This document shows, piece after piece, positions 1-64,000 of a DNA stretch of 64,000 bases; the first letter of the stretch is position 1; each line of letters begins with the position of its first letter. A program made the translations under genes and the position numbers. Below the pieces are notes generated by a model. The model did no database searches. It was not told the DNA's origin and worked only from the letters and a program-made list of their open reading frames with translations. The DNA comes from a bacterium. GTDB lineage: Bacteria; Electryoneota; RPQS01. The DNA lies in assembly GCA_036504735.1 (NCBI GenBank), contig DASXUQ010000008.1:186001-250000 (forward strand), given 5' to 3'.

Positions 1-886
1 GCCTGAGACCGCGTTCGCTGACGATGCCTTCCTCAATTTCCAGTGCCCAGAACATCTCCCGCAGCAGAATCGCTCCCGCCAGAATAATTCGCCCGCGTCC
101 CACCGGCATGCCGGGCATCATCTGCAACTCCTCGGCGGGCCGTCCCAGAAAATGCGCAATCAGCCGGTCCACGTCTTCCACGGTGATCAGGCTGCCGCCC
201 ACCCGCGCCGGGTCATAATGCCGGTAGCCGGATTTGAGCATCGCCAATGTAACCACTGTGCCGCCTACCAGAATCCACGGCACCTTCCTGCCGCGCAGAT
301 TGGCCACCAGATGGGTCAACCTGCCGCGCAGCGACGACACCAGTTCGGAAACTTCGTCTTCCTCGGGAGGATCATTCACAAAAAACTGATTGGTGAGCAC
401 CGATGATCCGACGTCTACGCTGTAACTCTGTCCGGGATTGTAGCCGAGCCCTTCCACAATTTCCGTCGAACCGCCGCCCAAGTCCATCACGCACACCCGC
501 TCGGTAGGATAGATCTCACGGTTGGAAATCGCGCCCAGATAAGTCAGTGCCGCCTCTTCCCGGCCGCTGATAATCTCCAGCGGCAGCCCCACCACGTCCT
601 TCACCGCCTGCTGAAAATCCGCGCGGTTGTTCGCATGCCGCACGGCGGCGGTCGCGCCGATCACAAAATCTTCCGCGCCCATCCGCCGGTAATCGCGCAC
701 GATTTCCGCCAGCAGATCCACATTCAGCGCCATCACGTCCGGCGAAAACTCCGGCCCCTGCCGCAGCGCGTCCCCCAGGTGGTTCACGGTAATCTGATCC
801 TGCAGCACCTGCAGTTCGCCGTTCGATCCTTCCGCCAGCAAGGCCAGCGTGGTGTTGGTGCCAATGTCAATCGCTCCGGCAATCAT
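1..886 (-). CDS. Ppx/GppA-family exopolyphosphatase / pppGpp phosphatase (3' end outside window)
   Basis: The reverse strand is open from an ATG at 886 to the window edge (295 codons, no stop). The translation starts MIAGAIDIGTNTTLALLAE, the phosphate-1 motif of the ASKHA-fold Ppx/GppA family, and later shows ATAAVRHANN and VCVMDLGGGSTEIVEG, the second phosphate-binding loop. Family members release phosphate from polyphosphate or convert pppGpp to ppGpp in the cytoplasm; the sequence does not separate the two. The start overlaps the stop of the upstream glutaminyl cyclase gene by four bases (ATGA), so the two are probably translationally coupled in one operon with sprA. About 300 residues are visible, which would cover a short one-domain Ppx/GppA; the C-terminus is missing. 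Confidence 0.9.
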   Translation of the reverse strand, partial: MIAGAIDIGTNTTLALLAEGSNGELQVLQDQITVNHLGDALRQGPEFSPDVMALNVDLLAEIVRDYRRMGAEDFVIGATAAVRHANNRADFQQAVKDVVGLPLEIISGREEAALTYLGAISNREIYPTERVCVMDLGGGSTEIVEGLGYNPGQSYSVDVGSSVLTNQFFVNDPPEEDEVSELVSSLRGRLTHLVANLRGRKVPWILVGGTVVTLAMLKSGYRHYDPARVGGSLITVEDVDRLIAHFLGRPAEELQMMPGMPVGRGRIILAGAILLREMFWALEIEEGIVSERGLR

Positions 887-1785
887 GGCTGAACCTCTTC
901 GTGCGCCAGCATGTCCATCAGCGTCCGGCCCACCTGCCCGAGACTGTTCGCCGAGCAGTGCTCGGGAGTGTCATCGGTCGTGTGCCAGTAGGGATAGTTG
1001 AAATCAATCAGGTCCACGGCGGGTATCTTCTGTTCCATAAACGGGAGATGGTCGTCGATCACCGGAATGCCGTTCTCCCTCACAAACGCCGCGGCATTCA
1101 CGCGCGCGGCGGCACTCCAGATCTTGTCCACCACCGGCTTGGCGTACTTGGCCGAATACTCTTCTTGCGGGATGCGCACGTCGCGCTGGCCGATCATGTC
1201 CAGAAGTATCACGAAGCGCGGCGGAGGATCGAGCAGGTTCTTCACGTAATGCTTCGACCCGATCAAATAGTCCGCGATCACCTCTTCCCGTCCGTAGTCT
1301 TCGCCGTCGAAGAACACAATGTCCAGCCCCACCGGAGCCGGATTGGCTTTCAGTTGCCGCGCCACTTCCAGCAGCACCGCCACGCCGGACGCGCCGTCAT
1401 CGGCTCCCGGAATCGGCGTCTTGCGCTTGGCCGGATCCGGATCACGGTCGGCAAAGGGCCGCGTGTCCCAGTGCGCGCACAGCAGCACCCGGTCCCGCTG
1501 GTTGGGCCGGATCCGCCCGATGATATTCGTCAGGCTGAGGGTCTCTTTCGTGTCTTCGCTCTTGTACTGGAACGGCTGTGTGATCACCGTATCCGTCCAG
1601 AAGGCCAGTTCGCGCTTCAGAAAATCCAGACACTGCGCATGGCCGGGCGAGCCGGGATTGCGCGGCCCGAAGGCGCACTGCGCCTCAAGATAATAGAAGG
1701 CGTTGTCCTGATCGAAGGGCGCTGCCGCCCAGGCTGCGCCGCTTAACAACAGGACCAACACGGCGAGTTTAACCGCGGATGGCAA
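883..1785 (-). CDS. Glutaminyl-peptide cyclotransferase-like M28 zinc enzyme, exported
   Basis: 300 residues with a signal peptide (hydrophobic core about residues 5-20, cleavage near AWA-A). The M28 zinc-enzyme motifs occur in order: CAHWDTRP, GADDGASG (zinc Asp), FFDGEDYG (catalytic Glu and zinc ligand), LLDMIG, IDDHLPF and YWHTTDD (zinc His). The pair DDHLPF plus WHTTDD is characteristic of glutaminyl cyclases rather than aminopeptidases of this fold. Such enzymes cyclise an N-terminal Gln to pyroglutamate, here presumably in the periplasm. The start lies inside the 3' end of sprA (17-base overlap) and the stop overlaps the next gene by four bases. Many exported proteins of this window have Gln as the predicted first mature residue, which gives a plausible substrate set. 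An aminopeptidase role cannot be ruled out from sequence alone. Confidence 0.85.
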   Translation of the reverse strand: MPSAVKLAVLVLLLSGAAWAAAPFDQDNAFYYLEAQCAFGPRNPGSPGHAQCLDFLKRELAFWTDTVITQPFQYKSEDTKETLSLTNIIGRIRPNQRDRVLLCAHWDTRPFADRDPDPAKRKTPIPGADDGASGVAVLLEVARQLKANPAPVGLDIVFFDGEDYGREEVIADYLIGSKHYVKNLLDPPPRFVILLDMIGQRDVRIPQEEYSAKYAKPVVDKIWSAAARVNAAAFVRENGIPVIDDHLPFMEQKIPAVDLIDFNYPYWHTTDDTPEHCSANSLGQVGRTLMDMLAHEEVQP

Positions 1786-4700
1786 TGTTCACCTGAATTC
1801 CGAATTCGAAAACCCGGGACTTGCTTTGATTAATGTCGTTCTTTGTCTGCTGGAACTGGACATAGCCCTGTCCCTGCACCGTATTCGAGAAACTGTAGGT
1901 CATGCGCGGCTGCACCGACCAGGAAGACGTCGCCGCACGCGGCGCATAGTCATCGCTGCCCGTCTGCGTGGCATCCTGCGTCTGTTTGCCGTAATCCACA
2001 TTCAGCGAGAAGGTCGTCTGGTTCTGAAGGCGGACCGAGCGCATGATCAGCAACGGCAGTTTGAATCCCGTATGGATCGTGTAACTGACGCTGGCCGTCA
2101 GGCGATTATCCGTGCTGCGCGACCGGGTGGACTGCAAAAGCTGATTCGAGTAGGTGCTGGAGGAGGTGAAGCCAATCTGGGAATCGATATCACCCTTCCA
2201 TGACACGTTAGCCCGCAGCAGCGGGTTCCAGTTGCGCGTGTATTCGCGCGACTGAACGTTTGACCGGGAGTTCGCCCATCCTTCCCGCATCTTATTCGAC
2301 AGGGCGCTGGACAGGCTGATCGTCTTGGTCACCGAACTCAGGAATTTGATCCGCTCCAGTCCCGACCAGTCCACGCTCACGTCCATAAACGGGAACGCGG
2401 TGGTCTTCTTGGTGCCCAGCCAGAAGGTCGTCTGCTCCACCGACCCGAGCCGGCTCTGGCTCGAGTTCTCGGATGCGTCGTGGCTGTAGTTGAAGGCCAC
2501 GCGGATATCCTGCGTCAGCCGCAGGCCGCTGCGGGCGGTGATCTTCTCGTCGCTGCGCAGCGTGGGAATGCTGCCGTAGCCGGAATCGACGCGCAGCCCC
2601 GGATTCTGCGTAAACCCGAACTGGTAGGGCAGCGACGCCTGTCCGATGGTGGCGGACTGGCTGTGCCCGGCGGTATTGTCGTAGCTTAAGGCAATCGGAT
2701 CGATAAAGGTCAGAGCCTTCTTGATGGGCCGGAAGACCTGCCCCAGCAGTTGCAGCGGAGACGATCCACCTTCCCGGTGGGATTTGGTCGTATCGCTGCG
2801 GGCTCGCGACGTGTCGCTCCTCGCCCGTGTCGTATCGCCCGCCGCCGTGCTGCCCAGGGGGCCGCGATGGGATGGACCGCCACGCAACGAATCGCCCGGC
2901 ATGGGCAGGCCGCGCGGCGGCATACCGTCCCGTGGGGAACCGAGGGAATCTCCCTGCATCATGTCGCGCGGATTGCCCGGCCCGCGTCCGCGATCCGGTT
3001 CCTCCGGACGGTCTGAACCACGCTCCCGGTCTCGATCCCGTCCCCGCCGCCCGCGTCCGCCGCTGCCGCCACTTTCACCGAAAATATTGCGGAAGTCGAG
3101 CTGGACGTCCGTGCCGAAGTTTCGCTGGTTGGAAACACTCTGGGCGTTCGTTTGGGAGAAGTTGCGGTTGGCCCAGGCATAGGTGGTCGTATAATTGACC
3201 GTCGGTTTGAACCACGGCAGAAACTCCGGACTGTAGGTGTTGGTCAGGTTCTGCGTAACGTCTGTGGTTTGCCCCCAGTTCCACGCCACGAGCTTTGCCC
3301 AGTCGCCGGTCAGCAATTGTCCTTTGTGGCTTCGCGTGTAATCGATGGTGATCGGGTCGAACGGCGCCAGACCGGTATTCAAACTGCGCGTCGTCAGGAA
3401 CTGCCGCGATCCGGTGGTCACTCCAGCCCTTGTAAACTGGTTCTGCACCACCTTGGAGGCCTGCGCATTCACCGTCAGCTTGGTCGGCTTGAAATAGAAA
3501 CGCATATCCGCCACTTTGGCCAGCAGCGGCAGCCGCTTCGCCCACCACAACGGAGGAACGCCGCGTCCTTTCGAGGTCGGGAAACTGTACGCCACCTGCG
3601 CCGCGCTCTGCTCGGAGTTGTTCCGTGCATTGGCCGGATCGCTGCGCTTGTCAAGCGTGTAATCCCACTGGGCCGTGAACTTTTCCAGGGTCCAGTTGAT
3701 CAGTTTAACCTTGGAATTCCCGCCTTTGGAAAACCGCAGTCCATAGGAAAAAGACTTGGACTTGGTTTTGATGCTGTCCGGAGCCGTGGACGGTATGATC
3801 CGGGTATCCGTTCCCGGAATAATTCTCGGGCTCTGGTTCGTCTCGTTATAAGAAAGATGCAGCGGCAACTGGTAACCGAAACGGTCCAGCCATACCTTCT
3901 GCAAATTGACCGTGGCGTTGCCCGAGAGTGCGTCCGTGCTGGCATTCGCGCCGACACGGGTGTTCACATTGTGGAAATCCGCGTCCGTGTTGCGGTAGCC
4001 GCCCGAAAGCTGCACGAAGTCGGCCAGGTTCAGCGACGTGCTGACATCCATTGCCGTGCCCGGATCCTTGTAAATGTCGGACACGCGCAGTTCATCCACC
4101 CAGATTTCCTTGTTCTCCACATGCTCAGTGGTGTTCTTGTTGAGGATGCGCACACCGAGCGCAATGAATCCCACCTGTGACATCGTCGGGTTGCCGCTGA
4201 TCACCAGACTATCGCCCCGCCAGGGCGTCGTCGTCCGTTCCGCGGCAAACCGCCCGTTGATCGTCAGAGCGCGATGATTGGTATCCTGCGCCGCCACCGC
4301 CGCCGCCCGCAAAGAGTTCAGGTTCGACAACTCATTCATCGCGATGTCAATAACATTCTGGGAATGCCATCCCGGATGCACCGTCTCCACGATGTCATAA
4401 AAGTTGTTCATGTCGCCGTAGGTGCGTCCGAAGCGCAGGATGAGTTCCAGCTTATTGTCTTCGAAGTTCGACGCCCCCAGCGTGTCGCCGCCGTGCACGA
4501 ACATCTTGAGGCGCTTGTACTCCGTCATGTTCATCGGCTGGTACAGGTTCTTCGATACAAAGAACTCCGAGGGAATGCGGTTCGTGGAGTCGGGACCGCT
4601 CAGGCGTTTCAGTTCATTCACCTTCAGCACCAGAGATTGCTCCCGCTGCCGCAAGTTGGTGATCGGATCAATCTCGCCCTCCACGCCCGGAGGGCTCACA

Positions 4701-7700
4701 TAGCCCGGATTCTCATGCGTGTTGATCACCGCGGTGGAGACATATTCGGTCGAGTCATTGCTCAAAGACGTCGCCGGCAGCCACTCGTTGGACACGATAT
4801 CCATCTGCACCGTTTCGATCCGCGTGGGAGTCGCGGTCTCGTGAATACCCGTCACATAGATCCGCGCCCAGCGCACATTGTCTAGCCGTGGATTGCCATG
4901 GGCCGTCCGGACTTCTTCATGCTGCTTATCCGGGCTGATCGGAATCCGGAGCAAGCGCCAGCGGTTGCGGGGGTTGCGGCCCACGGTGTATTTGTTGAGA
5001 AACTCCGGGTCAGTCAGCTTGAACGTGTAGGAGAAATAATTGTCCTGCGTGTCCAGCGTCTGATTGTTGTTCAGATCTTCCGTGTCCGGATAGCCGCCGC
5101 CTTCATCGTTCCGGTTGCGCTCCGTGCCGTTGATGTGTGAAAAATCCGAACTGTTCGCCGAATACTGCCAGTCATCCCAGGAGGGCACCGGCGGATGATC
5201 ATGGCCGTTCCAGTAGGCCGAATCCTGCGGATCGGTGCCGAACTTGCCATCCAGGCCCGCATCTTCTTCCGGAGTCAACACCCCGTTGCCCGAGGATGAC
5301 CGCGGATTCGTTTGCACCACGCCCGGCAGCGGCCTGTCCTCGGTATCGAGGGTATCATTCGGCAGCGCGTCTTCGGAAAGCTGCCCCAGGTCCACTACCA
5401 GCCGCGCGTCAGGATCTCGCTCCGCATTGAGGTTATTCGGCATATTGATCCAGAACTCGAGGTACTGCGCCCGCGTCTCATCGGCGTAACCTTCTCCGAG
5501 GTACCGCATCACGCCGCCCCAACTCGAATCGGCAGGACCGCCAATGGTATCCGGCGTGAATTCGAAGATCAACGACTGCAGCGTGTTGGCCACCTGCGAG
5601 TTTACTTCCCGGTCCGGGAACACTTCCTTGACCGGCACCTGGTCGCGCGTGTTCGGGTTATACCAGCGCAAGCGTCCGCGGCGGTGGTCAATTTCCCGGA
5701 CCGGAACACCGTTCGGCGACGGATTCGTCGGGATCGAGGAGATCGACCACGTGCGGCGGCTCATTCCCAGCGGCGTGGCGCGCCGCGAGCCTTCGAAGTC
5801 GTCCACGTACGCCAGACCGTTGAAATCTCCCGTGCGCGAGTTCGACAACGAATTCGGATTCGGCACCACCCGCGCGATTTCCGCGTCAATCGTCATGTCC
5901 GAAGGCGCGTCCGTGCGGATCAGCGGCAAGGCGTCAATCGCCCGCGTCAAAAACTCCGGCTTGAACTTCAAACTGGTGTTCGCATCCCACAACGTGTTGC
6001 GGATCGGCTCCATGCCGATACGTACGCGCTTGTCCAGCGTCGACTGGTTCAAATACAGCAGCATGCCGCCGATGTACGAATCCTGCCACAAGGCGTACTC
6101 GGCGCGCGCTCCGAGTAGCGTCGTTTTATCCAGCGAGGAGGTCTGGCCGGACTCATAGGTAATATCGAGATTCGCCCCCGGTGCCTTGGCCGCATCGTTC
6201 AAAATCCGCAGTTCGCCCGAAGAATAGTCCACCGTATAGTCGATGCCACGGGTCAACTTCTGCCCGTTCAGCATCACCTCTTCGGAATTCTCCAGCACCA
6301 GCACACCCAGCGAATACACCGACGAAGACCCCTTGTACTCGGCGCGGAACGTCCACTTGTCCGCATACTGGCCGGCCGAGGACAGCAGCCCCTTATAAAG
6401 GTAAGGCGCGGTGAAGGTGTGCGAGGTATCCTGCAACGCCGTCTCCATCGTGTCCAGCGGCCAGACCACAAGGTCGCCCCCGAGCGGATTCGCCGTCGTT
6501 GCCTTGTAGAATCCCGACGGCTTGAACGGCGTCAAATCCAGAAAATGCAGTTCGCCAAATTCGTAATTGATCAGTGCCGGAAACGCGTCCACCTGACCAT
6601 CCGGAGTCTGGCTTCCGCCCGGACCCTGACGGTCGAAATCGAAGAACGTCAGCCACGTCTGACCCGTAAACCCCGGAACCTGCGGGCCCGTCTCTTCCGT
6701 GCGTCCCGCGGCCGCCTTGCGGATAATTTCCAGTTTGAAATTATTGCGGTCGATGCTCGATGCGCCCAGCGGATAGATATTTCTCAGCATCAGTGTCCAC
6801 GTGGAATCGTCCGGCAGAGGATTGGCGGGCCGCAGTAGCACCAGCTTAATCAGCCCTTCGCCGTTTCCCGTATACAGGGTGCCGAAGGAGGTGGTGTCGA
6901 TCCCGTTGCCGCCCACCAGCCGGAAGGCGCAGCCCAGCGCCAGCCCCGCCGGCAGTGCCGAACGCAGCCGAACCCGTCCCAACTGCAAATCGACGTCGTA
7001 GTCGACGCCTTTGGAGAGCACCCGCCACTTCGTATACCAGTGGTTGTTATCCGACGGGTAGGTTGCGCTGTCCGGCAGAGAAAGGTCCTGGATGTACTGT
7101 ATGGCCGCCGCCCGCCCGTCGCGTGCGCCGTTGACCGACTGCCCCTGTGTCACCTGCGCCCACACCTGAATGTCGTAGAGCTGCTCATTGGGCGGCGCCG
7201 CGATGTGGTCCATGTTGTAGTAATGGCGGTAGTACTCGAGGAAGTTCGGCACGGCTCCCCGGCTGCCCGCGATGGACGTGTTAGTCACCATGAAATACTG
7301 ATCGTGCAGGATCTCTTTTTCATGGATCTCGCGCCGCGTCGACGCCGAATTGCCCGAGGACAGCTTATTCTTCTGCCCGCGCTCCAGCGAGGCAATGCCC
7401 GTCAAACTCAGCGGCCCGGCCTTAAGCTGGGTCTTTAAGCCGAACAGACCGGTATTCTTGCCCGAAAACGTCGCCAGCTTGGTCCCGAGGTTCAGCGCCA
7501 CGTTTCCCGCTTCGATCTTCTGGATAATCTCATCTTCGTCGCCGGTGTAGGTCAGCTTCAGGGAGTTCTCGAAGTCGAACATGCGCTCCGAGTCCTGGTC
7601 CACCTTCACCTCCACCTTCTGCCCCACCTTGCCGGTAATGGTGAACTGCTGCACCATGTCGATCCGGAAGGCGGTGTTGGTGTTCTGCTGGTTGACCGCC

Positions 7701-8269
7701 TGAATTTCGTCGAACTTCTGCCGCCGCAAACTCCCGTTGATCGAAATATTGCCCTGCACCCGCACGCCGACGTTGTCGCCGCCGAACAGCCGCCGGAAGG
7801 TCTTGGACTTGATCCGGTACGGCAGGTCGATGGCGATGCCTTCCCCGCCGCCCGTGGTGCTGGAGGCCTTGTAACTCTTGTCCGTCAATTCCCGCCACGA
7901 CCGCTGCACGTCCCAGCGCATTCGCTGCTCCTCGTACGTCTGGTAGGACAGAATCGTCGGCGGAGCCAGATGCGTCTCTTTCATCTTCAGCGTGACGGTG
8001 GCCTGAGAATAGGTCGTGTCGAAACTCACGCCCGGATCCCGCGCTCCCGTGCCGATGTCTAAGATGGCCCGATGCCCAAACGTCGTGTCGGCAATGCCGT
8101 GGGCGTAAGGCTGCGTGAGGTAATTACTGCCGGATGGGCTGCTGAGTAGTGAAACGCGAAAACCCACACCGGCGCGAGCCGATGTGGTCCATGCCGCGAG
8201 GCAGACCAACAGAAGTAATAACGTGAAAGGAGTAGGGCGGTAGGACCGCACGTTCCGGGATTCGGACAT
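1769..8269 (-). CDS. sprA: T9SS outer-membrane translocon SprA (Sov)
   Basis: About 2,166 residues, in the size range of SprA/Sov, the very large beta-barrel through which type IX secretion cargo crosses the outer membrane. Recognisable stretches are the N-terminal region with GKVGQKVEVKVDQDSE and TYTGDEDEIIQKIEAGNV, the conserved YVDDFEGSR segment, and a long C-terminal half rich in alternating beta-strand sequence. I place the start at MSESRNVRSYRPTPF, which is followed by a good signal peptide ending ARA-G; the frame is open for 82 more codons upstream, but that part lacks protein character. Residues about 1730-1841 form a low-complexity Arg/Gly/Asp/Ser/Pro-rich insert. The gene is the first of a minus-strand unit with the glutaminyl cyclase and Ppx/GppA. 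No other T9SS component (PorK, L, M, N, V or U) is in the window. Confidence 0.93.
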   Translation of the reverse strand: MSESRNVRSYRPTPFTLLLLLVCLAAWTTSARAGVGFRVSLLSSPSGSNYLTQPYAHGIADTTFGHRAILDIGTGARDPGVSFDTTYSQATVTLKMKETHLAPPTILSYQTYEEQRMRWDVQRSWRELTDKSYKASSTTGGGEGIAIDLPYRIKSKTFRRLFGGDNVGVRVQGNISINGSLRRQKFDEIQAVNQQNTNTAFRIDMVQQFTITGKVGQKVEVKVDQDSERMFDFENSLKLTYTGDEDEIIQKIEAGNVALNLGTKLATFSGKNTGLFGLKTQLKAGPLSLTGIASLERGQKNKLSSGNSASTRREIHEKEILHDQYFMVTNTSIAGSRGAVPNFLEYYRHYYNMDHIAAPPNEQLYDIQVWAQVTQGQSVNGARDGRAAAIQYIQDLSLPDSATYPSDNNHWYTKWRVLSKGVDYDVDLQLGRVRLRSALPAGLALGCAFRLVGGNGIDTTSFGTLYTGNGEGLIKLVLLRPANPLPDDSTWTLMLRNIYPLGASSIDRNNFKLEIIRKAAAGRTEETGPQVPGFTGQTWLTFFDFDRQGPGGSQTPDGQVDAFPALINYEFGELHFLDLTPFKPSGFYKATTANPLGGDLVVWPLDTMETALQDTSHTFTAPYLYKGLLSSAGQYADKWTFRAEYKGSSSVYSLGVLVLENSEEVMLNGQKLTRGIDYTVDYSSGELRILNDAAKAPGANLDITYESGQTSSLDKTTLLGARAEYALWQDSYIGGMLLYLNQSTLDKRVRIGMEPIRNTLWDANTSLKFKPEFLTRAIDALPLIRTDAPSDMTIDAEIARVVPNPNSLSNSRTGDFNGLAYVDDFEGSRRATPLGMSRRTWSISSIPTNPSPNGVPVREIDHRRGRLRWYNPNTRDQVPVKEVFPDREVNSQVANTLQSLIFEFTPDTIGGPADSSWGGVMRYLGEGYADETRAQYLEFWINMPNNLNAERDPDARLVVDLGQLSEDALPNDTLDTEDRPLPGVVQTNPRSSSGNGVLTPEEDAGLDGKFGTDPQDSAYWNGHDHPPVPSWDDWQYSANSSDFSHINGTERNRNDEGGGYPDTEDLNNNQTLDTQDNYFSYTFKLTDPEFLNKYTVGRNPRNRWRLLRIPISPDKQHEEVRTAHGNPRLDNVRWARIYVTGIHETATPTRIETVQMDIVSNEWLPATSLSNDSTEYVSTAVINTHENPGYVSPPGVEGEIDPITNLRQREQSLVLKVNELKRLSGPDSTNRIPSEFFVSKNLYQPMNMTEYKRLKMFVHGGDTLGASNFEDNKLELILRFGRTYGDMNNFYDIVETVHPGWHSQNVIDIAMNELSNLNSLRAAAVAAQDTNHRALTINGRFAAERTTTPWRGDSLVISGNPTMSQVGFIALGVRILNKNTTEHVENKEIWVDELRVSDIYKDPGTAMDVSTSLNLADFVQLSGGYRNTDADFHNVNTRVGANASTDALSGNATVNLQKVWLDRFGYQLPLHLSYNETNQSPRIIPGTDTRIIPSTAPDSIKTKSKSFSYGLRFSKGGNSKVKLINWTLEKFTAQWDYTLDKRSDPANARNNSEQSAAQVAYSFPTSKGRGVPPLWWAKRLPLLAKVADMRFYFKPTKLTVNAQASKVVQNQFTRAGVTTGSRQFLTTRSLNTGLAPFDPITIDYTRSHKGQLLTGDWAKLVAWNWGQTTDVTQNLTNTYSPEFLPWFKPTVNYTTTYAWANRNFSQTNAQSVSNQRNFGTDVQLDFRNIFGESGGSGGRGRRGRDRDRERGSDRPEEPDRGRGPGNPRDMMQGDSLGSPRDGMPPRGLPMPGDSLRGGPSHRGPLGSTAAGDTTRARSDTSRARSDTTKSHREGGSSPLQLLGQVFRPIKKALTFIDPIALSYDNTAGHSQSATIGQASLPYQFGFTQNPGLRVDSGYGSIPTLRSDEKITARSGLRLTQDIRVAFNYSHDASENSSQSRLGSVEQTTFWLGTKKTTAFPFMDVSVDWSGLERIKFLSSVTKTISLSSALSNKMREGWANSRSNVQSREYTRNWNPLLRANVSWKGDIDSQIGFTSSSTYSNQLLQSTRSRSTDNRLTASVSYTIHTGFKLPLLIMRSVRLQNQTTFSLNVDYGKQTQDATQTGSDDYAPRAATSSWSVQPRMTYSFSNTVQGQGYVQFQQTKNDINQSKSRVFEFGIQVNIAIRG

Positions 8270-8772
8270 TAACTTCCCAAATTCAATCCTTGTCCGGTCT
8301 AACGTTCTCGCCAAGGGCGGACGCCGCGCCGGGAGACACTCAGGAGGGCACACAAAAAGAATTAGATTTGGGTAATGTCCATTTCCTCCAGATCGCGGGG
8401 GTAGGGATGGTAACAACTTTATGGGACTGCTCAGTTTAGCAAATTGCAGGCAAAATAGCAAGTACCGCCTGATTTTCTGTATCGCTTTCCTCATCCGTGA
8501 CGCAATCCTGTGCAATCCACGGGCCAGCCATCTGACATACTTAGATGAACTTAAACAGCTACTTAGCGTTCAATATTCTATATGGTATCTGATTACCCTC
8601 TGCCAAGCCTCCAATCCACCTCACCCACCCACCAGGAGGCATCCGCCCCCGCCTCCCTTGCGTCTTCCCCTTTTTCCCTGTATCTTTCCCAAATTCTCCC
8701 ACACCGCCCAACACCCCGTGTCATTCCGGACCCCGTCCCAATGATTTGGGTTCTGGACGCTGGCACCAATGA

Positions 8773-8812
8773 TTTGGGATTCTGGACCCCGCAGGGTGTC
8801 CAGAATCCCAAA
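8773..8812. repeat. Perfect 15-bp inverted repeat with 10-nt loop
   Basis: TTTGGGATTCTGGAC at 8773-8787 is exactly reverse-complementary to 8798-8812, with a 10-base loop. A degenerate copy of the left arm (ATGATTTGGGTTCTGGAC) lies 28 bases upstream at 8741-8758, so the unit may have arisen by tandem duplication. No T-run follows on either side, so it is not a standard terminator. Confidence 0.8.
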
Positions 8813-8836
8813 CCTCATCGGTCTCCAAACGACCGC

Positions 8837-8895
8837 CGAGTCGGGTTGAGCCGAAAGACATGCTGCCACGAATCGAGACACAACCCGACCGAAAC
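8837..8895 (+). repeat. Dispersed stem-loop repeat, copy 1
   Basis: A 59-base element with arms GTCGGGTTG and CAACCCGAC, a loop starting AGCCGAA, and a trailing CCGAAAC. A second copy at 23692-23751 keeps the layout with one compensatory base-pair change in the stem. Confidence 0.7.
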
Positions 8896-8986
8896 CCCGC
8901 GCTACCCCCACCCCTTGTCATTCTGACGCCCGCTCCCTAAATTTGTCATCTCGTTAGAGTCCGTGGACTCCAACGGAGTCTTCGAC

Positions 8987-9052
8987 CTGACCGTCTTCGG
9001 GAAGGACCTCGGGTTCATCCATCTTGGTAGCCGCGCGATTCATCGCGCTCCT
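8987..9052 (-). repeat. TCAGGATGACA-type dispersed repeat, inverted copy
   Basis: The reverse complement of 8987-9052 matches 35371-35436 with few differences: GCGCGATGAATCGCGC hairpin, a CCAAG segment, GGATGAA, then GAGGTCCTTCCCGAAGACGG. It lies between two unrelated genes and contains no coding signal. Confidence 0.75.
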
Positions 9053-9623
9053 TCACCTTACTTCCGGCGGCCTCCGCCGCCTCCGACAAGAGTCCGCGCT
9101 ACCCCCCCTTGTCATTCTGACGCCCGCCCCGGGCGGAAGAACGGATCACACTCCCGCACCACCGAAGGCCCGCCAAGGCGGGCGCTGCAAGACTGACGCG
9201 CCCACACCCTAAATAAAGCCCGCATTTCCGGCCCGTTTTTGTGCTTTTTCGGGCCTTTTTTCCCAAAAAAGTGCCCTTTTTGGCCGCAAAACCGCGATTT
9301 TCCGGCCACGCCACATTTCCCCGGTTTCCCTTTTTCCAAATTTCGCTTTTCGCACTTTCGCTTTTGCCCAGCGTCCACCCGCGCCTCCCGCTCGGGCGAT
9401 TTTGTTCGCCCCCCCGCCCCTAACTCCCGAATTTACAACGCAACTATTATCCCTGACCCCTTGTCTGCCTGCACATTCGTTCATTATATTAGAGTGTGGT
9501 GGTTTCTTGTATGGTCGCATCGGGCGGGTCGCGCCTGTCGTATCACCTTATGGCCCACCCTACAACCCAGATCGGGTCAATCCATTAGCCAATCAATGGC
9601 ACTAAATATGTCAAAAGTCCGCC

Positions 9624-9650
9624 GTAGGGGCACGGCATGCCGTGCCCGCG
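9624..9650. repeat. GTAG-palindrome repeat (20-nt perfect palindrome)
   Basis: GGGCACGGCATGCCGTGCCC at 9628-9647 is a perfect palindrome preceded by GTAG. Related GTAG plus GC-rich hairpin elements occur at 17027-17054 and 35049-35075. Confidence 0.7.
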
Positions 9651-9802
9651 CCTTCAGAATTTCAGCATTTTCCTAAGGTAACCCAGTTCGTTTGGTCAAA
9701 AAACATTTTCGCGTTAAGCCCGCGCTGCAAACGATGAACTTACAAAACTGCCCACTATGAAGCGCACGTCGGAAAGAACGCCAGCCAGTTTGCAATTTCA
9801 GT

Positions 9803-9845
9803 TTTCATTTTGGCTTTTTGGCTTTTAAGCTTTTTGGCTTTTGTG
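9803..9845 (+). repeat. T-rich TTTTGGC tract directly before the MATE gene
   Basis: Several imperfect copies of TTTTGGC lie just before or over the presumed start of the MATE gene. Similar tracts precede the two large T9SS cargo genes (20441-20470, 23757-23798) and alr (39132-39150). In one frame the tract reads as a hydrophobic peptide (AFWLLSFLAF) and mimics a signal sequence. Confidence 0.6.
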
Positions 9846-11261
9846 ATCAAGACTCATCCCCCGCGCCACGTCGCACAGCTTATTCATGGAGACCTGAACG
9901 GGTCGGAGCCGCCGCGCTTCGAACCCGACTTCATGCGCAAAATGTACCGGGAAGTGCTCTCCATGGGGCTGCCGTCCATGACCGGCTTTCTGGTCGCGTC
10001 GCTCTATGAACTGATCAACATGTTCTGGCTGGGGAAGATCGGCCCCGCGCCTGTCGCCGCCGTCACCATGACCGCCACCTTCATCTGGCTGCTGACCTCG
10101 CCCAACATGATCGTCGGCCCCGGCAGCATGGCCGTCATCGCGCGCCGCTTCGGAGAAGGGGATCTCACACGCACCGAACTGTCCATCAAGAACACCTTCC
10201 TGCTGAAATTCGCCGTCGGTCTGCTGATGGGACTCATCGGCATCGTGATTCTCCCCTGGGCGCTGAAATTCATGGGAGCCGAGCCCGATGTGCTCGCGCT
10301 GGGTGTCCGCTATGGCACCATGCAGCTTGCCATTCAAGGCTTTGCGCTCACCGGCTATTCGGTGTACACCGCGCTGCGCAGCATTGGATTGCCCCGCGCC
10401 GCGCTGATTATTCAGGCGATGGGCGCGCTCATCAACTGCATCCTCGATCCGCTGCTCATCTTCGGCTGGGGACCCTTTCCGCAGTTAGGCATTCTCGGCG
10501 CGGCCATTGCCACCTCGTGTGCTCATGTCGCCGTCGTCACCGCCGGCTGCATTGTTCTGGACCGCGCATCGTCTCCGGTTCGCGTCCGCTGGCTGAAGAA
10601 ACCGTATGCGCATTTCGATGAGATGTGGCAGATGCTGAAGATCGGCTTCCCCGCCGGCATCAATGCCGCCAGTTTCGCGCTCGCCATGTCCTTTGCCGTC
10701 AAATTCGTCGCCCACTATGGCACCGGAGTCGTCGCTCTCTACGGCATGGGCAACAAGGTCCTGCAATTCGGTATCATGGTCTGCGTGGGTCTGGGGCTGG
10801 GCACGGGCGCGCTCATCGGCCAGTTCCTCGGCAGCCGGGAACTCCACAAAGCCTGGCTGGCCGGAGTGCTCTCCATCCGCCTCGCGCTCTGGATTATGCT
10901 GACCTATATGGCCGTCATTCTTGCCGCCGCACCGTTGATTGTCCGCCTGTTCTTCTCCGATCCGGCGATGGTCGAATCCGGTGCAATCATTTTGCGCATC
11001 ATGGCTCTCAGTCTGCCTTTCATCGGCATCCACATCGGCTCGGAGACCGTCTTCGAAGGCGCGGGCCAGAACACGCCGCCCATGATTCTCTCTCTCGTCC
11101 ATTCCTGGGCGATGGTCATCCCCTTCATGTGGCTGGCGGGCAGAGTCTTCGATCTTGGCCCCAATGCCGTCGTCGGCGGCTGGGGACTCGCTCACTTTTT
11201 CGGCGGTCTGGCCGCTCTCTGGCTCTTCCGCCGCGGCAGTTGGCTCAAACACGAAGTATAA
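9843..11261 (+). CDS. MATE-family multidrug/toxin efflux transporter
   Basis: About 472 residues with 12 predicted membrane helices in two homologous halves. The N-terminal helix MGLPSMTGFLVASLYELINM, followed by FWLGKIGPAPVAAVTMT, is typical of MATE exporters, and TGYSVYTALRSIGLPRAA and PQLGILGAAIATS match conserved loops. Such proteins expel cationic or amphipathic compounds using a Na+ or H+ gradient. The start is uncertain: the frame extends to a TTG at 9810 inside a T-rich repeat tract, GTG at 9843 lies at its end, and ATG at 9933 would still keep the first helix. None has a clear ribosome site. It is followed at once by a strong hairpin, suggesting a single-gene transcript. Confidence 0.88.
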   Translation: MIKTHPPRHVAQLIHGDLNGSEPPRFEPDFMRKMYREVLSMGLPSMTGFLVASLYELINMFWLGKIGPAPVAAVTMTATFIWLLTSPNMIVGPGSMAVIARRFGEGDLTRTELSIKNTFLLKFAVGLLMGLIGIVILPWALKFMGAEPDVLALGVRYGTMQLAIQGFALTGYSVYTALRSIGLPRAALIIQAMGALINCILDPLLIFGWGPFPQLGILGAAIATSCAHVAVVTAGCIVLDRASSPVRVRWLKKPYAHFDEMWQMLKIGFPAGINAASFALAMSFAVKFVAHYGTGVVALYGMGNKVLQFGIMVCVGLGLGTGALIGQFLGSRELHKAWLAGVLSIRLALWIMLTYMAVILAAAPLIVRLFFSDPAMVESGAIILRIMALSLPFIGIHIGSETVFEGAGQNTPPMILSLVHSWAMVIPFMWLAGRVFDLGPNAVVGGWGLAHFFGGLAALWLFRRGSWLKHEV

Positions 11262-11264
11262 AAA

Positions 11265-11297
11265 AAGCCAGCGGCCCACTCCAAGGGCCGCTGGCTT
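11265..11297 (+). terminator. Hairpin after the MATE gene
   Basis: AAGCCAGCGGCCC pairs perfectly with GGGCCGCTGGCTT across a 7-base loop, four bases after the MATE stop codon. The T-run after the stem is weak on the plus strand, while the A-run before it would give a T-run on the minus strand. Confidence 0.75.
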
Positions 11298-11356
11298 CTG
11301 TCAACGCACAAACTGTCTGCCATGTTCTTGTACCCTAACCCCACCGCTCCCGTTCC

Positions 11357-11376
11357 CGAAATTCCCGGGAATTTCG
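11357..11376. promoter_or_regulatory. Perfect 20-nt palindrome upstream of the LolD-like gene
   Basis: CGAAATTCCCGGGAATTTCG is fully self-complementary. A second inverted pair, CCTATTG (11391-11397) and CAATAGG (11414-11420), follows in AT-rich DNA. The position, about 220 bases before the ABC gene, would suit a regulator-binding site, but nothing identifies a regulator. The rest of the gap (11298-11595) ends in a TTTCAG repeat array at 11553-11594. Confidence 0.35.
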
Positions 11377-11595
11377 CAAAAATTGCATATCCTATTGATA
11401 TTTAAACTATTGGCAATAGGTCAACAATAGCAAAACAGGGCAAAATCATAACGGCAAAGAGGATCGACGGGTCAGCAAGTGCGTCTTAAATGTCGGCTTG
11501 CGCATTCCCGATTTTTCCCGTAGATTGCCCTGAAACAGCGCGGGGATGTCTTCCTTTCAGCGTTTCACTATTTCAGCATTTCAGCATTTTCTTCC

Positions 11596-12276
11596 ATGCC
11601 TGCACTTCGCACCGAAAACTTTTCTAAATCCTACTACCTTCGAGCTACCGAAGTCCCTGTGCTCCACGAGATCAATCTCTCCATCGAGCCGGGAGAACAG
11701 ATTGCTCTCATCGGCCCGTCCGGAGTGGGGAAGAGCACTCTGCTGCATTGCCTCGGCGCATTGGATCGTCCTACGTCCGGTGAAATCTATGTCAACGGTC
11801 AGGCGCTCACCAAACTCTCGTCCGATGATCTGGCCACGCTGCGCAATCAGCAGGTAGGATTTGTTTTTCAGTTCCATCACCTGCTGCCCGAGTTCACCGC
11901 GCTGGAAAATGTGCTGATGCCCGCCCGTCTGGCAGGGAGTGGCGAGAGTTCCGCGTCCATTGTCCGCGCCAAAAAATTGCTCGATGACGTCGGCCTGTCT
12001 CATCGTCTGGGCCACCGTCCGGGAGAACTCTCCGGCGGCGAGTGCCAGCGCGTAGCGGTAGCCCGGGCCATGATGAATCACCCCAGTATTCTCATGGCTG
12101 ATGAGCCCACCGGCAATCTGGATGGGGAAGCCGCCGCCAGCTTGCAGAAAATCCTCGAAGCTCTGGCCCGCGAAGAAGGCACTACTTTAGTTGTCGCCAC
12201 TCACAATCCCGATTTCGCCGCCGCCATGGACCGCATCTTACGGCTCCATGAAGGCCGACTCGAACCCGCTCTATAG
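11596..12276 (+). CDS. lolD: ABC transporter ATP-binding protein, LolD/MacB type
   Basis: 226 residues, the usual length of LolD. Walker A GPSGVGKST (about residues 39-47), Q-loop region FVFQFHHLLPEFTALENV, signature LSGGECQRVAVARA, and Walker B with D-loop ILMADEPTGNLD are all intact, followed by the H-loop VVATHNPDF. The FHHLLPEFTALENV stretch is characteristic of the lipoprotein-releasing LolD branch. It would energise release of outer-membrane lipoproteins from the inner membrane with a LolC/E permease; a candidate partner lies far away at 49648-50880. A MacB-type or other peptide-exporter role is the alternative. The start ATG follows a TTTCAG repeat array and has no clear ribosome site. 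A bidirectional hairpin ends the gene. Confidence 0.85.
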   Translation: MPALRTENFSKSYYLRATEVPVLHEINLSIEPGEQIALIGPSGVGKSTLLHCLGALDRPTSGEIYVNGQALTKLSSDDLATLRNQQVGFVFQFHHLLPEFTALENVLMPARLAGSGESSASIVRAKKLLDDVGLSHRLGHRPGELSGGECQRVAVARAMMNHPSILMADEPTGNLDGEAAASLQKILEALAREEGTTLVVATHNPDFAAAMDRILRLHEGRLEPAL

Positions 12277-12307
12277 GGGCCGACAGACGAACGCTCCACC
12301 TAAATGA

Positions 12308-12339
12308 GAAACGGCCCGCGATCACTCGCGGGCCGTTTC
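12308..12339. terminator. Bidirectional terminator hairpin between convergent genes
   Basis: GAAACGGCCCGCG pairs perfectly with CGCGGGCCGTTTC across a 6-base loop, between the convergent ABC gene (ends 12276) and beta-barrel gene (ends 12360). The A/T ends of the stem suit termination in both directions. Confidence 0.8.
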
Positions 12340-12359
12340 CTAATCGGAAAGCCGTCTGC

Positions 12360-12974
12360 TTACTTCGCCGCCGTGAAGGCATAACCCAGCACAAGCTGGA
12401 TGCCGTTCGTCTTGTCGGTAACATTGCTGGCACTGCCAGTGTACATGTTGGCAAGGCCGAGATTGTAGCGCAGATCCACGCTGCCAATGCCCTTACCCAT
12501 CGGCTTGGACACGCCAACGCCGAAGTTCAGACCGAAGTTGGTGCTGGCATAATCCGCAATGTCACGGCTCTGGCCGTTGGACTCGGACTTGTGCGACATG
12601 ACAAAACCGATTTCAGGGCCAACCTCAACAAACGGAGTGAAGTTCGTCGCCGTGAAATTGTAAACGAAGAACGGCGCAACAACCACTTCGTCCAATTTCA
12701 TTGTCGCATCGCCACCGGTATAGGTCACTTTGCTGCCCTTCATGGCATAAGCCAACTCTGCGCGGATGCTCATCTTCGGATTCGGAAGTGCGAAGTCCGC
12801 CATGCCGCCGATCATGAGGCCCGGCCGAATACCGTAAGACGCGCCAGGAGCCTTCGGGTCCATCGACACGTTCGCCAGATTCAAACCTAACTTCGCGCCA
12901 AAGGTCGGCATAGCCGATGCGGTGCCGGCAAATGCCACTGCAAGAATCAATGCTACAAAAAGTACCCGCTTCAT
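12360..12974 (-). CDS. Outer-membrane beta-barrel protein (PorT/OmpX-like)
   Basis: 204 residues with a clear signal peptide (MKRVLFVALILAVAFAGTASA, cleavage ASA-M). The mature part alternates polar and hydrophobic residues with many aromatic and Gly positions, such as TFGAKLGLNLANVSMD, IRAELAYAMKGSKVTY, FTPFVEVGPEIGFVM, NFGLNFGVGVSKPMG and ending in VLGYAFTAAK. This pattern fits a small eight-strand barrel of the 'outer membrane protein beta-barrel domain' families seen in FCB bacteria. Substrate or partner cannot be read from the sequence. The gene is monocistronic, convergent with lolD and separated from it by a strong hairpin. Confidence 0.8.
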   Translation of the reverse strand: MKRVLFVALILAVAFAGTASAMPTFGAKLGLNLANVSMDPKAPGASYGIRPGLMIGGMADFALPNPKMSIRAELAYAMKGSKVTYTGGDATMKLDEVVVAPFFVYNFTATNFTPFVEVGPEIGFVMSHKSESNGQSRDIADYASTNFGLNFGVGVSKPMGKGIGSVDLRYNLGLANMYTGSASNVTDKTNGIQLVLGYAFTAAK

Positions 12975-13376
12975 GGAAATTCCTTTTCAGTTGTGAAGCC
13001 AATAAAAAAACAGGATATGGCACTCTGCAGCGCCATATGTAAGCGGCACAAAGATACACATTGCTTGCCTTAACCGCAAGACCTGTGCCTTAGGTGTCGC
13101 GGAATGGCTGCGTCTGAAAATTCTGGATTAAAACAGGCCTGCGCAAATCCACTCTATACCCGGGAGGCGTGCTGCTCTCCACCGCAACTATTGCAGTGAA
13201 ATCAGCTTCCGGGTCTCCATTGCTTTCGAATTCTCTGCCGCTATAACATTGAACGGTTTCGGGAAAACAGTCAATTTTCCATTCGCGGGCGGTGGCAGGC
13301 ACTGACGCTCACTACGTTCCCGCCAAAAGAAAAACGCCCCATCGCTGAGGCGTTTTTCCGGTCCGGGGATTCTCTC
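12975..13376. other. 400-bp intergenic stretch between two minus-strand genes
   Basis: It contains the leader of the beta-barrel gene and the terminator of the sigma-54 activator gene. A 70-codon frame at 13090-13302 (minus, GTG start) has no ribosome site and no recognisable features, so I do not call it. Confidence 0.6.
13330..13357 (-). terminator. Rho-independent terminator of the sigma-54 activator gene
   Basis: On the minus strand AAAAACGCC and GGCGTTTTT form a stem 20 bases after the stop codon of the regulator, followed by further Ts (GGCGTTTTTCTTTT). This is a classical intrinsic terminator. Confidence 0.85.
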
Positions 13377-14831
13377 CTAATCCCGGTCTAAGTGCATATT
13401 GATTCCCAGGTCGCGCGCCTTCTTCCATAGTGTGGTGCGGTCAATCTTCAGCAGCCGCGCGGCGCGCAGCACATGACCATTGGCCGCCGAGAGCGCGCTC
13501 TCGATGAACATCTTTTCGAAGGTCCGCAGCGCGGGCTTCAGCGGCCCCGGAGTCAGCATCTCGCCGCTGTCCGTCTTCGGCTGGGCAAACGGCGTGGGAA
13601 AACTCACCGGGCCGGAGACCGGCATCCAGCCGGGCAGCTCACTCTGCGTCGGCACCACACGCGTAAGAAATGCGAGGGACTCCTTTCCGATCACCGTGCC
13701 CGTTGTGGCCAGAATCGCTCGTTCAATGGCATTCTCCAGCTCACGCACGTTGCCCGGCCAGTTGTGGCCGATCAAAATCGCCATGGCTTCGTCCGTAATC
13801 GTATAGCTGCCTTTGTTCAGCCGCGCCCCGATCTTGTCCAGGAAATGCGCGCAGAGCAGCGGAATGTCTTCTCGCCGGTCCCGCAGAGCCGTAATCAAAA
13901 TCGGCACCACATTCAGCCGGTAGTACAGGTCCAGCCGGAAGCGGCCTTCCTGAATCAACTGTTCGAGGTCGCGATTGGTGGCCGTGATTACGCGAATATG
14001 CACCGGAATCCGCTTGTTGCCGCCGAGTTTTTCGATTTCCCGGTCCTGCAGAACATTCAGCAGTTTGACCTGAGTCGAGAAGGACAGATCGCCGATTTCA
14101 TCGAGGAAGATCGTGCCGCCGTTGGCCAATTCGAACTTGCCGATCCGCGCCTGCTTGGCGTCGGTGAAGGCGCCCCGCTCATGGCCGAAGAGTTCACTTT
14201 CGAGCAGTGTTTCGGGCAGCGCCGCGCAGTTGACCTTCACGAACGGCTTGCCCGCGCGCGGCCCTTCAAAATGCAGCGCCCGCGCCACAAGTTCCTTTCC
14301 TGTTCCGGTCTCGCCGCGGATCAGCACCGTCGAATCCACTTCGCATACTTCGCGGATCACATCGAACACGCGATGCATCGCTGCGCTGCGCCCGACCAGT
14401 CCGCCCAATTTATGATCACCGCCGAGGCGGCGTTTCAGTTTCTCCACTTCATTGGCCAGCCGCAGATTGGACAGGGCCGATTCGAGCGCCGCCGCCAGCA
14501 GGCGCGGGTCGCGCGGTTCGGTCACATATTGCGTGGCGCCCCGGCGCATCGCGGTTGCGATTTCATCGCTCTTGCTTTCCTTCGAATAGACCACCACCGG
14601 CAGATGATGAAACCGTTCGCGGATCTGGTCCAGAAAGTCCAGTCCCGCCACCTGTTCCATTTCCATGTCGCAAAGCACAAGGTCGACGGCTTCGCGGTCC
14701 ATGGTTTCTAAAGCCTGCATCGGGTTGGACTCCGTCAACACCCGGTACGGACACTCCGCGCGGACCTCTGCGGACAGCGCTTCGAGGTTGGCATGTTTTT
14801 CATCAATGATCAGCAAGGTGGGTTCAGGCAT
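13377..14831 (-). CDS. NtrC-type sigma-54-dependent response regulator with degenerate receiver
   Basis: 484 residues in three domains. Receiver domain residues 1-115: phosphoacceptor Asp in LVLCDMEM and Ser in VVVYSKES, but the near-invariant Lys of the 'KP' motif is replaced (YVTEPRD). AAA+ domain about 145-370: Walker [22 protein letters not shown] (a GAFTGA variant), and Walker [14 protein letters not shown]-terminal Fis-type helix-turn-helix ([20 protein letters not shown]) completes the protein. It would open sigma-54 promoters. The ATG at 14831 is chosen because GGAGAG precedes it by about 8 bases; a longer frame runs upstream to 14999 without support. No sensor kinase lies beside it, and the altered Lys suggests non-canonical control. 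Confidence 0.92.
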
Positions 14832-15087
14832 ATGCAACGCTCTCCGGTTTGGGATGTCTGGGGGCGGCCCTGCGGCTCGCGATCCGTGTCCGACCGCAAA
14901 CGCACAGAGTTGAGGCTCGTCGATTTCTTCTAACATACTATCGGCAGATGGTGGCAAAACCTTAAGCATTTGTTGGAAATCATAAACCGCACCCCACACG
15001 CCCCCCCGCCTCCCAACTGCTCGTTACAACATATTGTTATTGCAGAATTAGGAAAATCCGCCTCGAACCATACGTAAAATGTAAAGT

Positions 15088-15116
15088 TTGACTTTAACTG
15101 TTGCAAAGGGTATATT
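15088..15116 (+). promoter_or_regulatory. Sigma-70-type promoter upstream of dapA-dapB
   Basis: TTGACT (15088-15093) and TATATT (15111-15116) are separated by exactly 17 bases, a near-consensus -35/-10 pair, in an AT-rich block of an otherwise GC-rich region. It points towards dapA with a leader of about 200 bases. No lysine riboswitch could be recognised in that leader. Confidence 0.7.
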
Positions 15117-15328
15117 TAAGAGATTTACTGGGGACGTACGCTATCCCTGATCCTCTCCAAATGACCCGTCCCACCGTCTCATGCCGCCTATTCTCGCTGT
15201 CCGCTGCGCGAGGGCAGCATAAAAGGTGCAAACCGTTGCGGGCTTTCCTCTTTCGCTTCTCGAATTTTCGGCATCTCGGCTTCTAAAGATGCATTCCATT
15301 CATACGATCACTTTAACTTCTACCAGAC

Positions 15329-16219
15329 ATGAATCTTTATCATGGCGTGTGGGTGGCTCTCGTCACCCCGTTTAAGGACGGCAAGCTCGATGAACCCGCT
15401 CTGCAGAACCTGGTCAACTATCTTGTGGACTGCGGCGTACAGGGCTTTGTCCCGCTGGGGACTACCGGAGAATCTCCCACCGTCTCTTCTTCCGAGCGGC
15501 GGCGGATCATTTCGCTCTGTGTCGAAGCGGCAGGAGATGTGTCGGTGTCTCCCGGTTGCGGCAGCAACAGCACCGAGCACACCATTGAACTGATCAAAGA
15601 TGCCGCGCTGCTCGGAGCCGCCGGTGCGATGGTCGTGACTCCTTACTACAACAAGCCCACGCAGGACGGACTCTACGCCCATTTCAAAGCCGTTGCCGAC
15701 AGCACCGATTTGCCGATCATGATTTATAACATCCAGTCGCGCACCGGTGTCAACATGCTGCCCGAGACGATTGCGCGTCTGGCCGATCATCCCAACATCG
15801 ACGGCGTGAAAGAAGCTTCCGGCAATCTCGAACAGATTTCCGATCTTTGCGCACGCGTAGAAGGCCGCATCAATGTGCTCTCCGGAGATGATGCCCTGAC
15901 GCTGCCCACGCTGTCCGTCGGTGGCGAGGGGGTGGTGTCCGTGGTAGCCAATCTGTTTCCCGAGCCGCTGGTGGAAATGGTGGACGTCTACTGGAAAGAC
16001 AATCCGATGCGCGCGCTGGAACTGCACCGCCGCATTGCGCCGCTGACCAAGGCGCTGTTTCTGGAGACCAATCCTGCACCCATCAAGTGTGCGCTGTGGA
16101 TGGAAGGCAAGATTCAGAATGAGTTGCGGCTGCCGCTGGTGCCGGTGAAAGCCGAGACCCGGGAGAAGATTGCCACTGCCGTGCGCGCGTATCGCCAGGG
16201 AGTCACCGCACATGTCTGA
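15329..16219 (+). CDS. dapA: 4-hydroxy-tetrahydrodipicolinate synthase
   Basis: 296 residues, the normal length. It condenses pyruvate with aspartate semialdehyde in the diaminopimelate/lysine pathway. The family signature PLGTTGESPTVSSSERRRI carries the active-site Thr pair, MIYNIQSRTGVNM the catalytic Tyr, and IDGVKEASGN the Schiff-base Lys. The last eight bases overlap the start of dapB, so the two are co-translated. The aspartate kinase of the same pathway is in the window at 31564-32751, but not linked. The start ATG follows CCAGAC without a strong ribosome site; the next Met is too far in to replace it. Confidence 0.97.
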   Translation: MNLYHGVWVALVTPFKDGKLDEPALQNLVNYLVDCGVQGFVPLGTTGESPTVSSSERRRIISLCVEAAGDVSVSPGCGSNSTEHTIELIKDAALLGAAGAMVVTPYYNKPTQDGLYAHFKAVADSTDLPIMIYNIQSRTGVNMLPETIARLADHPNIDGVKEASGNLEQISDLCARVEGRINVLSGDDALTLPTLSVGGEGVVSVVANLFPEPLVEMVDVYWKDNPMRALELHRRIAPLTKALFLETNPAPIKCALWMEGKIQNELRLPLVPVKAETREKIATAVRAYRQGVTAHV

Positions 16220-16925
16220 GCCCGCGGGCATTGCCCTGTTCGGCGCGGCGGGTAAAATGGGCCGCGAGATTTTGCGGCAGGCATGGCGTCACGACGAACT
16301 GCGCATCGCCTACGCCTATGACACCAAGCACGCGGGAGAAGTGGTGGAGAGCACCACGGTGCTGGCCCTGCCGCCCGCGCTGCCCGAAGACGTGCGGCTG
16401 GTGATGGATTTTTCCGCCGCGGCCGCCGTGCAGGATCACCTTGATCTGGCCCTGAATCAGCGCGCGGCCTATCTGACCGGAGTTACCGGACTTCCGCAGG
16501 ACGTGCTGAATGAACTGCGGGCTGCGGCCAATGAAATTGCCGTGCTGCATTCGCCCAACATGGCGGCGGGCATGCATGTGATGTTCAAAATTGCCGCGCT
16601 CACCGCGAAGGCTCTGCCCAACTATGAGCGGCATATTCTGGAAATCCATCACACCGAAAAAAAAGATGCTCCCTCGGGAACCGCTTTGGGACTGGCCCAT
16701 GCGGTGCGCGACGCCGTGGAGGAGACCACTCCCATCACCTCGCTGCGGATGGGCGACGTGACCGGCGAGCACCGCATCACCTTCGGCGGCCCCGGCGAAC
16801 GGATTGAGATCATCCATCGCGCCGATTCCCGCGCCGTCTTCGCCGTCGGCGCCCTCCGCGCCGCCAGTTGGCTGCTCCACAAATCCCCCGGCTTTTACGG
16901 CATGGGGGATGTGCTGGAATTGTAG
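16212..16925 (+). CDS. dapB: 4-hydroxy-tetrahydrodipicolinate reductase
   Basis: 237 residues, slightly shorter than most DapB proteins. It reduces the DapA product with NAD(P)H. The dinucleotide-binding loop is IALFGAAGKMGRE (residues 6-18), and the substrate-binding and catalytic motif is HHTEKKDAPSGTAL, with SPNMAAGMHVMF ahead of it. The end motif GVLR-like region is ALRAASWLLHKSPGFYGM. The start ATG at 16212 lies within the dapA stop region (overlap ATGTCTGA); an upstream in-frame start inside dapA adds nothing family-like. The gene is followed directly by a GGATGAA repeat array. Confidence 0.97.
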   Translation: MSEPAGIALFGAAGKMGREILRQAWRHDELRIAYAYDTKHAGEVVESTTVLALPPALPEDVRLVMDFSAAAAVQDHLDLALNQRAAYLTGVTGLPQDVLNELRAAANEIAVLHSPNMAAGMHVMFKIAALTAKALPNYERHILEIHHTEKKDAPSGTALGLAHAVRDAVEETTPITSLRMGDVTGEHRITFGGPGERIEIIHRADSRAVFAVGALRAASWLLHKSPGFYGMGDVLEL

Positions 16926-16927
16926 GC

Positions 16928-17054
16928 AAGGATGAAGGCGGAAGGATGAAGGATGAACGCGGATTGCAGGGGCAGCCTGCGTCGCCCGTCTTTCGCCCGG
17001 CCAATAGTGACCGGATCGGATCGCCCGTAGTGGCGCAGCTTGCCGCGCGGCTCC
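16928..17054 (+). repeat. GGATGAA heptamer array plus GTAG-palindrome
   Basis: 16930-16957 holds four heptamers (GGATGAA, GGCGGAA, GGATGAA, GGATGAA), the same order as at 29371-29397. 17027-17054 holds GTAGTGGCGCAGCTTGCCGC and a GC-rich tail, related to 35049-35075. Both lie in the gap between dapB and the pentapeptide gene, which supports a start for that gene downstream of them. Confidence 0.75.
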
Positions 17055-17092
17055 CAACGCCGAATCAGGAAGCATATCTCGAAGGAATTGCC

Positions 17093-19144
17093 TTGGAAAA
17101 CGCGGCAGCATTGGCGGCAGTGGCACCAGAAGTGCGTGAGCAAACTCGAATGCGTGTCTGTAACTGTGGTAGGCCAGTCTACACTAATCCCGCCTTTCCC
17201 TTCACGGACAAGTGCATCTTCCATGCTGAGGAAAAAGATCCACAAGAGTTTCGCGACGCTATGGCGCAGCAAATTCGGCACTGGAGGAGAAGAAAGTCCG
17301 AGACATGGAACTTCGCAGGCTGGATATTCACCGATGTGGAACGCGAGAGCCGTAGCGAGACGCCTGTAACTAACATGTTTCGACATGCGGTGTTCCCTGT
17401 TAAGGTCGACTTTTCCGAAGCGGTCTTTGCAAAAGACGTTGATTTCCATCGGGCTGCTTTTGTTGACGCGGCTTGGTTCAATAAGGCGAGATTCCTCCGT
17501 TGCGTGGTGTTTACTGGTGCCGCATTCGCTCGCGGTGCGGGTTTCGATGACGCAAGTTTCTCGAGTTCCGCCAGATTCCGCACCGTGACTTTCCAGTATG
17601 AAGTGAGCTTTGGCGGGGGCCAGTTTTCGACTTGGGCAGATTTCGGATCTGTCGAATTCCCGGAAGATACCAGCTTCGCGGCGGTTGAATTTAGCGAGGA
17701 GGCCGACTTTGCACGCTCAACTTTTCGCGGCTTAGCCGAATTTCGAGGTTCACGTTTTTCGAAAGAGGCGAGATTCCGCGACGCAGAGTTCTTGGGGAAG
17801 GCAGAGTTCATTGCCGCGAAATTTCTTGACAATGCAGACTTCAGCAATTCTTCTTTTGCAGCAATTGCAAATTTCAGTGTGGCTGAGTTTGGCAACAAGG
17901 TCGATTTCAGCGAGGCGGCTTTCGATTCGACAGCAGAGTTCCTCAATTCAATCTTCAGACAGAAGGTAACGTTTGAGTTCGCGCAGTTTGGTGGGCGTGC
18001 TTATTTCCGTAATGCCATTTTCGAACAAAACACGAACTTTGGTCACTGTCTTTTTGAAAGAGGGGTATCCCTCGACGACGCTGAATTCCACAGCGGAGTG
18101 CAAATGGATGGTGCATGTTTCTGTGGATACTCCTCTTGGTCGCCTGCTCGTCTTTGCGGCCTTGCTGACTTCAGCGGGTGCATGATAGCGGGAAGGATGA
18201 TCGCGCGTTGGTCAAGCCCGGAGAATCAGTATGATCTGGACGGGCAACGTCTTTCGAGTGATGCTGTCTTGATCAGAGGGCCATTGTTTGTAACAACTTC
18301 TGCCTGTCTTAACTTAGGTGCCAATTTATTGATGGATTCAGGTCAGCTCACAATAGAGCGGGTCACGCCTCGATTCGAGGAAAACGATTATCTGTATCTA
18401 CACAAATACTTGAGTTTGGACGCGTACCGCAAGCACATCGATCACTTGCGCTCCCACAACACAATGGAGCATATCCTCCTCGAAGGCACGGACTGCACCA
18501 AAATCCGCTTCTACGATTGCGAATGGCCGAGGTTGAGAGATGGACGGCGAGTGGTAGGAGATGAACGGCGCTTATGCCGGAGGGATCGGACGCGGCGGGC
18601 AGTGATTGCACACGCAGCCCGCGTTCTTTGGCGGAGGAAACAGAGTCTTGCGCGCAGAATGCGCCGGGATGCTCCCTATCACCTCATCGCCTTGACCTAT
18701 CAGCAACTGGCCAAGCGGCATAGGGAGGAATTGGATCATCCACACGCCAACGATTTCGAGCGCGGGATTTTCGAAATGCGCCGCCGCGCGGGGAAGCAGG
18801 AAGGCGGGCGCAAGGGATGGGCGGATTGGGCGCTGTTCACGCTTTACAAGTGGATTTCCAATTACAGCGGCAGCCTCGTACGGCCCGTGTTCTGGCTTCT
18901 GGGCTCGCTGGCAGTTTTCGCGTGGGCTTACTGGGGCACAAGTTATAAAACCGGGGTCACGCCGTTCTTCTGGAATGCGTTCAAGTTGAGCGCCGAGTTT
19001 GCTTACCTGAATCGTTCGGCCTTTGACTTTGCCTTGAACAATAATTTTGCGGTGGATCTGCTTATCGCGGCACAGATCATCACTACGGCCACCCTCGTCA
19101 CCCTGTTCGTCTTTTCCATCCGCCGCCGCTTCAAGCACGAGTAA
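17093..19144 (+). CDS. Pentapeptide-repeat protein with zinc-finger-like N-terminus and C-terminal membrane helices
   Basis: About 683 residues. Near the N-terminus CNCG and KCIFH suggest a small zinc site (CxC, then CxxH). Nucleotides 17411-18136 encode 22 uninterrupted 11-residue units in which Phe or another hydrophobic residue recurs at alternating spacings of 5 and 6, as in Pentapeptide_3-type right-handed beta-helices. A basic helical region follows (ARVLWRRKQSLARRMRR), then two membrane helices (about PVFWLLGSLAVFAWAYW and LLIAAQIITTATLVTLFVF). I choose TTG at 17093, preceded by AAGGA; ATG at 17150 is the alternative. The frame is open further upstream, but that part consists of intergenic repeats. 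GC content looks lower than in dapAB. Function unknown; a membrane-anchored solenoid binding a partner is likely. Confidence 0.8.
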   Translation: MENAAALAAVAPEVREQTRMRVCNCGRPVYTNPAFPFTDKCIFHAEEKDPQEFRDAMAQQIRHWRRRKSETWNFAGWIFTDVERESRSETPVTNMFRHAVFPVKVDFSEAVFAKDVDFHRAAFVDAAWFNKARFLRCVVFTGAAFARGAGFDDASFSSSARFRTVTFQYEVSFGGGQFSTWADFGSVEFPEDTSFAAVEFSEEADFARSTFRGLAEFRGSRFSKEARFRDAEFLGKAEFIAAKFLDNADFSNSSFAAIANFSVAEFGNKVDFSEAAFDSTAEFLNSIFRQKVTFEFAQFGGRAYFRNAIFEQNTNFGHCLFERGVSLDDAEFHSGVQMDGACFCGYSSWSPARLCGLADFSGCMIAGRMIARWSSPENQYDLDGQRLSSDAVLIRGPLFVTTSACLNLGANLLMDSGQLTIERVTPRFEENDYLYLHKYLSLDAYRKHIDHLRSHNTMEHILLEGTDCTKIRFYDCEWPRLRDGRRVVGDERRLCRRDRTRRAVIAHAARVLWRRKQSLARRMRRDAPYHLIALTYQQLAKRHREELDHPHANDFERGIFEMRRRAGKQEGGRKGWADWALFTLYKWISNYSGSLVRPVFWLLGSLAVFAWAYWGTSYKTGVTPFFWNAFKLSAEFAYLNRSAFDFALNNNFAVDLLIAAQIITTATLVTLFVFSIRRRFKHE

Positions 19145-19342
19145 TATAAGTTTCTTCTCGTTTTTGGCCTCTGTGCGCGCTTCGGCCCGAACTTTGTTAC
19201 TATATTACATGGCGGTTTTGGTCAAAATGCTTAAAGTGTTGTTTTACAGTAATCATCACAGATGCCGAGCGGCAAAATGCATCCTGCTGATGCAAATCAT
19301 GCAGCGTCCTGACCGATATTGCACTCATCTCTGCACGAATTC

Positions 19343-19371
19343 TTGACACATTAGTCTGGTATGAATACACC
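19343..19371 (+). promoter_or_regulatory. Possible promoter of the nitrilase gene
   Basis: A perfect TTGACA at 19343-19348 is followed after 17 bases by TACACC, a weak -10 match, some 55 bases before the nitrilase start. The rest of the gap (19145-19424) is AT-richer than its surroundings and holds no gene. Confidence 0.4.
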
Positions 19372-19424
19372 ACAGTAGGAGTGATGGGACTCCAGACCAA
19401 CCGATGAAAGTACGATAGGTGAGT

Positions 19425-20360
19425 ATGTCCGATACCCTGATTAAAGTTGCCTCTGCCCAAGTCGCGCCGGTGTTTTTGGATCTGGCCGCTTCGGTGGACA
19501 AGGCCTGTGGCCTGATTGCCGATGCCGCGCAAAATGGCGCGAAGCTGATTGTTTTCCCGGAGGCCTTTCTTCCGGCCTATCCCTGCTGGGTGTGGAAAGT
19601 GCCCTCGGGCGACAAGGCCACATTGGATGCACTCTACACCGAACTGCTGGAGAATTCCGTCTCCATTCCCAGCCCCGCCGTGGACAAGCTCTGCCGCGCG
19701 GCCAAACTGGCCAAGATCACCGTGGCGATGGGGATCAACGAGCGCAACGACGACGCCAGCCGGGCGAGCATTTTCAACACGCTGCTTTACATCGGCGAGA
19801 ATGGCGAGATTCTGGGCCGTCATCGCAAGTTGGTCCCCACTGCGGGTGAACGCCTTGTATGGACGGGCGGCGACGGCAGCACGCTGGGCACGCATGATCT
19901 TCCTTTCGGCAGAGTCGGCGGCCTGATCTGCTGGGAAAACTATATGCCGCTCGCTCGCTATGCGATGTTTGCCGGAGGCACACAGATTTATGTCGCGCCC
20001 ACCTGGGATCGCGGCGAGCCGTGGCTGTCTACCATCCGCCACATTGCCAAAGAAGGCGGCGTGTTTGTGATTTCCGCCTGTATTCCTCTGCGCGTGGCCG
20101 ACATTCCCGACCGCTATGGGTTCAAGCAGCTTTATGCGGGCGGTGACGAGTGGATCAACGCCGGGGACAGCGCCATCGTCAATCCCGAAGGCAAGATTAT
20201 CGCCGGGCCGGTGAACCGCGCCGAAGAGATCGTCTATGCCGAACTGGATATGCGCCAGTCCATGGGGCCGCGCTGGAAATTAGACATTGCCGGCCACTAT
20301 GCCCGGCCCGATGTGTTTACCTTCATCGTCAACCGTGACCCGCAACACATCATGGAATGA
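19425..20360 (+). CDS. Nitrilase (C-N hydrolase superfamily, branch 1)
   Basis: 311 residues. The Glu-Lys-Cys triad is present: Glu in FPEAFLPAYP, Lys in GRHRKLVPTAGE and Cys in GGLICWENYMPL. The CWENYMP box is typical of true nitrilases, which turn nitriles into carboxylic acids and ammonia; later APTWDRGEPW fits the same group. Substrate preference cannot be read. The ATG at 19425 and a GTG six bases upstream are both possible; an AGGTGA lies between and just before them. The stop is followed after one base by seven perfect GGATGAA repeats. No pathway partner is adjacent. Confidence 0.92.
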   Translation: MSDTLIKVASAQVAPVFLDLAASVDKACGLIADAAQNGAKLIVFPEAFLPAYPCWVWKVPSGDKATLDALYTELLENSVSIPSPAVDKLCRAAKLAKITVAMGINERNDDASRASIFNTLLYIGENGEILGRHRKLVPTAGERLVWTGGDGSTLGTHDLPFGRVGGLICWENYMPLARYAMFAGGTQIYVAPTWDRGEPWLSTIRHIAKEGGVFVISACIPLRVADIPDRYGFKQLYAGGDEWINAGDSAIVNPEGKIIAGPVNRAEEIVYAELDMRQSMGPRWKLDIAGHYARPDVFTFIVNRDPQHIME

Positions 20361-20361
20361 A

Positions 20362-20410
20362 GGATGAAGGATGAAGGATGAAGGATGAAGGATGAAGGAT
20401 GAAGGATGAA
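20362..20410 (+). repeat. Seven perfect tandem copies of GGATGAA
   Basis: Seven consecutive GGATGAA heptamers start one base after the nitrilase stop codon. This is the longest perfect array of a family also seen at 16930, 23661, 29371 and, as TTCATCC, at 34749, 52453, 62413 and 63842. A T-rich TTTTGGC tract follows at 20441-20470. Confidence 0.9.
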
Positions 20411-20519
20411 GGAAAGGCCTTTCCCTGCCTGCCTTCATTTCAAATTTTGGCTTTTGGATTTTGTTCTTTCTCTGTCTGCTCCAACTGCTTGTGACATGCT
20501 AACCATGGGAGAAGGACTC

Positions 20520-23500
20520 GTGAAATCTACTCTACTTCTTTTGGCCGTACTGATGGCGGCGCTCTGTGCGCATGCCGATCCCCGGCAATGGGATCATGCC
20601 GGATTGCCCATCCGTCAGGGCACCTATCTCGAATGGCAGCGCTGCACCGCGCGCGATGCCGCCGGTTACACACTGGTCGTCTGGACCGATACTCGCAGCG
20701 GCAACCGCGAGGTCTATGCGCGGCTCATCAGTCCCACCGGGACCGCGCTCTGGACGGCGGATGGCCTGAATGTGACCCAGTCGCCCGGTTATCAGCAGGA
20801 TCCCGTGGCCTGCGCCGTCAACGGCGGCTGGATCATTGCCTGGATCGATTTCCAGAGCTATTGCCAGTATGTTACCGCTGAAGAGGAACCTTCCGCGTGC
20901 GGCAACGTCTGGGCGCAAAAGCTGAGTTACAGTGGCGCAGGGATGTGGGGAGCGGGCGGTTTACCGGTGGATACCACATCCGGCACCACGGTTCAGCAAT
21001 CCCTTCAGATTGCGCCGGATGGCAGCGGCGGCGCGATTATCGCATGGCTGGATGATCGCGCCAGCCGTAGTGAGATTTACGCGCAACGTGTCCTTGCTGC
21101 CGGGCAGACGGCCTGGACAGCGCCTTCGGTCCTTACCCCTCAGACCTACGGCATGTGGGGCTGCACGGCGGCGAGCGACGGCAACGGCAATATGCTGCTG
21201 TCGTGGTCATCCTACAATGAGCAGTATAATCAGGACATTTACGCCGCCAAAATTACGGTGGATGGCCAGCTCCCCTGGGGTGGACAACATGGTATCACGG
21301 TACGCGGGGCTCCGGGGACGCAGGTAAATTCGAGCATTTGCGCTGACGGTCAAGGGGGCGGTTACATCGCCTGGGCCAATGACAACAATAGTTATTCTTA
21401 CAATCTGTTCATGCAGCGGCTGGATGCGGCAGGTGCCCTGCAGTGGAGTGATAGCGGCATCGTGCTTTGCGACGCCGCTCACACTCAGCGGCAGGTCCAC
21501 CTTGCGGCCAGCTTTGACGGCAGCGTGGAGGATGGTTGCCTCGCGGTATGGGAGGATACGCGCATCAATGGCGAAGACTCGGAAATCTATGGCCAGAAAA
21601 TCTCCGCAGCCGGCACCGCGCTCTGGGCGCGCAATGGCATCTTGATCTCCGGAGATGCCGGCCTGGATTCCCTTCATCCCTCCTGGAATTCCCGGCGAAA
21701 CCCAGCGTTAGCGTCCGATCTGTCGGGCGGCCTGATCTGTGTCTGGGAAGATGGTCGCGATACGGGAAACCCGGATTGGCCCTACGATCTGTATGCTGTG
21801 CGAGTGCTGGACACGGGTGAGCTTATCTGGAACGGCGATCTCGGCAATCTCGTGGCCAACGGCCCCGGCATGCAGGACCTGCCGGCGATCACGGTGAACG
21901 GCACCAGCGTGCTGACCTTATATAACGATTCCCGCAGCGGCTCGGGAAGCCTGCGCCTGCAGCGTCTGGCGCTTGCCGACGGCGCCCGCCTGCTGCCCGA
22001 CAGCGGTGTCGTGCTGTTCACGTCGCTTGACGGCCAATGCCGGCAGCCGCAAGCGGTTGCCATGACGTCCGGACGCACCGCGATGGTGTGGGCGGACGGA
22101 CGGAACTGGGGATACTACGGCACGCTGCACTATCAGATTATCACCAATGGCGGCCAATTCGAAAAACCTCTCAATGGGACGTCGCTGGTGCCGGACTACG
22201 GCGGCTCTGCCTATTGCTCTCAACAGGATGTCCGCCTCTGCACGGACAATTTCGGCGGCTTTTTTGCAGCTTATGAGGATAGCCGCACCGGAATGTACCG
22301 TGTCCGCCTGTCGCACGTAAATTCTGCCGGAGACATCACCGGCAATCCGGCCGGAGACGAAGTCTGGCCCAATGCACAATCGGCAGACCAAGTGTTTCCG
22401 TACTGTACTCCCGATGGCCTTGGTGGCTGCTTTGTGGCCTGGTCAAATTACAATCAGTCATATCTGATTGATGTGTACGTGATGCGCCTCGACGCCGCTT
22501 GTCATCCGATCTGGCAGCAGCCCGTCCGCCTTACAAACACCGATGATGATGATTACGTGCACGGCCTTGTGTCCAATCCGGACGGCAGTTGCACAGTCGT
22601 CTGGACCTCCGGTACATACAACGATTTTAATGTGTCCGCGGCTAAGATCAACGGCAACGGACATGTGGCGTACAATCTCACGGCCTGCAATGCTCCTCTC
22701 GATCAGGAGGACCCGGCGGTTGTTGCCGACGGTCTGGGCGGAGCCTATCTCGCCTGGGTGGACAAGCGCCATTGCCTACAGTCCGAACTCCGCTACGCCA
22801 TTTACGCCCAGCATCTGAATTCGCAGGGGATGGAGATCTGGACCCACAACGGCATCGCCGCCGCCATGGATTCGGCGTATTTCGCCCACCCTCGCCTCGC
22901 ACTGGGTGGTGACGGAAACCTGCTGGCCATGTGGGAGGACTGGGCAGGGAATGAACTCGGTGAAAATTTATACGGACAGAAGATCATGCCATCGGGCGCG
23001 CTGCTCTGGCCCGATAGCGGCAAGGGAATCTGCCTCGCCGCCGGAGACCAAAGCGGTCTATCTTTGCTGCCCGACAATGGCACGGGTTTCTTTGTCGCGT
23101 GGTCGGATCGTGGTGAGGCCAACAATTGGAATTATGCGCAAGTCAATGCGACGCATCTGTCTGCGGATGGCGATCCGGTGGGAGACTCCTACTGGGTACC
23201 GGGTCACGGCGGTCCTCTGACCGCTCCAACAGGTCAGTTGCAGCAAGATATCAGCCTTGCTTCCGATGGAACGGGCGGTGCCATCGCCGTCTGGACGGAC
23301 TACCGCTGTACCGGAGTCTACCAGCAGCAGGATATCTGGGCCCAGCACATCGTGGATGCCTTGCAAGCGGATAAGCCGTCTTCGGTGCTGCCTTCGGTCT
23401 ATGCTCTGTCGCAGAACTATCCGAATCCCTTTAACCCGACGACGCGCATTTCCTTTGCGCTGCCCAAAGCGGGGATGACTACTTTGAAGGTCTACGACCT

Positions 23501-23657
23501 TCTGGGCCGCGAAGTGAGCACTCTGCTGAGCAAATCCCTTCCCGCCGGAGAGCACAGCGTCTCCTTTGAGGGCCACCGTCTGGCCAGTGGCCTCTACTTC
23601 TACCGCATCGAATCCGGCAGCTTCAGCGCCACCAAAAAAATGGTGCTGCTGAAGTAG
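20520..23657 (+). CDS. Large exported T9SS cargo protein with propeller-like repeats, paralogue 1
   Basis: 1,045 residues. The GTG at 20520 is chosen because the downstream paralogue has ATG at the equivalent place behind the same ribosome-site block (GGAGAAGGACTC here, GGAGGAAGACTC there). A signal peptide ends CAHA-D. The body has many repeats of the type DGSGGAIIAWLDDRASRSEIYAQRV, where 'GG..AW.D.R.....IYAQ' recurs every 50-60 residues, like blades of a beta-propeller. The C-terminus is a type A T9SS sorting domain: ALSQNYPNPFNPTTRISF, KVYDLLGREV, ASGLYFYRIESG, ending KKMVLLK. It should be secreted through SprA and displayed on the surface. No enzymatic motif is visible. Confidence 0.88.
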   Translation: MKSTLLLLAVLMAALCAHADPRQWDHAGLPIRQGTYLEWQRCTARDAAGYTLVVWTDTRSGNREVYARLISPTGTALWTADGLNVTQSPGYQQDPVACAVNGGWIIAWIDFQSYCQYVTAEEEPSACGNVWAQKLSYSGAGMWGAGGLPVDTTSGTTVQQSLQIAPDGSGGAIIAWLDDRASRSEIYAQRVLAAGQTAWTAPSVLTPQTYGMWGCTAASDGNGNMLLSWSSYNEQYNQDIYAAKITVDGQLPWGGQHGITVRGAPGTQVNSSICADGQGGGYIAWANDNNSYSYNLFMQRLDAAGALQWSDSGIVLCDAAHTQRQVHLAASFDGSVEDGCLAVWEDTRINGEDSEIYGQKISAAGTALWARNGILISGDAGLDSLHPSWNSRRNPALASDLSGGLICVWEDGRDTGNPDWPYDLYAVRVLDTGELIWNGDLGNLVANGPGMQDLPAITVNGTSVLTLYNDSRSGSGSLRLQRLALADGARLLPDSGVVLFTSLDGQCRQPQAVAMTSGRTAMVWADGRNWGYYGTLHYQIITNGGQFEKPLNGTSLVPDYGGSAYCSQQDVRLCTDNFGGFFAAYEDSRTGMYRVRLSHVNSAGDITGNPAGDEVWPNAQSADQVFPYCTPDGLGGCFVAWSNYNQSYLIDVYVMRLDAACHPIWQQPVRLTNTDDDDYVHGLVSNPDGSCTVVWTSGTYNDFNVSAAKINGNGHVAYNLTACNAPLDQEDPAVVADGLGGAYLAWVDKRHCLQSELRYAIYAQHLNSQGMEIWTHNGIAAAMDSAYFAHPRLALGGDGNLLAMWEDWAGNELGENLYGQKIMPSGALLWPDSGKGICLAAGDQSGLSLLPDNGTGFFVAWSDRGEANNWNYAQVNATHLSADGDPVGDSYWVPGHGGPLTAPTGQLQQDISLASDGTGGAIAVWTDYRCTGVYQQQDIWAQHIVDALQADKPSSVLPSVYALSQNYPNPFNPTTRISFALPKAGMTTLKVYDLLGREVSTLLSKSLPAGEHSVSFEGHRLASGLYFYRIESGSFSATKKMVLLK

Positions 23658-23660
23658 CAG

Positions 23661-23751
23661 GGATGAAGGATGAAGGAATACCTCGTCTTGCCGAGCCGGG
23701 TTGAGCCGAACGGGACAGCCACCTGCCCCAGAAACACAACCCGGCCGAAAC
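23661..23751 (+). repeat. GGATGAA repeats followed by stem-loop repeat copy 2
   Basis: Two heptamers at 23661-23674 are followed at 23692-23751 by the second copy of the stem-loop element: arms GCCGGGTTG and CAACCCGGC, loop starting AGCCGAA, and trailing CCGAAAC. A TTTTGGC tract follows at 23757-23798. The frame upstream of the next gene's true start runs through this tract and reads as a false leader peptide. Confidence 0.75.
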
Positions 23752-23872
23752 TTCTATTTTGGCTTTTTGGTTTTTGAGCCTTTTGGCTTTTAGATTCTTT
23801 TACTGCATAGCTTCTTTTCCTTTGCTTCTGCTCGAGCTGCTTAGATTTCATCAAACGCTTGGAGGAAGACTC

Positions 23873-26800
23873 ATGAAAGGTACCGTACTTGGTGTGGTCC
23901 TGCTGGCTATAATGATGTGCGCCCATGCCGATCCCCGGCAGTGGAACGCCGCAGGAATTCCGATTCGTCAGGGAAACCGCATCGAATGGTCGCGCACCAC
24001 CGCACAGGATGCCGCCGGCAACACGCTGATGGTCTGGTCGGACACTCGCAGCGGCGACCGGGACATCTACGCGCAACTCTTTAGCCCCGAAGGCGTCGCG
24101 CTCTGGACGGCGGGCGGTGTCAATGTCTGCAATCGGGCTCCGCGTCATCAAAGCAGCCCGGCTGCCTGCGCGGTCGCCGACGGCTGGATCGTGGCGTGGA
24201 TTGATGCCCGCACCGACAGCTTTGGCGATGTCTGGGCTCAAAAGCTGAACAACGCGGGCGCGCGGGTCTGGACAGGGAACAACGGCACCGGAATGCCGGT
24301 GGATGCCAATCCCTCGATGGTGAATGAACTCTCCGTGCGCATCGTGCCGGATGGCACAGGCGGTGCGCTTATTGCATGGGAAGATACCCGCCACGGCGAT
24401 ACGGGTGACATCTACGCCCAACGCATCAACGCCGGCGGTGAAGTCCCGTGGAACAGCGCTCTGGCGGTCACGAATGTCAGCGGCGCTCAGAACCAACTTG
24501 TGGCTGCCGCTGACGGCAATGGCAACATGCTGCTTGCGTGGCATGACGAGCGTCATCCGGAGAATCATGACATTTATGCCGCCAAGGTGACTCCCGACAG
24601 CGAGCTTCCCTGGGGTGGCCAGAACGGCATGGCCGTGTGTACCGCGTCCAACAATCAGATCATCCCCACCATTTGTTTCGACGGTGCGAGCGGTTGCTAT
24701 CTCGCTTGGACCGACTATCGCAGCACCAGCAATGATCTGTATGTTCAGAGCATCAGCGGTGCCGGTGTCATCCAGTGGGTCGCCAATGGTGTTGTCCTCT
24801 GCAACGCCGTGTATGATCAAGAAAGTGTGCGCCTGGCTCTGAGCACCAATGCCGGAACCCCGGACGGCTGCATTGCGGTCTGGGAGGACCAGCGGGTCAA
24901 CGGCGAGTGCAGGGAAGTCTATGCCCAAAAGGTCTCGCCGCAGGGCGGCATGCTCTGGCAGGCCAACGGCATGCTCGTTTGTGGCAATGCCGGACAGGAT
25001 TCTTTGGGCGCTTCCGGCGATACCCGCGAAGATGTACGGCTGATTTCCGATCGATCCGGGGGATTAGTTTGCGCCTGGGAAGATACGCGCAATGTAGACA
25101 ATGATTGGTCGAACAGCGACATTTACGCGTCGCGGGTGCTCTCCGGCGGAACCTTCGGTTGGGGCTCCGGCTGCGGAGTGCTGATTGCCGATGGAGCGCA
25201 GCGTCAGGAAAGTGCGGCACTCGCCTTCGCCGGTGATGGTGTCATCGTCATGTTCGATGACTGGAGCGCGGGATCGCAGACGCTGAAAGTGCAGAAAGCC
25301 AGTCTGTCCGACGGCAGCCCATTGTTGACGCCGACGGGAGTAACCGCGCTTGCCGGATTGGATGGCGATGCGGATGAACAGTGCGCGCTCGAACTCTCTC
25401 CGGGTCGCACCGCCGTCGTCTGGGTGGATGCACGCGCCGCATCCAGCGGCTACCAGCTCTTCTACCAGATTCTGAACGGGGACGGCGAATGCGAGCAGGA
25501 TGTGAATGGGATTCCTCTGATCACCGATAATAGCGGTGGATCGCTGATTCGTCAGGAGAATCCCAACCTTTGCGCGGATGGCAATGGCGGTTTCTTTGTG
25601 GTCTTCGAGGATTTGCGTTCGGCTGTCAAGCAGATCCGCCTGTCCCACGTGAATGTGGAAGGCGAGGTGGACAACAGTCCCGCCGGATCCATTGTCTACT
25701 ATGACGCCACGGCCTTCTCCGATCAGATTCGACCTTACTGTGCATCGGATGGCAATGGCGGATGCTACGTCGCCTGGTCCAACTATGACCGCTCGTTCTA
25801 TCTTGACGCTTATGTGATGCGTATGAACGCCGACGGCAGCCCCGCCTGGCAACAGCCGGTGCGTCTGACCAACAGCCAGGATGACGATATGGTGTACGGG
25901 TTGGTCTCCGGCCCCAACGGCTGCTGCACCGTAGTCTGGCAATCCGGCGCCTACCAGGGCTTTGACATCAGCGCCGCCAGCGTGTGCCGGGATGGATTGG
26001 TGGCCTTCAACGGTACGGTCTGCAATGCCGCCAACGAACAATCAACGCCCGCGATCATCGCGGATGGCCAAGGCGGGGCTTATTTCGCGTGGGAAGACAA
26101 ACGTAATGCGTCGCCGCAAAACGGATATGGAAGAGACATCTACGCCCAGCACCTTGGCTCTTCGGGCGAAGAACTCTGGAACCACAACGGTGTTCTGGTC
26201 TCAGGCGACACTCTCAGCCAGTACAAACCCGCGCTGGCTCTGAGCGGCGATGGCAGCCTGTTCGTGGTCTGGCAAGACTTCCGGAACAATAATCATCTGG
26301 ACCTTTACGGCCAGAAGCTCTCGCCCGCCGGCGCTCTCCTCTGGCCGGAGCATGGCATGGTGATTTGCGCTGCAGCGGGAGATCAGTCGGGTCAAGCGCT
26401 GCTGCGGGATAGCGGCAACGGGTTGTTCGTCGTTTGGCAGGACAATCGATCCTACTGGCCACAGGCTTATGCCACACATCTCGATGCGGATGGCGCTCCC
26501 ACGGGAGACGCCTATTGGGTTGCCGGTAGCGGCGGCGCACTCACCGAGCCGGTCCCGCAGTGGCAATGGCATCCGGCCGCGGTCTCCGATGGCGCGGGTG
26601 GCTTGGTGGCGGTGTGGACGGACCAGCGCTCCTCGGGAATCGAGCCGTGGCGCGACCTGTACGCCCAGCATATCGCCGACGCCAATGCGGCCAAAGATCG
26701 CCCGGACGGTATGCCCGCGGCTTACGCGCTGGCGCAGAACTTTCCCAATCCCTTCAACCCGGTGACGCAGATCTCCTTTGACCTGCCCCACGCGGGACAG

Positions 26801-26980
26801 ACCACGCTCAAGGTGTACGATCTGCTGGGCCGCGAAGTCGCCACCCTGCTAAGCCGCTCGCTGACTGCGGGCAATCATCAGGTGAATTTTAACGGCGGCT
26901 CCCTTGCGTCAGGGCTGTACTTCTATCGCATCGAATCCGGTTCTTTCAGCGCCACCAAGAAAATGGTGCTACTGAAGTAG
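23873..26980 (+). CDS. Large exported T9SS cargo protein with propeller-like repeats, paralogue 2
   Basis: 1,035 residues, homologous along its whole length to the protein encoded just upstream. ATG at 23873 follows GGAGGAAGACTC. The signal peptide ends CAHA-D and the mature N-terminus DPRQWNAAGIPIRQG is nearly the same as in the paralogue. Repeats such as DGTGGALIAWEDTRHGDTGD and DGQGGAYFAWEDKRN recur along the chain. The T9SS sorting domain starts ALAQNFPNPFNPVTQISF and ends KKMVLLK. The pair arose by tandem duplication that included the 5' leader. Role unknown; a secreted, surface-bound repeat protein is the likely class. Confidence 0.88.
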   Translation: MKGTVLGVVLLAIMMCAHADPRQWNAAGIPIRQGNRIEWSRTTAQDAAGNTLMVWSDTRSGDRDIYAQLFSPEGVALWTAGGVNVCNRAPRHQSSPAACAVADGWIVAWIDARTDSFGDVWAQKLNNAGARVWTGNNGTGMPVDANPSMVNELSVRIVPDGTGGALIAWEDTRHGDTGDIYAQRINAGGEVPWNSALAVTNVSGAQNQLVAAADGNGNMLLAWHDERHPENHDIYAAKVTPDSELPWGGQNGMAVCTASNNQIIPTICFDGASGCYLAWTDYRSTSNDLYVQSISGAGVIQWVANGVVLCNAVYDQESVRLALSTNAGTPDGCIAVWEDQRVNGECREVYAQKVSPQGGMLWQANGMLVCGNAGQDSLGASGDTREDVRLISDRSGGLVCAWEDTRNVDNDWSNSDIYASRVLSGGTFGWGSGCGVLIADGAQRQESAALAFAGDGVIVMFDDWSAGSQTLKVQKASLSDGSPLLTPTGVTALAGLDGDADEQCALELSPGRTAVVWVDARAASSGYQLFYQILNGDGECEQDVNGIPLITDNSGGSLIRQENPNLCADGNGGFFVVFEDLRSAVKQIRLSHVNVEGEVDNSPAGSIVYYDATAFSDQIRPYCASDGNGGCYVAWSNYDRSFYLDAYVMRMNADGSPAWQQPVRLTNSQDDDMVYGLVSGPNGCCTVVWQSGAYQGFDISAASVCRDGLVAFNGTVCNAANEQSTPAIIADGQGGAYFAWEDKRNASPQNGYGRDIYAQHLGSSGEELWNHNGVLVSGDTLSQYKPALALSGDGSLFVVWQDFRNNNHLDLYGQKLSPAGALLWPEHGMVICAAAGDQSGQALLRDSGNGLFVVWQDNRSYWPQAYATHLDADGAPTGDAYWVAGSGGALTEPVPQWQWHPAAVSDGAGGLVAVWTDQRSSGIEPWRDLYAQHIADANAAKDRPDGMPAAYALAQNFPNPFNPVTQISFDLPHAGQTTLKVYDLLGREVATLLSRSLTAGNHQVNFNGGSLASGLYFYRIESGSFSATKKMVLLK

Positions 26981-27014
26981 CACCACCGTTTCCTCTGTCA
27001 TTGTTTTGACTTCG

Positions 27015-27043
27015 CCGCGGGGAGCGTCTCCCGCTCCCCGCGG
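27015..27043 (+). terminator. Strong GC hairpin after the tandem T9SS cargo genes
   Basis: CCGCGGGGAGCG pairs perfectly with CGCTCCCCGCGG over a 5-base loop, 35 bases after the stop codon. There is no T-run, so it may slow or protect the transcript rather than terminate it. Confidence 0.5.
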
Positions 27044-27163
27044 CAACCGCACTGCCTCTCTTGCTCTCCTCCTCCTGCACGTGTCCCCGAAGCAGTCTGT
27101 TTCCGCAAGACGTTCTCCCACCGCCCGGGCGGTGGCGAATCTCCCAACTTCATCGTATCGATC

Positions 27164-28558
27164 ATGAACACATTCAAGCGGTCGCTCCTCGCGCTTGCGC
27201 TCGTGCTGGTCTCCGTCTCATTTGCCCAGACGCCCGCGACTCCCAACGTCGAAGGCATGTGGCTCGGAACCCTTAGCGCGGGCAGCGCCAATTTACGCAT
27301 CGTAATCAAGATCTCACGCAAAGCCGACAACTCCCTTTCCGCCGTGCTGGACAGCCCCGATCAGGGAGCTAAGGGCATTCCCGCCGATGAGGTAATGCTC
27401 ACCGGTGACAGCTTGCACGTCGGCGTCAAAATGATTCTGGGTGGCTTTGACGGCAAGGTGCAGGATTCCACCATCACCGGGCATTGGAGCCAGCGCGGAC
27501 AATCATTCCCGCTGTCGCTGACCCGTGTTCAGGTGGAGCCCGAACTGGCCCGCCCGCAGATGCCGAAGAAGCCGTATCCCTATCTTGAAGAAGACGTCAG
27601 CTTCGTCAACGCCAAGGGCGGCGACACTCTGGCGGGAACCTTCACCCATCCTGAAGGCAGCGGGCCGTTCACTACGGCGTTGCTGATTTCCGGCTCAGGT
27701 CCGCAGGATCGCGACGAGAGCATTGCCGGGCACAAGCCGTTTCTGGTCATTGCCGATTATCTGACGCGGCAGGGCATCGCTGTTTTGCGCGTGGATGACC
27801 GCGGCGTGGGAAAATCCACCGGCAAGTTCGCGCAGGCCACCACCGAAGATTTTGCCACGGATGCCGAAGCCGCCATCGCCTATCTGAAGACCCGCCCCGA
27901 TGTCAACGGCAAGCGTATTGGCCTGATCGGACATAGCGAAGGTGCGCTGGTGGCGGACATGCTGGGTGCGCGTTCCAAAAGTGTCGCGTTCATCGTCACC
28001 ATTGCCGGGCCGGGGGTCACCGGGGAAGAGATCATCTTCCAGCAGGGAGACCTGATTTCCAAGGTGCAGGGAATGAACGGCGAGGAGATTGCGCGCAATC
28101 GCACCATGCGCCAGCAGATGTTCGACATTGTCCGCACCGAAAAGGACAGCAGTGCCGCTGCGACCCGGTTGCGCGGGCTGATGCATGCCGCCGCCGCACC
28201 TTCCGATTCCATTTCCGGCGCCATGATGGACATGCAGATCCGGCAACTGCTCTCGCCGTGGATGCGTTCGTTTTTGGCCTACGATCCGCGTCCTGACCTG
28301 AAGAAGATCACGTGCCCCCTGCTTGCCATCTTCGGCGAGAAAGACCTGCAAGTGCCGCCGCAGCCCAGCTCGTCCGAAGTTGCCAAGGCCCTCGAAAAGG
28401 GCAAGAGCCACTCCTATGAGATCAAGATTCTGCCCGGCCTTAACCATCTAATGCAGACCGCCGAGAGCGGTTCGCCGTCCGACTATGCCCGGATCGAAGA
28501 GACCTTTTCGCCCGAGGCCCTGAAGATCATCGGTGACTGGATCGGAAAACTGAAGTAG
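27164..28558 (+). CDS. Exported alpha/beta hydrolase (S33-like) with N-terminal beta domain
   Basis: 464 residues. Signal peptide with cleavage SFA-Q. Residues about 28-125 form a beta-rich domain (GMWLGTLSAGSANLRIVIKI and GHWSQRGQSFPLSLTR) seen in front of periplasmic hydrolases. From about residue 140 an alpha/beta-hydrolase fold follows: oxyanion region LLISGSGPQDRDES, IAVLRVDDRGVGKSTG, nucleophile elbow GLIGHSEGALVA (Ser), acid region LLAIFGEKDLQVPPQ and His near LPGLNHLMQ. An esterase or aminopeptidase acting in the periplasm is likely; the substrate is unknown. It is followed 26 bases later by a TPR gene on the same strand, possibly one transcript. Confidence 0.87.
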   Translation: MNTFKRSLLALALVLVSVSFAQTPATPNVEGMWLGTLSAGSANLRIVIKISRKADNSLSAVLDSPDQGAKGIPADEVMLTGDSLHVGVKMILGGFDGKVQDSTITGHWSQRGQSFPLSLTRVQVEPELARPQMPKKPYPYLEEDVSFVNAKGGDTLAGTFTHPEGSGPFTTALLISGSGPQDRDESIAGHKPFLVIADYLTRQGIAVLRVDDRGVGKSTGKFAQATTEDFATDAEAAIAYLKTRPDVNGKRIGLIGHSEGALVADMLGARSKSVAFIVTIAGPGVTGEEIIFQQGDLISKVQGMNGEEIARNRTMRQQMFDIVRTEKDSSAAATRLRGLMHAAAAPSDSISGAMMDMQIRQLLSPWMRSFLAYDPRPDLKKITCPLLAIFGEKDLQVPPQPSSSEVAKALEKGKSHSYEIKILPGLNHLMQTAESGSPSDYARIEETFSPEALKIIGDWIGKLK

Positions 28559-28584
28559 ATTATTCCAGCGAAGAAAGAGACAAG

Positions 28585-29319
28585 ATGCGGACGTTTTTCC
28601 GAAACAGTGTGATGATTGCGGCCTGCCTGATGGTGGCGGCGGCTATGGCTCAACCCACTTTGCCCCAGCATCCCAAGCGCGGCGATGCCGCGGCCAATTC
28701 CGAGATCATGCTGATCTATGCGGATTCCCTGCTGAAGGCGAATCCCAACGATATGACCGCGTGGAATATTCGTGTGTCCGGGCTGATGTTGCTGGGCCGC
28801 GATGCCGAGGCCCGGGCCGCGCTGCAAGAGGGGTTGAGAATCGACTCTTCCGATGCGGGACTGCAAAGGCTTCGCCAGCAGATTCAGGAACAGTCACAGC
28901 ATACCAACACGGTTCCCGACGCCAAGCCTCCCGAAACCAAAAACCAGTTGACGGTGGAGGGCACCTCTGCTTTTGCCATCGGCGACATGCAGGAGGCGCT
29001 GACCGCGCTCGATCAGGCGCTTGAAACCCGGCCCAAGGACGCCGGGCTGTGGCGGGCCAAGGGGGAGACGCTGCAGGAGATGGCGCGTCATGCCGAAGCG
29101 TTGACCGCCCTCGAGCAGGCGTTCGCGCTCGATTCCACACTGCCCGATCTGCACTACGATTTTGCCTGCGTGAATGCCGCGCTGGGCGACACCGCTCGCG
29201 CCTTGCGGGAACTGGAGAAGGCGCTGCGCGAAGATCCGCCGATTAAGGATCTGATCAAGGACAAAGACTGTTTTCAGTCACTGCGCAGCAATCCCCGTTT
29301 CAAGAAGCTTGTCAAATGA
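28585..29319 (+). CDS. Exported TPR protein, paralogue 1
   Basis: 244 residues. Signal peptide with cleavage AMA-Q. At least four tetratricopeptide units can be traced, for example NDMTAWNIRVSGLMLLGRDAEARAAL, AIGDMQEALTALDQALETRP and HAEALTALEQAFALDSTLPDL. The C-terminus ends in a characteristic block, DKDCFQSLRSNPRFKKLVK, shared with the proteins at 29425 and 54226. TPR arrays mediate protein contacts; here they would act in the periplasm or at the envelope. It lies 26 bases after the hydrolase and shortly before a second TPR gene, so the three may be co-expressed. Confidence 0.85.
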   Translation: MRTFFRNSVMIAACLMVAAAMAQPTLPQHPKRGDAAANSEIMLIYADSLLKANPNDMTAWNIRVSGLMLLGRDAEARAALQEGLRIDSSDAGLQRLRQQIQEQSQHTNTVPDAKPPETKNQLTVEGTSAFAIGDMQEALTALDQALETRPKDAGLWRAKGETLQEMARHAEALTALEQAFALDSTLPDLHYDFACVNAALGDTARALRELEKALREDPPIKDLIKDKDCFQSLRSNPRFKKLVK

Positions 29320-29370
29320 GCGCCGCGCTTTCCGAGATGGAACTGGCGCGCTGCGATCAAGAAGAGCGAA

Positions 29371-29397
29371 GGATGAAGGCGGAAGGATGAAGGATGA
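29371..29397 (+). repeat. GGATGAA heptamer array between TPR genes
   Basis: GGATGAA, GGCGGAA, GGATGAA and GGATGAA, identical in order to 16930-16957 downstream of dapB. It separates the two TPR genes. Confidence 0.8.
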
Positions 29398-29424
29398 AGT
29401 TACGAGGCAAAACCGGAATGAGCC

Positions 29425-29991
29425 ATGAAGGTATTTGTGATTGCAATGGCGGTGTTGCTGCTGGCGGGGTTGTCCTTCGCTCAATCGTCGGATGATCCGG
29501 ACGTGCAGCATCTCGATTCGCTGAGTTCGGGACTGGACTCGCTGACGCTGCCCGACAATCCCGTGCTGCTGCATCTGGTGGATTCGCTCTCCGCCGCCGA
29601 GCCGCAGGATTACGGTTCGGTCATGCAGGTGGGCCGCAGTGATTTGAATGCGGGCCGCATCGAGGAGGCCCTTGCGGAGTTCGACAAGGCCGTGCAGATG
29701 ATGCCGCAGGAAGCCAAAGGCTGGAGCGAGAAGGGGAAATCGCTGACGATGCTGAACCGCCCGCAGGAGGCTCTGCCCGCGCTGAACAGGGCCATCGAAC
29801 TCGACCCGCGCCTGGCCGAAGCGCGTTTCACCCGCGCCGGCGCCCACAGCCTGATGAACCGCCCCGAAGCCGCGCTGCAGGATTTAGAGTCCGCCCTCGC
29901 CGCCGACCCGACGCTGAAGGATCTCGCCCGCACCAGCACGTTTTTCCGGTCGCTTTATGACAACCCGGAATTCAAACGATTGGTGAAATGA
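29425..29991 (+). CDS. Exported TPR protein, paralogue 2
   Basis: 188 residues. Signal peptide with cleavage SFA-Q. Two to three TPR units are visible (DLNAGRIEEALAEFDKAVQM, RPQEALPALNRAIELDPRLAE and RPEAALQDLESALAADPTLKD). The C-terminal block STFFRSLYDNPEFKRLVK matches the ends of the other two TPR paralogues. Its function is unknown, and it would act outside the cytoplasm. It is the last gene before a stretch of lower-GC genes that looks foreign. Confidence 0.83.
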   Translation: MKVFVIAMAVLLLAGLSFAQSSDDPDVQHLDSLSSGLDSLTLPDNPVLLHLVDSLSAAEPQDYGSVMQVGRSDLNAGRIEEALAEFDKAVQMMPQEAKGWSEKGKSLTMLNRPQEALPALNRAIELDPRLAEARFTRAGAHSLMNRPEAALQDLESALAADPTLKDLARTSTFFRSLYDNPEFKRLVK

Positions 29992-30055
29992 GAAACCAAC
30001 CACTTAATCGGTCCAGCATGCCCTATTGGCCTCTCCAATTATGGAAATCGCACCC

Positions 30056-31087
30056 ATGAGTAAGAACTCTATTACAAGTCTGCGGCTACGGAATTTCACG
30101 ACCTTCGCGGATCTGTCCATGGACTTTTCCGAAGGCATAAATGTCTTCATTGGCGAGAATGGCTCCGGGAAAACCCATATTTTGAAGACGCTCTATGCGG
30201 CGAGCGATATCACGCGGACAGAATCAGGCAGGAACCCATCGTCATTCCCGGACACACTCGTTAAGGTGTTCGCTCCGCTCGACGACCGTTTGGGAAGACT
30301 TGTGCGGCGACGGAGAGGTGTGGACCAGGCGCAAGTAGACGTAGGCCGCGCCGATGCCAAGCTGAACCTGTCATTCACCACGCGTGAGGCGGACACGCCA
30401 AGGCTCCGAGGTATGGGTGACTGGAATTCCAAGAAAATGGACTGCGTACTGATTCCGGTTCAGGAAATGCTCAGCCATTCGCCAGGGTTTATGTCCCTAT
30501 ACGATGATCACCGCATTAGTTTCGACGGGACCTACCGGGACATTATCCAGCGAGCTCTGATTCCGCTACGGAGAGGCGCCGCTGATCTTTCCCGGCAGGC
30601 GCTGCTGGACAAGATTCGAAAAGCCATGGGTGGGACCGTGCAGACGAAAGGCGAGCAGTTCTTCCTTAAGGATCGACATGGCGTCATAGAGTACAGTCTT
30701 GTTGCTGAGGGTCTGCGCAAATTGGGGCTCATCTGGGTGCTGATTCAGAACGGAACCCTGCAAAGGAACTCGGTCCTGTTTTGGGACGAGCCAGAAGCTA
30801 ATCTCAATCCGAAGCTTGTGAGTGCGGTCGTAGACATCGTTCTGGTGCTGCAGCGGCAAGGTACTCAGGTATTTGTAGCCACACATGATTACAGCGTGCT
30901 CAAGTGGTTTCATGTTCTAAAGAAGGACATAGACCAGATTAGGTATGTGTCTCTGAAGCAAACTTCCGAGGGGGTCACTGCGAGTTCTACCGAGGATTAC
31001 TATCTGATCAATCCCAACCCTATTGCTGAATCGTTTGATCGCCTGTACGAGGCGTCGGTCGCAAGTGAGTTAGAGAGGCAGCCGTGA
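30056..31087 (+). CDS. AAA/SMC-type ATPase of a possible two-gene defence cassette
   Basis: 343 residues of the AAA_15/AAA_21 ATP-binding class related to RecF and OLD. N-terminal SLRLRNFTTFADLSMDF and Walker A GENGSGKTH (about residue 35), a central variable insertion, the signature-like SLVAEGLRKLGLI, Walker B FWDEPEANLNP and switch His in VATHDYS. There is no Toprim nuclease domain, so any nuclease activity would come from a partner. The stop overlaps the GTG start of the next gene, which has a PD-(D/E)XK-like core. Codon use and GC look different from flanking genes, in keeping with horizontal transfer. Upstream in-frame starts at 30026 and 30041 exist; none has a clear ribosome site. An anti-phage role is inference. 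Confidence 0.8.
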   Translation: MSKNSITSLRLRNFTTFADLSMDFSEGINVFIGENGSGKTHILKTLYAASDITRTESGRNPSSFPDTLVKVFAPLDDRLGRLVRRRRGVDQAQVDVGRADAKLNLSFTTREADTPRLRGMGDWNSKKMDCVLIPVQEMLSHSPGFMSLYDDHRISFDGTYRDIIQRALIPLRRGAADLSRQALLDKIRKAMGGTVQTKGEQFFLKDRHGVIEYSLVAEGLRKLGLIWVLIQNGTLQRNSVLFWDEPEANLNPKLVSAVVDIVLVLQRQGTQVFVATHDYSVLKWFHVLKKDIDQIRYVSLKQTSEGVTASSTEDYYLINPNPIAESFDRLYEASVASELERQP

Positions 31088-31557
31088 CTCATCGTGAGAG
31101 CAATATTGAGTTCGATTTCGGGAGTGCACACGTTCAGCAAATTCAGAATGATGAGTTGGGCCACGGCCTGAAGAACGTGGACTTCATCATTCGAGAAGCA
31201 GACAGGACCATTTTGCTGGAAGTGAAAGGCACCGGAGGAAAAGCCGCTGATTTTCTTTCGAATGCGAAGATTCTGGAGTTTGTAGAGAAAGCAAGAGACA
31301 CCTACACTTATTTGCACTTGACTCAGGATCTCGCTCAGCCGTTGACCTTCGTCGCGTTGGTCGATTTTACAGGCGGAGCGAGGCTGGAAAGCCCATTTAT
31401 GAATCGCCGGCATGATTCCCTGAATGCTAATCTGAGGCAGGAAAAGGGCAACAGGTGGAAGATTCAATACATTCAGCATTCTCTTCTTATGTCCTTGGAC
31501 GGATTTGTGATTCACTTTCCCGATTACACTGCGAAAAGACAAGCCGTTGGCGTGTAA
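31084..31557 (+). CDS. Small PD-(D/E)XK-like nuclease candidate, partner of the ATPase
   Basis: 157 residues, GTG start overlapping the ATPase stop by four bases (GTGA). The core NVDFIIREADRTILLEVKGTG has an acidic residue, a beta-strand and E-x-K, the pattern of PD-(D/E)XK nucleases (Asp in VDF, Glu and Lys in LEVKG). The rest is not recognised. Small size and tight coupling suggest it works only with the ATPase. The motif is short, so a non-nuclease function is possible. It ends six bases before lysC, which appears to be the resumption of the vertical gene order. Confidence 0.6.
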   Translation: MTHRESNIEFDFGSAHVQQIQNDELGHGLKNVDFIIREADRTILLEVKGTGGKAADFLSNAKILEFVEKARDTYTYLHLTQDLAQPLTFVALVDFTGGARLESPFMNRRHDSLNANLRQEKGNRWKIQYIQHSLLMSLDGFVIHFPDYTAKRQAVGV

Positions 31558-31563
31558 AGCAGC

Positions 31564-32751
31564 ATGTCCCTCATCATTCAAAAATACGGCGGCAAGGCGT
31601 TGGCGTTGCCGGAAGATATAAAGCAGGTGGCGCGGCTGATTTATGCGCGGCATAAGGAGGGCGTGCAGCTTGTGATTGTGGTCTCGGCGATGGGGGATAC
31701 CACCGACCGCTATATGGCCATGGCCAAGAGCGTCAACCCCAGTCCGGCGGGACGGGAACTCGACGTGCTGCTGTCGGTGGGCGAACGCATCTCCATTGCC
31801 ATGCTCGCGCTGGCGCTGAACGGGATGGAAAAAGACCTCGCCGTGTCCCTCACCGGAGCGCAGGCGGGAATCATCACCGACACCGTGCACACCGCCGCCA
31901 AGATCGTCGAGATCCGGCCGCTGCGCGTGCGGGAAATTCTCGATCAGGGCCGCATTCCTATTATCGCCGGCTATCAGGGCATCACCACCGATAAAAACAT
32001 TTCCACCTTGGGACGCGGCGGCACCGATGCCACAGCCGTCGGTCTTGCCGTTGCGCTCAGAGCCGAGCGCGTGGAGTTCATGAAGGACGTGGACGGCGTG
32101 CAGTCGGCCGATCCCAAACTCATTCCCACCGCGCGCGTCATTCCCGAAATGACCTATGATGACGTGCTGCAAATGATGGGCTGCGGCGCGAAGATTCTGC
32201 AAATTCCCGCCGTGGAAATGGCCGCCGAACATCAGGTGCAACTCGCCGTCGGCAATTCCCGAACCGGCGTGGCGGGCACGATTCTCACCGACCGCCCGCT
32301 TGGACGCCGCACCCTCACCGCCGTGGTGGTGACGGAAAATGTGCGCTGTGTGCTCTTCGATTCTATCCCGCACCTTTTAAAGGCGGTGAACACCCTGCGC
32401 GAAGCGGGCTGTGCGCCTTTGGTGGCCGGCAATTCCGGCGGACGCGGACTGTTGGTGCTGTCGCGCAGCGAAGAGATCGCGCGCGAGCTGTTTCCCGAGC
32501 CGCTGATGCCCAATGAATCTCTCTCGCTGGTCTCGCTGATCGGTCCCGGTGTGGGCAGCGCCAGCGATCTGGCGGAAACGGTGCAGCGCAAATTGGCGCC
32601 GTACCGCGATCAAATCGCATCCCTTTATGTTACGGAGAGCCGGTTATCGCTCTTGTTACCTGTGAATGCCGCGCGGCAGTTCGCCGAAGCGGCCCACGCC
32701 TTGTGTCTGTTGGATGATTCGGCCAAGCCGTCCGCGCCCCGCGCATCCTGA
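31564..32751 (+). CDS. lysC: Aspartate kinase with atypical N-terminal motif
   Basis: 395 residues. It phosphorylates aspartate, the first step to diaminopimelate, lysine, threonine and methionine. The kinase fold is clear: VVSAMGDTTDRYM, LLSVGERISIAMLA, STLGRGGTDATAVGLA, EFMKDVDGVQSADPK and CGAKILQIPAVEMA. Two C-terminal ACT-type regulatory regions follow (from about VVVTENVRCVLF, and SLSLVSLIGPGVG). The usual KFGGTS start is replaced by KYGGKALA, losing the Thr-Ser pair, which is unusual. It is separated from dapAB by 14 kb. The start lacks a strong ribosome site and may depend on translation of the upstream nuclease-like gene. Confidence 0.93.
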   Translation: MSLIIQKYGGKALALPEDIKQVARLIYARHKEGVQLVIVVSAMGDTTDRYMAMAKSVNPSPAGRELDVLLSVGERISIAMLALALNGMEKDLAVSLTGAQAGIITDTVHTAAKIVEIRPLRVREILDQGRIPIIAGYQGITTDKNISTLGRGGTDATAVGLAVALRAERVEFMKDVDGVQSADPKLIPTARVIPEMTYDDVLQMMGCGAKILQIPAVEMAAEHQVQLAVGNSRTGVAGTILTDRPLGRRTLTAVVVTENVRCVLFDSIPHLLKAVNTLREAGCAPLVAGNSGGRGLLVLSRSEEIARELFPEPLMPNESLSLVSLIGPGVGSASDLAETVQRKLAPYRDQIASLYVTESRLSLLLPVNAARQFAEAAHALCLLDDSAKPSAPRAS

Positions 32752-32776
32752 GCCCGCAGGACGGGCGCGCGCTCCC

Positions 32777-34444
32777 GTGCGCTGGCTGCCGGGAGTCCTG
32801 CTGGGCACGGCTCTGGCCGTGATGTGTTGTTACCATGTTCAAACCCGCCCTGTGACAGGGGCGAATAGCAGAGTCATGACGTCCACAATCCGTTCCAATC
32901 CGCTAACCGTCCGCGTCGGCCTGCTGGAAGCTTATGAGAAGCTCACCTTCCAGATGTACGGCAGCTACAGTGTCGAATCACTGAGCGGCGAGCCGGTGCG
33001 CGAAGCGAAGCCGTCCGCAGTCCGATGGCGAGCACGTGTGGAAGATTCCATCCCCGCGCAGTTCCTCTTCAGCGTGCTCGTGAATTCCTACGAGCACCGC
33101 GAGGATGCTCTGGCGCTGGCGGAGACGTTTGAAGCCCGCAACATGCCCGCCGTGGCCCGCCAGATCGGCGGCCCGATCGAGATCAACGGCCGCGTGATCG
33201 GCGACAACACGCTCTACCGCGTGCAGGTCGGCAACTTCCGCAATGAACTCGATGCCCAGCCGCTGCTCGATTCTCTCGATGACGATTACGCGCCGCGCAT
33301 CGTGCGCGAGGTGCTGCGCGACTCCCACGGCACCATCGAGCTGTTCGACGCCGACCTCGTGGAGACTTACACTATCCGCGACGGCTTCCGCCTGATTCCC
33401 GCTTCGACAGACGCCAAGACGACGATCTTCGGCGTGCTCACCGGCAGCGGCTTCAAGTATGAGCGCGCGGAAAACCGCGAGTACGGCGGGGTGATCGAAG
33501 TCTACCTCGACCATTCGGGCAAACTGGCGGTGATCAACGAGATCCCCATCGACACCTATCTGAAGGGCGTGGTGCCCGCCGAAATGCCCGCCGGATTTCC
33601 GCACGAAGCCCTCAAGGCGCAGGCGGTGCTGGCGCGATCCGTGGTGCTGGCGGAAAAGTCCACCAAGCACCTTAACGACTCCTTCGAACTTTGCGCGCAC
33701 GTCCACTGCCAGGTCTATACGGGCCTGACGCAGGAGGACCCGCGCACCACGGCGGCGGTAGAAGAAACCAAAGGCGAGGTACTGGTTAACGACAGTTCAT
33801 TGGTAGAAGCTTTTTACAGTGCGGTTTGCGGCGGACACACGGAAGACGCCGCCACCACCTGGGCAACGCCGTCACTGCATCCGTCCGCGGGACGTCCCTG
33901 TGCCACGGACACGGCAGCGCTGCCCGATCTGACCACCGAAGCCGGCGCGCGCAAGTGGGTGCTGTCCACGCCCAATGTCTGTTGCAATGTGGCGGGGCTG
34001 AATCTGCCCGTCTCCGGCGATTATGCCCGCAAGCACTTCCGCTGGGAGGTCTCCTACTCGCGGCAGGAACTGGAAGGCATCATCCGCGATAAAACGGGTG
34101 TAGATGTGGGCACGCTGTTCGACATTCTGCCCGTCAAGCGCGGCAAGAGCGGCCGGCTGATCGAAGTGGAGATCCTCGGCTCACGGCGGAATCTGCGGGT
34201 CAAGCGGGAACTGAAGATCCGTCGCGCGCTTTCCAAGACGGCGCTGGAGAGTTCCTGCTTTATCGTGGATGTGGTGCAGGACAGCAGCGGCATGCCGATG
34301 GAGATTGTCTTCAACGGCGCGGGCTGGGGCCACGGTGTGGGCATGTGCCAGTGCGGCGCGGCCCGGCTGGCGCTCGACGGCAAAACCGCCGAGGACATCT
34401 TCAAATTCTACTTCCCTGGCACGATGGTGGAGAAAGTGTACTGA
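32777..34444 (+). CDS. SpoIID/LytB-like protein with SPOR-like N-terminal region
   Basis: 555 residues from a GTG, 25 bases after lysC. An N-terminal signal anchor (RWLPGVLLGTALAVMCCYHV) is followed by a SPOR-like region (FLFSVLVNSYEHREDALALAE and YRVQVGNFRNELDAQPLL). The SpoIID domain has YLKGVVPAEMPAGFPHEALK, AVLARSV, FYSAVCGGHTED and the C-terminal GAGWGHGVGMCQCGA with FYFPGT. SpoIID proteins are lytic transglycosylases acting on glycan strands lacking stem peptides, and SPOR domains bind such glycan, so a role in cell-wall remodelling or division is likely. In non-sporulating bacteria the family is known as LytB/SpoIID-like. The upstream frame to 32666 overlaps lysC and lacks signal character. 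Confidence 0.87.
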   Translation: MRWLPGVLLGTALAVMCCYHVQTRPVTGANSRVMTSTIRSNPLTVRVGLLEAYEKLTFQMYGSYSVESLSGEPVREAKPSAVRWRARVEDSIPAQFLFSVLVNSYEHREDALALAETFEARNMPAVARQIGGPIEINGRVIGDNTLYRVQVGNFRNELDAQPLLDSLDDDYAPRIVREVLRDSHGTIELFDADLVETYTIRDGFRLIPASTDAKTTIFGVLTGSGFKYERAENREYGGVIEVYLDHSGKLAVINEIPIDTYLKGVVPAEMPAGFPHEALKAQAVLARSVVLAEKSTKHLNDSFELCAHVHCQVYTGLTQEDPRTTAAVEETKGEVLVNDSSLVEAFYSAVCGGHTEDAATTWATPSLHPSAGRPCATDTAALPDLTTEAGARKWVLSTPNVCCNVAGLNLPVSGDYARKHFRWEVSYSRQELEGIIRDKTGVDVGTLFDILPVKRGKSGRLIEVEILGSRRNLRVKRELKIRRALSKTALESSCFIVDVVQDSSGMPMEIVFNGAGWGHGVGMCQCGAARLALDGKTAEDIFKFYFPGTMVEKVY

Positions 34445-34448
34445 AGAG

Positions 34449-34560
34449 AAATGCTGAAACGCTGAAACGCTGAAAATCTGAAAGTGGTCTTTCATCCTTC
34501 AGATTGCAGCCGTCGTTGGCTATCTTCATTTCAGCGTTTCAGCATTTCAGATTTTCAGCG
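34449..34560. repeat. Inverted pair of CTGAAA arrays
   Basis: GCTGAAACGCTGAAACGC plus tail (34449-34484) and TTTCAGCGTTTCAGCATTTC plus tail (34525-34560) face each other; 34451-34467 is an exact 17-bp reverse complement of 34529-34545. One TTCATCC heptamer lies between them. The family recurs at 9655, 11553, 35126, 54181 and 55226. Confidence 0.8.
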
Positions 34561-34584
34561 TTTGCTTCTTAAGGGCTGCTGCTT

Positions 34585-35034
34585 ATGGATGAGCTTATGG
34601 CGGGCGGAGACGAGCGCGTGCGCGCGGCGCTGGAGAGATTGCTTCAAGATCCTCCGGCGGAGCTGGTGAAGATGGTGCACCGCGAATGCGGCGACAAGAG
34701 TGTAACGAAGGAAGACGTGCGGACGGAGTTGATGCGATTGTCCGACTGTCATCCTTCATCCCCCCGCCCTCATCCTTCGTGCGACGCGATGGCGGCCTAC
34801 CGCGAGATCGAGCGCTACTGCCTCGATCTGGAGCCGGACGCCGTGCGGCCACAACTCTGGAAACCGGCGGTGGCCATCAGCTTTCTGAAAGGCTCACGCA
34901 GTTTTTGCGATGTCTCGGTCTTCACCGGCGGCATGCGCATCCGGTTGAAGCACAACGCTGAACTGACGGTGCATTCGGCCACCGATTTGGAATCTGCCAA
35001 GCCGCTGATCCGGCAGGCGTTTGAGGCGGCGTAG
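34585..35034 (+). CDS. Small protein with DUF5655-like C-terminus, interrupted by an in-frame heptamer repeat
   Basis: 149 residues, ATG start. The N-terminal part (VRAALERLLQDPPAELVKMV) is helical. The C-terminal part, YREIERYCLDLEPD then ISFLKGSRSFCDVSVFTGG and ELTVHSATDLESAKPLIRQA, resembles the DUF5655 pattern (function unknown). Between them, residues about 55-64 (HPSSPRPHPS) are encoded by degenerate TTCATCC heptamers at 34749-34778, a repeat otherwise found between genes. The gene sits between repeat clusters and has no operon partner. Confidence 0.6.
   Translation: MDELMAGGDERVRAALERLLQDPPAELVKMVHRECGDKSVTKEDVRTELMRLSDCHPSSPRPHPSCDAMAAYREIERYCLDLEPDAVRPQLWKPAVAISFLKGSRSFCDVSVFTGGMRIRLKHNAELTVHSATDLESAKPLIRQAFEAA
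34749..34778. repeat. TTCATCC heptamer array inside a coding sequence
   Basis: Degenerate TTCATCC units (CATCC, TTCATCC, CCCGCCC, TCATCC) keep the reading frame of the DUF5655-like gene and add a Pro/His/Ser linker. Confidence 0.6.
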
Positions 35035-35585
35035 CTTATTTCGGTCCTGTAGTTGCGCAGCTTGCTGCGCCGGTCGCTTAACAGGAAAATGTTTTGTGAC
35101 CGAACGAACCCCGTTACCTTTGGGAAATGCTGAAAGACTGAAAAAAAGGCAAAGACACCGTTATTTCCCTTTGGTTTTGCTCGCAGACCTCTATCCCCCG
35201 GCGAGGTCCTTCAGCCGAAGCGGCTTCAGGATGACAATGCCTTTGGGTTTGCGCCGGATAATAAAAGGATTGCTTTGATAAAGGATCTCTTTTGGGGCTC
35301 GGCAGGTGGGCGGAGATCCTTCCGGGGTACCGTCAGGATGACACGGGGTTAGGTGTGCAGAATGGGATGGAGGAGCGCGATGAATCGCGCGGCCACCAAG
35401 TCTTGGATGAATCCGAGGTCCTTCCCGAAGACGGTCAGGATGACAAGGGTTAGGGGTTCTGTTTTTCACCCACACCCGGAGGGTGTGGAGTGGTGCGAGT
35501 ATCGCATGGGCATAAGTTGAATTTCGGGCGGGCGAGGGTGCCCGCCTCGGCGAACAGAGTGCGGAGATAACCAAGGAAAGAACGC
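35035..35585. other. 550-bp gene-free stretch before prfB carrying several dispersed repeats
   Basis: No gene is supported. It contains a GTAG-palindrome (35049-35075), a CTGAAA repeat (35126-35146) and three direct copies of an element with GAGRTCCTTC, a short hairpin and TCAGGATGACA: 35203-35236, 35313-35343 and 35415-35445. The third copy extends upstream to 35371 through a GCGCGATGAATCGCGC hairpin and matches the inverted copy at 8987-9052. A hairpin CACCCGGAGGGTG lies near 35471. Confidence 0.75.
35203..35453 (+). repeat. Three direct copies of the TCAGGATGACA element
   Basis: Each copy reads GAGRTCCTTC, 8-15 variable bases that can pair, then TCAGGATGACA. The middle part differs between copies while both ends are kept, as in small mobile or structured repeats. 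The last copy is followed by AGGGTTAGG. Confidence 0.75.
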
Positions 35586-36723
35586 ATGAAACCGGATGAA
35601 CTGCAATATCAGATTAACGAATTGAAGCCGAAACTGGAAGACCTGCGGAGGTCTCTTTGACGTTGAGAAACGGGAAGGGGAGATCAAGAAATTAGGCGAG
35701 ATGTCGGGCGGGGGGGCGCTGTGGGATGATCCGCAGCAGGCGCAGAAGGTGCTCAAGCAGCTTGCCGATCACCGCAGTTGGGTGGCCGAATTCCGCAAAG
35801 TCGAGAAGGGCCTCGGGGATCTGGCCGCTTTAGTGGAGATGGCGGGCGAGGGCGGGTTCTCCGAAAGCGAACTGGAGGACGAATACAAGAAGTACATGCA
35901 GGACTTCGAGAACCTCGAACTGCGCGCCATGCTGACGGGCCGCGACGACGCGCGCAACGCGATTGTGCACATCCACCCGGGAGCAGGCGGCACCGAATCG
36001 CAGGATTGGGCGGGGATGCTGTTCCGCATGTATATGTACTGGTTTGCAAAACGCGGCTGGAAGACCGACCTGCTGGACTATGAACCTGCCGAAGAGGCGG
36101 GCATCAAGAGCGCAGTGATCGAAGTCAGCGGGGAATATGTTTATGGGTTCTGCAAGGCGGAATTGGGCGTGCACCGGCTGGTGAGAATTTCGCCCTTCGA
36201 TTCCAACGCGCGGCGGCACACAAGTTTTGCCAGCGTGTTTGTCTATCCGGAAGTCGACGAAGTGCCGGAAATCGAAATCAAACCCGACGACCTGCGGATC
36301 GACACCTACCGTTCCTCGGGAGCGGGCGGGCAGCACGTCAACCGCACCGAGTCCGCGATCCGCATCACGCATATTCCCACCAACATTGTTGTGACCTGCC
36401 AGTCGGACCGCAGCCAGCACCGCAACCGCGAAAGCGCGATGAAGGTGCTCACCGCGCGGCTCTATCAACACTGGCTGGATACCGAAGGCGCCAAGAACAA
36501 GATCATCGAGGACAGCAAGACGGAGATCGCCTGGGGCCACCAGATCCGCTCCTATGTCTTTCAGCCCTACCAGATGGTCAAGGACCACCGCACCAATGTT
36601 GAGACCTCGAATGTGCAGAAGGTGATGGATGGCGATATCGATGACTTCGTGCGCGCGTACCTGCTGCTGGGAGCGCAGGGGAAATTCGCGCGGTCGAGAG
36701 GTAAAGTAGAAGGATCGGCTTAA
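35586..36723 (+). CDS. prfB: Peptide chain release factor 2 with programmed +1 frameshift
   Basis: Translation starts at ATG 35586 (MKPDELQYQINELKPKLEDL), meets in-frame TGA at 35658-35660, and continues in +1 frame (DVEKREGEIKKLGEMS) to the stop at 36721-36723, giving about 378 residues. The stop-codon-recognition motif SPF (VRISPFDSNARR) identifies RF2, and GAGGQHVNRTESAIR holds the GGQ that triggers peptide release at UGA and UAA. The first 24 codons would be missed if only the second frame were read. The gene lies behind a repeat-rich gap and before a T9SS protease gene, without operon partners. Confidence 0.96.
35646..35661 (+). promoter_or_regulatory. prfB: prfB programmed +1 frameshift site
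   Basis: CGGAGGTCTCTTTGAC contains an internal Shine-Dalgarno-like GGAGG three bases before the slippery CTT, then UGA and C. This matches the autoregulatory RF2 frameshift signal: slow UGA termination when RF2 is scarce lets the ribosome slip forward one base. Confidence 0.93.
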
Positions 36724-36791
36724 GTTCTGAGATGCGCAGCATAAGACGTCATGGGTGAAGAGTACGCGGGTAGTTATAGAGGAGGAATCTG

Positions 36792-38831
36792 ATGAGACGG
36801 TTGGTAGGGCTATGGTTCATGCTGGCGGTGTCCGCCGCGCTGGTGCTGGGACAGGCGAAGGACAACGGCGAGCCGTATTATGATTTTGTAAAGGGCGAAG
36901 TGCTGGTGAAGTTCAAAACGCCGGCGGCGGTGAACGAATTGTGCGCGCAGCTTGGCGGATCGGTTATCGAATATCGCGCGGAGCTGGACTATTACCGCGT
37001 AGGCGTGACGACCGGCCAGGAAGCGGCGGCGGTGAAGAGTTTTCGCGCGCGGGGAGAAGTGGAGTGGGCCAACTTCAATTATATTGCCCGCGCCTTTTAC
37101 ACACCCGACGACACCTACTACCACTTCCAGTGGCACTATCCGGCGATCAACATGCCCGCGGCTTGGGATGTGACGCGTGGCTCTCCCGAGGTTGTCGTGG
37201 CGGTAGTGGATATGGGTTTCTATTTCAACCATCAGGACTTTGCCAATGTGACCACCGTGCACCCGCGCGATTTTGTGGACAACGACAACAATCCCGCGAC
37301 GACGGCGGAATATTCCCACGGCGCTCACGTGGCAGGGACGATCTTTGCCACCACCAATAACAATCTGGGCGTGGCGGGCATCGCGCCGCTCTGCACCTTT
37401 ATGCCCGTGCGGGCGCTGAATGACAGCGGCAGCGGCACGGCGGCCAACATCGCGGCGGGCATTGTCTGGGCCAGCGATAACGGCGCGGATGTGATCAACC
37501 TCTCCCTTGGCTATCCGGTGACGGGTGTGCCGCAGGATCCCGGTCCTCCGACCTCCACGGCCATTCAAACGGCGGCAGCCGCCGGCGTGGTGGTGTGCGC
37601 GGCGGCGGGAAATGACGGCGCGGGTTATGTGGGCTATCCGGCGGCGTACACGAGCTGCATCGCCGTGGGCGCTACGGGGTATGATGATAACATTGCACCC
37701 TATTCCAATCACGGCAGCGAACTGGACGTGGTGGCACCCGGCGGCAACACCGATCAGGATCTGAATCAGGACGGCCAGCCGGACGGAGTGCTCTCGGTTT
37801 CGCGGGACAGCAACGGCGACAACTACGTGTGGATGCAGGGAACGTCCATGGCGTCGCCGCATGTGGCTGGCGTGGCGGCATTGCTGCTCAGTCACGGTTT
37901 GACTCCCGCGCAAGTGCGGCCGGCGTTGCAGGAAACGGCGCTGGATCTGGGAGCGGCGGGGTGGGACAACCTGTACGGCTGGGGGCGGATCAATGCCCAG
38001 GCGGCGCTGGCATGGCATCAGGGCGGCGGCGGCGGAACAGTGCTGCTGAATGAAGGCTTCGAAGGCGGAGTGCCACCGCAGAACTGGCTGACCTACGAAG
38101 GCGGCGCGACGTCCTCCAACTGGTCGTCGCTGGAGGGCAATACGCACGCGTCCGGCGGCACCGAACCGCACGGCGGCAGCAATGCGGCTTATCACGATGA
38201 CGACCTCGCGTCGCCGGGAGACTCGGTGCGTGACTGGCTGATCTTCCCCGCGGTGGATATTCCGTCCACGGCGACCAGCGCGCAGGTGTCGTTCTATCAG
38301 CGCAATGCCTACGTCAATGCGCAGTATTACGGTTTGCACGCGCTGCTCTATTCCACGGATGATTCCACCTATGCGATTGCGCAGACGTTCGGCACGCCGC
38401 AGACGACATGGGCTCAGGAAACGGTGAACGTGATCTCCTTGCAGGGACGGCATGTCTGGTTTGCCTTCTATTATGTGGGCAACAACGGCAGCGAGTGGTA
38501 TGTGGATGATGTGACCGTGACGGTGAGCACACCCGGCGCGGCGGGCGAGCGCACGGCGGTGGTGAAGCTGCTGGCGCTGGACAGTCCCTATCCGAATCCC
38601 TTCAACAGCGTCGTGCAGATTCCGCTGGAGCTGAATCAAACCTCGCGCGTGGAACTCTCGGTTTACAATGAACTCGGGCAGCGCGTCACCACGTTGCTGC
38701 CATCCACGGCGCTGGCGGCAGGCAGCCACCGTTTCACCTGGAATGCGGCGGGTGTGGCCAGTGGTTCGTATTTTGTGCGGCTTGCCGCCCCGGATAATGT
38801 GCAGACCCGCAAGGTGCTGCTCATCAAGTAG
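36792..38831 (+). CDS. Exported subtilisin-like (S8) protease with T9SS sorting domain
   Basis: 679 residues; start supported by GAGGAGGAATCTG before ATG. Signal peptide with cleavage VLG-Q. Residues about 25-110 resemble an inhibitory propeptide (GEVLVKFKTPAAVNELCAQL). The catalytic triad is Asp in VAVVDMGFYFNHQDF, His in SHGAHVAGTI and Ser in GTSMASPHVAGVAALL. From about residue 415 a jelly-roll-like domain (NEGFEGGVPPQNW to WYVDDVTVTV) follows, as in adhesin-type modules. The C-terminus is a T9SS sorting domain (DSPYPNPFNSVVQIPLEL, ending TRKVLLIK). It should be a secreted or cell-surface endopeptidase. Monocistronic, followed by hairpin repeats. Confidence 0.93.
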   Translation: MRRLVGLWFMLAVSAALVLGQAKDNGEPYYDFVKGEVLVKFKTPAAVNELCAQLGGSVIEYRAELDYYRVGVTTGQEAAAVKSFRARGEVEWANFNYIARAFYTPDDTYYHFQWHYPAINMPAAWDVTRGSPEVVVAVVDMGFYFNHQDFANVTTVHPRDFVDNDNNPATTAEYSHGAHVAGTIFATTNNNLGVAGIAPLCTFMPVRALNDSGSGTAANIAAGIVWASDNGADVINLSLGYPVTGVPQDPGPPTSTAIQTAAAAGVVVCAAAGNDGAGYVGYPAAYTSCIAVGATGYDDNIAPYSNHGSELDVVAPGGNTDQDLNQDGQPDGVLSVSRDSNGDNYVWMQGTSMASPHVAGVAALLLSHGLTPAQVRPALQETALDLGAAGWDNLYGWGRINAQAALAWHQGGGGGTVLLNEGFEGGVPPQNWLTYEGGATSSNWSSLEGNTHASGGTEPHGGSNAAYHDDDLASPGDSVRDWLIFPAVDIPSTATSAQVSFYQRNAYVNAQYYGLHALLYSTDDSTYAIAQTFGTPQTTWAQETVNVISLQGRHVWFAFYYVGNNGSEWYVDDVTVTVSTPGAAGERTAVVKLLALDSPYPNPFNSVVQIPLELNQTSRVELSVYNELGQRVTTLLPSTALAAGSHRFTWNAAGVASGSYFVRLAAPDNVQTRKVLLIK

Positions 38832-39213
38832 CCACACCCCTATCCCCGGCCCCCGCCTTCGTCGAGGTCTAAGGACTTTCCCCACCCCCTTATATTCCCC
38901 CACTAAAGTGGGGGAATGGAAGGAAAGGGGAATGGAAGAAAGATGAAGATTTATTCCGAGCGCTTGCGTGTCCCTGGCTCTTCACGCAGCGAGAAGTGTC
39001 TCTACCTACATCGGCAGACTTCCCAGTTGGAGACAGTTCACCTCCGCCCGGTGACGGACCCGGGCGGAGGTTCGGAACTCTCTGGAAGGATAAGGGATAA
39101 GGGATAAGGGATAAGTCAGATGCATCAATTTCATTTTGGATTTTAGATTCGTGGATTCTTATTCTCACAAAACTCATCCGATCAGTCTGGCGGAAGTGGT
39201 GACGGCGGAATCG
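38832..39213. other. 380-bp gap with C-run/G-run hairpin and T-rich tract
   Basis: No gene is seen. A perfect hairpin (ATTCCCCCACT, loop AA, AGTGGGGGAAT) occupies 38894-38917, preceded by CCCCTATCCCCGGCCC at about 38837, the same pair as at 49574-49613. AGGGATAAGGGATAA repeats lie at 39089-39114, and a TTTTGGATTTTAGATT tract at 39132-39150. In-frame upstream starts for alr fall in that tract. Confidence 0.7.
38894..38917. terminator. Perfect hairpin after the S8 protease gene
   Basis: An 11-bp stem with a 2-base loop, 63 bases after the stop codon. It lacks a T-run and belongs to a dispersed family (also 49590-49613), so a repeat origin is at least as likely as a terminator. Confidence 0.45.
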
Positions 39214-40323
39214 ATGCGGCCGCACCGTCCGACCTTTGCGCGTGTGGATCGAGCGGCGCTCGCGGCCAATTTTCAGGCGTTTCGCAATCTGGCCAAGGGC
39301 GCGAAGATCATGGCCGTGCTGAAGGCCGATGCCTATGGTCACGGACTGCTGGGCTGCTCGCGGATCTTCTCCGAACTGGGAGTGGACTACCTCGGTGTGG
39401 CCTTTGTGGAGGAGGGGATTGCGCTGCGCCGCGCGGGATTTTCCGAACCGATTCTGGTGCTGGGCGGGATTGTGGGCACGCAGATCGCGCTGTTTCTGGA
39501 CTATGATCTGGATATGACGGCCAGCAGCGTGTTTAAGATCGAAGCCATCAACGAGGCGGCGAAGGGCACGGGCAAACGGGGGCGCGTGCACATCAAGATC
39601 GACACGGGAATGAACCGCATCGGGCAGAACTGGCGCACGGTGGATGAGTTGTTTGCGGCGGTGCACCGCTGCGACCGCGTGGAAGTGGCGGGGATTTACT
39701 CCCATCTGGCCACAGCGGAAGATGCCGATACCACATTTGCTAAGGTGCAGATTGCGCGCTTTAAGGAGGCTCTGGAAAAGGCGCGCGCGGCGGGGGTGGA
39801 GCCGGGGCTGCGGCACATCGTAAACAGCGCGGGGGCGATTCAGTTTCCCGAGGCGCATTTCGACATGATCCGTCCGGGGCTGGGACTGTACGGCACTCAT
39901 GCGTCGCCGGATCTGGCGCCGAGGTTTCCGCTGACTCCGGCGATGTCACTGGTCAGCGAGATTGTGTACATGAAGCGCGTGCGCAAGGGGGAAGGCGTGA
40001 GCTACGGTCTGCGCTGGAGCGCGCCGGAGGATGTGTGGGTGGCCACGGTGCCGGTGGGCTATGGCGACGGTTACCCGCGCCTGCTGTCGGGCAGTCCGGT
40101 GCTGATCGGCGGCAAACGCTATCCGATTGTGGGCACGGTGTGCATGGACCAGTTGATGGTCAACCTCGGCCAGGACCGCTGCCGCGTCGGCACCGAGGTG
40201 GTGATGTGGGGCCGCCAAGGAGATGCCGAAATCACGCTTTGGGAACTCTGCAAGCCTGCGGGCTTCATCCCTTACGAACTGCCCATTTATTTGACGGGAA
40301 GAGTGCCGAGGGTGTTTGGGTGA
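39214..40323 (+). CDS. alr: Alanine racemase
   Basis: 369 residues from ATG 39214, close to the usual length; RPTFARVDRAALAANF is the expected N-terminus. The frame is open 26 codons further up to a TTG in a repeat tract, which I reject. PLP-binding Lys is in MAVLKADAYGHG, the second catalytic base in GVSYGLRWSA (Tyr), and the C-terminal domain has VGTVCMDQLMVNLG. The enzyme makes D-alanine for peptidoglycan. It works in the same end pathway as dapA, dapB and lysC but is not in an operon with them. The next gene, a TIR protein, starts 27 bases later. Confidence 0.95.
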   Translation: MRPHRPTFARVDRAALAANFQAFRNLAKGAKIMAVLKADAYGHGLLGCSRIFSELGVDYLGVAFVEEGIALRRAGFSEPILVLGGIVGTQIALFLDYDLDMTASSVFKIEAINEAAKGTGKRGRVHIKIDTGMNRIGQNWRTVDELFAAVHRCDRVEVAGIYSHLATAEDADTTFAKVQIARFKEALEKARAAGVEPGLRHIVNSAGAIQFPEAHFDMIRPGLGLYGTHASPDLAPRFPLTPAMSLVSEIVYMKRVRKGEGVSYGLRWSAPEDVWVATVPVGYGDGYPRLLSGSPVLIGGKRYPIVGTVCMDQLMVNLGQDRCRVGTEVVMWGRQGDAEITLWELCKPAGFIPYELPIYLTGRVPRVFG

Positions 40324-40350
40324 AGGTGATTATCACGTAAGGAACGGGGA

Positions 40351-41940
40351 ATGAAGGATTCTTACGACGTATATGTAAGCTCGAGCGTTGAGGACGAGCA
40401 GTGGGTTTCTGAACGGTTGTTGAAGCGACTCGCGGACGCGGGATTGTCAGTATGCGATTATGCAGAGGAGTTTGACGTCGGTTTGGGAAGGGCACTTCTT
40501 CGCAGTAGCAAGATCATCGTGGTGATGACTCCGAATTGGGTGGAACAAAGCTGGCCCTTCTTCGAATCCACAATGGTGAGCATGGATGACCCTGATGAAA
40601 TTCGGCGGAAGCTAATTCTGATAAGACTCGCGCATTGTAACGTCCCGCCGCGTTTGTCCACGATGACCTATTTGGATTGTGCAACGCGGGACTTGTGGGA
40701 AGATAGTATTCGACAAGTGTTGTCAATCTTGGGTGTCCGCAGCCCTCAAGTGACCACTGCCGGTCAGATAAACACTATGATCCCGGGACAAGATGAGAGA
40801 GTCAATTTACTCGTGAATCAAGAGATCTTCATCAGCCATTCCAGCAAAGACAAGCCACTTGCCCAATCGCTTGTGAAGCTCTTGCAACTTGGCTTGGGCG
40901 TGGGGCGTGAGAGAATATTTTGTTCTTCGCTTGCAGGCATGGATATTCCGGCCGGTAAGGATTTCAAAGAGCACATCAAGCTCAAGCTTGGCGTAGCCAA
41001 GACCGTCATTGTTATGGCCTCAGAGAATTATTTCGACAGCCCGTTCTGCCTTTGCGAACTGGGGGCAACTTGGGCTTTGTCTAATGACCTGTTCCCGCTG
41101 CTTATTCCACCGTTGAGCTACGATGATGCCAAGGTTGTATTGCGAGAACTTCAAATCGAGCAGATCAACGCGAGTAACGGACTCAATAAATTGAAGGACC
41201 GGTTGGTCAACCAGTTGAGGCTCAACACACCGGACACCACGGGATGGGAGGACAGCAGAAATGACTTTCTTGGTGGGCTCGCCAGCGTGCTGGAAAAGCT
41301 GCCCAAGCCGATGCGAATACTACAGACAGAGCACGAAGACATGTTGAGAGAGGTAGCGGCCCTCCGTCTCCAAATTGAGGATTTGAAAAAGCACGCACTG
41401 AGCAATACGTCAGGAGTGGACGTTAATGGAGCGCAGATCGTCACAGTATCACCTGTCGCGGCGGTTCAGAAAGACGACACATTGACCAGTGATCTCCCAA
41501 TTCCTCAGACAGAAGAAAATGTTTTTGACAGTACGGAAGGAGAAGCGCGAGTCTTTTTGAATGTCATAGGTGATATTGCGGCAGACTTTGCAAAGGTGCG
41601 TAGTGGAACGTCAAATCTGATAAAGAAGGCGTTCTTCCTGTCGCATTGTAGACTCGCCTTTTGGCTGCCGGATGACGGCGATGGTACAAGTATTGGCGAA
41701 GCGGTGTATCGCGCGCAACAGTACCGATACGTTTATGTCGACGAACGAGGTCTCGTTACACTCAACACCAGCGAAAAGCTCATAGGGAGATTGAGCACAA
41801 GGTTTTTGACACTAGACGGCCTTGTCGAGAGGGCGAGCGAGCGGTTTCGCGAGGCGTATGCCGACGAGCATGACTGCTATCCGGACCTTCGCAATCGCGC
41901 CTTCTGGGAAACGCATTTCGCTTTGCCTGAGAGGTATTAG
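40351..41940 (+). CDS. Tandem double-TIR-domain protein, candidate immune effector
   Basis: 529 residues. First TIR about residues 4-125: YDVYVSSSVEDEQWV, SSKIIVVMTPNWVEQSW and a Glu in PFFEST. Second TIR about 155-290: EIFISHSSKDKPLAQSL, CSSLAGMDIPAGKDF, TVIVMASENYFDSPFC, and the likely catalytic Glu in CLCELGATW. A short coiled coil (HEDMLREVAALRLQIEDLKKH) and an unrecognised C-terminal domain of about 150 residues follow. Bacterial TIR domains often hydrolyse NAD+ or make signalling nucleotides in anti-phage defence. AAGGA lies eight bases before the ATG. Base composition looks lower in GC than alr and the next genes, suggesting transfer. Whether both TIRs are active cannot be told. Confidence 0.8.
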   Translation: MKDSYDVYVSSSVEDEQWVSERLLKRLADAGLSVCDYAEEFDVGLGRALLRSSKIIVVMTPNWVEQSWPFFESTMVSMDDPDEIRRKLILIRLAHCNVPPRLSTMTYLDCATRDLWEDSIRQVLSILGVRSPQVTTAGQINTMIPGQDERVNLLVNQEIFISHSSKDKPLAQSLVKLLQLGLGVGRERIFCSSLAGMDIPAGKDFKEHIKLKLGVAKTVIVMASENYFDSPFCLCELGATWALSNDLFPLLIPPLSYDDAKVVLRELQIEQINASNGLNKLKDRLVNQLRLNTPDTTGWEDSRNDFLGGLASVLEKLPKPMRILQTEHEDMLREVAALRLQIEDLKKHALSNTSGVDVNGAQIVTVSPVAAVQKDDTLTSDLPIPQTEENVFDSTEGEARVFLNVIGDIAADFAKVRSGTSNLIKKAFFLSHCRLAFWLPDDGDGTSIGEAVYRAQQYRYVYVDERGLVTLNTSEKLIGRLSTRFLTLDGLVERASERFREAYADEHDCYPDLRNRAFWETHFALPERY

Positions 41941-42021
41941 GTGGTTAAGTGTGATGGGCCGGGGTATCGGTATCAGTCGGCGTGGGAGGAAGCGGGGAGG
42001 TTGCTGGAGGAGATCGGGTAG
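41941..42021 (+). other. 26-codon in-frame continuation after the TIR stop codon
   Basis: The TAG at 41938-41940 is followed in the same frame by 26 sense codons (VVKCDGPGYRYQSAWEEAGR and on) to a second TAG. The peptide looks protein-like (WEEAGRLLEEIG). It could be the remnant of a longer protein, a tiny GTG-started peptide, or chance. Confidence 0.3.
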
Positions 42022-42039
42022 GCATTCAGCGGAGGGCTC

Positions 42040-42828
42040 ATGAAGGTGAATCGTGAGATCGTTCGACTGCAACTGGCGCATTGGTGCGCGGCGCCGGGGG
42101 AGGGGAAGAGTTACTTCCGGCCGCTGGTGTGCCGGGGGGATGTCGAGCAGGTCGATATCTTCTTAGTGGAGACGCATCCGCCTACGCCCATTCCGCCGCC
42201 GGTGACCTATGCGGGACTCGATCCGGCGCGGGCGCGCGAACTGCACGAACTGTTCCTTGAGAGATACCCACTTGCAGATTACGTCGGCAAGCTGACGGAC
42301 TACGCGGCCTTTACGGAAATGTGCTGCGATGTACGGCGCAGCCTGGGCAAGGATCTGATGTCGCCCACACGGCAGCGGCTGGAGCAGTTCATTGCAGCCA
42401 ATCCCCGCGCGGACCATGCCGTGGCGGAGGTCTTTCTCAATGCCTATCCGGTGAAAGATGCGGCGGCGCTGAAGAGCGAAGATCGCCGCGTGGTGGAGAA
42501 GGGCTACGATCTGTTCTTTGAACTGCTGCACCTCTTCAGGCCCGCGTGGGTGCTGCTGATGGGCAAACCGGCATTCGATGAGGGTGCGAAATATTTCAAC
42601 GCACGCTTCGGAGTGCCGGATTTCAAAAAACGCTGGAAGGATGTCGAGGTCCGAGAACCCGTGCCTGTGCCGCTCGCGACTCTCAAACTGCACGGCGTCA
42701 AGTGTCATGTGCTGGGCTGCCGCAGTTTCGACAAACGGCCTGTCCACGGCCTGCCCGACAGCGAGTACAGCGATGCGCGGTTCGAGACGTTCTGCCGCAG
42801 CGCGTGGCAGATGATGTCCGCGCCTTGA
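42040..42828 (+). CDS. Unknown protein, possibly uracil-DNA-glycosylase fold
   Basis: 262 residues; start supported by GGAGGG five bases upstream. I do not recognise the family with certainty. An early strand DIFLVETHPPTPI, a middle FLNAYPVKDAAALKSED and a later LFRPAWVLLMGKPAFDEG resemble in order and spacing the motifs of uracil-DNA-glycosylase-fold proteins (substrate loop, then 'P..v.lmG..A' strand). A final HVLGCRSFDKRPVHGLPDSE may supply the His loop. No iron-sulfur cysteines of family 4 are evident. It follows the double-TIR gene by 100 bases and might belong with it. Function is open. Confidence 0.5.
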   Translation: MKVNREIVRLQLAHWCAAPGEGKSYFRPLVCRGDVEQVDIFLVETHPPTPIPPPVTYAGLDPARARELHELFLERYPLADYVGKLTDYAAFTEMCCDVRRSLGKDLMSPTRQRLEQFIAANPRADHAVAEVFLNAYPVKDAAALKSEDRRVVEKGYDLFFELLHLFRPAWVLLMGKPAFDEGAKYFNARFGVPDFKKRWKDVEVREPVPVPLATLKLHGVKCHVLGCRSFDKRPVHGLPDSEYSDARFETFCRSAWQMMSAP

Positions 42829-42984
42829 GGCCGGATGGATTGTTCCGTGAAACTCTCTATTGAATTGTCCCGTTTATAGAATTGGGAGTCGGGCGACCTG
42901 CAGCAGAACCGGCTCCTGTTAATCGACAAGATTAGTATAGTTGTGATGATTCCGGCAGTCGAAAATTTATAAGGAGATTGAATC

Positions 42985-43176
42985 ATGGACGGATATTCAA
43001 ACATTAATCCGGCGGGAACGGTAACAGGCATTCAGAATGTGCAACCGGGAACGCCGTCCACACCGTCGCCGACCTATCCGCAACCGCAAGTCCCCGGCAA
43101 CCCGCAGAGCATCCCGGAAATCCCGGTGCCCGGCACCACGCCGCCCGCTCCGGGCCCGGCGCAGCCGGAAGCTTAA
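42985..43176 (+). CDS. Small proline-rich protein
   Basis: 63 residues, about one third Pro, with Gly, Thr and Gln making up much of the rest (for example TPSTPSPTYPQPQVPG). AAGGAGA lies seven bases before the ATG, a better ribosome site than most genes here, so it is probably translated. No signal peptide and no known family; a disordered linker or adaptor peptide is possible. The upstream 150 bases (42829-42984) are AT-rich and may carry its promoter. It ends 52 bases before the cytidylate-kinase-like gene. Confidence 0.6.
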   Translation: MDGYSNINPAGTVTGIQNVQPGTPSTPSPTYPQPQVPGNPQSIPEIPVPGTTPPAPGPAQPEA

Positions 43177-43228
43177 GACAGTGTGGAATGGCGGAAATTA
43201 GAATTGAGTATAAGGCGGGACGGTAGTC

Positions 43229-43969
43229 ATGGCACAGCGACTGGTGGATGCTTATCCTTCAAGCATCGAACATCGGCTGGATACCCAGCTCTCTCTTGCG
43301 GCGCGCATCCGGTCTCACGAGGCCCAGTCCGTGCCGAAGACCGCGCCGTTTATCACACTTTCGCGGCAATATGGCTGCGAAGCCATTGCGCTGGCGGAGG
43401 CCCTGATGCCCCGGCTGGCGGAGGCCGAAGGTCTTTCCGGCGAGCGCTGGCAGATGTACAGCCGGCAGATTCTGGAAACGATGGCGTCGCAGGAGCATCT
43501 TTCCAGCCGCCTGATTGAAGCGTTGGACGTGCACACCCGCAGCAACATCGAGGAGTTTTTCGATACGCTGCTGGGCAAATCGCCGCCGGATATCCGGGTG
43601 CTCAAGCATCTGGTGCGCACCGAACGCGCGCTGGCATCGATCGGGCACTGCATTATCATCGGTCGCGGCGGCGTGCTGCTGACCGCGGGACTTCCCGGCG
43701 GGATGCATGTCCGGTTGATCGCTCCCGAAGCATGGCGGCTGAGCCATCTGGTCAAGCAGTTCGGCTGGGATGAGCGCAAGGCGCAGGATTATCTGCATGA
43801 AGAGGAGAGTGGCCGCCACTCCTTCTTCCACAAATATCTGGGGCAAGACGAAAACGATCCGCTGCACTATGACCTGATTCTGAACGTGGCGCACCTTGGC
43901 CGCGAGGAGCAGGTGGCGGCGATCCTCGGCCTGTTCAACGAACGCCTGCCTAAGAAACCGAAACTATGA
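43229..43969 (+). CDS. Cytidylate kinase-like family protein
   Basis: 246 residues. APFITLSRQYGCEAIALAEALMPRL resembles the N-terminal nucleotide-binding segment of the 'cytidylate kinase-like' family, though the GSGG loop is altered (YGCEA). IIIGRGGVLL and MHVRLIAPEAWRLSHLVKQF match the later conserved parts including the Arg that contacts phosphate. Members are P-loop proteins of uncertain substrate, distinct from the essential Cmk. The gene overlaps the next by four bases and opens a three-gene coupled run (43229-45218). Confidence 0.75.
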   Translation: MAQRLVDAYPSSIEHRLDTQLSLAARIRSHEAQSVPKTAPFITLSRQYGCEAIALAEALMPRLAEAEGLSGERWQMYSRQILETMASQEHLSSRLIEALDVHTRSNIEEFFDTLLGKSPPDIRVLKHLVRTERALASIGHCIIIGRGGVLLTAGLPGGMHVRLIAPEAWRLSHLVKQFGWDERKAQDYLHEEESGRHSFFHKYLGQDENDPLHYDLILNVAHLGREEQVAAILGLFNERLPKKPKL

Positions 43970-44418
43970 ACCGGCGGCGCGCAGTCCTGGCGTTGCTGCT
44001 GGTGCTGATGGTCAGCGCGGCGCTGCCCCAGACCGGCGAGCAGGCGCGGCGGGGAAAAATCGTGGTGCGCGTCACGGGCTTTGCCGGTGACGCGGGACAT
44101 GCGCGGATCGGACTGTTCAATCAGGCGGACAGTTTCCCGCTGGATTCGGCCAAGGCGCTGACCGGCGCGCGGGTGCCGGTGCAGAACCATGAGGCCACGG
44201 CGGTGTTCGAGGACTTGCCCTATGGCACCTATGCGGTGATTGCCCACCATGACGCCAACGACAATTTCCGCCTCGATGTGAACTGGCTGGGCAGACCCCG
44301 CGAAGCGTATGGCGCGTCGAATAACCCGCGGGCGCGGCTCGGTCCGCCGCGCTGGAAAGACGCGCACTTTGAGCTTCAGTCTGACAGTACTATCATAGAG
44401 ATCAAACTGCACACTTAA
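43966..44418 (+). CDS. DUF2141-family exported protein
   Basis: 150 residues. N-terminal signal peptide (RRAVLALLLVLMVSAALP). The mature part is a beta-sandwich pattern typical of DUF2141: GKIVVRVTGFAGDAGHARIG, AVFEDLPYGTYAVIAHHDAN, DVNWLGRPREAYGASNN. DUF2141 proteins are small secreted or periplasmic proteins of unknown function, often with the 'P.G.Ya....hD.N.ng' pattern seen here. Start and stop overlap the neighbours (ATGA with the kinase-like gene, TAATG with the SDR gene), so the three are translated together. Confidence 0.85.
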   Translation: MNRRRAVLALLLVLMVSAALPQTGEQARRGKIVVRVTGFAGDAGHARIGLFNQADSFPLDSAKALTGARVPVQNHEATAVFEDLPYGTYAVIAHHDANDNFRLDVNWLGRPREAYGASNNPRARLGPPRWKDAHFELQSDSTIIEIKLHT

Positions 44419-45218
44419 TGGGCAATTCCCCCACGCACCTGACCCTGATCACCGGGGCTACCAGCGGCATCGGCTATGAACTGGCGAAACTCTTTGCCCG
44501 CGACCACCACGATCTGGTGCTGGTGGCGCGCAACGCGGAGAAACTGGCGCAAATCGTGCGCGACTTCGAAGCCCATTACGGCATTCGGGTGCGCGTGATG
44601 GTGAGGGATCTGGCTGCGCCGTCCGCGGCGCGGGAGATTTTCGAAGAACTGCAGCGCGACGGCCTGACCGTGGACACGTTGGTGAACAACGCCGGCTTCG
44701 GCGTCTTCGGCCTGTTTGCCGAGACCGATTTGCAAAAGAATCTCGACCTGCTCGCGGTCAATCTCACCAGCCTCACCGAATTGACCGGGCTCTTCCTGCC
44801 GCCGATGCTGAAGGCCGGGCGCGGGCGGATTTTGAATGTCGCCTCCACCGCCGGATTTCAGCCCGGGCCGTTGATGTCCGTCTACTATGCCTCCAAGGCG
44901 TATGTGGTCTCCTTCTCTGAGGCGCTGGCCGAAGAGGTGAAGAGCGGCGGCGTTACGGTGAGTTGCCTCTGTCCCGGCCCCACGGAAACCCAATTCCAGC
45001 AACATGCGGGCATGGAGCGCTCGAAGCTGTTCGAGCACGCCATGATCGACGCCGCGACGGTGGCCGAGGTTGGCTATCGCGGTATGCGGCGCGGCAAAAC
45101 ACTGATCATTCCCGGATTTCGAAATAAACTGCTTGTGCAGGTGGTGCGCTTTACGCCCCGCCGGCTCATTCCCCGCGTCGTGCGCTCCATGCAGGAGCAG
45201 CGGCGCAAACACACATAG
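44418..45218 (+). CDS. Short-chain dehydrogenase/reductase, DltE-like
   Basis: 266 residues. Cofactor loop ITGATSGIGYELAKLF (TGxxxGIG), NNAGFG, catalytic Ser in NVASTAGFQP and YYASKAYVVSFSEAL with the Tyr-x-x-x-Lys pair. The group (classical SDR resembling DltE/YqjQ) uses NAD(P)H on small hydroxyl or keto compounds; the substrate is unknown. The basic C-terminal tail (PRRLIPRVVRSMQEQRRKHT) may contact the membrane. Its ATG overlaps the stop of the DUF2141 gene by one base. Confidence 0.9.
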   Translation: MGNSPTHLTLITGATSGIGYELAKLFARDHHDLVLVARNAEKLAQIVRDFEAHYGIRVRVMVRDLAAPSAAREIFEELQRDGLTVDTLVNNAGFGVFGLFAETDLQKNLDLLAVNLTSLTELTGLFLPPMLKAGRGRILNVASTAGFQPGPLMSVYYASKAYVVSFSEALAEEVKSGGVTVSCLCPGPTETQFQQHAGMERSKLFEHAMIDAATVAEVGYRGMRRGKTLIIPGFRNKLLVQVVRFTPRRLIPRVVRSMQEQRRKHT

Positions 45219-45253
45219 TCCCTCCGCGACAATCCCACGCACACGGACCCCTT

Positions 45254-47422
45254 ATGCGCCTCTCGCTTACTGTTCTTCTTACCTTCCTGACCGCCGCCGC
45301 CCTGTCTGCCGAAATTATCCCGCCGCGTGAATTGCACGCGGTTCGCGGTCACGACCTGCGCATTGATGGTACTTTAGAAACCGCATGGCTCTCCGGCGCC
45401 GTCGCCGACAGCTTTGTGCAGAAGCGCCCTGTAGAAGGAGCGCCGGCCACGCTGCCGACGCGCGCTTATGTGATGTATGACAATGACGCGCTGTATGTCG
45501 CCTATCTCTGTCTGGACACGGCGCCGGACAGTATCACAAGCCGTGTTCAGCGCCGCGACAACACCGACCGCTCCGACGTGGTGCAGCTCATTCTCGATAC
45601 GTTCCATGACCGCCGCAACGCGTACGTCTTTACCGTCACCGCCAGCGGGGTGCAGGCGGACGGCACGATGTCCAATGAGAACATCGGCGACATGGCCTGG
45701 GACGCCATCTGGCAGTCGGCGGTGGGACGCACCGACAGCGGCTGGGTGGCGGAGATCCGGATTCCGTTTCAGAGCATCCGCCACGGGGGAGTGCAAGCGG
45801 ATGGCTGGGGCATCAATCTGGTGCGCTACATTGACCGCCGGCAGGAAAGCGCTTTTTGGCAACCGGTGAACCGCGAACGCGGTTTCCGCGTCAGCGAAAT
45901 GGGCTACCTGAAGGGGCTGGACCATATCGCCTCGGCGCGGCATGTGGAGGTACTGCCGCACGTGGTAGGACGCTGGGACGCTCAGGCCCCGACCAGCAGG
46001 TATTCTTCGCAGAACCGCTGGCGGAATCTGGGCATGGATGTCAAACTCGTTCCCGGCTCGGCCTGGACGATGGATCTGGCGTACCGTCCGGATTTTGCGC
46101 AGGTGGACGTGGACGACGAGATTATCAATCTCTCGGACTATCCGGTGTATGTTTCGGAGAAGCGGCCCTTCTTTCTTGAATCGAAGGAACTGTTTGACAA
46201 CGCGCCGGTCGCCCTCTTTTACACGCGGCGGATCAATGATCCGGTGGGGGGAGGGAAGCTGAATGTGCAGCGGGAGAATTTCCGGGCAACGGTGCTGGCG
46301 GCGCGGGACGATGCGACGCTGTACACCGGATTGCGGGACGCGGCGGCGGGACGCGTGGTGTGGAATCTTGGCCGGGTGAGCGCGGTCGGTTTCACCGGCA
46401 CGTATCTGCGGGATCGCGGCGCGTATACCGGATTGCATGCCGCCGCCGGATCGCTGGACGCGCGTATCCGCTGGCATGAACGCGACCGGCTGCTGCTGGC
46501 GGTATCGGGGGTGGATCGCAGCGGCGGCACCTCCCGGCCAGTGCAGGGCTCCGCGGATCTGTTCCACGATTTCCATTTTACCACCGCCGACGTCTCTTTC
46601 GATTATCGCGGCGCCGATTTCAACATCAATGATCTGGGCTGGGACAGCTTTTCCAACTACAGCCAGCAGCGGCTGTGGGTGGGGAAGGACTACTATCCGA
46701 AGACGTCCGTCTTTCAATATGTCGGCTACGATGTGAGCTATCGCTACCGCGCGCTGACGGACAACTCCCATCCCGAGACGTTTCTGGATTACAATCTCTA
46801 TGCGACGTCACGGGAGAATATCCAGTTTCAGGCCGGATCGGAGTTCGGCAACTGGCAGCGGCGCGACTACTGGGCGGCGGTGACGCCTTACCGCGACAAC
46901 TTCGGGACCTTCGCGCCGGAGTATCATCCGGTAGCCACGCATTGGCTGTGGATTGCTTCCGATCAGCGGAAGCCCGTGGAGGCGGAGGTGACCGCAACCT
47001 ATGGGTCGCTCTATGAAGGGCACAAATGGTCGCTGGATCCCGATGTCACGGTCAAGGTGCGCGAAAATCTTGATTTCATGGCGGCGATGTCGTGGCAGCA
47101 TGTGTGGGACTTGCAGTCGCCGACGATGCTCGAACTCGGGCTGACCAAGCGTAATGGGGACCTGAATTACGATCCCCGCGTGTGGCGGCTGCGGGCGCGC
47201 TGGTCGCCGACGCTGAACGTCTCGCTGCGCGGCACGGTGCAATGGCGCGAGGACGCCGCCACGGTACAGACCAACCTGTTGCTGGCGTGGAACTGGCGCT
47301 CGGGAAGCTGGTTCTACGTCGTCTATGACGAAGCCGGACGTCCGACCTATCCGCTGGAATTTGCCCAACCCGGCGACCGCACCTTGCGCCTGAAGTGGAC
47401 GTACTATTTTACGGTGGGATAA
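45254..47422 (+). CDS. Exported CBM9-like / DUF5916 protein with predicted beta-barrel
   Basis: 722 residues. Signal peptide with cleavage LSA-E. Residues about 30-220 form a CBM9-like carbohydrate-binding module (IDGTLETAWLSGAV, DDALYVAY-like YDNDALYVAYLCLD, and GWVAEIRIPFQSI). The rest matches the DUF5916 pattern: NLGMDVKLVPGSAWTMDLAY, RPDFAQVDVDDEIINLSDYP and EKRPFFLESKELFD, then many amphipathic strands ending in YYFTVG, as in outer-membrane barrels. DUF5916 proteins are widespread in FCB bacteria, and glycan uptake or sensing has been suggested. Located after the SDR gene with its own start region. Confidence 0.87.
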   Translation: MRLSLTVLLTFLTAAALSAEIIPPRELHAVRGHDLRIDGTLETAWLSGAVADSFVQKRPVEGAPATLPTRAYVMYDNDALYVAYLCLDTAPDSITSRVQRRDNTDRSDVVQLILDTFHDRRNAYVFTVTASGVQADGTMSNENIGDMAWDAIWQSAVGRTDSGWVAEIRIPFQSIRHGGVQADGWGINLVRYIDRRQESAFWQPVNRERGFRVSEMGYLKGLDHIASARHVEVLPHVVGRWDAQAPTSRYSSQNRWRNLGMDVKLVPGSAWTMDLAYRPDFAQVDVDDEIINLSDYPVYVSEKRPFFLESKELFDNAPVALFYTRRINDPVGGGKLNVQRENFRATVLAARDDATLYTGLRDAAAGRVVWNLGRVSAVGFTGTYLRDRGAYTGLHAAAGSLDARIRWHERDRLLLAVSGVDRSGGTSRPVQGSADLFHDFHFTTADVSFDYRGADFNINDLGWDSFSNYSQQRLWVGKDYYPKTSVFQYVGYDVSYRYRALTDNSHPETFLDYNLYATSRENIQFQAGSEFGNWQRRDYWAAVTPYRDNFGTFAPEYHPVATHWLWIASDQRKPVEAEVTATYGSLYEGHKWSLDPDVTVKVRENLDFMAAMSWQHVWDLQSPTMLELGLTKRNGDLNYDPRVWRLRARWSPTLNVSLRGTVQWREDAATVQTNLLLAWNWRSGSWFYVVYDEAGRPTYPLEFAQPGDRTLRLKWTYYFTVG

Positions 47423-47520
47423 CTTCCGACCTTAACCCCCTGCTGTACGCAGCGACCGTGGGACTGAAGGGGCAACGATTCCCTTTTGAATTTTCATTTC
47501 TCATTTTTTAATTTTCCTCT

Positions 47521-49035
47521 ATGACTTCTGAAACACAAACTCCACACGACGAACTTTCCGACGTCCTGCGTATGCGGCGCGAAAAACTGGCTAAGCTGCG
47601 CGAGATGGGCGTCAACCCGTATCCGTACCGCTTCGAGAAAGATACGCATATTCCCGATCTGCTTGCGGATTTCGACAGCAAGATCGAAACCGGGGAGCAT
47701 GAAGGGCCGCAGTTTTCCATTGCGGGGCGGCTGCACGCCATCCGGCTGATGGGCAAGGCGGCGTTTTGCCACGTGCGCGACGAATTCGGGCTGATGCAGG
47801 TGTACGTGCAGCGCGACCGCGTGGGCGAGGCGGCGTTCGACGTCTTCAAGCAGCTCGACCTCGGCGACATTGTGGGCTTTCGCGGCACGGTCTTCCGCAC
47901 CCGCACCAACGAGCCGTCGCTGCGGGCGCTGACCTTCGAACTGCTCTCCAAGAGCCTGCATCCGCTGCCGGTGGTCAAGGAGCGCGAGGGCCAGGTGTTC
48001 GACGCCTTTACCGACAAGGAGACGCGCTACCGCCAGCGGTATCTGGATCTGGCGGTAAATCCGGATGTGCGCGCCATCTTCCGCACGCGGGCGAAGATCA
48101 TCACCGCTATTCGCGGCTTTTTAGACGCGCGGGATTATCTTGAAGTGGAGACTCCCGCGGTGCAGCCGCTCTACGGCGGCGCGCTGGCCAAGCCGTTTGT
48201 CACGCATTACAATGCGCTGGATCGCGACTTCTTTTTGCGCATTGCCGATGAACTCTATCTGAAGCGGCTGCTGGTGGGCGGCTATGAGCGCGTCTACGAG
48301 ATCGCCAAGGACTTCCGCAACGAGGGCATGGACCGCTACCACAATCCCGAGTTCACCATGCTCGAGTTCTACCAGGCCTATGCGGATTTCGAAGAGATCA
48401 TGAATCTTTCCGAAGAGATGTTCCGCTATGTGGCCCAGCAGGCACTGGGGACGACCGTGGTCACCTATCAGGGGACGACCGTCGACTTCGGCAAGCCGTT
48501 CCGCCGCGTGCGGTTCTATGACCTGCTGAAAGATTTCACGGGCATCGAACTGCTGGGCATCGAACTTGCCGAACTGGTGCAGATTGCCCTGAAACACCAT
48601 ACGCCGATTACGCGTGAGATGGGCGAGGGCAAGATCCTCGACGAGATGATGAAGACGCACGTGCGCCCGCATCTGGTCGAGCCGACGATGATCTATGACT
48701 ACCCGCTGTCGCTCTCGCCGCTGGCCAAAAAGCACCGCGCAGATCCGCGCCTCGTGGAGCGATTCCAGCCGTTTGCGCTGGGGTTCGAACTGGGCAACGC
48801 CTTTTCCGAATTGAACGATCCACTGGATCAGCGCGAACGCTTCGAGGCCCAGCGCCGTCTGAAAGACGCGGGCGACGAAGAGACGCAGCCGGTGGATGAA
48901 GACTTTTTGAACGCGCTGGAGATCGGCATGCCTCCCACCGGCGGCATGGGCATCGGCGTGGACCGCCTGACGATGCTGCTCACCGACCAGACGTCCATCA
49001 GAGAAGTGATTTTGTTTCCGCAGTTGAGATCGTAG
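47521..49035 (+). CDS. lysS: Lysyl-tRNA synthetase, class II
   Basis: 504 residues, the bacterial class II length. N-terminal OB-fold anticodon domain ([20 protein letters not shown]), class II motif 1 region [20 protein letters not shown], motif 2 [19 protein letters not shown] and motif 3 [14 protein letters not shown]. It charges tRNA-Lys. The 98 bases before it contain an AT-rich TTTTCATTTC tract but no clear ribosome site. It is followed 59 bases later by an unrelated small gene. Confidence 0.97.
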
Positions 49036-49094
49036 GGCTTCGATAGCACTTCTTTAATTGTCATTCTGGACACCGCTTTGTAAGGAGTAGGCGT

Positions 49095-49520
49095 ATGGAA
49101 ATAGATCCTATTCTGATGCACCGTTTGTGGCGATTAGGGGACTTGCTTGAAGTTCGCGAGGAGGAGATCGATGTGGTTGATGACGTGCGCCATGTCCTAT
49201 CTCACAAAGGCATAAAGTACTGCGTGCTGGCCGAGGATGAGCTTGAGGACATACTGCTGCGGTACCACAAACGCTTGAATGGGCTCATGCCGGATTTCAT
49301 GGTACAGTACATGCATCTCCCGGCGGCTCGCAAACGGATCCTTGAAGCACTGAGAGTTCAGGAGAAGCCCGCCGATGTTGACGCGGAGAGAATCCTCCTA
49401 TGCACGTATGAACGCAACCTTGACGACATGATTCGGAATGGGCTTGTGGACGCCGCTCATGACATGGCCGCGCCTGACGACGAGGAGCGACCGGGGCGGT
49501 TCTTCATTTATGCCCTTTGA
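49095..49520 (+). CDS. Hypothetical protein
   Basis: 141 residues; AAGGAGTAGGCGT directly precedes the ATG, so it is very likely translated. The sequence is acidic and helical (EVREEEIDVVDDVRHVLSHK, EDELEDILLRYHKRLNG and ARKRILEALRVQEKPADVDAE) with no membrane segment, signal peptide or known motif. Lower GC than lysS and the permease on either side hints at acquisition. It may be cytoplasmic. I do not assign a function. Confidence 0.65.
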   Translation: MEIDPILMHRLWRLGDLLEVREEEIDVVDDVRHVLSHKGIKYCVLAEDELEDILLRYHKRLNGLMPDFMVQYMHLPAARKRILEALRVQEKPADVDAERILLCTYERNLDDMIRNGLVDAAHDMAAPDDEERPGRFFIYAL

Positions 49521-49573
49521 CCCCGACCCAGAGCGGTCGCGCCGATATGTAGACCGGGAACTGGACGCCGGAT

Positions 49574-49613
49574 GCCCCTATCCCCGGCCCTTTCCCCACT
49601 AAAGTGGAGAAAG
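49574..49613. repeat. C-run/G-run hairpin repeat with CCCCTATCCCCGGCCC lead
   Basis: The lead sequence and the hairpin (CTTTCCCCACT, loop AA, AGTGGAGAAAG, one mismatch) match the pair at 38837-38917 in order and content. Confidence 0.75.
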
Positions 49614-49647
49614 GGAGGGGAAATGGCCGGCATCACCATGACACGTT

Positions 49648-50880
49648 GTGAATAGAGGAGTTTTGCAAACACCCGTATACGTTGCGATGCGCTACTTGCG
49701 CTCGCGCTCACATAGCCGGTTTATCTCGCTCATCAGTTACCTCTCCATCGGCGGGGTGACGATTGGCGTGGCGGCGCTGATTATTGTGCTCTCGGTGATG
49801 AACGGTTTCGAAACCGAAGTCCGCTCGCGGATTCTGGGCGCGGACGCACATCTGCGGCTGGGCACCTACGGGGAGCATGGCCTTCCCGATTGGCCGGAGG
49901 CGGCGCAGATTGTGCATGGCGTGCCGCACGTGGTCGGAGTGTCGCCGTACATTTTCGAAAAGGGCATGCTGCGCGTCGGCAACTCCTCGGAAGGGGTGCT
50001 GATTCGCGGCGTAGATCCCGGAACACTGGGACAGGTCAGCGAACTGCCGCAGCACATTGTGGCCGGGCGCATGGAATTTTCGCGGGGCAACCTGCCGGGA
50101 ATCGTGCTGGGCCGCTTTCTGGCGGACCGCATGGCCCTGACCGTGGGCGACACCGTGGTGCTGTTTTCGCCGGCGGGGATGACCTCGACCTTCTCCGCGC
50201 CGGCGGTAAAAAAGTTTGTGATTACCGGCATATTTCAGACCGGACTGTTCGAGTTCGACGATGCCATCACCTATCTTGATGTCGACGTGGCGCGCGAACT
50301 GTTCCGCCGCGGCGACACGGTGGACGGTCTGGAAATCAAACTCGATGACATGGACGAGGCGGCGAAGGTCAAACCGCTGGTGGAAGAGAAGTTCAGCGGC
50401 CCCTATTATGTGCAGACGTGGTTCGAACTGCGGCGCACGCTGTTCTCGTGGATGAAGATCGAAAAGTGGATGTGGACGGTAATCCTCTCGCTGGTAATCA
50501 TCGTGGCGGCCTTCAATATTCTGTCCACACTGATTATGGTGGCGATGGAGAAGCGGCGCGACATCGGCATTCTGAAGGCGATGGGGGCCAAGGACCGCGA
50601 CGTGGCGCGGATCTTCAGCGCGCAGGGGATGATCGTCGGCGTGGTGGGCAGCCTGTTCGGCACGGCGCTGGGCTTTCTGATCTGCCTCGGCCAGCTCCGC
50701 TACAAGTGGGTGTCGCTGCCATCGGATATTTACTTTCTCGATGCTCTGCCTGTAAAGATGCAGCCGCTGGACTTTGTGCTGGTGGTCGCTATTGCGATTT
50801 TGCTGTCCTATCTTGGCGCGGTGTATCCGGCGCGGCGGGCGGCGCAACTTGTGCCCGTGGACGCCATCCGCGAAGGATGA
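49648..50880 (+). CDS. Lipoprotein-releasing permease, LolC/LolE family
   Basis: 410 residues. The N-terminus AMRYLRSRSHSRFISLISYLSI and IIVLSVMNGFETEVRSRILG are hallmarks of LolC/E. A periplasmic MacB-like domain (about 50-240) precedes three C-terminal membrane helices of the FtsX fold, with the coupling motif MVAMEKRRDIGILKAMGAKDRDV and a final AVYPARRAAQLVPVDAIREG. It would extract outer-membrane lipoproteins with LolD; the best LolD candidate in the window is 37 kb away. A single permease gene may mean a homodimeric, LolF-like transporter. GTG 49648 is used here; TTG 49663 and ATG 49687 are alternatives, with AGAGGAG between them and the GTG. Confidence 0.92.
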   Translation: MNRGVLQTPVYVAMRYLRSRSHSRFISLISYLSIGGVTIGVAALIIVLSVMNGFETEVRSRILGADAHLRLGTYGEHGLPDWPEAAQIVHGVPHVVGVSPYIFEKGMLRVGNSSEGVLIRGVDPGTLGQVSELPQHIVAGRMEFSRGNLPGIVLGRFLADRMALTVGDTVVLFSPAGMTSTFSAPAVKKFVITGIFQTGLFEFDDAITYLDVDVARELFRRGDTVDGLEIKLDDMDEAAKVKPLVEEKFSGPYYVQTWFELRRTLFSWMKIEKWMWTVILSLVIIVAAFNILSTLIMVAMEKRRDIGILKAMGAKDRDVARIFSAQGMIVGVVGSLFGTALGFLICLGQLRYKWVSLPSDIYFLDALPVKMQPLDFVLVVAIAILLSYLGAVYPARRAAQLVPVDAIREG

Positions 50881-50920
50881 GTGCCGCGTCTGAATCTTAG
50901 AAGCCCTTTTAACTTTGCGC

Positions 50921-52444
50921 ATGACTACACCGGTTACCTTGCCCCATATTAGCGCCGCCTCCGCCAAAACGGAGAGCCGCCTGGTGCTGATGCTTACCGC
51001 CATTGCCCTGCTGCTGCGCCTGCCGCAGCTCGGCGCCAGCTTTTACGGCGATGAGTATTTTTCGGTATTACGCGACAGCACCTACCTGCTAACGCCGACG
51101 GAGGACCGCTTCCGCCCGTTGTTCTTCTCATTGTTGTATCTGTGGCGGAGCATCGGCTTCAGCGGGGAAGTCGGCCTGCGGCTGTTGCCGCTGCTGTTCG
51201 GTGTCGCGCAGATTCCGGTGGCATTTTTCATCGGACGCCGGCTGGGCGGTGAAAAACTGGCGCGGGCTTTTGCCGTGCTGATGGCCGCATCGCCGATGCT
51301 CATCGAATTCTCGCAGGAACTGCGGATGTATTCGATGGTAGCGCTGCTGGCTCTCTTGCAAACGCTGTGCTATCTGCGGTTGCTGGAAAGGCCCGCCTTA
51401 GCGCGCTGGCTGATGTTTGTGCTGATCGGCCTTTCTGGAGTCTACACGCATCTGCATTACTGGATCTTCCTTGCGGGGTTTGCGCTGCTGTTTCTGATGG
51501 ATCGCCGCGCCTACCCGCTGTGGAAAGGGTGGGGGAGTCTGGCGGCAACGGCGGTGTTGTACCTGCCGAACATTCCGAACATCCAGCGGTTTGCGCAGGT
51601 GCGCGGCGGCGATTATGTGGTCCATCTGCCCAGCGCACTTCCCAAGCTGATCGCAGGCTTCACGCTGGGGTTCAATTACATCGAATTCGGCAGCGAAGCG
51701 GCGGGCAGGCCTGTGGGCTTTGGCGATGCCCTGCGGAATCTGCCCGTAATGCTGGTGGCGGCGGTTCCCGCGCTGTTGATTGCCTGGTCGCTGCTCAGAC
51801 TGCATTTCAAAAAACCTTTTCCGCGTACGCTGATCATCGGTCATGCGCTGTTTACCGTGCCGATTCTGCTGGCGTTTGCCGCCTGCGTGGTCACCAAGCA
51901 GTATTGGCTGCAACCCAAGTATGTGATCTTCTCCGCGCCGTTTGCCCTGCTGCTGATTGCCGAAGGCTATCTGGCGCTGACCTCCACCATGCTGCGCCGG
52001 ACCACGGCGGTGCTGGGAGTGGCGGTGTGCGTGGTGGCGCTGGCACATTTCTGGAATCCAAGGCATTATGGACGGCGGGAAGACTGGAGAGGTGCGGCCC
52101 AAACCCTGATGGAACGGGTGGGGCCGGAGGCACCGTTGCTCCTGCTGCCGGGGAATTATGCGCTGCTGAATTACTACAGCCCGGAAGCCGCGCATCGTGG
52201 CGAGATCGTGGACGTCGCGCGTGTGACGCAGCGTCCCGAGTCGCTGGCGGAAATGTACCACGGCAAGCAGATCTACTATCTGTGGAATGATATCCGGCGA
52301 ATCGAATCCGACCCGGACGATCTGGTGCTGCGCTCGCTTATTCAGCAGTTCGGCGCGCCGCGCGATGTCACGCAGTTCAATCCGCGGATGAAGTTATACC
52401 ACTGGACTTTGCCTTCTCCCAAAGCGGAGACGATTGCCCCATGA
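50921..52444 (+). CDS. Membrane glycosyltransferase, GT39/PMT-like (GT-C fold)
   Basis: 507 residues with about ten predicted helices. After the first helix comes ASFYGDEYFSVLRD, with the D-E pair expected in the first extracytoplasmic loop of GT-C enzymes. Later parts (EFSQELRMYSMVALLALLQ, YTHLHYWIFLAGFALLFLM) agree with the dolichyl-phosphate-mannose-like family. It would transfer sugars from a lipid carrier outside the inner membrane to a lipid or protein. The ATG at 50921 is preferred over TTG at 50915. The stop overlaps the start of the next gene by four bases. Confidence 0.83.
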   Translation: MTTPVTLPHISAASAKTESRLVLMLTAIALLLRLPQLGASFYGDEYFSVLRDSTYLLTPTEDRFRPLFFSLLYLWRSIGFSGEVGLRLLPLLFGVAQIPVAFFIGRRLGGEKLARAFAVLMAASPMLIEFSQELRMYSMVALLALLQTLCYLRLLERPALARWLMFVLIGLSGVYTHLHYWIFLAGFALLFLMDRRAYPLWKGWGSLAATAVLYLPNIPNIQRFAQVRGGDYVVHLPSALPKLIAGFTLGFNYIEFGSEAAGRPVGFGDALRNLPVMLVAAVPALLIAWSLLRLHFKKPFPRTLIIGHALFTVPILLAFAACVVTKQYWLQPKYVIFSAPFALLLIAEGYLALTSTMLRRTTAVLGVAVCVVALAHFWNPRHYGRREDWRGAAQTLMERVGPEAPLLLLPGNYALLNYYSPEAAHRGEIVDVARVTQRPESLAEMYHGKQIYYLWNDIRRIESDPDDLVLRSLIQQFGAPRDVTQFNPRMKLYHWTLPSPKAETIAP

Positions 52445-54174
52445 GACGCTGCTTTATCCTTCATCCTTCATCCTTCATCCTTCTCTTTGCGCTAACCGCG
52501 TTTGCGCAGATGCCGTATGATGTGGGGGATTGGACGTCGTACCGGGATTTCCGCTATGCGGTGTCGGTGGATGCGGGGTCGCATGAAGTGTTCGTCGCCA
52601 CGTCGGGCGGAATATTGGAATATCAACTGTTTCGCCAGCGGTGGTATGATCCGATTGTGGTCGGCTACGGGATGAGCGAAGCGATTCCATTGGATAATCC
52701 GCTGCTGCTGCTCTTCGATGAGCAGACCGGCTATGTATGGGTGGCCACCAAGACACAACTGTTGCAGTATGATGTCAATGCCGAACGCTGGACGGTGGCC
52801 GGGCGCAACCTGTGGGGCATCAATGACCGCGTGGTGAATATCGGCGTGGGGGCCAACGATCTTTATGTGGAGACCGTGCCGGGGCCGCTGTTCGCCAATT
52901 CCTTTCTGCCCGGCTCGGCCATCCCCACCAACAACTGGATGGGCTATGTCACGCGCTACAAGGGGTCTCGTACCTCGGGTGGGCTGATGCTGGATTTGGG
53001 CCAGACCTTGCCCGAAGGCACGCGCTGGCGCGGGTTGCGATCCAAGACTCCGCTGACCCCCGAACAACTGTCGAATAATCTTGGCTCGGGCGCGGCGAAC
53101 TTTCCTACGATGCTGCTGCCGTCGGGCTGGATCTGGAATTCCGACGGCACGGTACTGGATCCGTATCTGCGTTCGGCGCGGTTAACCGACTGGACCACGG
53201 ACAACTTCGGCCACCTGTGGATGACCTATTGGGGTGCGGGCGTGCTGCTGGACGATTTGCGCGGCGGACGTCCGGAGTTTTATCAGGCGGGACCTGCGGG
53301 AAACGACGTGCGCACGATTCTGGTGCAGAAGGACGACGTGTGGCTGGCCGGATTGAATGCGGGCGACCGCAAAGGCATCGCGCGCGCATCGACCAATTTG
53401 AAAGAGTGGCAGGTCTACGAGAGCCGCGACAACTCGCGCATCCGTTCGACCAACACGTTCGACATGGCGGCTTGGGACGGTGACATGTGGTTTGCCACCG
53501 ATGATGGCCTGCTGGCCTTCCGCGACAAGGACAAAAGCTGGCGGCTCTACGGCGTCAACCAACATTTGCAGAGCGATCAGGTTACCGCGCTGGCCGCAGC
53601 GGACAGCGAATTGTGGATCGGCACGGCAGATGGCTTGTCGGTGATGACGCGCGCCAGCCGCGACGTATTCCGTATCAACAATCGTGGGCCGCTGCTGACC
53701 AACATCACACGGCTTGCGCTGTGCGGCGACACGCTGTATGTGGGCACGGGTCTGGGGCTCTACAAGGGTTGCACCAAAGACCGCAGCTTTGCGTTTGCCG
53801 GCGTCGATCCGACCATTACCAGCGCGGCAGTAACCGATCTGTCGGTCATTCAAACGGAAGTCTGGATCGCCACCACGGGCGGCGTGCTGGCCTACGATCA
53901 ATCCACAGGCAAGTCGAAGAGTTACCAGTTGAGCTGGCTGGGAGGCAATCCGCCTACGGCCATTTATGCGGCGAGCAGCTTTGTGTGGGTGGGCACGCAG
54001 GCCGGACTCTATCGTTACCGGCGATCCAACAACGAATGGATTTCCTACACCACCGCCGACGGGCTGGTGGACAATCGCATACTGGCGCTGCGGGGCGATG
54101 GGGATGATTTATTGATCGGAACCGCCAACGGCCTGACGCGTTTCTACTGGAACCGCCCCAACCGGGCACGATGA
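52441..54174 (+). CDS. Exported beta-propeller protein with a repeat-derived signal peptide
   Basis: 577 residues. The signal peptide (RRCFILHPSSFILLFALTAF, cleavage AFA-Q) is encoded largely by TTCATCC heptamers. The body has 'ligand-binding sensor'/two-component-regulator propeller repeats: GGILEYQLFRQRW, GYVWVATKTQLLQYDV, DMWFATDDGLLAFRD, ELWIGTADGLSVM, LYVGTGLGLYKG, VWVGTQAGLYRY and DLLIGTANGLTRF. A double seven-blade-like propeller is likely. There is no kinase domain and no T9SS sorting domain. It is translationally coupled to the glycosyltransferase gene (ATGA). Confidence 0.85.
   Translation: MRRCFILHPSSFILLFALTAFAQMPYDVGDWTSYRDFRYAVSVDAGSHEVFVATSGGILEYQLFRQRWYDPIVVGYGMSEAIPLDNPLLLLFDEQTGYVWVATKTQLLQYDVNAERWTVAGRNLWGINDRVVNIGVGANDLYVETVPGPLFANSFLPGSAIPTNNWMGYVTRYKGSRTSGGLMLDLGQTLPEGTRWRGLRSKTPLTPEQLSNNLGSGAANFPTMLLPSGWIWNSDGTVLDPYLRSARLTDWTTDNFGHLWMTYWGAGVLLDDLRGGRPEFYQAGPAGNDVRTILVQKDDVWLAGLNAGDRKGIARASTNLKEWQVYESRDNSRIRSTNTFDMAAWDGDMWFATDDGLLAFRDKDKSWRLYGVNQHLQSDQVTALAAADSELWIGTADGLSVMTRASRDVFRINNRGPLLTNITRLALCGDTLYVGTGLGLYKGCTKDRSFAFAGVDPTITSAAVTDLSVIQTEVWIATTGGVLAYDQSTGKSKSYQLSWLGGNPPTAIYAASSFVWVGTQAGLYRYRRSNNEWISYTTADGLVDNRILALRGDGDDLLIGTANGLTRFYWNRPNRAR
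52453..52483. repeat. TTCATCC heptamer array encoding a signal-peptide core
   Basis: Three perfect TTCATCC units and flanking partial ones lie at codons 5-14 of the propeller gene. In this frame three heptamers encode FILHPSS. Confidence 0.85.
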
Positions 54175-54177
54175 AGG

Positions 54178-54213
54178 AAAAAGCTGAAACGCTGAAATTC
54201 TGAAAGGCTGAAC
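54178..54213 (+). repeat. CTGAAA array before a TPR gene
   Basis: GCTGAAACGCTGAAATTCTG and AAAGGCTGAAC follow the propeller stop codon, a member of the family also at 34449, 55226 and elsewhere. Confidence 0.75.
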
Positions 54214-54225
54214 ATTCAGGAATAC

Positions 54226-55218
54226 ATGATGAGAAAACAGGTTGCAGGAACTCTGGCCGCGATCATCGTGGCCCTTTGCGTGGGTGTGATGGCACATGGT
54301 GCGATGGCGCAAGGCACGGCGGATTCGGCGAAAGTTTACACCCAGAGCGGGCGGGATTTGGCCAATGCCAAGAAGTTCGACGAAGCACTGGCGGCCTTCG
54401 ACCGGGCGATTACCCTCGATCCTTCTTATGAAGACGCATGGCGCGGCAAGGGTGCGGTGCTGTGGCTGATGGACAAGCAGCCGGAAGCTCTGGCGGCTAC
54501 CGAGAAGGCGATTGAACTGAAGGGCGATGACGTCAAGGCGTGGCTCAACAAGGGCCGCATCTATTTGCGGATGGGCAAGAACGAGGATGCCCTGCAGGCC
54601 TTCGAACACGTCACCACACTGGATGCCAACAATGAAGATGCCCTGATGGGGCAATTCGTGACGTTGCGGGAGTTGAAACGGCCCGACGACATGCTCAAGG
54701 CATTGGACAGGCTGATTGCCCTCAAGCCGAGCGATCCTGAGCGCTGGCTGCGCAAGGCGATGGAATCCGCCGAAGCGGGAAAATACGATGAATCCCTCGC
54801 GGCCTTTGACCGCCTCACGGTCTTGCAGCCGGACTCGGCCATGAACTGGATCGGCAAGGGCCAGGTATACACCGCGATGAAGCGTTATGACGACGCCGTT
54901 GCGGCGCTGGACAAGGCAACCACCATTGCTCCCGGTTCGGCCAATGCATGGAGTCTCAGAGGCGTGGTGCTCAGCGGCGCGAAGAAGTACGACGAGGCCA
55001 TAGCGTCCTATGACCGCGCCAACTCCCTCGAACCGAAGAACGCGGAAGTTCTCTACAACCGCGCCTGTGCCTGGTCTTTGAAAGGTGACAAGGCCAAAGC
55101 CCTTGCCGACCTGCAGAGCGCCATCAGCATCGAGAGTTCCATCAAATCCGCCGCTCCGCAGGACAAAGACTTTCAAAGCCTGTGGAACGATCCGGAATTC
55201 AAGAAGTTGACGGAGTGA
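54226..55218 (+). CDS. Exported TPR protein, paralogue 3
   Basis: 330 residues; AGGA lies five bases before the ATG. Signal peptide with cleavage AMA-Q. About seven consecutive TPR units, such as NAKKFDEALAAFDRAITLDP, DVKAWLNKGRIYLRMGKNED and RYDDAVAALDKATTIAPGSA. The end, APQDKDFQSLWNDPEFKKLTE, has the same block as the TPR proteins at 28585 and 29425. Probably periplasmic; partner unknown. Confidence 0.87.
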   Translation: MMRKQVAGTLAAIIVALCVGVMAHGAMAQGTADSAKVYTQSGRDLANAKKFDEALAAFDRAITLDPSYEDAWRGKGAVLWLMDKQPEALAATEKAIELKGDDVKAWLNKGRIYLRMGKNEDALQAFEHVTTLDANNEDALMGQFVTLRELKRPDDMLKALDRLIALKPSDPERWLRKAMESAEAGKYDESLAAFDRLTVLQPDSAMNWIGKGQVYTAMKRYDDAVAALDKATTIAPGSANAWSLRGVVLSGAKKYDEAIASYDRANSLEPKNAEVLYNRACAWSLKGDKAKALADLQSAISIESSIKSAAPQDKDFQSLWNDPEFKKLTE

Positions 55219-55220
55219 GA

Positions 55221-55361
55221 AGAAAAGGCTGAAAGGCTGAAAATCTGAAAGAAGAGACCCCCCTTAGTCCCCCCTTATTCTAAGGGGGGAGACCCGACCC
55301 CCTTGATCCCCCATAAACGGGGAGAGACCCTCGGCTCCTTCCCCCTTTGAAAAAGGGGGAA
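55221..55361. repeat. CTGAAA array followed by three C-run/G-run hairpin units
   Basis: 55226-55252 is a CTGAAA array. 55269-55289 is a perfect hairpin (CCCCCCTTA, TTC, TAAGGGGGG), and 55339-55361 another (TTCCCCCTTT, loop GAA, AAAGGGGGAA); a weaker one around 55309-55322 lies between. No T-run follows. Confidence 0.75.
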
Positions 55362-55425
55362 TAGAAGGGGGTGCTGTCTCTGAATACTGACACAATTATA
55401 ACGTTTCACTTTACTCAAGAATCCT

Positions 55426-56298
55426 ATGTCAACTTTCCGTCTTCCTCCGGATACCCGCATGGGGGCGGTGCACCTGCGGATTACCGATCTCGCCCGCTCG
55501 CTCGCCTTTTACAGCGGGCTACTTGGGCTCAAGAATGGCGGGCGCGATGAGTCCGCCGTGCAATTATCCGCCGGCGAAGGCTCGCCTCTGCTGCTGCTGA
55601 CGGAGTTGGCCGCTGCCAAACCCCGCCCCCGCCACAGCACCGGGCTTTTTCATATGGCGATCCGTGTGCCGGATCGCGCGGAACTTGCAAGCGTTATCCG
55701 CCATTTGCATTCCGCTCACTGGCCGCTGCACGGTTTTGCGAACCACGGAGTCAGCGAATCGGTGTACCTTGTCGATCCGGATGAGAACGGCATCGAGATT
55801 TACGCCGATCTGCCCCGGGAAGACTGGCGGATGATTCAGGGCCAGATTGCCATGACGACCGATCCGCTGGACGTACCCGCGTTGCTTAAACTTGCCCCGG
55901 CCACGTGGGACGGTCTGAGCGCTGCCACACAGATCGGCCACGTACATTTGCAGGTGTCGGATCTGAAAAAGGCACGGGACTTTTATCACGATCTGCTGGG
56001 CTTCGATGTCACCCAAGAGTCCTACCCGGGCGCGCTGTTCTTTTCCGCCGGCGGTTATCACCACCACGTCGCCGTCAATATCTGGGGCTCGCGCGGTGGG
56101 ACGCCCACACCGGTCGATTGCGCCGGTCTCCAGTCTTTCCGTATTGTGATCCCCGATGCCGAGAGTCTGAGCGCGTTGTGGAACCGTCTTCAGGAAGGCG
56201 GAGTTACAACCGAATCCGCACAGCACGACTCCCTTGCGGGTATTGCCGTCTATGACCGCGATAATATCCGCCTCGAAATTCTGACTCCCGCCGCTTAG
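55426..56298 (+). CDS. Two-domain VOC-family protein, catechol-2,3-dioxygenase-like (CatE type)
   Basis: 290 residues made of two vicinal-oxygen-chelate modules. The first begins GAVHLRITDLARSLAFYSGLLGL, with metal-type residues in FHMAIRVPDR and ENGIEIYADLP; the second begins IGHVHLQVSDLKKARDFYHDLLGF and has YHHHVAVNIWGSRGG and RLEILTPAA. The order and length match CatE-type extradiol dioxygenases, which open catechol rings with Fe2+ or Mn2+. The substrate cannot be read, and a glyoxalase-like role is possible. No pathway neighbours. Confidence 0.87.
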   Translation: MSTFRLPPDTRMGAVHLRITDLARSLAFYSGLLGLKNGGRDESAVQLSAGEGSPLLLLTELAAAKPRPRHSTGLFHMAIRVPDRAELASVIRHLHSAHWPLHGFANHGVSESVYLVDPDENGIEIYADLPREDWRMIQGQIAMTTDPLDVPALLKLAPATWDGLSAATQIGHVHLQVSDLKKARDFYHDLLGFDVTQESYPGALFFSAGGYHHHVAVNIWGSRGGTPTPVDCAGLQSFRIVIPDAESLSALWNRLQEGGVTTESAQHDSLAGIAVYDRDNIRLEILTPAA

Positions 56299-56645
56299 TC
56301 TTTGCGTGTGAATGTCAGCGCCACCGCCCGCGCTTTATTCTTCGGATTTACCTCTCTTTTTGATAGCGCGCCGCCTCTGCAAGAGCAAGAGTTCCTTGCT
56401 GTTGCGCACCAAGGGAACTTGGCGATGGCCTGTGAAAATGGAGTCTTGGGATCTATTTTGCGGACAACATAGTTCAAATACGTGAACCCATAGGGAAGAT
56501 CATCCTGGCACGGAGGCCCGCAAGGATCTCTGTTGTGCCAAAGGCGGCCAACGCATTCTTCTCTATCTTTGGTTCAGGTCGGTTTGGAAGATACTCGCCC
56601 GCGGCGCTTTGGCCGCGGAGCGATGCCGGATAGAGCAGAGGATTC
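56299..56645. other. 350-bp gap before mcsA
   Basis: No gene is supported. A GC hairpin (CCGCGGC at 56599-56605 with GCCGCGG at 56612-56618) lies 30 bases before mcsA and could affect its translation. I see no CtsR-type heptad repeats. Confidence 0.55.
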
Positions 56646-57167
56646 ATGAAGACTTGTCAGGCATGTGAACGGCGACCGGCAGTGGTCGAGTTCATTCAGG
56701 TGACGGGCGATGAACGCCGCGAGATGGCCCTGTGCCGCGAGTGTGCCCTGTCGATGGGCGTGCGCGCGCAGGTCGAAGCCTTCCAGCGCCTGTCGCAGCT
56801 CCTGATGCAGCAGAACGCGTCCGCCAGCCCGTTCGATGCCGATGACCTGCAGGCCACATGCACCCGCTGCGGCCTGGTGTTCGAAGAGTTTGTGCGCACC
56901 GGCTTGCTGGGCTGCCCGCAATGCTATCAGGATTTCGAGCATCAGCTCAAGCCTGCGCTGCGACGCCTGCACGGCGTCACCCGACAGATCACCGATGAGA
57001 CGGCTCACGCGTCTCAGACGCCGCCGCCTCAATCGGCCGCCAAGCCCGCGGCCGAATCCAAGGGGGCTGAGAACCGGGCACAACTCGAAATCGAGTTGAA
57101 TCTGGCCATCATGGATGAAGATTACGAGAAGGCCGCAACCCTTCGCGATAAACTGCGCAGACTGTAG
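56646..57167 (+). CDS. mcsA: McsA-like activator of protein arginine kinase
   Basis: 173 residues. Four paired-Cys zinc motifs (CQAC, CREC, CTRC, CPQC) spread over residues 4-98, then a Pro/Ala-rich linker and a C-terminal UVR motif (AIMDEDYEKAATLRDKLRRL). This is the McsA layout. McsA binds and activates McsB, the kinase that marks proteins with phospho-Arg for ClpC. The gene stands in the conserved order mcsA-mcsB-clpC. No ctsR repressor gene precedes it. Confidence 0.9.
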   Translation: MKTCQACERRPAVVEFIQVTGDERREMALCRECALSMGVRAQVEAFQRLSQLLMQQNASASPFDADDLQATCTRCGLVFEEFVRTGLLGCPQCYQDFEHQLKPALRRLHGVTRQITDETAHASQTPPPQSAAKPAAESKGAENRAQLEIELNLAIMDEDYEKAATLRDKLRRL

Positions 57168-57180
57168 CACGCTGGATTCA

Positions 57181-57228
57181 TGCCGCAGAATCGCCAAGGG
57201 CGGGTCAAGTCGACCCGCCCTTGCGGCA
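57181..57228 (+). promoter_or_regulatory. Strong stem-loop between mcsA and mcsB
   Basis: AAGGGCGGGTC (57196-57206) pairs perfectly with GACCCGCCCTT (57212-57222), flanked by TGCCGC and GCGGCA that can extend the stem. No T-run follows; it may be an RNA processing or attenuation point within the operon. Confidence 0.55.
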
Positions 57229-57264
57229 CCTGACCGGCACATTACGGGAGATAGGCTGAAAACC

Positions 57265-58347
57265 ATGCATCCGACATTCACCAATTCGCCGCTGCACCAG
57301 ATCTCCGAATACCCGGCATGGGCACGCGCGGCGGGCGACGAAAGCGCCGTGATTCTCACCACGCGGGTGCGCATTGCGCGCAATCTCGTGGGCGAAGTCT
57401 TTCCGTACCGGATGGATTCGGAAGCGCGGATTCGTGTGATGCGGCAAGTGGCGCGCAGCATTGCGGAATTGCAGGAAGCTGCGGACGGTGTCTTCTATTC
57501 TCTGGCGGCACTGGCGCCTCTGGAAATCAATCTGCTGGTGGAGCGCCGCACGATCTCGCCGCAACTGGCGCGGGATGACAACCCCCGCGGGGTCTTTGCC
57601 TGGAAAGACATTGATCGCGCGATTATGGTCTGTGAAGAAGACCATGTGCGTTTGACGGAAATCGTCCCCGGTCTGGCTCCTGCCAAGGCTTTCGAGAATC
57701 TGCAGCCCGTGTTGCGCCAGCTTTCTTCCGCCCTGCAGTTCTGTGCCGATGACAACCTCGGTTTTCTCACGGCCTGCCCCGCAAATCTTGGCGCGGCGGT
57801 ACGCACGTCCCTATTCTGCCATCTGCCCGCGCTGGTGATTTCCGGCGGAATGGAAGCCCTGGCCTCTCATGCGGCGGACGCGGAATTTACCGTGCGCGGC
57901 TTCTGGGGCGAAGGCTCCGAAGTGCTGGGAAACACGTTTCAGTTCACAGACGGACCCGGGCTGTCGCATCAGGTTTCCGACATGTTGTCGCGAATCGAAA
58001 GCCTCGGACAGGTGATTATGGAACATGAAGCCTTAGCTCGGATCGAACTCCAGACCCAGCGTCCGGCGGTTTTAAAGGACCGGATTGCACGGGCCCTCGG
58101 CATTTTGCAGTCCTGCCGGGTGCTGTCCGGCAGCGAGATTCTGGCCCTGTTCTCGGCCATCCGTTTGGGGCTGGATATCGGCTTCGTTGAGGGGCTGAAA
58201 AGAGAAACTATATCCATGTTAACATATGACTTAGGAAAATCCTATCTGATGTGGACGGGCGAGAGTGACCACAATCCGGACGGTCGGCAGATGCGAAGGG
58301 CCGATCGAGTCCGGGAAGCCTTCAGCGACGTGCGTTTCGTAGGTTAA
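57265..58347 (+). CDS. mcsB: Protein arginine kinase McsB
   Basis: 360 residues. Phosphagen-kinase fold: VILTTRVRIARNLVG (ATP-binding Arg pair), NLLVERRTISPQLA, CEEDHVRLTEIVPG, and the nucleotide segment GFLTACPANLGAAVRTSLF. It transfers phosphate from ATP to arginines of damaged proteins, which ClpC then recognises. The start at ATG 57265 gives the family length; the open frame upstream overlaps mcsA and is rejected. It lies 97 bases after mcsA, separated by a strong stem-loop. clpC follows after 206 bases with its own candidate promoter. Confidence 0.93.
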   Translation: MHPTFTNSPLHQISEYPAWARAAGDESAVILTTRVRIARNLVGEVFPYRMDSEARIRVMRQVARSIAELQEAADGVFYSLAALAPLEINLLVERRTISPQLARDDNPRGVFAWKDIDRAIMVCEEDHVRLTEIVPGLAPAKAFENLQPVLRQLSSALQFCADDNLGFLTACPANLGAAVRTSLFCHLPALVISGGMEALASHAADAEFTVRGFWGEGSEVLGNTFQFTDGPGLSHQVSDMLSRIESLGQVIMEHEALARIELQTQRPAVLKDRIARALGILQSCRVLSGSEILALFSAIRLGLDIGFVEGLKRETISMLTYDLGKSYLMWTGESDHNPDGRQMRRADRVREAFSDVRFVG

Positions 58348-58490
58348 CCGAGGCAAAACGATGGACTCACCAAGATAGGCAGACTTTTTGCAAAACGATT
58401 TAGCGACGGGAATACTGGTCCGGGAGCACGAAGAGGGCGGACCAGTCCCCGTTGCCGAAGCGCTTGCTTTTCCCGCGTTCGCATATTAAA

Positions 58491-58519
58491 TTGAGACAAG
58501 ACAGGTATTTGGTTATAGC
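58491..58519 (+). promoter_or_regulatory. Candidate sigma-70 promoter of clpC
   Basis: TTGAGA (58491-58496) and TATAGC (58514-58519) are 17 bases apart, 35 bases before the clpC ATG. A small hairpin (GCCCTG and CAGGGC, 58522-58543) lies in the short leader. Confidence 0.55.
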
Positions 58520-58553
58520 AGGCCCTGTATAAAACCGCAGGGCAGAGGGTACG

Positions 58554-61004
58554 ATGCAAAACAAGTTTTCTCTGCGCGTCCAGCAGGTGATCCAGTATTC
58601 ACGCGAGGAAGCTTTGCGGCTTGGTCACGATTTTATCGGGACGGAACACCTCTTACTGGGAATCATCCGCTTAGGCGATGGCCTCGCCGTGCAGATCCTG
58701 CACAACCTGGGCTGCGATCTCGAAGAGATCCGCGAATCGGTTGAGGAGATGGTGGATACATCCAAGGGATCCATGAAAATTGGGAACATTCCCTTCACCA
58801 AGCGCGCCGAGAAAGTGCTGAAGGTGTCCTACATTGAAGGCAAAAACTATTCATCGGATATTATCGGTACTGAGCATTTGCTCTTGGCTTTGTTGAAAGA
58901 AGAAGACTCGATGGCTGCGCAGGTCTTGCACGGTTTCAGTGTAACCTACGATGCTGTCAAGGCCGAACTGGACAATTTGCTGCGGGGAAGCGGTCAGGCG
59001 CAGCCCGCCGCACCGCAGGAGAAGTCCAAAACCCCGAACCTCGATCATTTTTCCCGAGACCTTACCAAGCTGGCCCGCGACGGGCAGTTGGATCCGATTA
59101 TCGGACGCGATAAGGAAATCGAACGTGTGGCGCAGATTCTGTCGCGCCGCAAGAAAAATAACCCCGTTCTGCTCGGCGAACCCGGTGTCGGCAAGACCGC
59201 CATCGCCGAAGGCCTCGCGTTGCGGATTATCCAGCAGAAGGTCTCCCCGGTGCTGTTCGGCAAGCGGGTGGTGGCGCTGGACCTCGGTTCGATAGTGGCC
59301 GGTACCAAGTACCGCGGCCAGTTCGAAGAGCGCATCAAGGCCATCATGACCGAGATCGAGAAGAACTCGAACATTATTCTGTTCCTCGATGAGCTGCACA
59401 CCATCGTCGGCGCCGGCAGCGCGTCGGGCAGTCTTGATGCCTCCAATATGTTTAAGCCGGCCCTCGCGCGCGGCGAGTTGCAGTGCATCGGCGCGACGAC
59501 CCTTAAAGAGTACCGCCAGTCCATCGAAAAGGACGGCGCGCTCGAGAGACGTTTCCAGAAGGTCATGGTGGATCCACCTTCCGTGGAGGATACCATCCAG
59601 ATCCTCAAGGGTCTGCGCGAGAAGTACGAAGAGCATCACGGCGTCAAGTACCCCGACGACGTCATCGAACTGTCGGTGCGCCTCGCGGACCGCTATATTA
59701 CCGACCGCTTCCTGCCGGACAAGGCGATTGACGTGATGGACGAGACCGGATCCTGCGTGCGCATTTCGCACATCGTGATCCCGGAAAAGATCATCGCCCT
59801 CGAGCAGGAGATCGAAAACATCCGTCTGCAGAAAGAGGAACTGGTCAAGCGGCAGGAATACGAAAAGGCCGCTATGTTCCGCGACAAGAAGATGAAGCTC
59901 GAGCAGATGCTCAAGGAAGAGAAGGAACGCTGGGAGCATTCGGACACCCGCCCGGCGCTCGAAGTCAAGCCCGATGACATTACCGGCACGGTCTCCCGTA
60001 TGACGGGCATTCCGGTCAACCGGGTCTCTTCTGGTGAAGGCGAGCGGCTGCTCAAGATCAAGGAAGAACTGCGCGAGCGCATCGTGGGGCAGGATGAAGC
60101 CCTCGACGCCATCGCCCGCAGTCTCCGCCGTGCGCGCTCGGGTCTTAAGAGCCCGTCGCGTCCCATCGGCTCCTTCATGTTCCTCGGCCCCACGGGCGTC
60201 GGCAAGACCGAACTGGCCCTGGCGCTGGCGGAGTACCTGTTCAGCGATCCCAATGCGCTCATCCGGATTGACATGAGCGAGTACATGGAGAAGTTCAATG
60301 TCTCGCGTCTGATCGGCGCTCCTCCGGGATACGTCGGCTATGATGAAGGCGGTCAGCTTACCGAGCGGGTGCGCCGTAAGCCGTACAGCGTGGTGCTGCT
60401 CGACGAGATCGAGAAGGCCCATCCGGACGTGTTCAACATTCTATTGCAGGTACTCGACGCGGGCGAACTCACCGACGGCACGGGCCAGAAGGTGGACTTC
60501 CGCAACACGATTCTCATCATGACCTCGAACCTCGGCACCCGCGAAGCCGCGCGCTCTTTAGAGTTCGGCTTTACCGGCCCGAAGGTCATCAGCCATGACA
60601 AGGTGCAGAGCAAGATGATGGAAGAACTGAAGAACAGCTTCCGTCCCGAATTCATCAACCGCCTTGACGAGATCGTGGTCTTCCGCATGCTGCAGCGCGA
60701 TTCCATCAGCGACATTCTTAGCCACTATGTGGAAGACATCAACAAGCGGCTGACCGAGCGCAATGTCAAGGTGACGCTCTCGCAGAAGGCCCGCGATTTC
60801 CTGATCGACCACGGCTACAAGCCCGAAGTCGGCGCACGCTTGCTGCGGCGCACGGTGGAGCGCTTCCTTGAAGATCCGCTTGCCGAGGAAATCCTGAAGA
60901 ACCGCTTCCCCGAAGGCACGACGATTGTCGCCGGCGCCAAGGAGGAAGAACTGACCTTCCGTGAGAAGACGGAGAAGATCCCCGAAGGCGCGGAGAACGA
61001 GTAA
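58554..61004 (+). CDS. clpC: ClpC-type Hsp100 unfoldase
   Basis: 816 residues. Two Clp-N repeats (residues 1-145: [20 protein letters not shown] and [19 protein letters not shown]), first AAA+ domain with [19 protein letters not shown] and [14 protein letters not shown], a middle coiled coil with a UVR-type motif ([20 protein letters not shown]), second AAA+ domain with [19 protein letters not shown] and a C-terminal D2-small domain. The coiled-coil UVR segment and the neighbours mcsA and mcsB identify ClpC rather than ClpA. It unfolds phospho-Arg-marked proteins and feeds ClpP. ClpP is not in the window. A hairpin terminator follows. Confidence 0.95.
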
Positions 61005-61069
61005 GCAACGCTGACCGGAGAAGGCGGTAGGGGCTGATGGCATCGCCCGCCTCCCAGGAATACAATCCC

Positions 61070-61104
61070 CAAGCCCGGGTCGCAAGACTCGGGCTTGTTA
61101 TTTG
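61070..61104 (+). terminator. Rho-independent terminator after clpC
   Basis: CAAGCCCGGGTC and GACTCGGGCTTG (one G-T pair) form a stem with a 4-base loop, followed by TTATTTG. The rest of the gap up to 61339 holds no gene. Confidence 0.75.
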
Positions 61105-61339
61105 CCCTTGATCCCCTTAGCTATCTGCCGACCCTTGCTTTAACTGCTGATAAATCAAACTGTAACCACCTTCAATCAAACTGCACCTCAAGGCGCGAAT
61201 CGCGCAAGAAGTGCGTACAATGAAGAAATTTGTGCTTGCGTAATAGCGGAAGGATTTGTATAGTAGAGTATTCAGGCTGAATCCGTCTGCTCTCGGACTT
61301 TTCAGGGCGGGTTTTTCCAACCACAACCGGGAGGCTGCG

Positions 61340-62698
61340 ATGAAAACGGTGCTGACTCTGATTTCGATTCTCAGTCTTGCTGTGCTGGCGTGGGGGCAGC
61401 CGCCGGATACGTTGTGGACGCGCCGCGGAGAGGGGTACGACCGCGCCGCGCTCACCGCTACCGGGGATGGTGGGTTCCTCTGGTGTCGCATACAGAGCAG
61501 TGGTCGCATCGGTCTGGACCGCTATGACGCGGCGGGGAACGTAGCGTGGTCGCAGGAACTGGGCTTCTTCTACAAATGCGACGTGCAACCGGACGCCGAT
61601 AGCGGCTTTGTGGTCCTGCTTTCGGACAACGAGACGGAAATCGTAAGGCTCACGTCCTCCGGCGAGGAACTCTGGCATCGCTACGTCGATGAGGCCTACG
61701 CGAGCGGCTTTCAGGATTGGATCCGGCCCGCGCCGGGGGGAGGATACTTCACCGCGTCCTCTGTCAGTTCCTGGGCCACGCGGCTGGCCGCCAACGGCGA
61801 TACCGTGTGGGTGCGGGCGCTTGATCTGCCGGTGGCCACGACCCCGGTTGCCATGTGGGCGGAGGCCGATACCGGTTTTGTGATCGCCGGCCGGCAGCGA
61901 ACCGGTACGGATTCGACCGTGTTTCTGCTGACCAAATTCAACGGCCGGGGAGACCCCCTTTGGACGCGTTCCTATAGCGGCGGCGGCAATGCCATGGGGA
62001 TCATCGGCGCGGCGCCTGCCAATGACGGCAGCGTCTATGAAGTAGGGTGTGCGCCTTCCCTCATGCGCATCGTGGCGGCGGGCAATGACCAATGGACGCG
62101 CGATATCCCGGATCTGGAGGGCTGTGTTGCCACGGCCCTCTGCCCCACACAGGACGGAGGCTGCTCGGTCGCCGGAGTCTTCTACCCGGTCGAATTTATG
62201 GGTACAAATATGTTTGCCGCGAAGTTCGACAGCTCCGGTCGATGCCTGTGGACCTGCCCGCGTTTCACACGCGAAGAGAGCATGTACGCGACCCATATCG
62301 TGCAGACCTCCGATGGTGGCTATGTGGTCGCGGCGCAGGTGAGTGAGCCCGATACCGTACTGACGGCAACGGGTTCCTTGCTGGTCCGCTTCGCCCCGGA
62401 CCCGACCGCTGCCCATCCGTCCGTCATCCTTCATCCGTCCACCTTCATCCTTTCCGCGTATCCCAACCCCTTCAACCCGGCGACCACGCTGGCTTTCACA
62501 CTGCCGAATTCCGGCAAACTGTCTCTGGAAATCTATGACGTGATGGGCCGTCAGGTGCAAACCCTCTCCGATGGATTTTTGGAAGCGGGGGAGCATTCGC
62601 TGCGGTTTGACGGCACCGCGCTGCCGTCGGGGATTTACTTCGCTCGGATACAGAGCGGGGAATTTACAGCCACACACAAGTTGCTGCTGCTTAAGTAA
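61340..62698 (+). CDS. Exported T9SS cargo protein, paralogue A
   Basis: 452 residues; GGGAGGCTGCG precedes the ATG. Signal peptide with cleavage AWG-Q. The body has repeats of the kind TGDGGFLWCRIQSSG, DSGFVVLLSDNE, GGGYFTAS and DGGYVVAAQ, with W-pairs such as GDTVWVRALD, as in secreted seven-blade-like proteins of FCB bacteria. A linker made from heptamer repeats (HPSVILHPSTFILSA) leads into the T9SS sorting domain (YPNPFNPATTLAFTLPNSGK, ending HKLLLLK). No enzymatic motif. The next gene is a tandem paralogue that starts 11 bases later. Confidence 0.87.
   Translation: MKTVLTLISILSLAVLAWGQPPDTLWTRRGEGYDRAALTATGDGGFLWCRIQSSGRIGLDRYDAAGNVAWSQELGFFYKCDVQPDADSGFVVLLSDNETEIVRLTSSGEELWHRYVDEAYASGFQDWIRPAPGGGYFTASSVSSWATRLAANGDTVWVRALDLPVATTPVAMWAEADTGFVIAGRQRTGTDSTVFLLTKFNGRGDPLWTRSYSGGGNAMGIIGAAPANDGSVYEVGCAPSLMRIVAAGNDQWTRDIPDLEGCVATALCPTQDGGCSVAGVFYPVEFMGTNMFAAKFDSSGRCLWTCPRFTREESMYATHIVQTSDGGYVVAAQVSEPDTVLTATGSLLVRFAPDPTAAHPSVILHPSTFILSAYPNPFNPATTLAFTLPNSGKLSLEIYDVMGRQVQTLSDGFLEAGEHSLRFDGTALPSGIYFARIQSGEFTATHKLLLLK
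62413..62453. repeat. Heptamer array encoding the linker before a T9SS sorting domain
   Basis: Degenerate TTCATCC units (with GTCATCC, GTCCACC) lie directly before the codons for SAYPNPFNP in the paralogue A gene. Confidence 0.8.
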
Positions 62699-62708
62699 GG
62701 AGGCTGCC

Positions 62709-64000
62709 ATGAGAACCACAATCATTGCCCTGATCACGCTCATCCTCGTTGGTTCGGCGTTTGCCCAGCCGCCGACTGCTGTGTGGACCCGGACCTTGGG
62801 CGATGCCGAGGGAGTGCGGGATCCCGGCATCTATAGCATGAGTGCAGGTGCCGACGGCGGTGTGTACGTCACGGGGCGGTGCTGCCTGAATGTTTTCCAT
62901 CAGGCCTTTGCGTCCGCCTGGGTAGCGCGTCTTGATGTGAACGGAAATGTAAGCTGGTCGAGAGACTTCTGGGGAACCGGCGGCTCCTCTCCCGGTTGGG
63001 ATGCCGGAGGGTACGCGATCCAAACCGCCGCCGATGGGGGCTGCATCGTCGGTTGCGGGATAGGCGACTTGGGTTCTATCCCCTTACCGGCTGCCTTGGT
63101 TCGCCTGAACGGTTCAGGAGATACCCTGTGGGCGCGGCTGATTCAACCGCTGGATACCATGCCCAACAGTGCTGCCGTCACCGCGGTCTGCGCTGCACCC
63201 GGCAACGGTATTGCGGCAACCGCGCGCAGCGACACCCGGATCGTCCGCGCCGATTCTGCCGGAAATATTCTGTGGGACCATTCGATACCTGACGCGACAT
63301 TAAACTCGATTATCGCCACGCCGGACGGTGGTTTTGTTGCCGCGGGTATGTACAGCCCGGGATTCAGCGTCTCCTTCTTCCTGATGAAAGTCAACGCGGC
63401 GGGTGACACCCTATGGACGCGGCACCACTATTTCCTGCTCGGCGGCAGCGCCACCGCTGTGCTCCAAACTCCGCAGCACGGGTTTATCATGGCGGGAAAG
63501 GCCTTCATACCGGACACTACACAGCCTGCATTCGGTGCGGTCGCAGCCACCGATTCTATGGGCCAGTTGCTCTGGTGGCGGACCTACGATGATCCGGAAT
63601 TCATCAGCATGAAGCCCTGTGCCGAAGGAGGCTATATTCTGCTTTCGGACCGCCTTGTGCGCATCAACGAGGACGGCGACACGCTTTGGACAAAGGCTCT
63701 GTCGAGCGACACCTATAGCTACAAAGATGTGGTGCAGACGGCGGACAGCGGTTATGTTGTCGGCGGTTATTCCGGCACGGAATGGGGCGGCTCCGCCGAA
63801 CTCACCAAATTCTCCCGCGAAGGCCTGGCTACCGATCCGTCTTTCATCCTTCATCCTTACGCCTTCATCCTTTCCGCGTACCCCAATCCTTTCAACCCCG
63901 GCACCACTCTTTCCTTCGCGCTTTCCAAAGCGGGGCGGACAAGCATCGTGGTCTATGACATTACGGGGCGCGAGGTGCAGACGCTCATAAATGAGACGCT
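62709..64000 (+). CDS. Exported T9SS cargo protein, paralogue B (3' end outside window)
   Basis: At least 430 codons from ATG 62709, with AAGGAGGCTGCC before it; open to the window edge. Signal peptide with cleavage AFA-Q, mature start QPPTAVWTRTLGD. The layout matches the upstream paralogue: repeats such as ADGGVYVTGR, ADGGCIVGCG, PDGGFVAAGMYS and DSGYVVGGY. A heptamer-derived linker (FILHPYAFILSAYPNPFNP) leads into a T9SS sorting domain, of which about 50 residues are visible (YDITGREVQTLI). The last part of the sorting domain lies outside. Confidence 0.85.
   Translation, partial: MRTTIIALITLILVGSAFAQPPTAVWTRTLGDAEGVRDPGIYSMSAGADGGVYVTGRCCLNVFHQAFASAWVARLDVNGNVSWSRDFWGTGGSSPGWDAGGYAIQTAADGGCIVGCGIGDLGSIPLPAALVRLNGSGDTLWARLIQPLDTMPNSAAVTAVCAAPGNGIAATARSDTRIVRADSAGNILWDHSIPDATLNSIIATPDGGFVAAGMYSPGFSVSFFLMKVNAAGDTLWTRHHYFLLGGSATAVLQTPQHGFIMAGKAFIPDTTQPAFGAVAATDSMGQLLWWRTYDDPEFISMKPCAEGGYILLSDRLVRINEDGDTLWTKALSSDTYSYKDVVQTADSGYVVGGYSGTEWGGSAELTKFSREGLATDPSFILHPYAFILSAYPNPFNPGTTLSFALSKAGRTSIVVYDITGREVQTLINET
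63842..63873. repeat. Heptamer array encoding the linker before a second T9SS sorting domain
   Basis: TTCATCC, TTCATCC, TTACGCC and TTCATCC in register, again directly before the codons for SAYPNPFNP. The unit order differs from the array in paralogue A. Confidence 0.85.

What the first reader, a model, noticed from the sequence alone, without database searches (positions are those of the whole stretch)
883..8269. Glutaminyl cyclase gene coupled to sprA, with 'Gln at +1' in most exported proteins
Seen: eight exported proteins have Gln right after a plausible signal-peptidase I site (genes at 27164, 28585, 29425, 36792, 52441, 54226, 61340, 62709; for example SFA-Q, AMA-Q, AWG-Q). The gene overlapping sprA has all glutaminyl cyclase motifs. 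Known: in Bacteroidota a bias for Gln at +1 followed by cyclisation to pyroglutamate has been described. Inference: the same N-terminal capping operates in this lineage, and is tied genetically to T9SS secretion. Exceptions are SprA, the cyclase itself, the beta-barrel protein, the DUF5916 protein, probably the DUF2141 protein and the two large tandem cargo proteins.
Basis: partly seen in the sequence, partly recalled or inferred. Interest (0 to 1): 0.75.

Follow-up and report, generated by a model that had tools for sequence, protein, structure and literature searches.

The report
Protein N-terminus capping enzyme beside sprA
This uncultured bacterium, a relative of Caldithrix rather than a Bacteroidota, carries a glutaminyl cyclase gene overlapping the gene of its type IX secretion channel, and about a third of its exported proteins start with the glutamine that such an enzyme caps, so a capping habit described for Bacteroidota probably reaches further and is linked in the genome to that secretion channel.

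Summary
Window 883-1785 (-) encodes a type II (animal-type, M28) glutaminyl cyclase (QC): the AlphaFold model (pLDDT 94.6) matches Bacteroidota QCs best, and the core zinc and catalytic residues are conserved in 109 relatives. It overlaps sprA by 17 nt and a Ppx/GppA gene by 4 nt. All eight named proteins have Gln after a plausible signal-peptidase site. With a detector blind to +1, Gln is at +1 in 23/66 signal peptides of an 11% sample of the genome (background 4%, p=3e-15), 11/19 in Prevotella and 0/16 in E. coli. So capping is probably real, but not of 'most' exported proteins.

New points: the genome belongs to the Caldithrix phylum, not Bacteroidota. sprA-QC adjacency recurs in 31 of 74 testable loci (Calditrichota, KSB1, Zixibacteria, Krumholzibacteriota, Latescibacterota) but in none of 10 Bacteroidota or Ignavibacteria loci. 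In 39 genomes of the phylum, M28 QC (27) and the unrelated plant-type QC (9) never co-occur. In five same-family genomes the plant-type gene adjoins lgt and/or tmk; in one of these, G001, sprA runs straight into ppx. This looks like non-homologous replacement inside one family. A functional tie to T9SS is not shown.

The parts
883..1785 (-). type II (M28) glutaminyl cyclase, 300 aa, TTG start, predicted Sec/SPI signal peptide AWA^AAPF, no lipobox
   Evidence: best PDB sequence hits are Bacteroidota QCs; AF2 model pLDDT 94.6; top 50 fold matches are QCs or Bacteroidota structures since re-assigned as QCs; active-site residues conserved
1769..8269 (-). sprA/sov, outer-membrane translocon of the type IX secretion system; ends 17 nt inside the QC gene
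   Evidence: TIGR04189, E=7e-231, 770 bits; start choice and overlap
2..886 (-). Ppx/GppA phosphatase, cut by the window edge; ATGA overlap with the QC stop
   Evidence: PF02541, 166 bits; overlap read
27164..28558 (+). exported alpha/beta hydrolase, SFA^QTPA
   Evidence: blind signal-peptide model, best site at Gln; Pfam
28585..29319 (+). exported TPR protein, AMA^QPTL
29425..29991 (+). exported TPR protein, SFA^QSSD
36792..38831 (+). subtilisin-like protease with T9SS type A sorting domain, VLG^QAKD (second-best site)
52441..54174 (+). exported protein with weak PorZ similarity, AFA^QMPY
   Evidence: PorZ score below the family cut-off
54226..55218 (+). exported TPR protein, AMA^QGTA
61340..62698 (+). 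T9SS type A cargo protein, AWG^QPPD
62709..64000 (+). T9SS type A cargo protein, cut by the window edge, AFA^QPPT
   Evidence: sorting domain at genome C8:249876-250106

Best explanation
The gene after sprA encodes an exported, single-zinc glutaminyl cyclase. Signal peptidase I cleaves many Sec-exported proteins at A-x-A|Q, and the periplasmic QC turns the new N-terminal Gln into pyroglutamate, blocking aminopeptidases. This is the Q-rule pathway described in Bacteroidota, here in the Caldithrix phylum, acting on roughly a third to two fifths of signal-peptidase-I substrates in general, T9SS cargo and non-cargo alike. Shown by computation: enzyme identity, intact active site, Gln excess in the genome sample, overlapping genes, recurrent sprA-QC adjacency. 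Inferred: catalytic activity, cyclisation in vivo, protection from aminopeptidases, translational coupling. The adjacency to sprA is read as an old operon that co-supplies an export-maturation enzyme, not as a part of the T9SS machine.
For: Sequence: T. forsythia QC E=3.5e-61, then other Bacteroidota QCs; animal QCs weaker; aminopeptidases weakest. Fold: ranks 1-50 are QCs or Bacteroidota entries re-assigned as QCs (PMC7948796). Active site (protein numbering): D130, E162, D196, D245, H268 invariant in 109 relatives, D163 in 108 (E once), W267 in 107, Y173 at the HsTrp207/PgTrp193 position (Y/W/F/M in relatives). Gln+1: 23/66, p=3e-15; Prevotella 11/19; E. coli 0/16, Ala commonest. QC-bearing loci pooled from many phyla: 30/83. 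Every one of the 9 phylum members with a strong plant-type QC lacks the M28 QC, and none of 39 has both, as expected if one cyclase is needed and two are redundant.
Against: Gln+1 is below the Bacteroidetes level (332 of 334 species above 48%, PMC5837995), though my detector also underestimates (58% in Prevotella). G014 (100% complete, sprA present) has neither QC yet 5/24 Gln+1 (p=0.005), so some Gln excess can exist without a known QC; the difference from G000 is not significant (p=0.30). The QC here has no lipobox, whereas PgQC is an inner-membrane lipoprotein. About a tenth of the genome was sampled, with a home-made signal-peptide model. No activity or mass-spectrometry data.
Confidence: 0.72

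Rival explanations
1. The QC serves the T9SS specifically: it caps cargo (or a T9SS part) before passage through SprA, which is why the two genes overlap and are co-translated.
For: sprA-QC in the same order and strand in 31 of 74 testable loci from several candidate phyla and in all same-family genomes with M28 QC; Gln at or near the best site in 16/25 sorting-domain proteins against 15/47 others, p=0.013.
Against: Best-site count is not different (10/25 against 14/47, p=0.44). QC without sprA in Armatimonadota; sprA without neighbouring QC in families f3 and f5 and no sprA beside QC in the Bacteroidota and Ignavibacteria loci. In PF05096 genomes the QC gene sits elsewhere, in several beside lgt and tmk. 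Bochtler 2018 argued against a role in T9SS targeting (PMC5837995).
Confidence: 0.15
2. The Gln excess is only a cleavage preference of this lineage's signal peptidase; the QC acts on something else.
For: G014 lacks both QC types but still has 5/24 Gln+1; an Armatimonadota genome with QC has only 5/30, with Ala commonest.
Against: Small samples; both values lie below G000 (23/66) though neither difference is significant (p=0.30 and 0.09); mutual exclusion of two unrelated QC families (0 of 39 genomes with both) points to a shared substrate pool that needs one cyclase.
Confidence: 0.1
3. The M28 protein is an ordinary aminopeptidase and the finding is a mis-annotation.
For: Pfam and NCBIfam match it to peptidase families, and three of its close PDB matches were deposited as peptidases.
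Against: Those three were re-assigned as QCs (PMC7948796); true aminopeptidases are the weakest PDB sequence hits; the WH motif and the zinc ligand Asp in place of Glu202 are the pattern of bacteroidal QCs.
Confidence: 0.03

Closest known systems
Bacteroidetes Q-rule (Bochtler et al. 2018, PMC5837995; Szczesniak et al. 2023, PMC10653852)
   Same: Gln at +1 of signal-peptidase-I substrates together with an exported animal-type QC; both animal- and plant-type QCs are used by different species.
   Different: Other phylum; lower Gln fraction (35-42%); QC not a lipoprotein; QC gene in an operon with sprA; replacement of the QC type seen inside one family. The 2018 paper already reports high values outside Bacteroidetes (Ignavibacterium album 77%, Chloroherpeton 55%).
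Type II bacterial QCs PgQC, TfQC, BtQC (PDB 6qql, 6qro, 7d1d)
   Same: 35-39% identity over the model, TM (query) 0.86-0.89, same zinc and catalytic residues.
   Different: Tyr at the Trp193 position, shorter insertion loop, no lipid anchor.
Plant-type QC, PF05096 (papaya, Xanthomonas)
   Same: Same reaction; carried by same-family relatives that lack the M28 QC.
   Different: Unrelated sequence family; absent from this genome.
Type IX secretion system
   Same: sprA and at least 150 sorting-domain proteins in this genome.
   Different: QC is not a known T9SS component.

Membership tests
Type II (animal-type) glutaminyl cyclase | alpha/beta zinc-hydrolase fold nearest to characterised QCs rather than aminopeptidases | tested here: met
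   fold search ranks 1-50 and PDB sequence ranking
Type II (animal-type) glutaminyl cyclase | single-zinc ligands D159/E202(D)/H330 and catalytic E201, D248, D305 | tested here: met
   D130, D163, H268, E162, D196, D245; invariant in 109 relatives apart from one D/E exchange
Type II (animal-type) glutaminyl cyclase | aromatic pocket residues (HsW207/PgW193, F325, W329) | tested here: inconclusive
   W267 present; Tyr at the other two positions by alignment, conservative but untested
Type II (animal-type) glutaminyl cyclase | catalyses N-terminal Gln to pGlu | not testable with these tools
   needs enzyme assay
Bacteroidetes Q-rule | Gln excess at +1 of SPI substrates | tested here: met
   23/66, p=3e-15
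Bacteroidetes Q-rule | Q-value at the Bacteroidetes level (332 of 334 species above 48%) | tested here: inconclusive
   35% best site, 40-42% by EM or near-best site, with a detector that gives 58% for Prevotella
Bacteroidetes Q-rule | QC usually a lipoprotein at the inner membrane | tested here: not met
   no lipobox in the N-terminus, SPI-type signal peptide
Bacteroidetes Q-rule | belongs to phylum Bacteroidetes | tested here: not met
   same phylum as Caldithrix and LCP-89 records by kinship table plus identical SprA coordinates
Bacteroidetes Q-rule | pyroglutamate at mature N-termini | not testable with these tools
   needs mass spectrometry
Type IX secretion system component | needed for, or confined to, T9SS cargo | tested here: inconclusive
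   adjacency met; cargo against non-cargo p=0.44 or 0.013 by two counts; QC present without sprA

The most novel reading that the evidence does not exclude
N-terminal pyroglutamate capping is an ancestral trait of the FCB superphylum in which the animal-type QC was an original member of the sprA operon, so that capping and T9SS were once functionally joined. The link was later broken by moving the QC away (Bacteroidota, Caldithrix family) or by swapping it for an unrelated plant-type QC placed in the lipoprotein-maturation operon (lgt-QC-tmk).
Probability: 0.3. Interest if true: 0.7.

Novelty: new member of a known kind. Interest (0 to 1): 0.48.

Why it matters
The 2023 Q-rule paper calls this capping exclusive to Bacteroidetes, and the 2018 paper argues that it is independent of T9SS despite co-occurrence. 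Here the enzyme gene overlaps the T9SS channel gene in another phylum, and the pairing recurs across candidate phyla, so the old question of a QC-T9SS link becomes testable by comparative genomics. The swap of two unrelated cyclases inside one family (M28 beside sprA, plant-type elsewhere and often beside lgt) suggests that some cyclase is kept under selection, and gives paired genomes in which to measure what the capping is for.

Tried and rejected
(2) A first hand-made signal-peptide rule misplaced many sites, e.g. ATA^FAQ; replaced by a trained n/h/c model blind to +1 and an EM variant. The score threshold and filters were changed; Gln+1 for this genome stayed at 32-41% throughout. (3) Ortholog-pair conservation of Gln+1: 62 of 499 pairs Gln/Gln, only slightly above expectation and with redundant pairs; not used. 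(4) Prediction that a genome without any QC lacks the Gln excess: not confirmed (G014 5/24). (5) Idea that the lgt-tmk gap of this genome holds a decayed plant-type QC: no similarity found; it holds a Y1 transposase gene with repeats. (6) G068, labelled Bacteroidota, was dropped as main positive control because its true group is uncertain; Prevotella used instead. (7) Kinship of genomes behind other loci is not told by the tool; the phylum was inferred by matching coordinates and E-values.
Full report
Observation. The gene at 883-1785 (-) starts with TTG inside the last 17 nt of sprA (stop TAA at 1769-1771) and its TGA overlaps the ATG of a Ppx/GppA gene by 4 nt. sprA is a strong TIGR04189 member with a signal peptide from ATG 8269. 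Three genes, sprA-QC-ppx, therefore look like one translationally coupled operon (inference from overlaps).

Enzyme. Phmmer against the PDB ranks T. forsythia, B. vulgatus, P. distasonis and B. thetaiotaomicron QCs first (E to 1e-61), then P. gingivalis QC, animal QCs, and last aminopeptidases. The AlphaFold model (pLDDT 94.6, pTM 0.91) has QCs, or Bacteroidota structures that PMC7948796 re-assigns as QCs, at all 50 listed fold-search ranks, TM up to 0.90 by query length. In an alignment of 109 relatives the zinc ligands D130, D163, H268 (D163 is E once) and catalytic E162, D196, D245 are otherwise invariant; W267 (Hs W329) is in 107. The position of HsTrp207/PgTrp193 is Tyr here and Y, W, F or M in relatives. 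Asp in place of HsGlu202 is the bacteroidal QC pattern (PMC5837995, PMC7948796). The protein has an SPI-type signal peptide and no lipobox.

Lineage. Same-phylum or same-order genomes G035, G017 and G012 have SprA matches at the same contig coordinates and E-values as genomes G074, G070 and G041, whose records are titled Caldithrix abyssi isolate TH-08apr19-15, LCP-89 bacterium B3_LCP and a MAG labelled Candidatus Puniceispirillum (the last label is evidently wrong). The phylum is therefore the one holding Caldithrix; Bacteroidota is excluded as home, by inference from these matches.

Gln at +1. A signal-peptide model with n, h and c regions, trained without sight of the +1 residue, was run on 464 kb of this genome including the window and on controls. 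Gln+1: this genome 23/66 (35%; 42% if near-best sites count; EM 40%), Prevotella 11/19 (58%), pooled QC-bearing loci 30/83, same-family M28 genome G007 13/50, same-family plant-QC genome G001 9/34, QC-less G014 5/24, Armatimonadota with QC but no sprA 5/30 (Ala commonest), E. coli 0/16 (Ala commonest). Background Gln in the following 30 residues is 3-6%. The excess here is beyond chance (p=3e-15) and significant against E. coli (p=0.004), but not against G014 (p=0.30). The window, where the excess was first seen, contributes about a seventh of the sequence and 7 of the Gln cases or near cases, so the rest of the sample carries the claim. Samples are small and the detector is home-made; the literature value for Bacteroidetes with animal-type QC averages 64% (PMC5837995).

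T9SS link. This genome has at least 150 sorting-domain proteins. Gln+1 is in 10/25 of those sampled against 14/47 other signal-peptide proteins (p=0.44); counting near-best sites 16/25 against 15/47 (p=0.013). So cargo may be somewhat enriched, but capping is not cargo-specific. sprA directly precedes QC in 31 of 74 loci with room to see it: Calditrichota 6 of 7, KSB1 6 of 8, Zixibacteria 6 of 7, Krumholzibacteriota 2 of 2, Latescibacterota 1 of 2, LCP-89, Tariuqbacter and unnamed bacteria; 0 of 3 Bacteroidota, 0 of 7 Ignavibacteria, 0 of 3 Armatimonadota, 0 of 5 Poribacteria (labels are those of the records). The 80 loci were picked by similarity to the window's QC, so the proportions are not a census. 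Within the phylum adjacency holds for the window's family, f2 (G011), f6 and f7 but not f3 or f5. Two Armatimonadota genomes have the QC and no sprA at all.

Replacement. Of 39 genomes in the phylum, 27 have the M28 QC, 9 a strong PF05096 plant-type QC, none both, 3 neither. In the window's family, G000, G004, G005, G007 and G010 have M28 beside sprA; G001, G002, G003, G006, G008 and G009 have PF05096. The G001 protein is closest to solved plant-type QCs (E=8e-48). The PF05096 gene lies between lgt and tmk in G001, G002, G006 and G009 (Lgt and thymidylate kinase recognised from their sequences; in G006 tmk follows after a gap, in G009 the gene order is read only); in G008 tmk is its neighbour but lgt was not found on that stretch; in G003 it is elsewhere. 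M28 genomes G004, G005 and G007, and G003, have lgt and tmk adjacent. In G001 sprA is followed directly by ppx; I did not examine the sprA-ppx junction of the other PF05096 genomes. In a SprA tree G000 falls inside the PF05096 clade (support 0.95-0.99), so either several losses of M28 or a stage with both enzymes must be assumed; it is a one-gene tree. In this genome the lgt-tmk gap (C2:80470-81255) holds an IS200-like Y1 transposase gene and repeats instead of a cyclase; whether it displaced a PF05096 gene is open.

Mechanism. Most likely SPI exposes Gln, the exported QC cyclises it, and the pGlu end resists aminopeptidases, as proposed for P. gingivalis, where capping was shown to stabilise proteins (PMC10653852). 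Enzyme identity and Gln excess are shown here by computation; activity and in vivo capping are inferred. The operon with sprA most simply co-supplies an export-maturation enzyme; a direct T9SS role is possible but unproven.

Novelty. The pathway is known; high Gln fractions outside Bacteroidetes were already noted for Ignavibacterium and Chloroherpeton (PMC5837995). Searches of the paper library found no report of QC beside sprA or of this replacement, which is not proof of absence.

Noticed in passing
whole genome G000: At least 150 T9SS type A sorting-domain proteins in a non-Bacteroidota genome, a very large cargo set (150 of 272 candidates were scored).
   Followed up: partly
G000 C2:80470-81255 (L161:470-1255): An IS200-like Y1 transposase gene (RAYT-like) flanked by repeated GCCGAGCCGGGTTGAGCC units sits between lgt and tmk, the place where relatives carry the plant-type QC.
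   Followed up: partly
window 8835-8852 and 23690-23707: Two copies of the same REP-like unit (0.00 expected by chance), one upstream of sprA and one between the two large cargo genes.
   Followed up: no
window 20406-23657 and 23759-26980: Tandem T9SS cargo genes of about 1,080 aa sharing the cleavage region CAHA^DPRQW, without Gln.
   Followed up: no
G014 and G019 (family f4): Nearly complete genomes with no QC of either type; G014 has a full sprA and G019 only weak sprA fragments. G014 keeps a mild Gln+1 excess: an unknown QC, spontaneous cyclisation, or no capping.
   Followed up: partly
L007 (DYHQ01000031.1): Record titled Candidatus Puniceispirillum appears to be a same-order relative of this genome (G041 equals G012 by coordinates), so the label is wrong.
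   Followed up: no
L017, L040, L085 and L055, L062, L064: Animal-type QC also in Armatimonadota and Poribacteria contigs, with no sprA beside it.
   Followed up: partly
window 52441-54174: Exported protein with weak similarity to the T9SS component PorZ (37.6 bits against a cut-off of 260).
   Followed up: no
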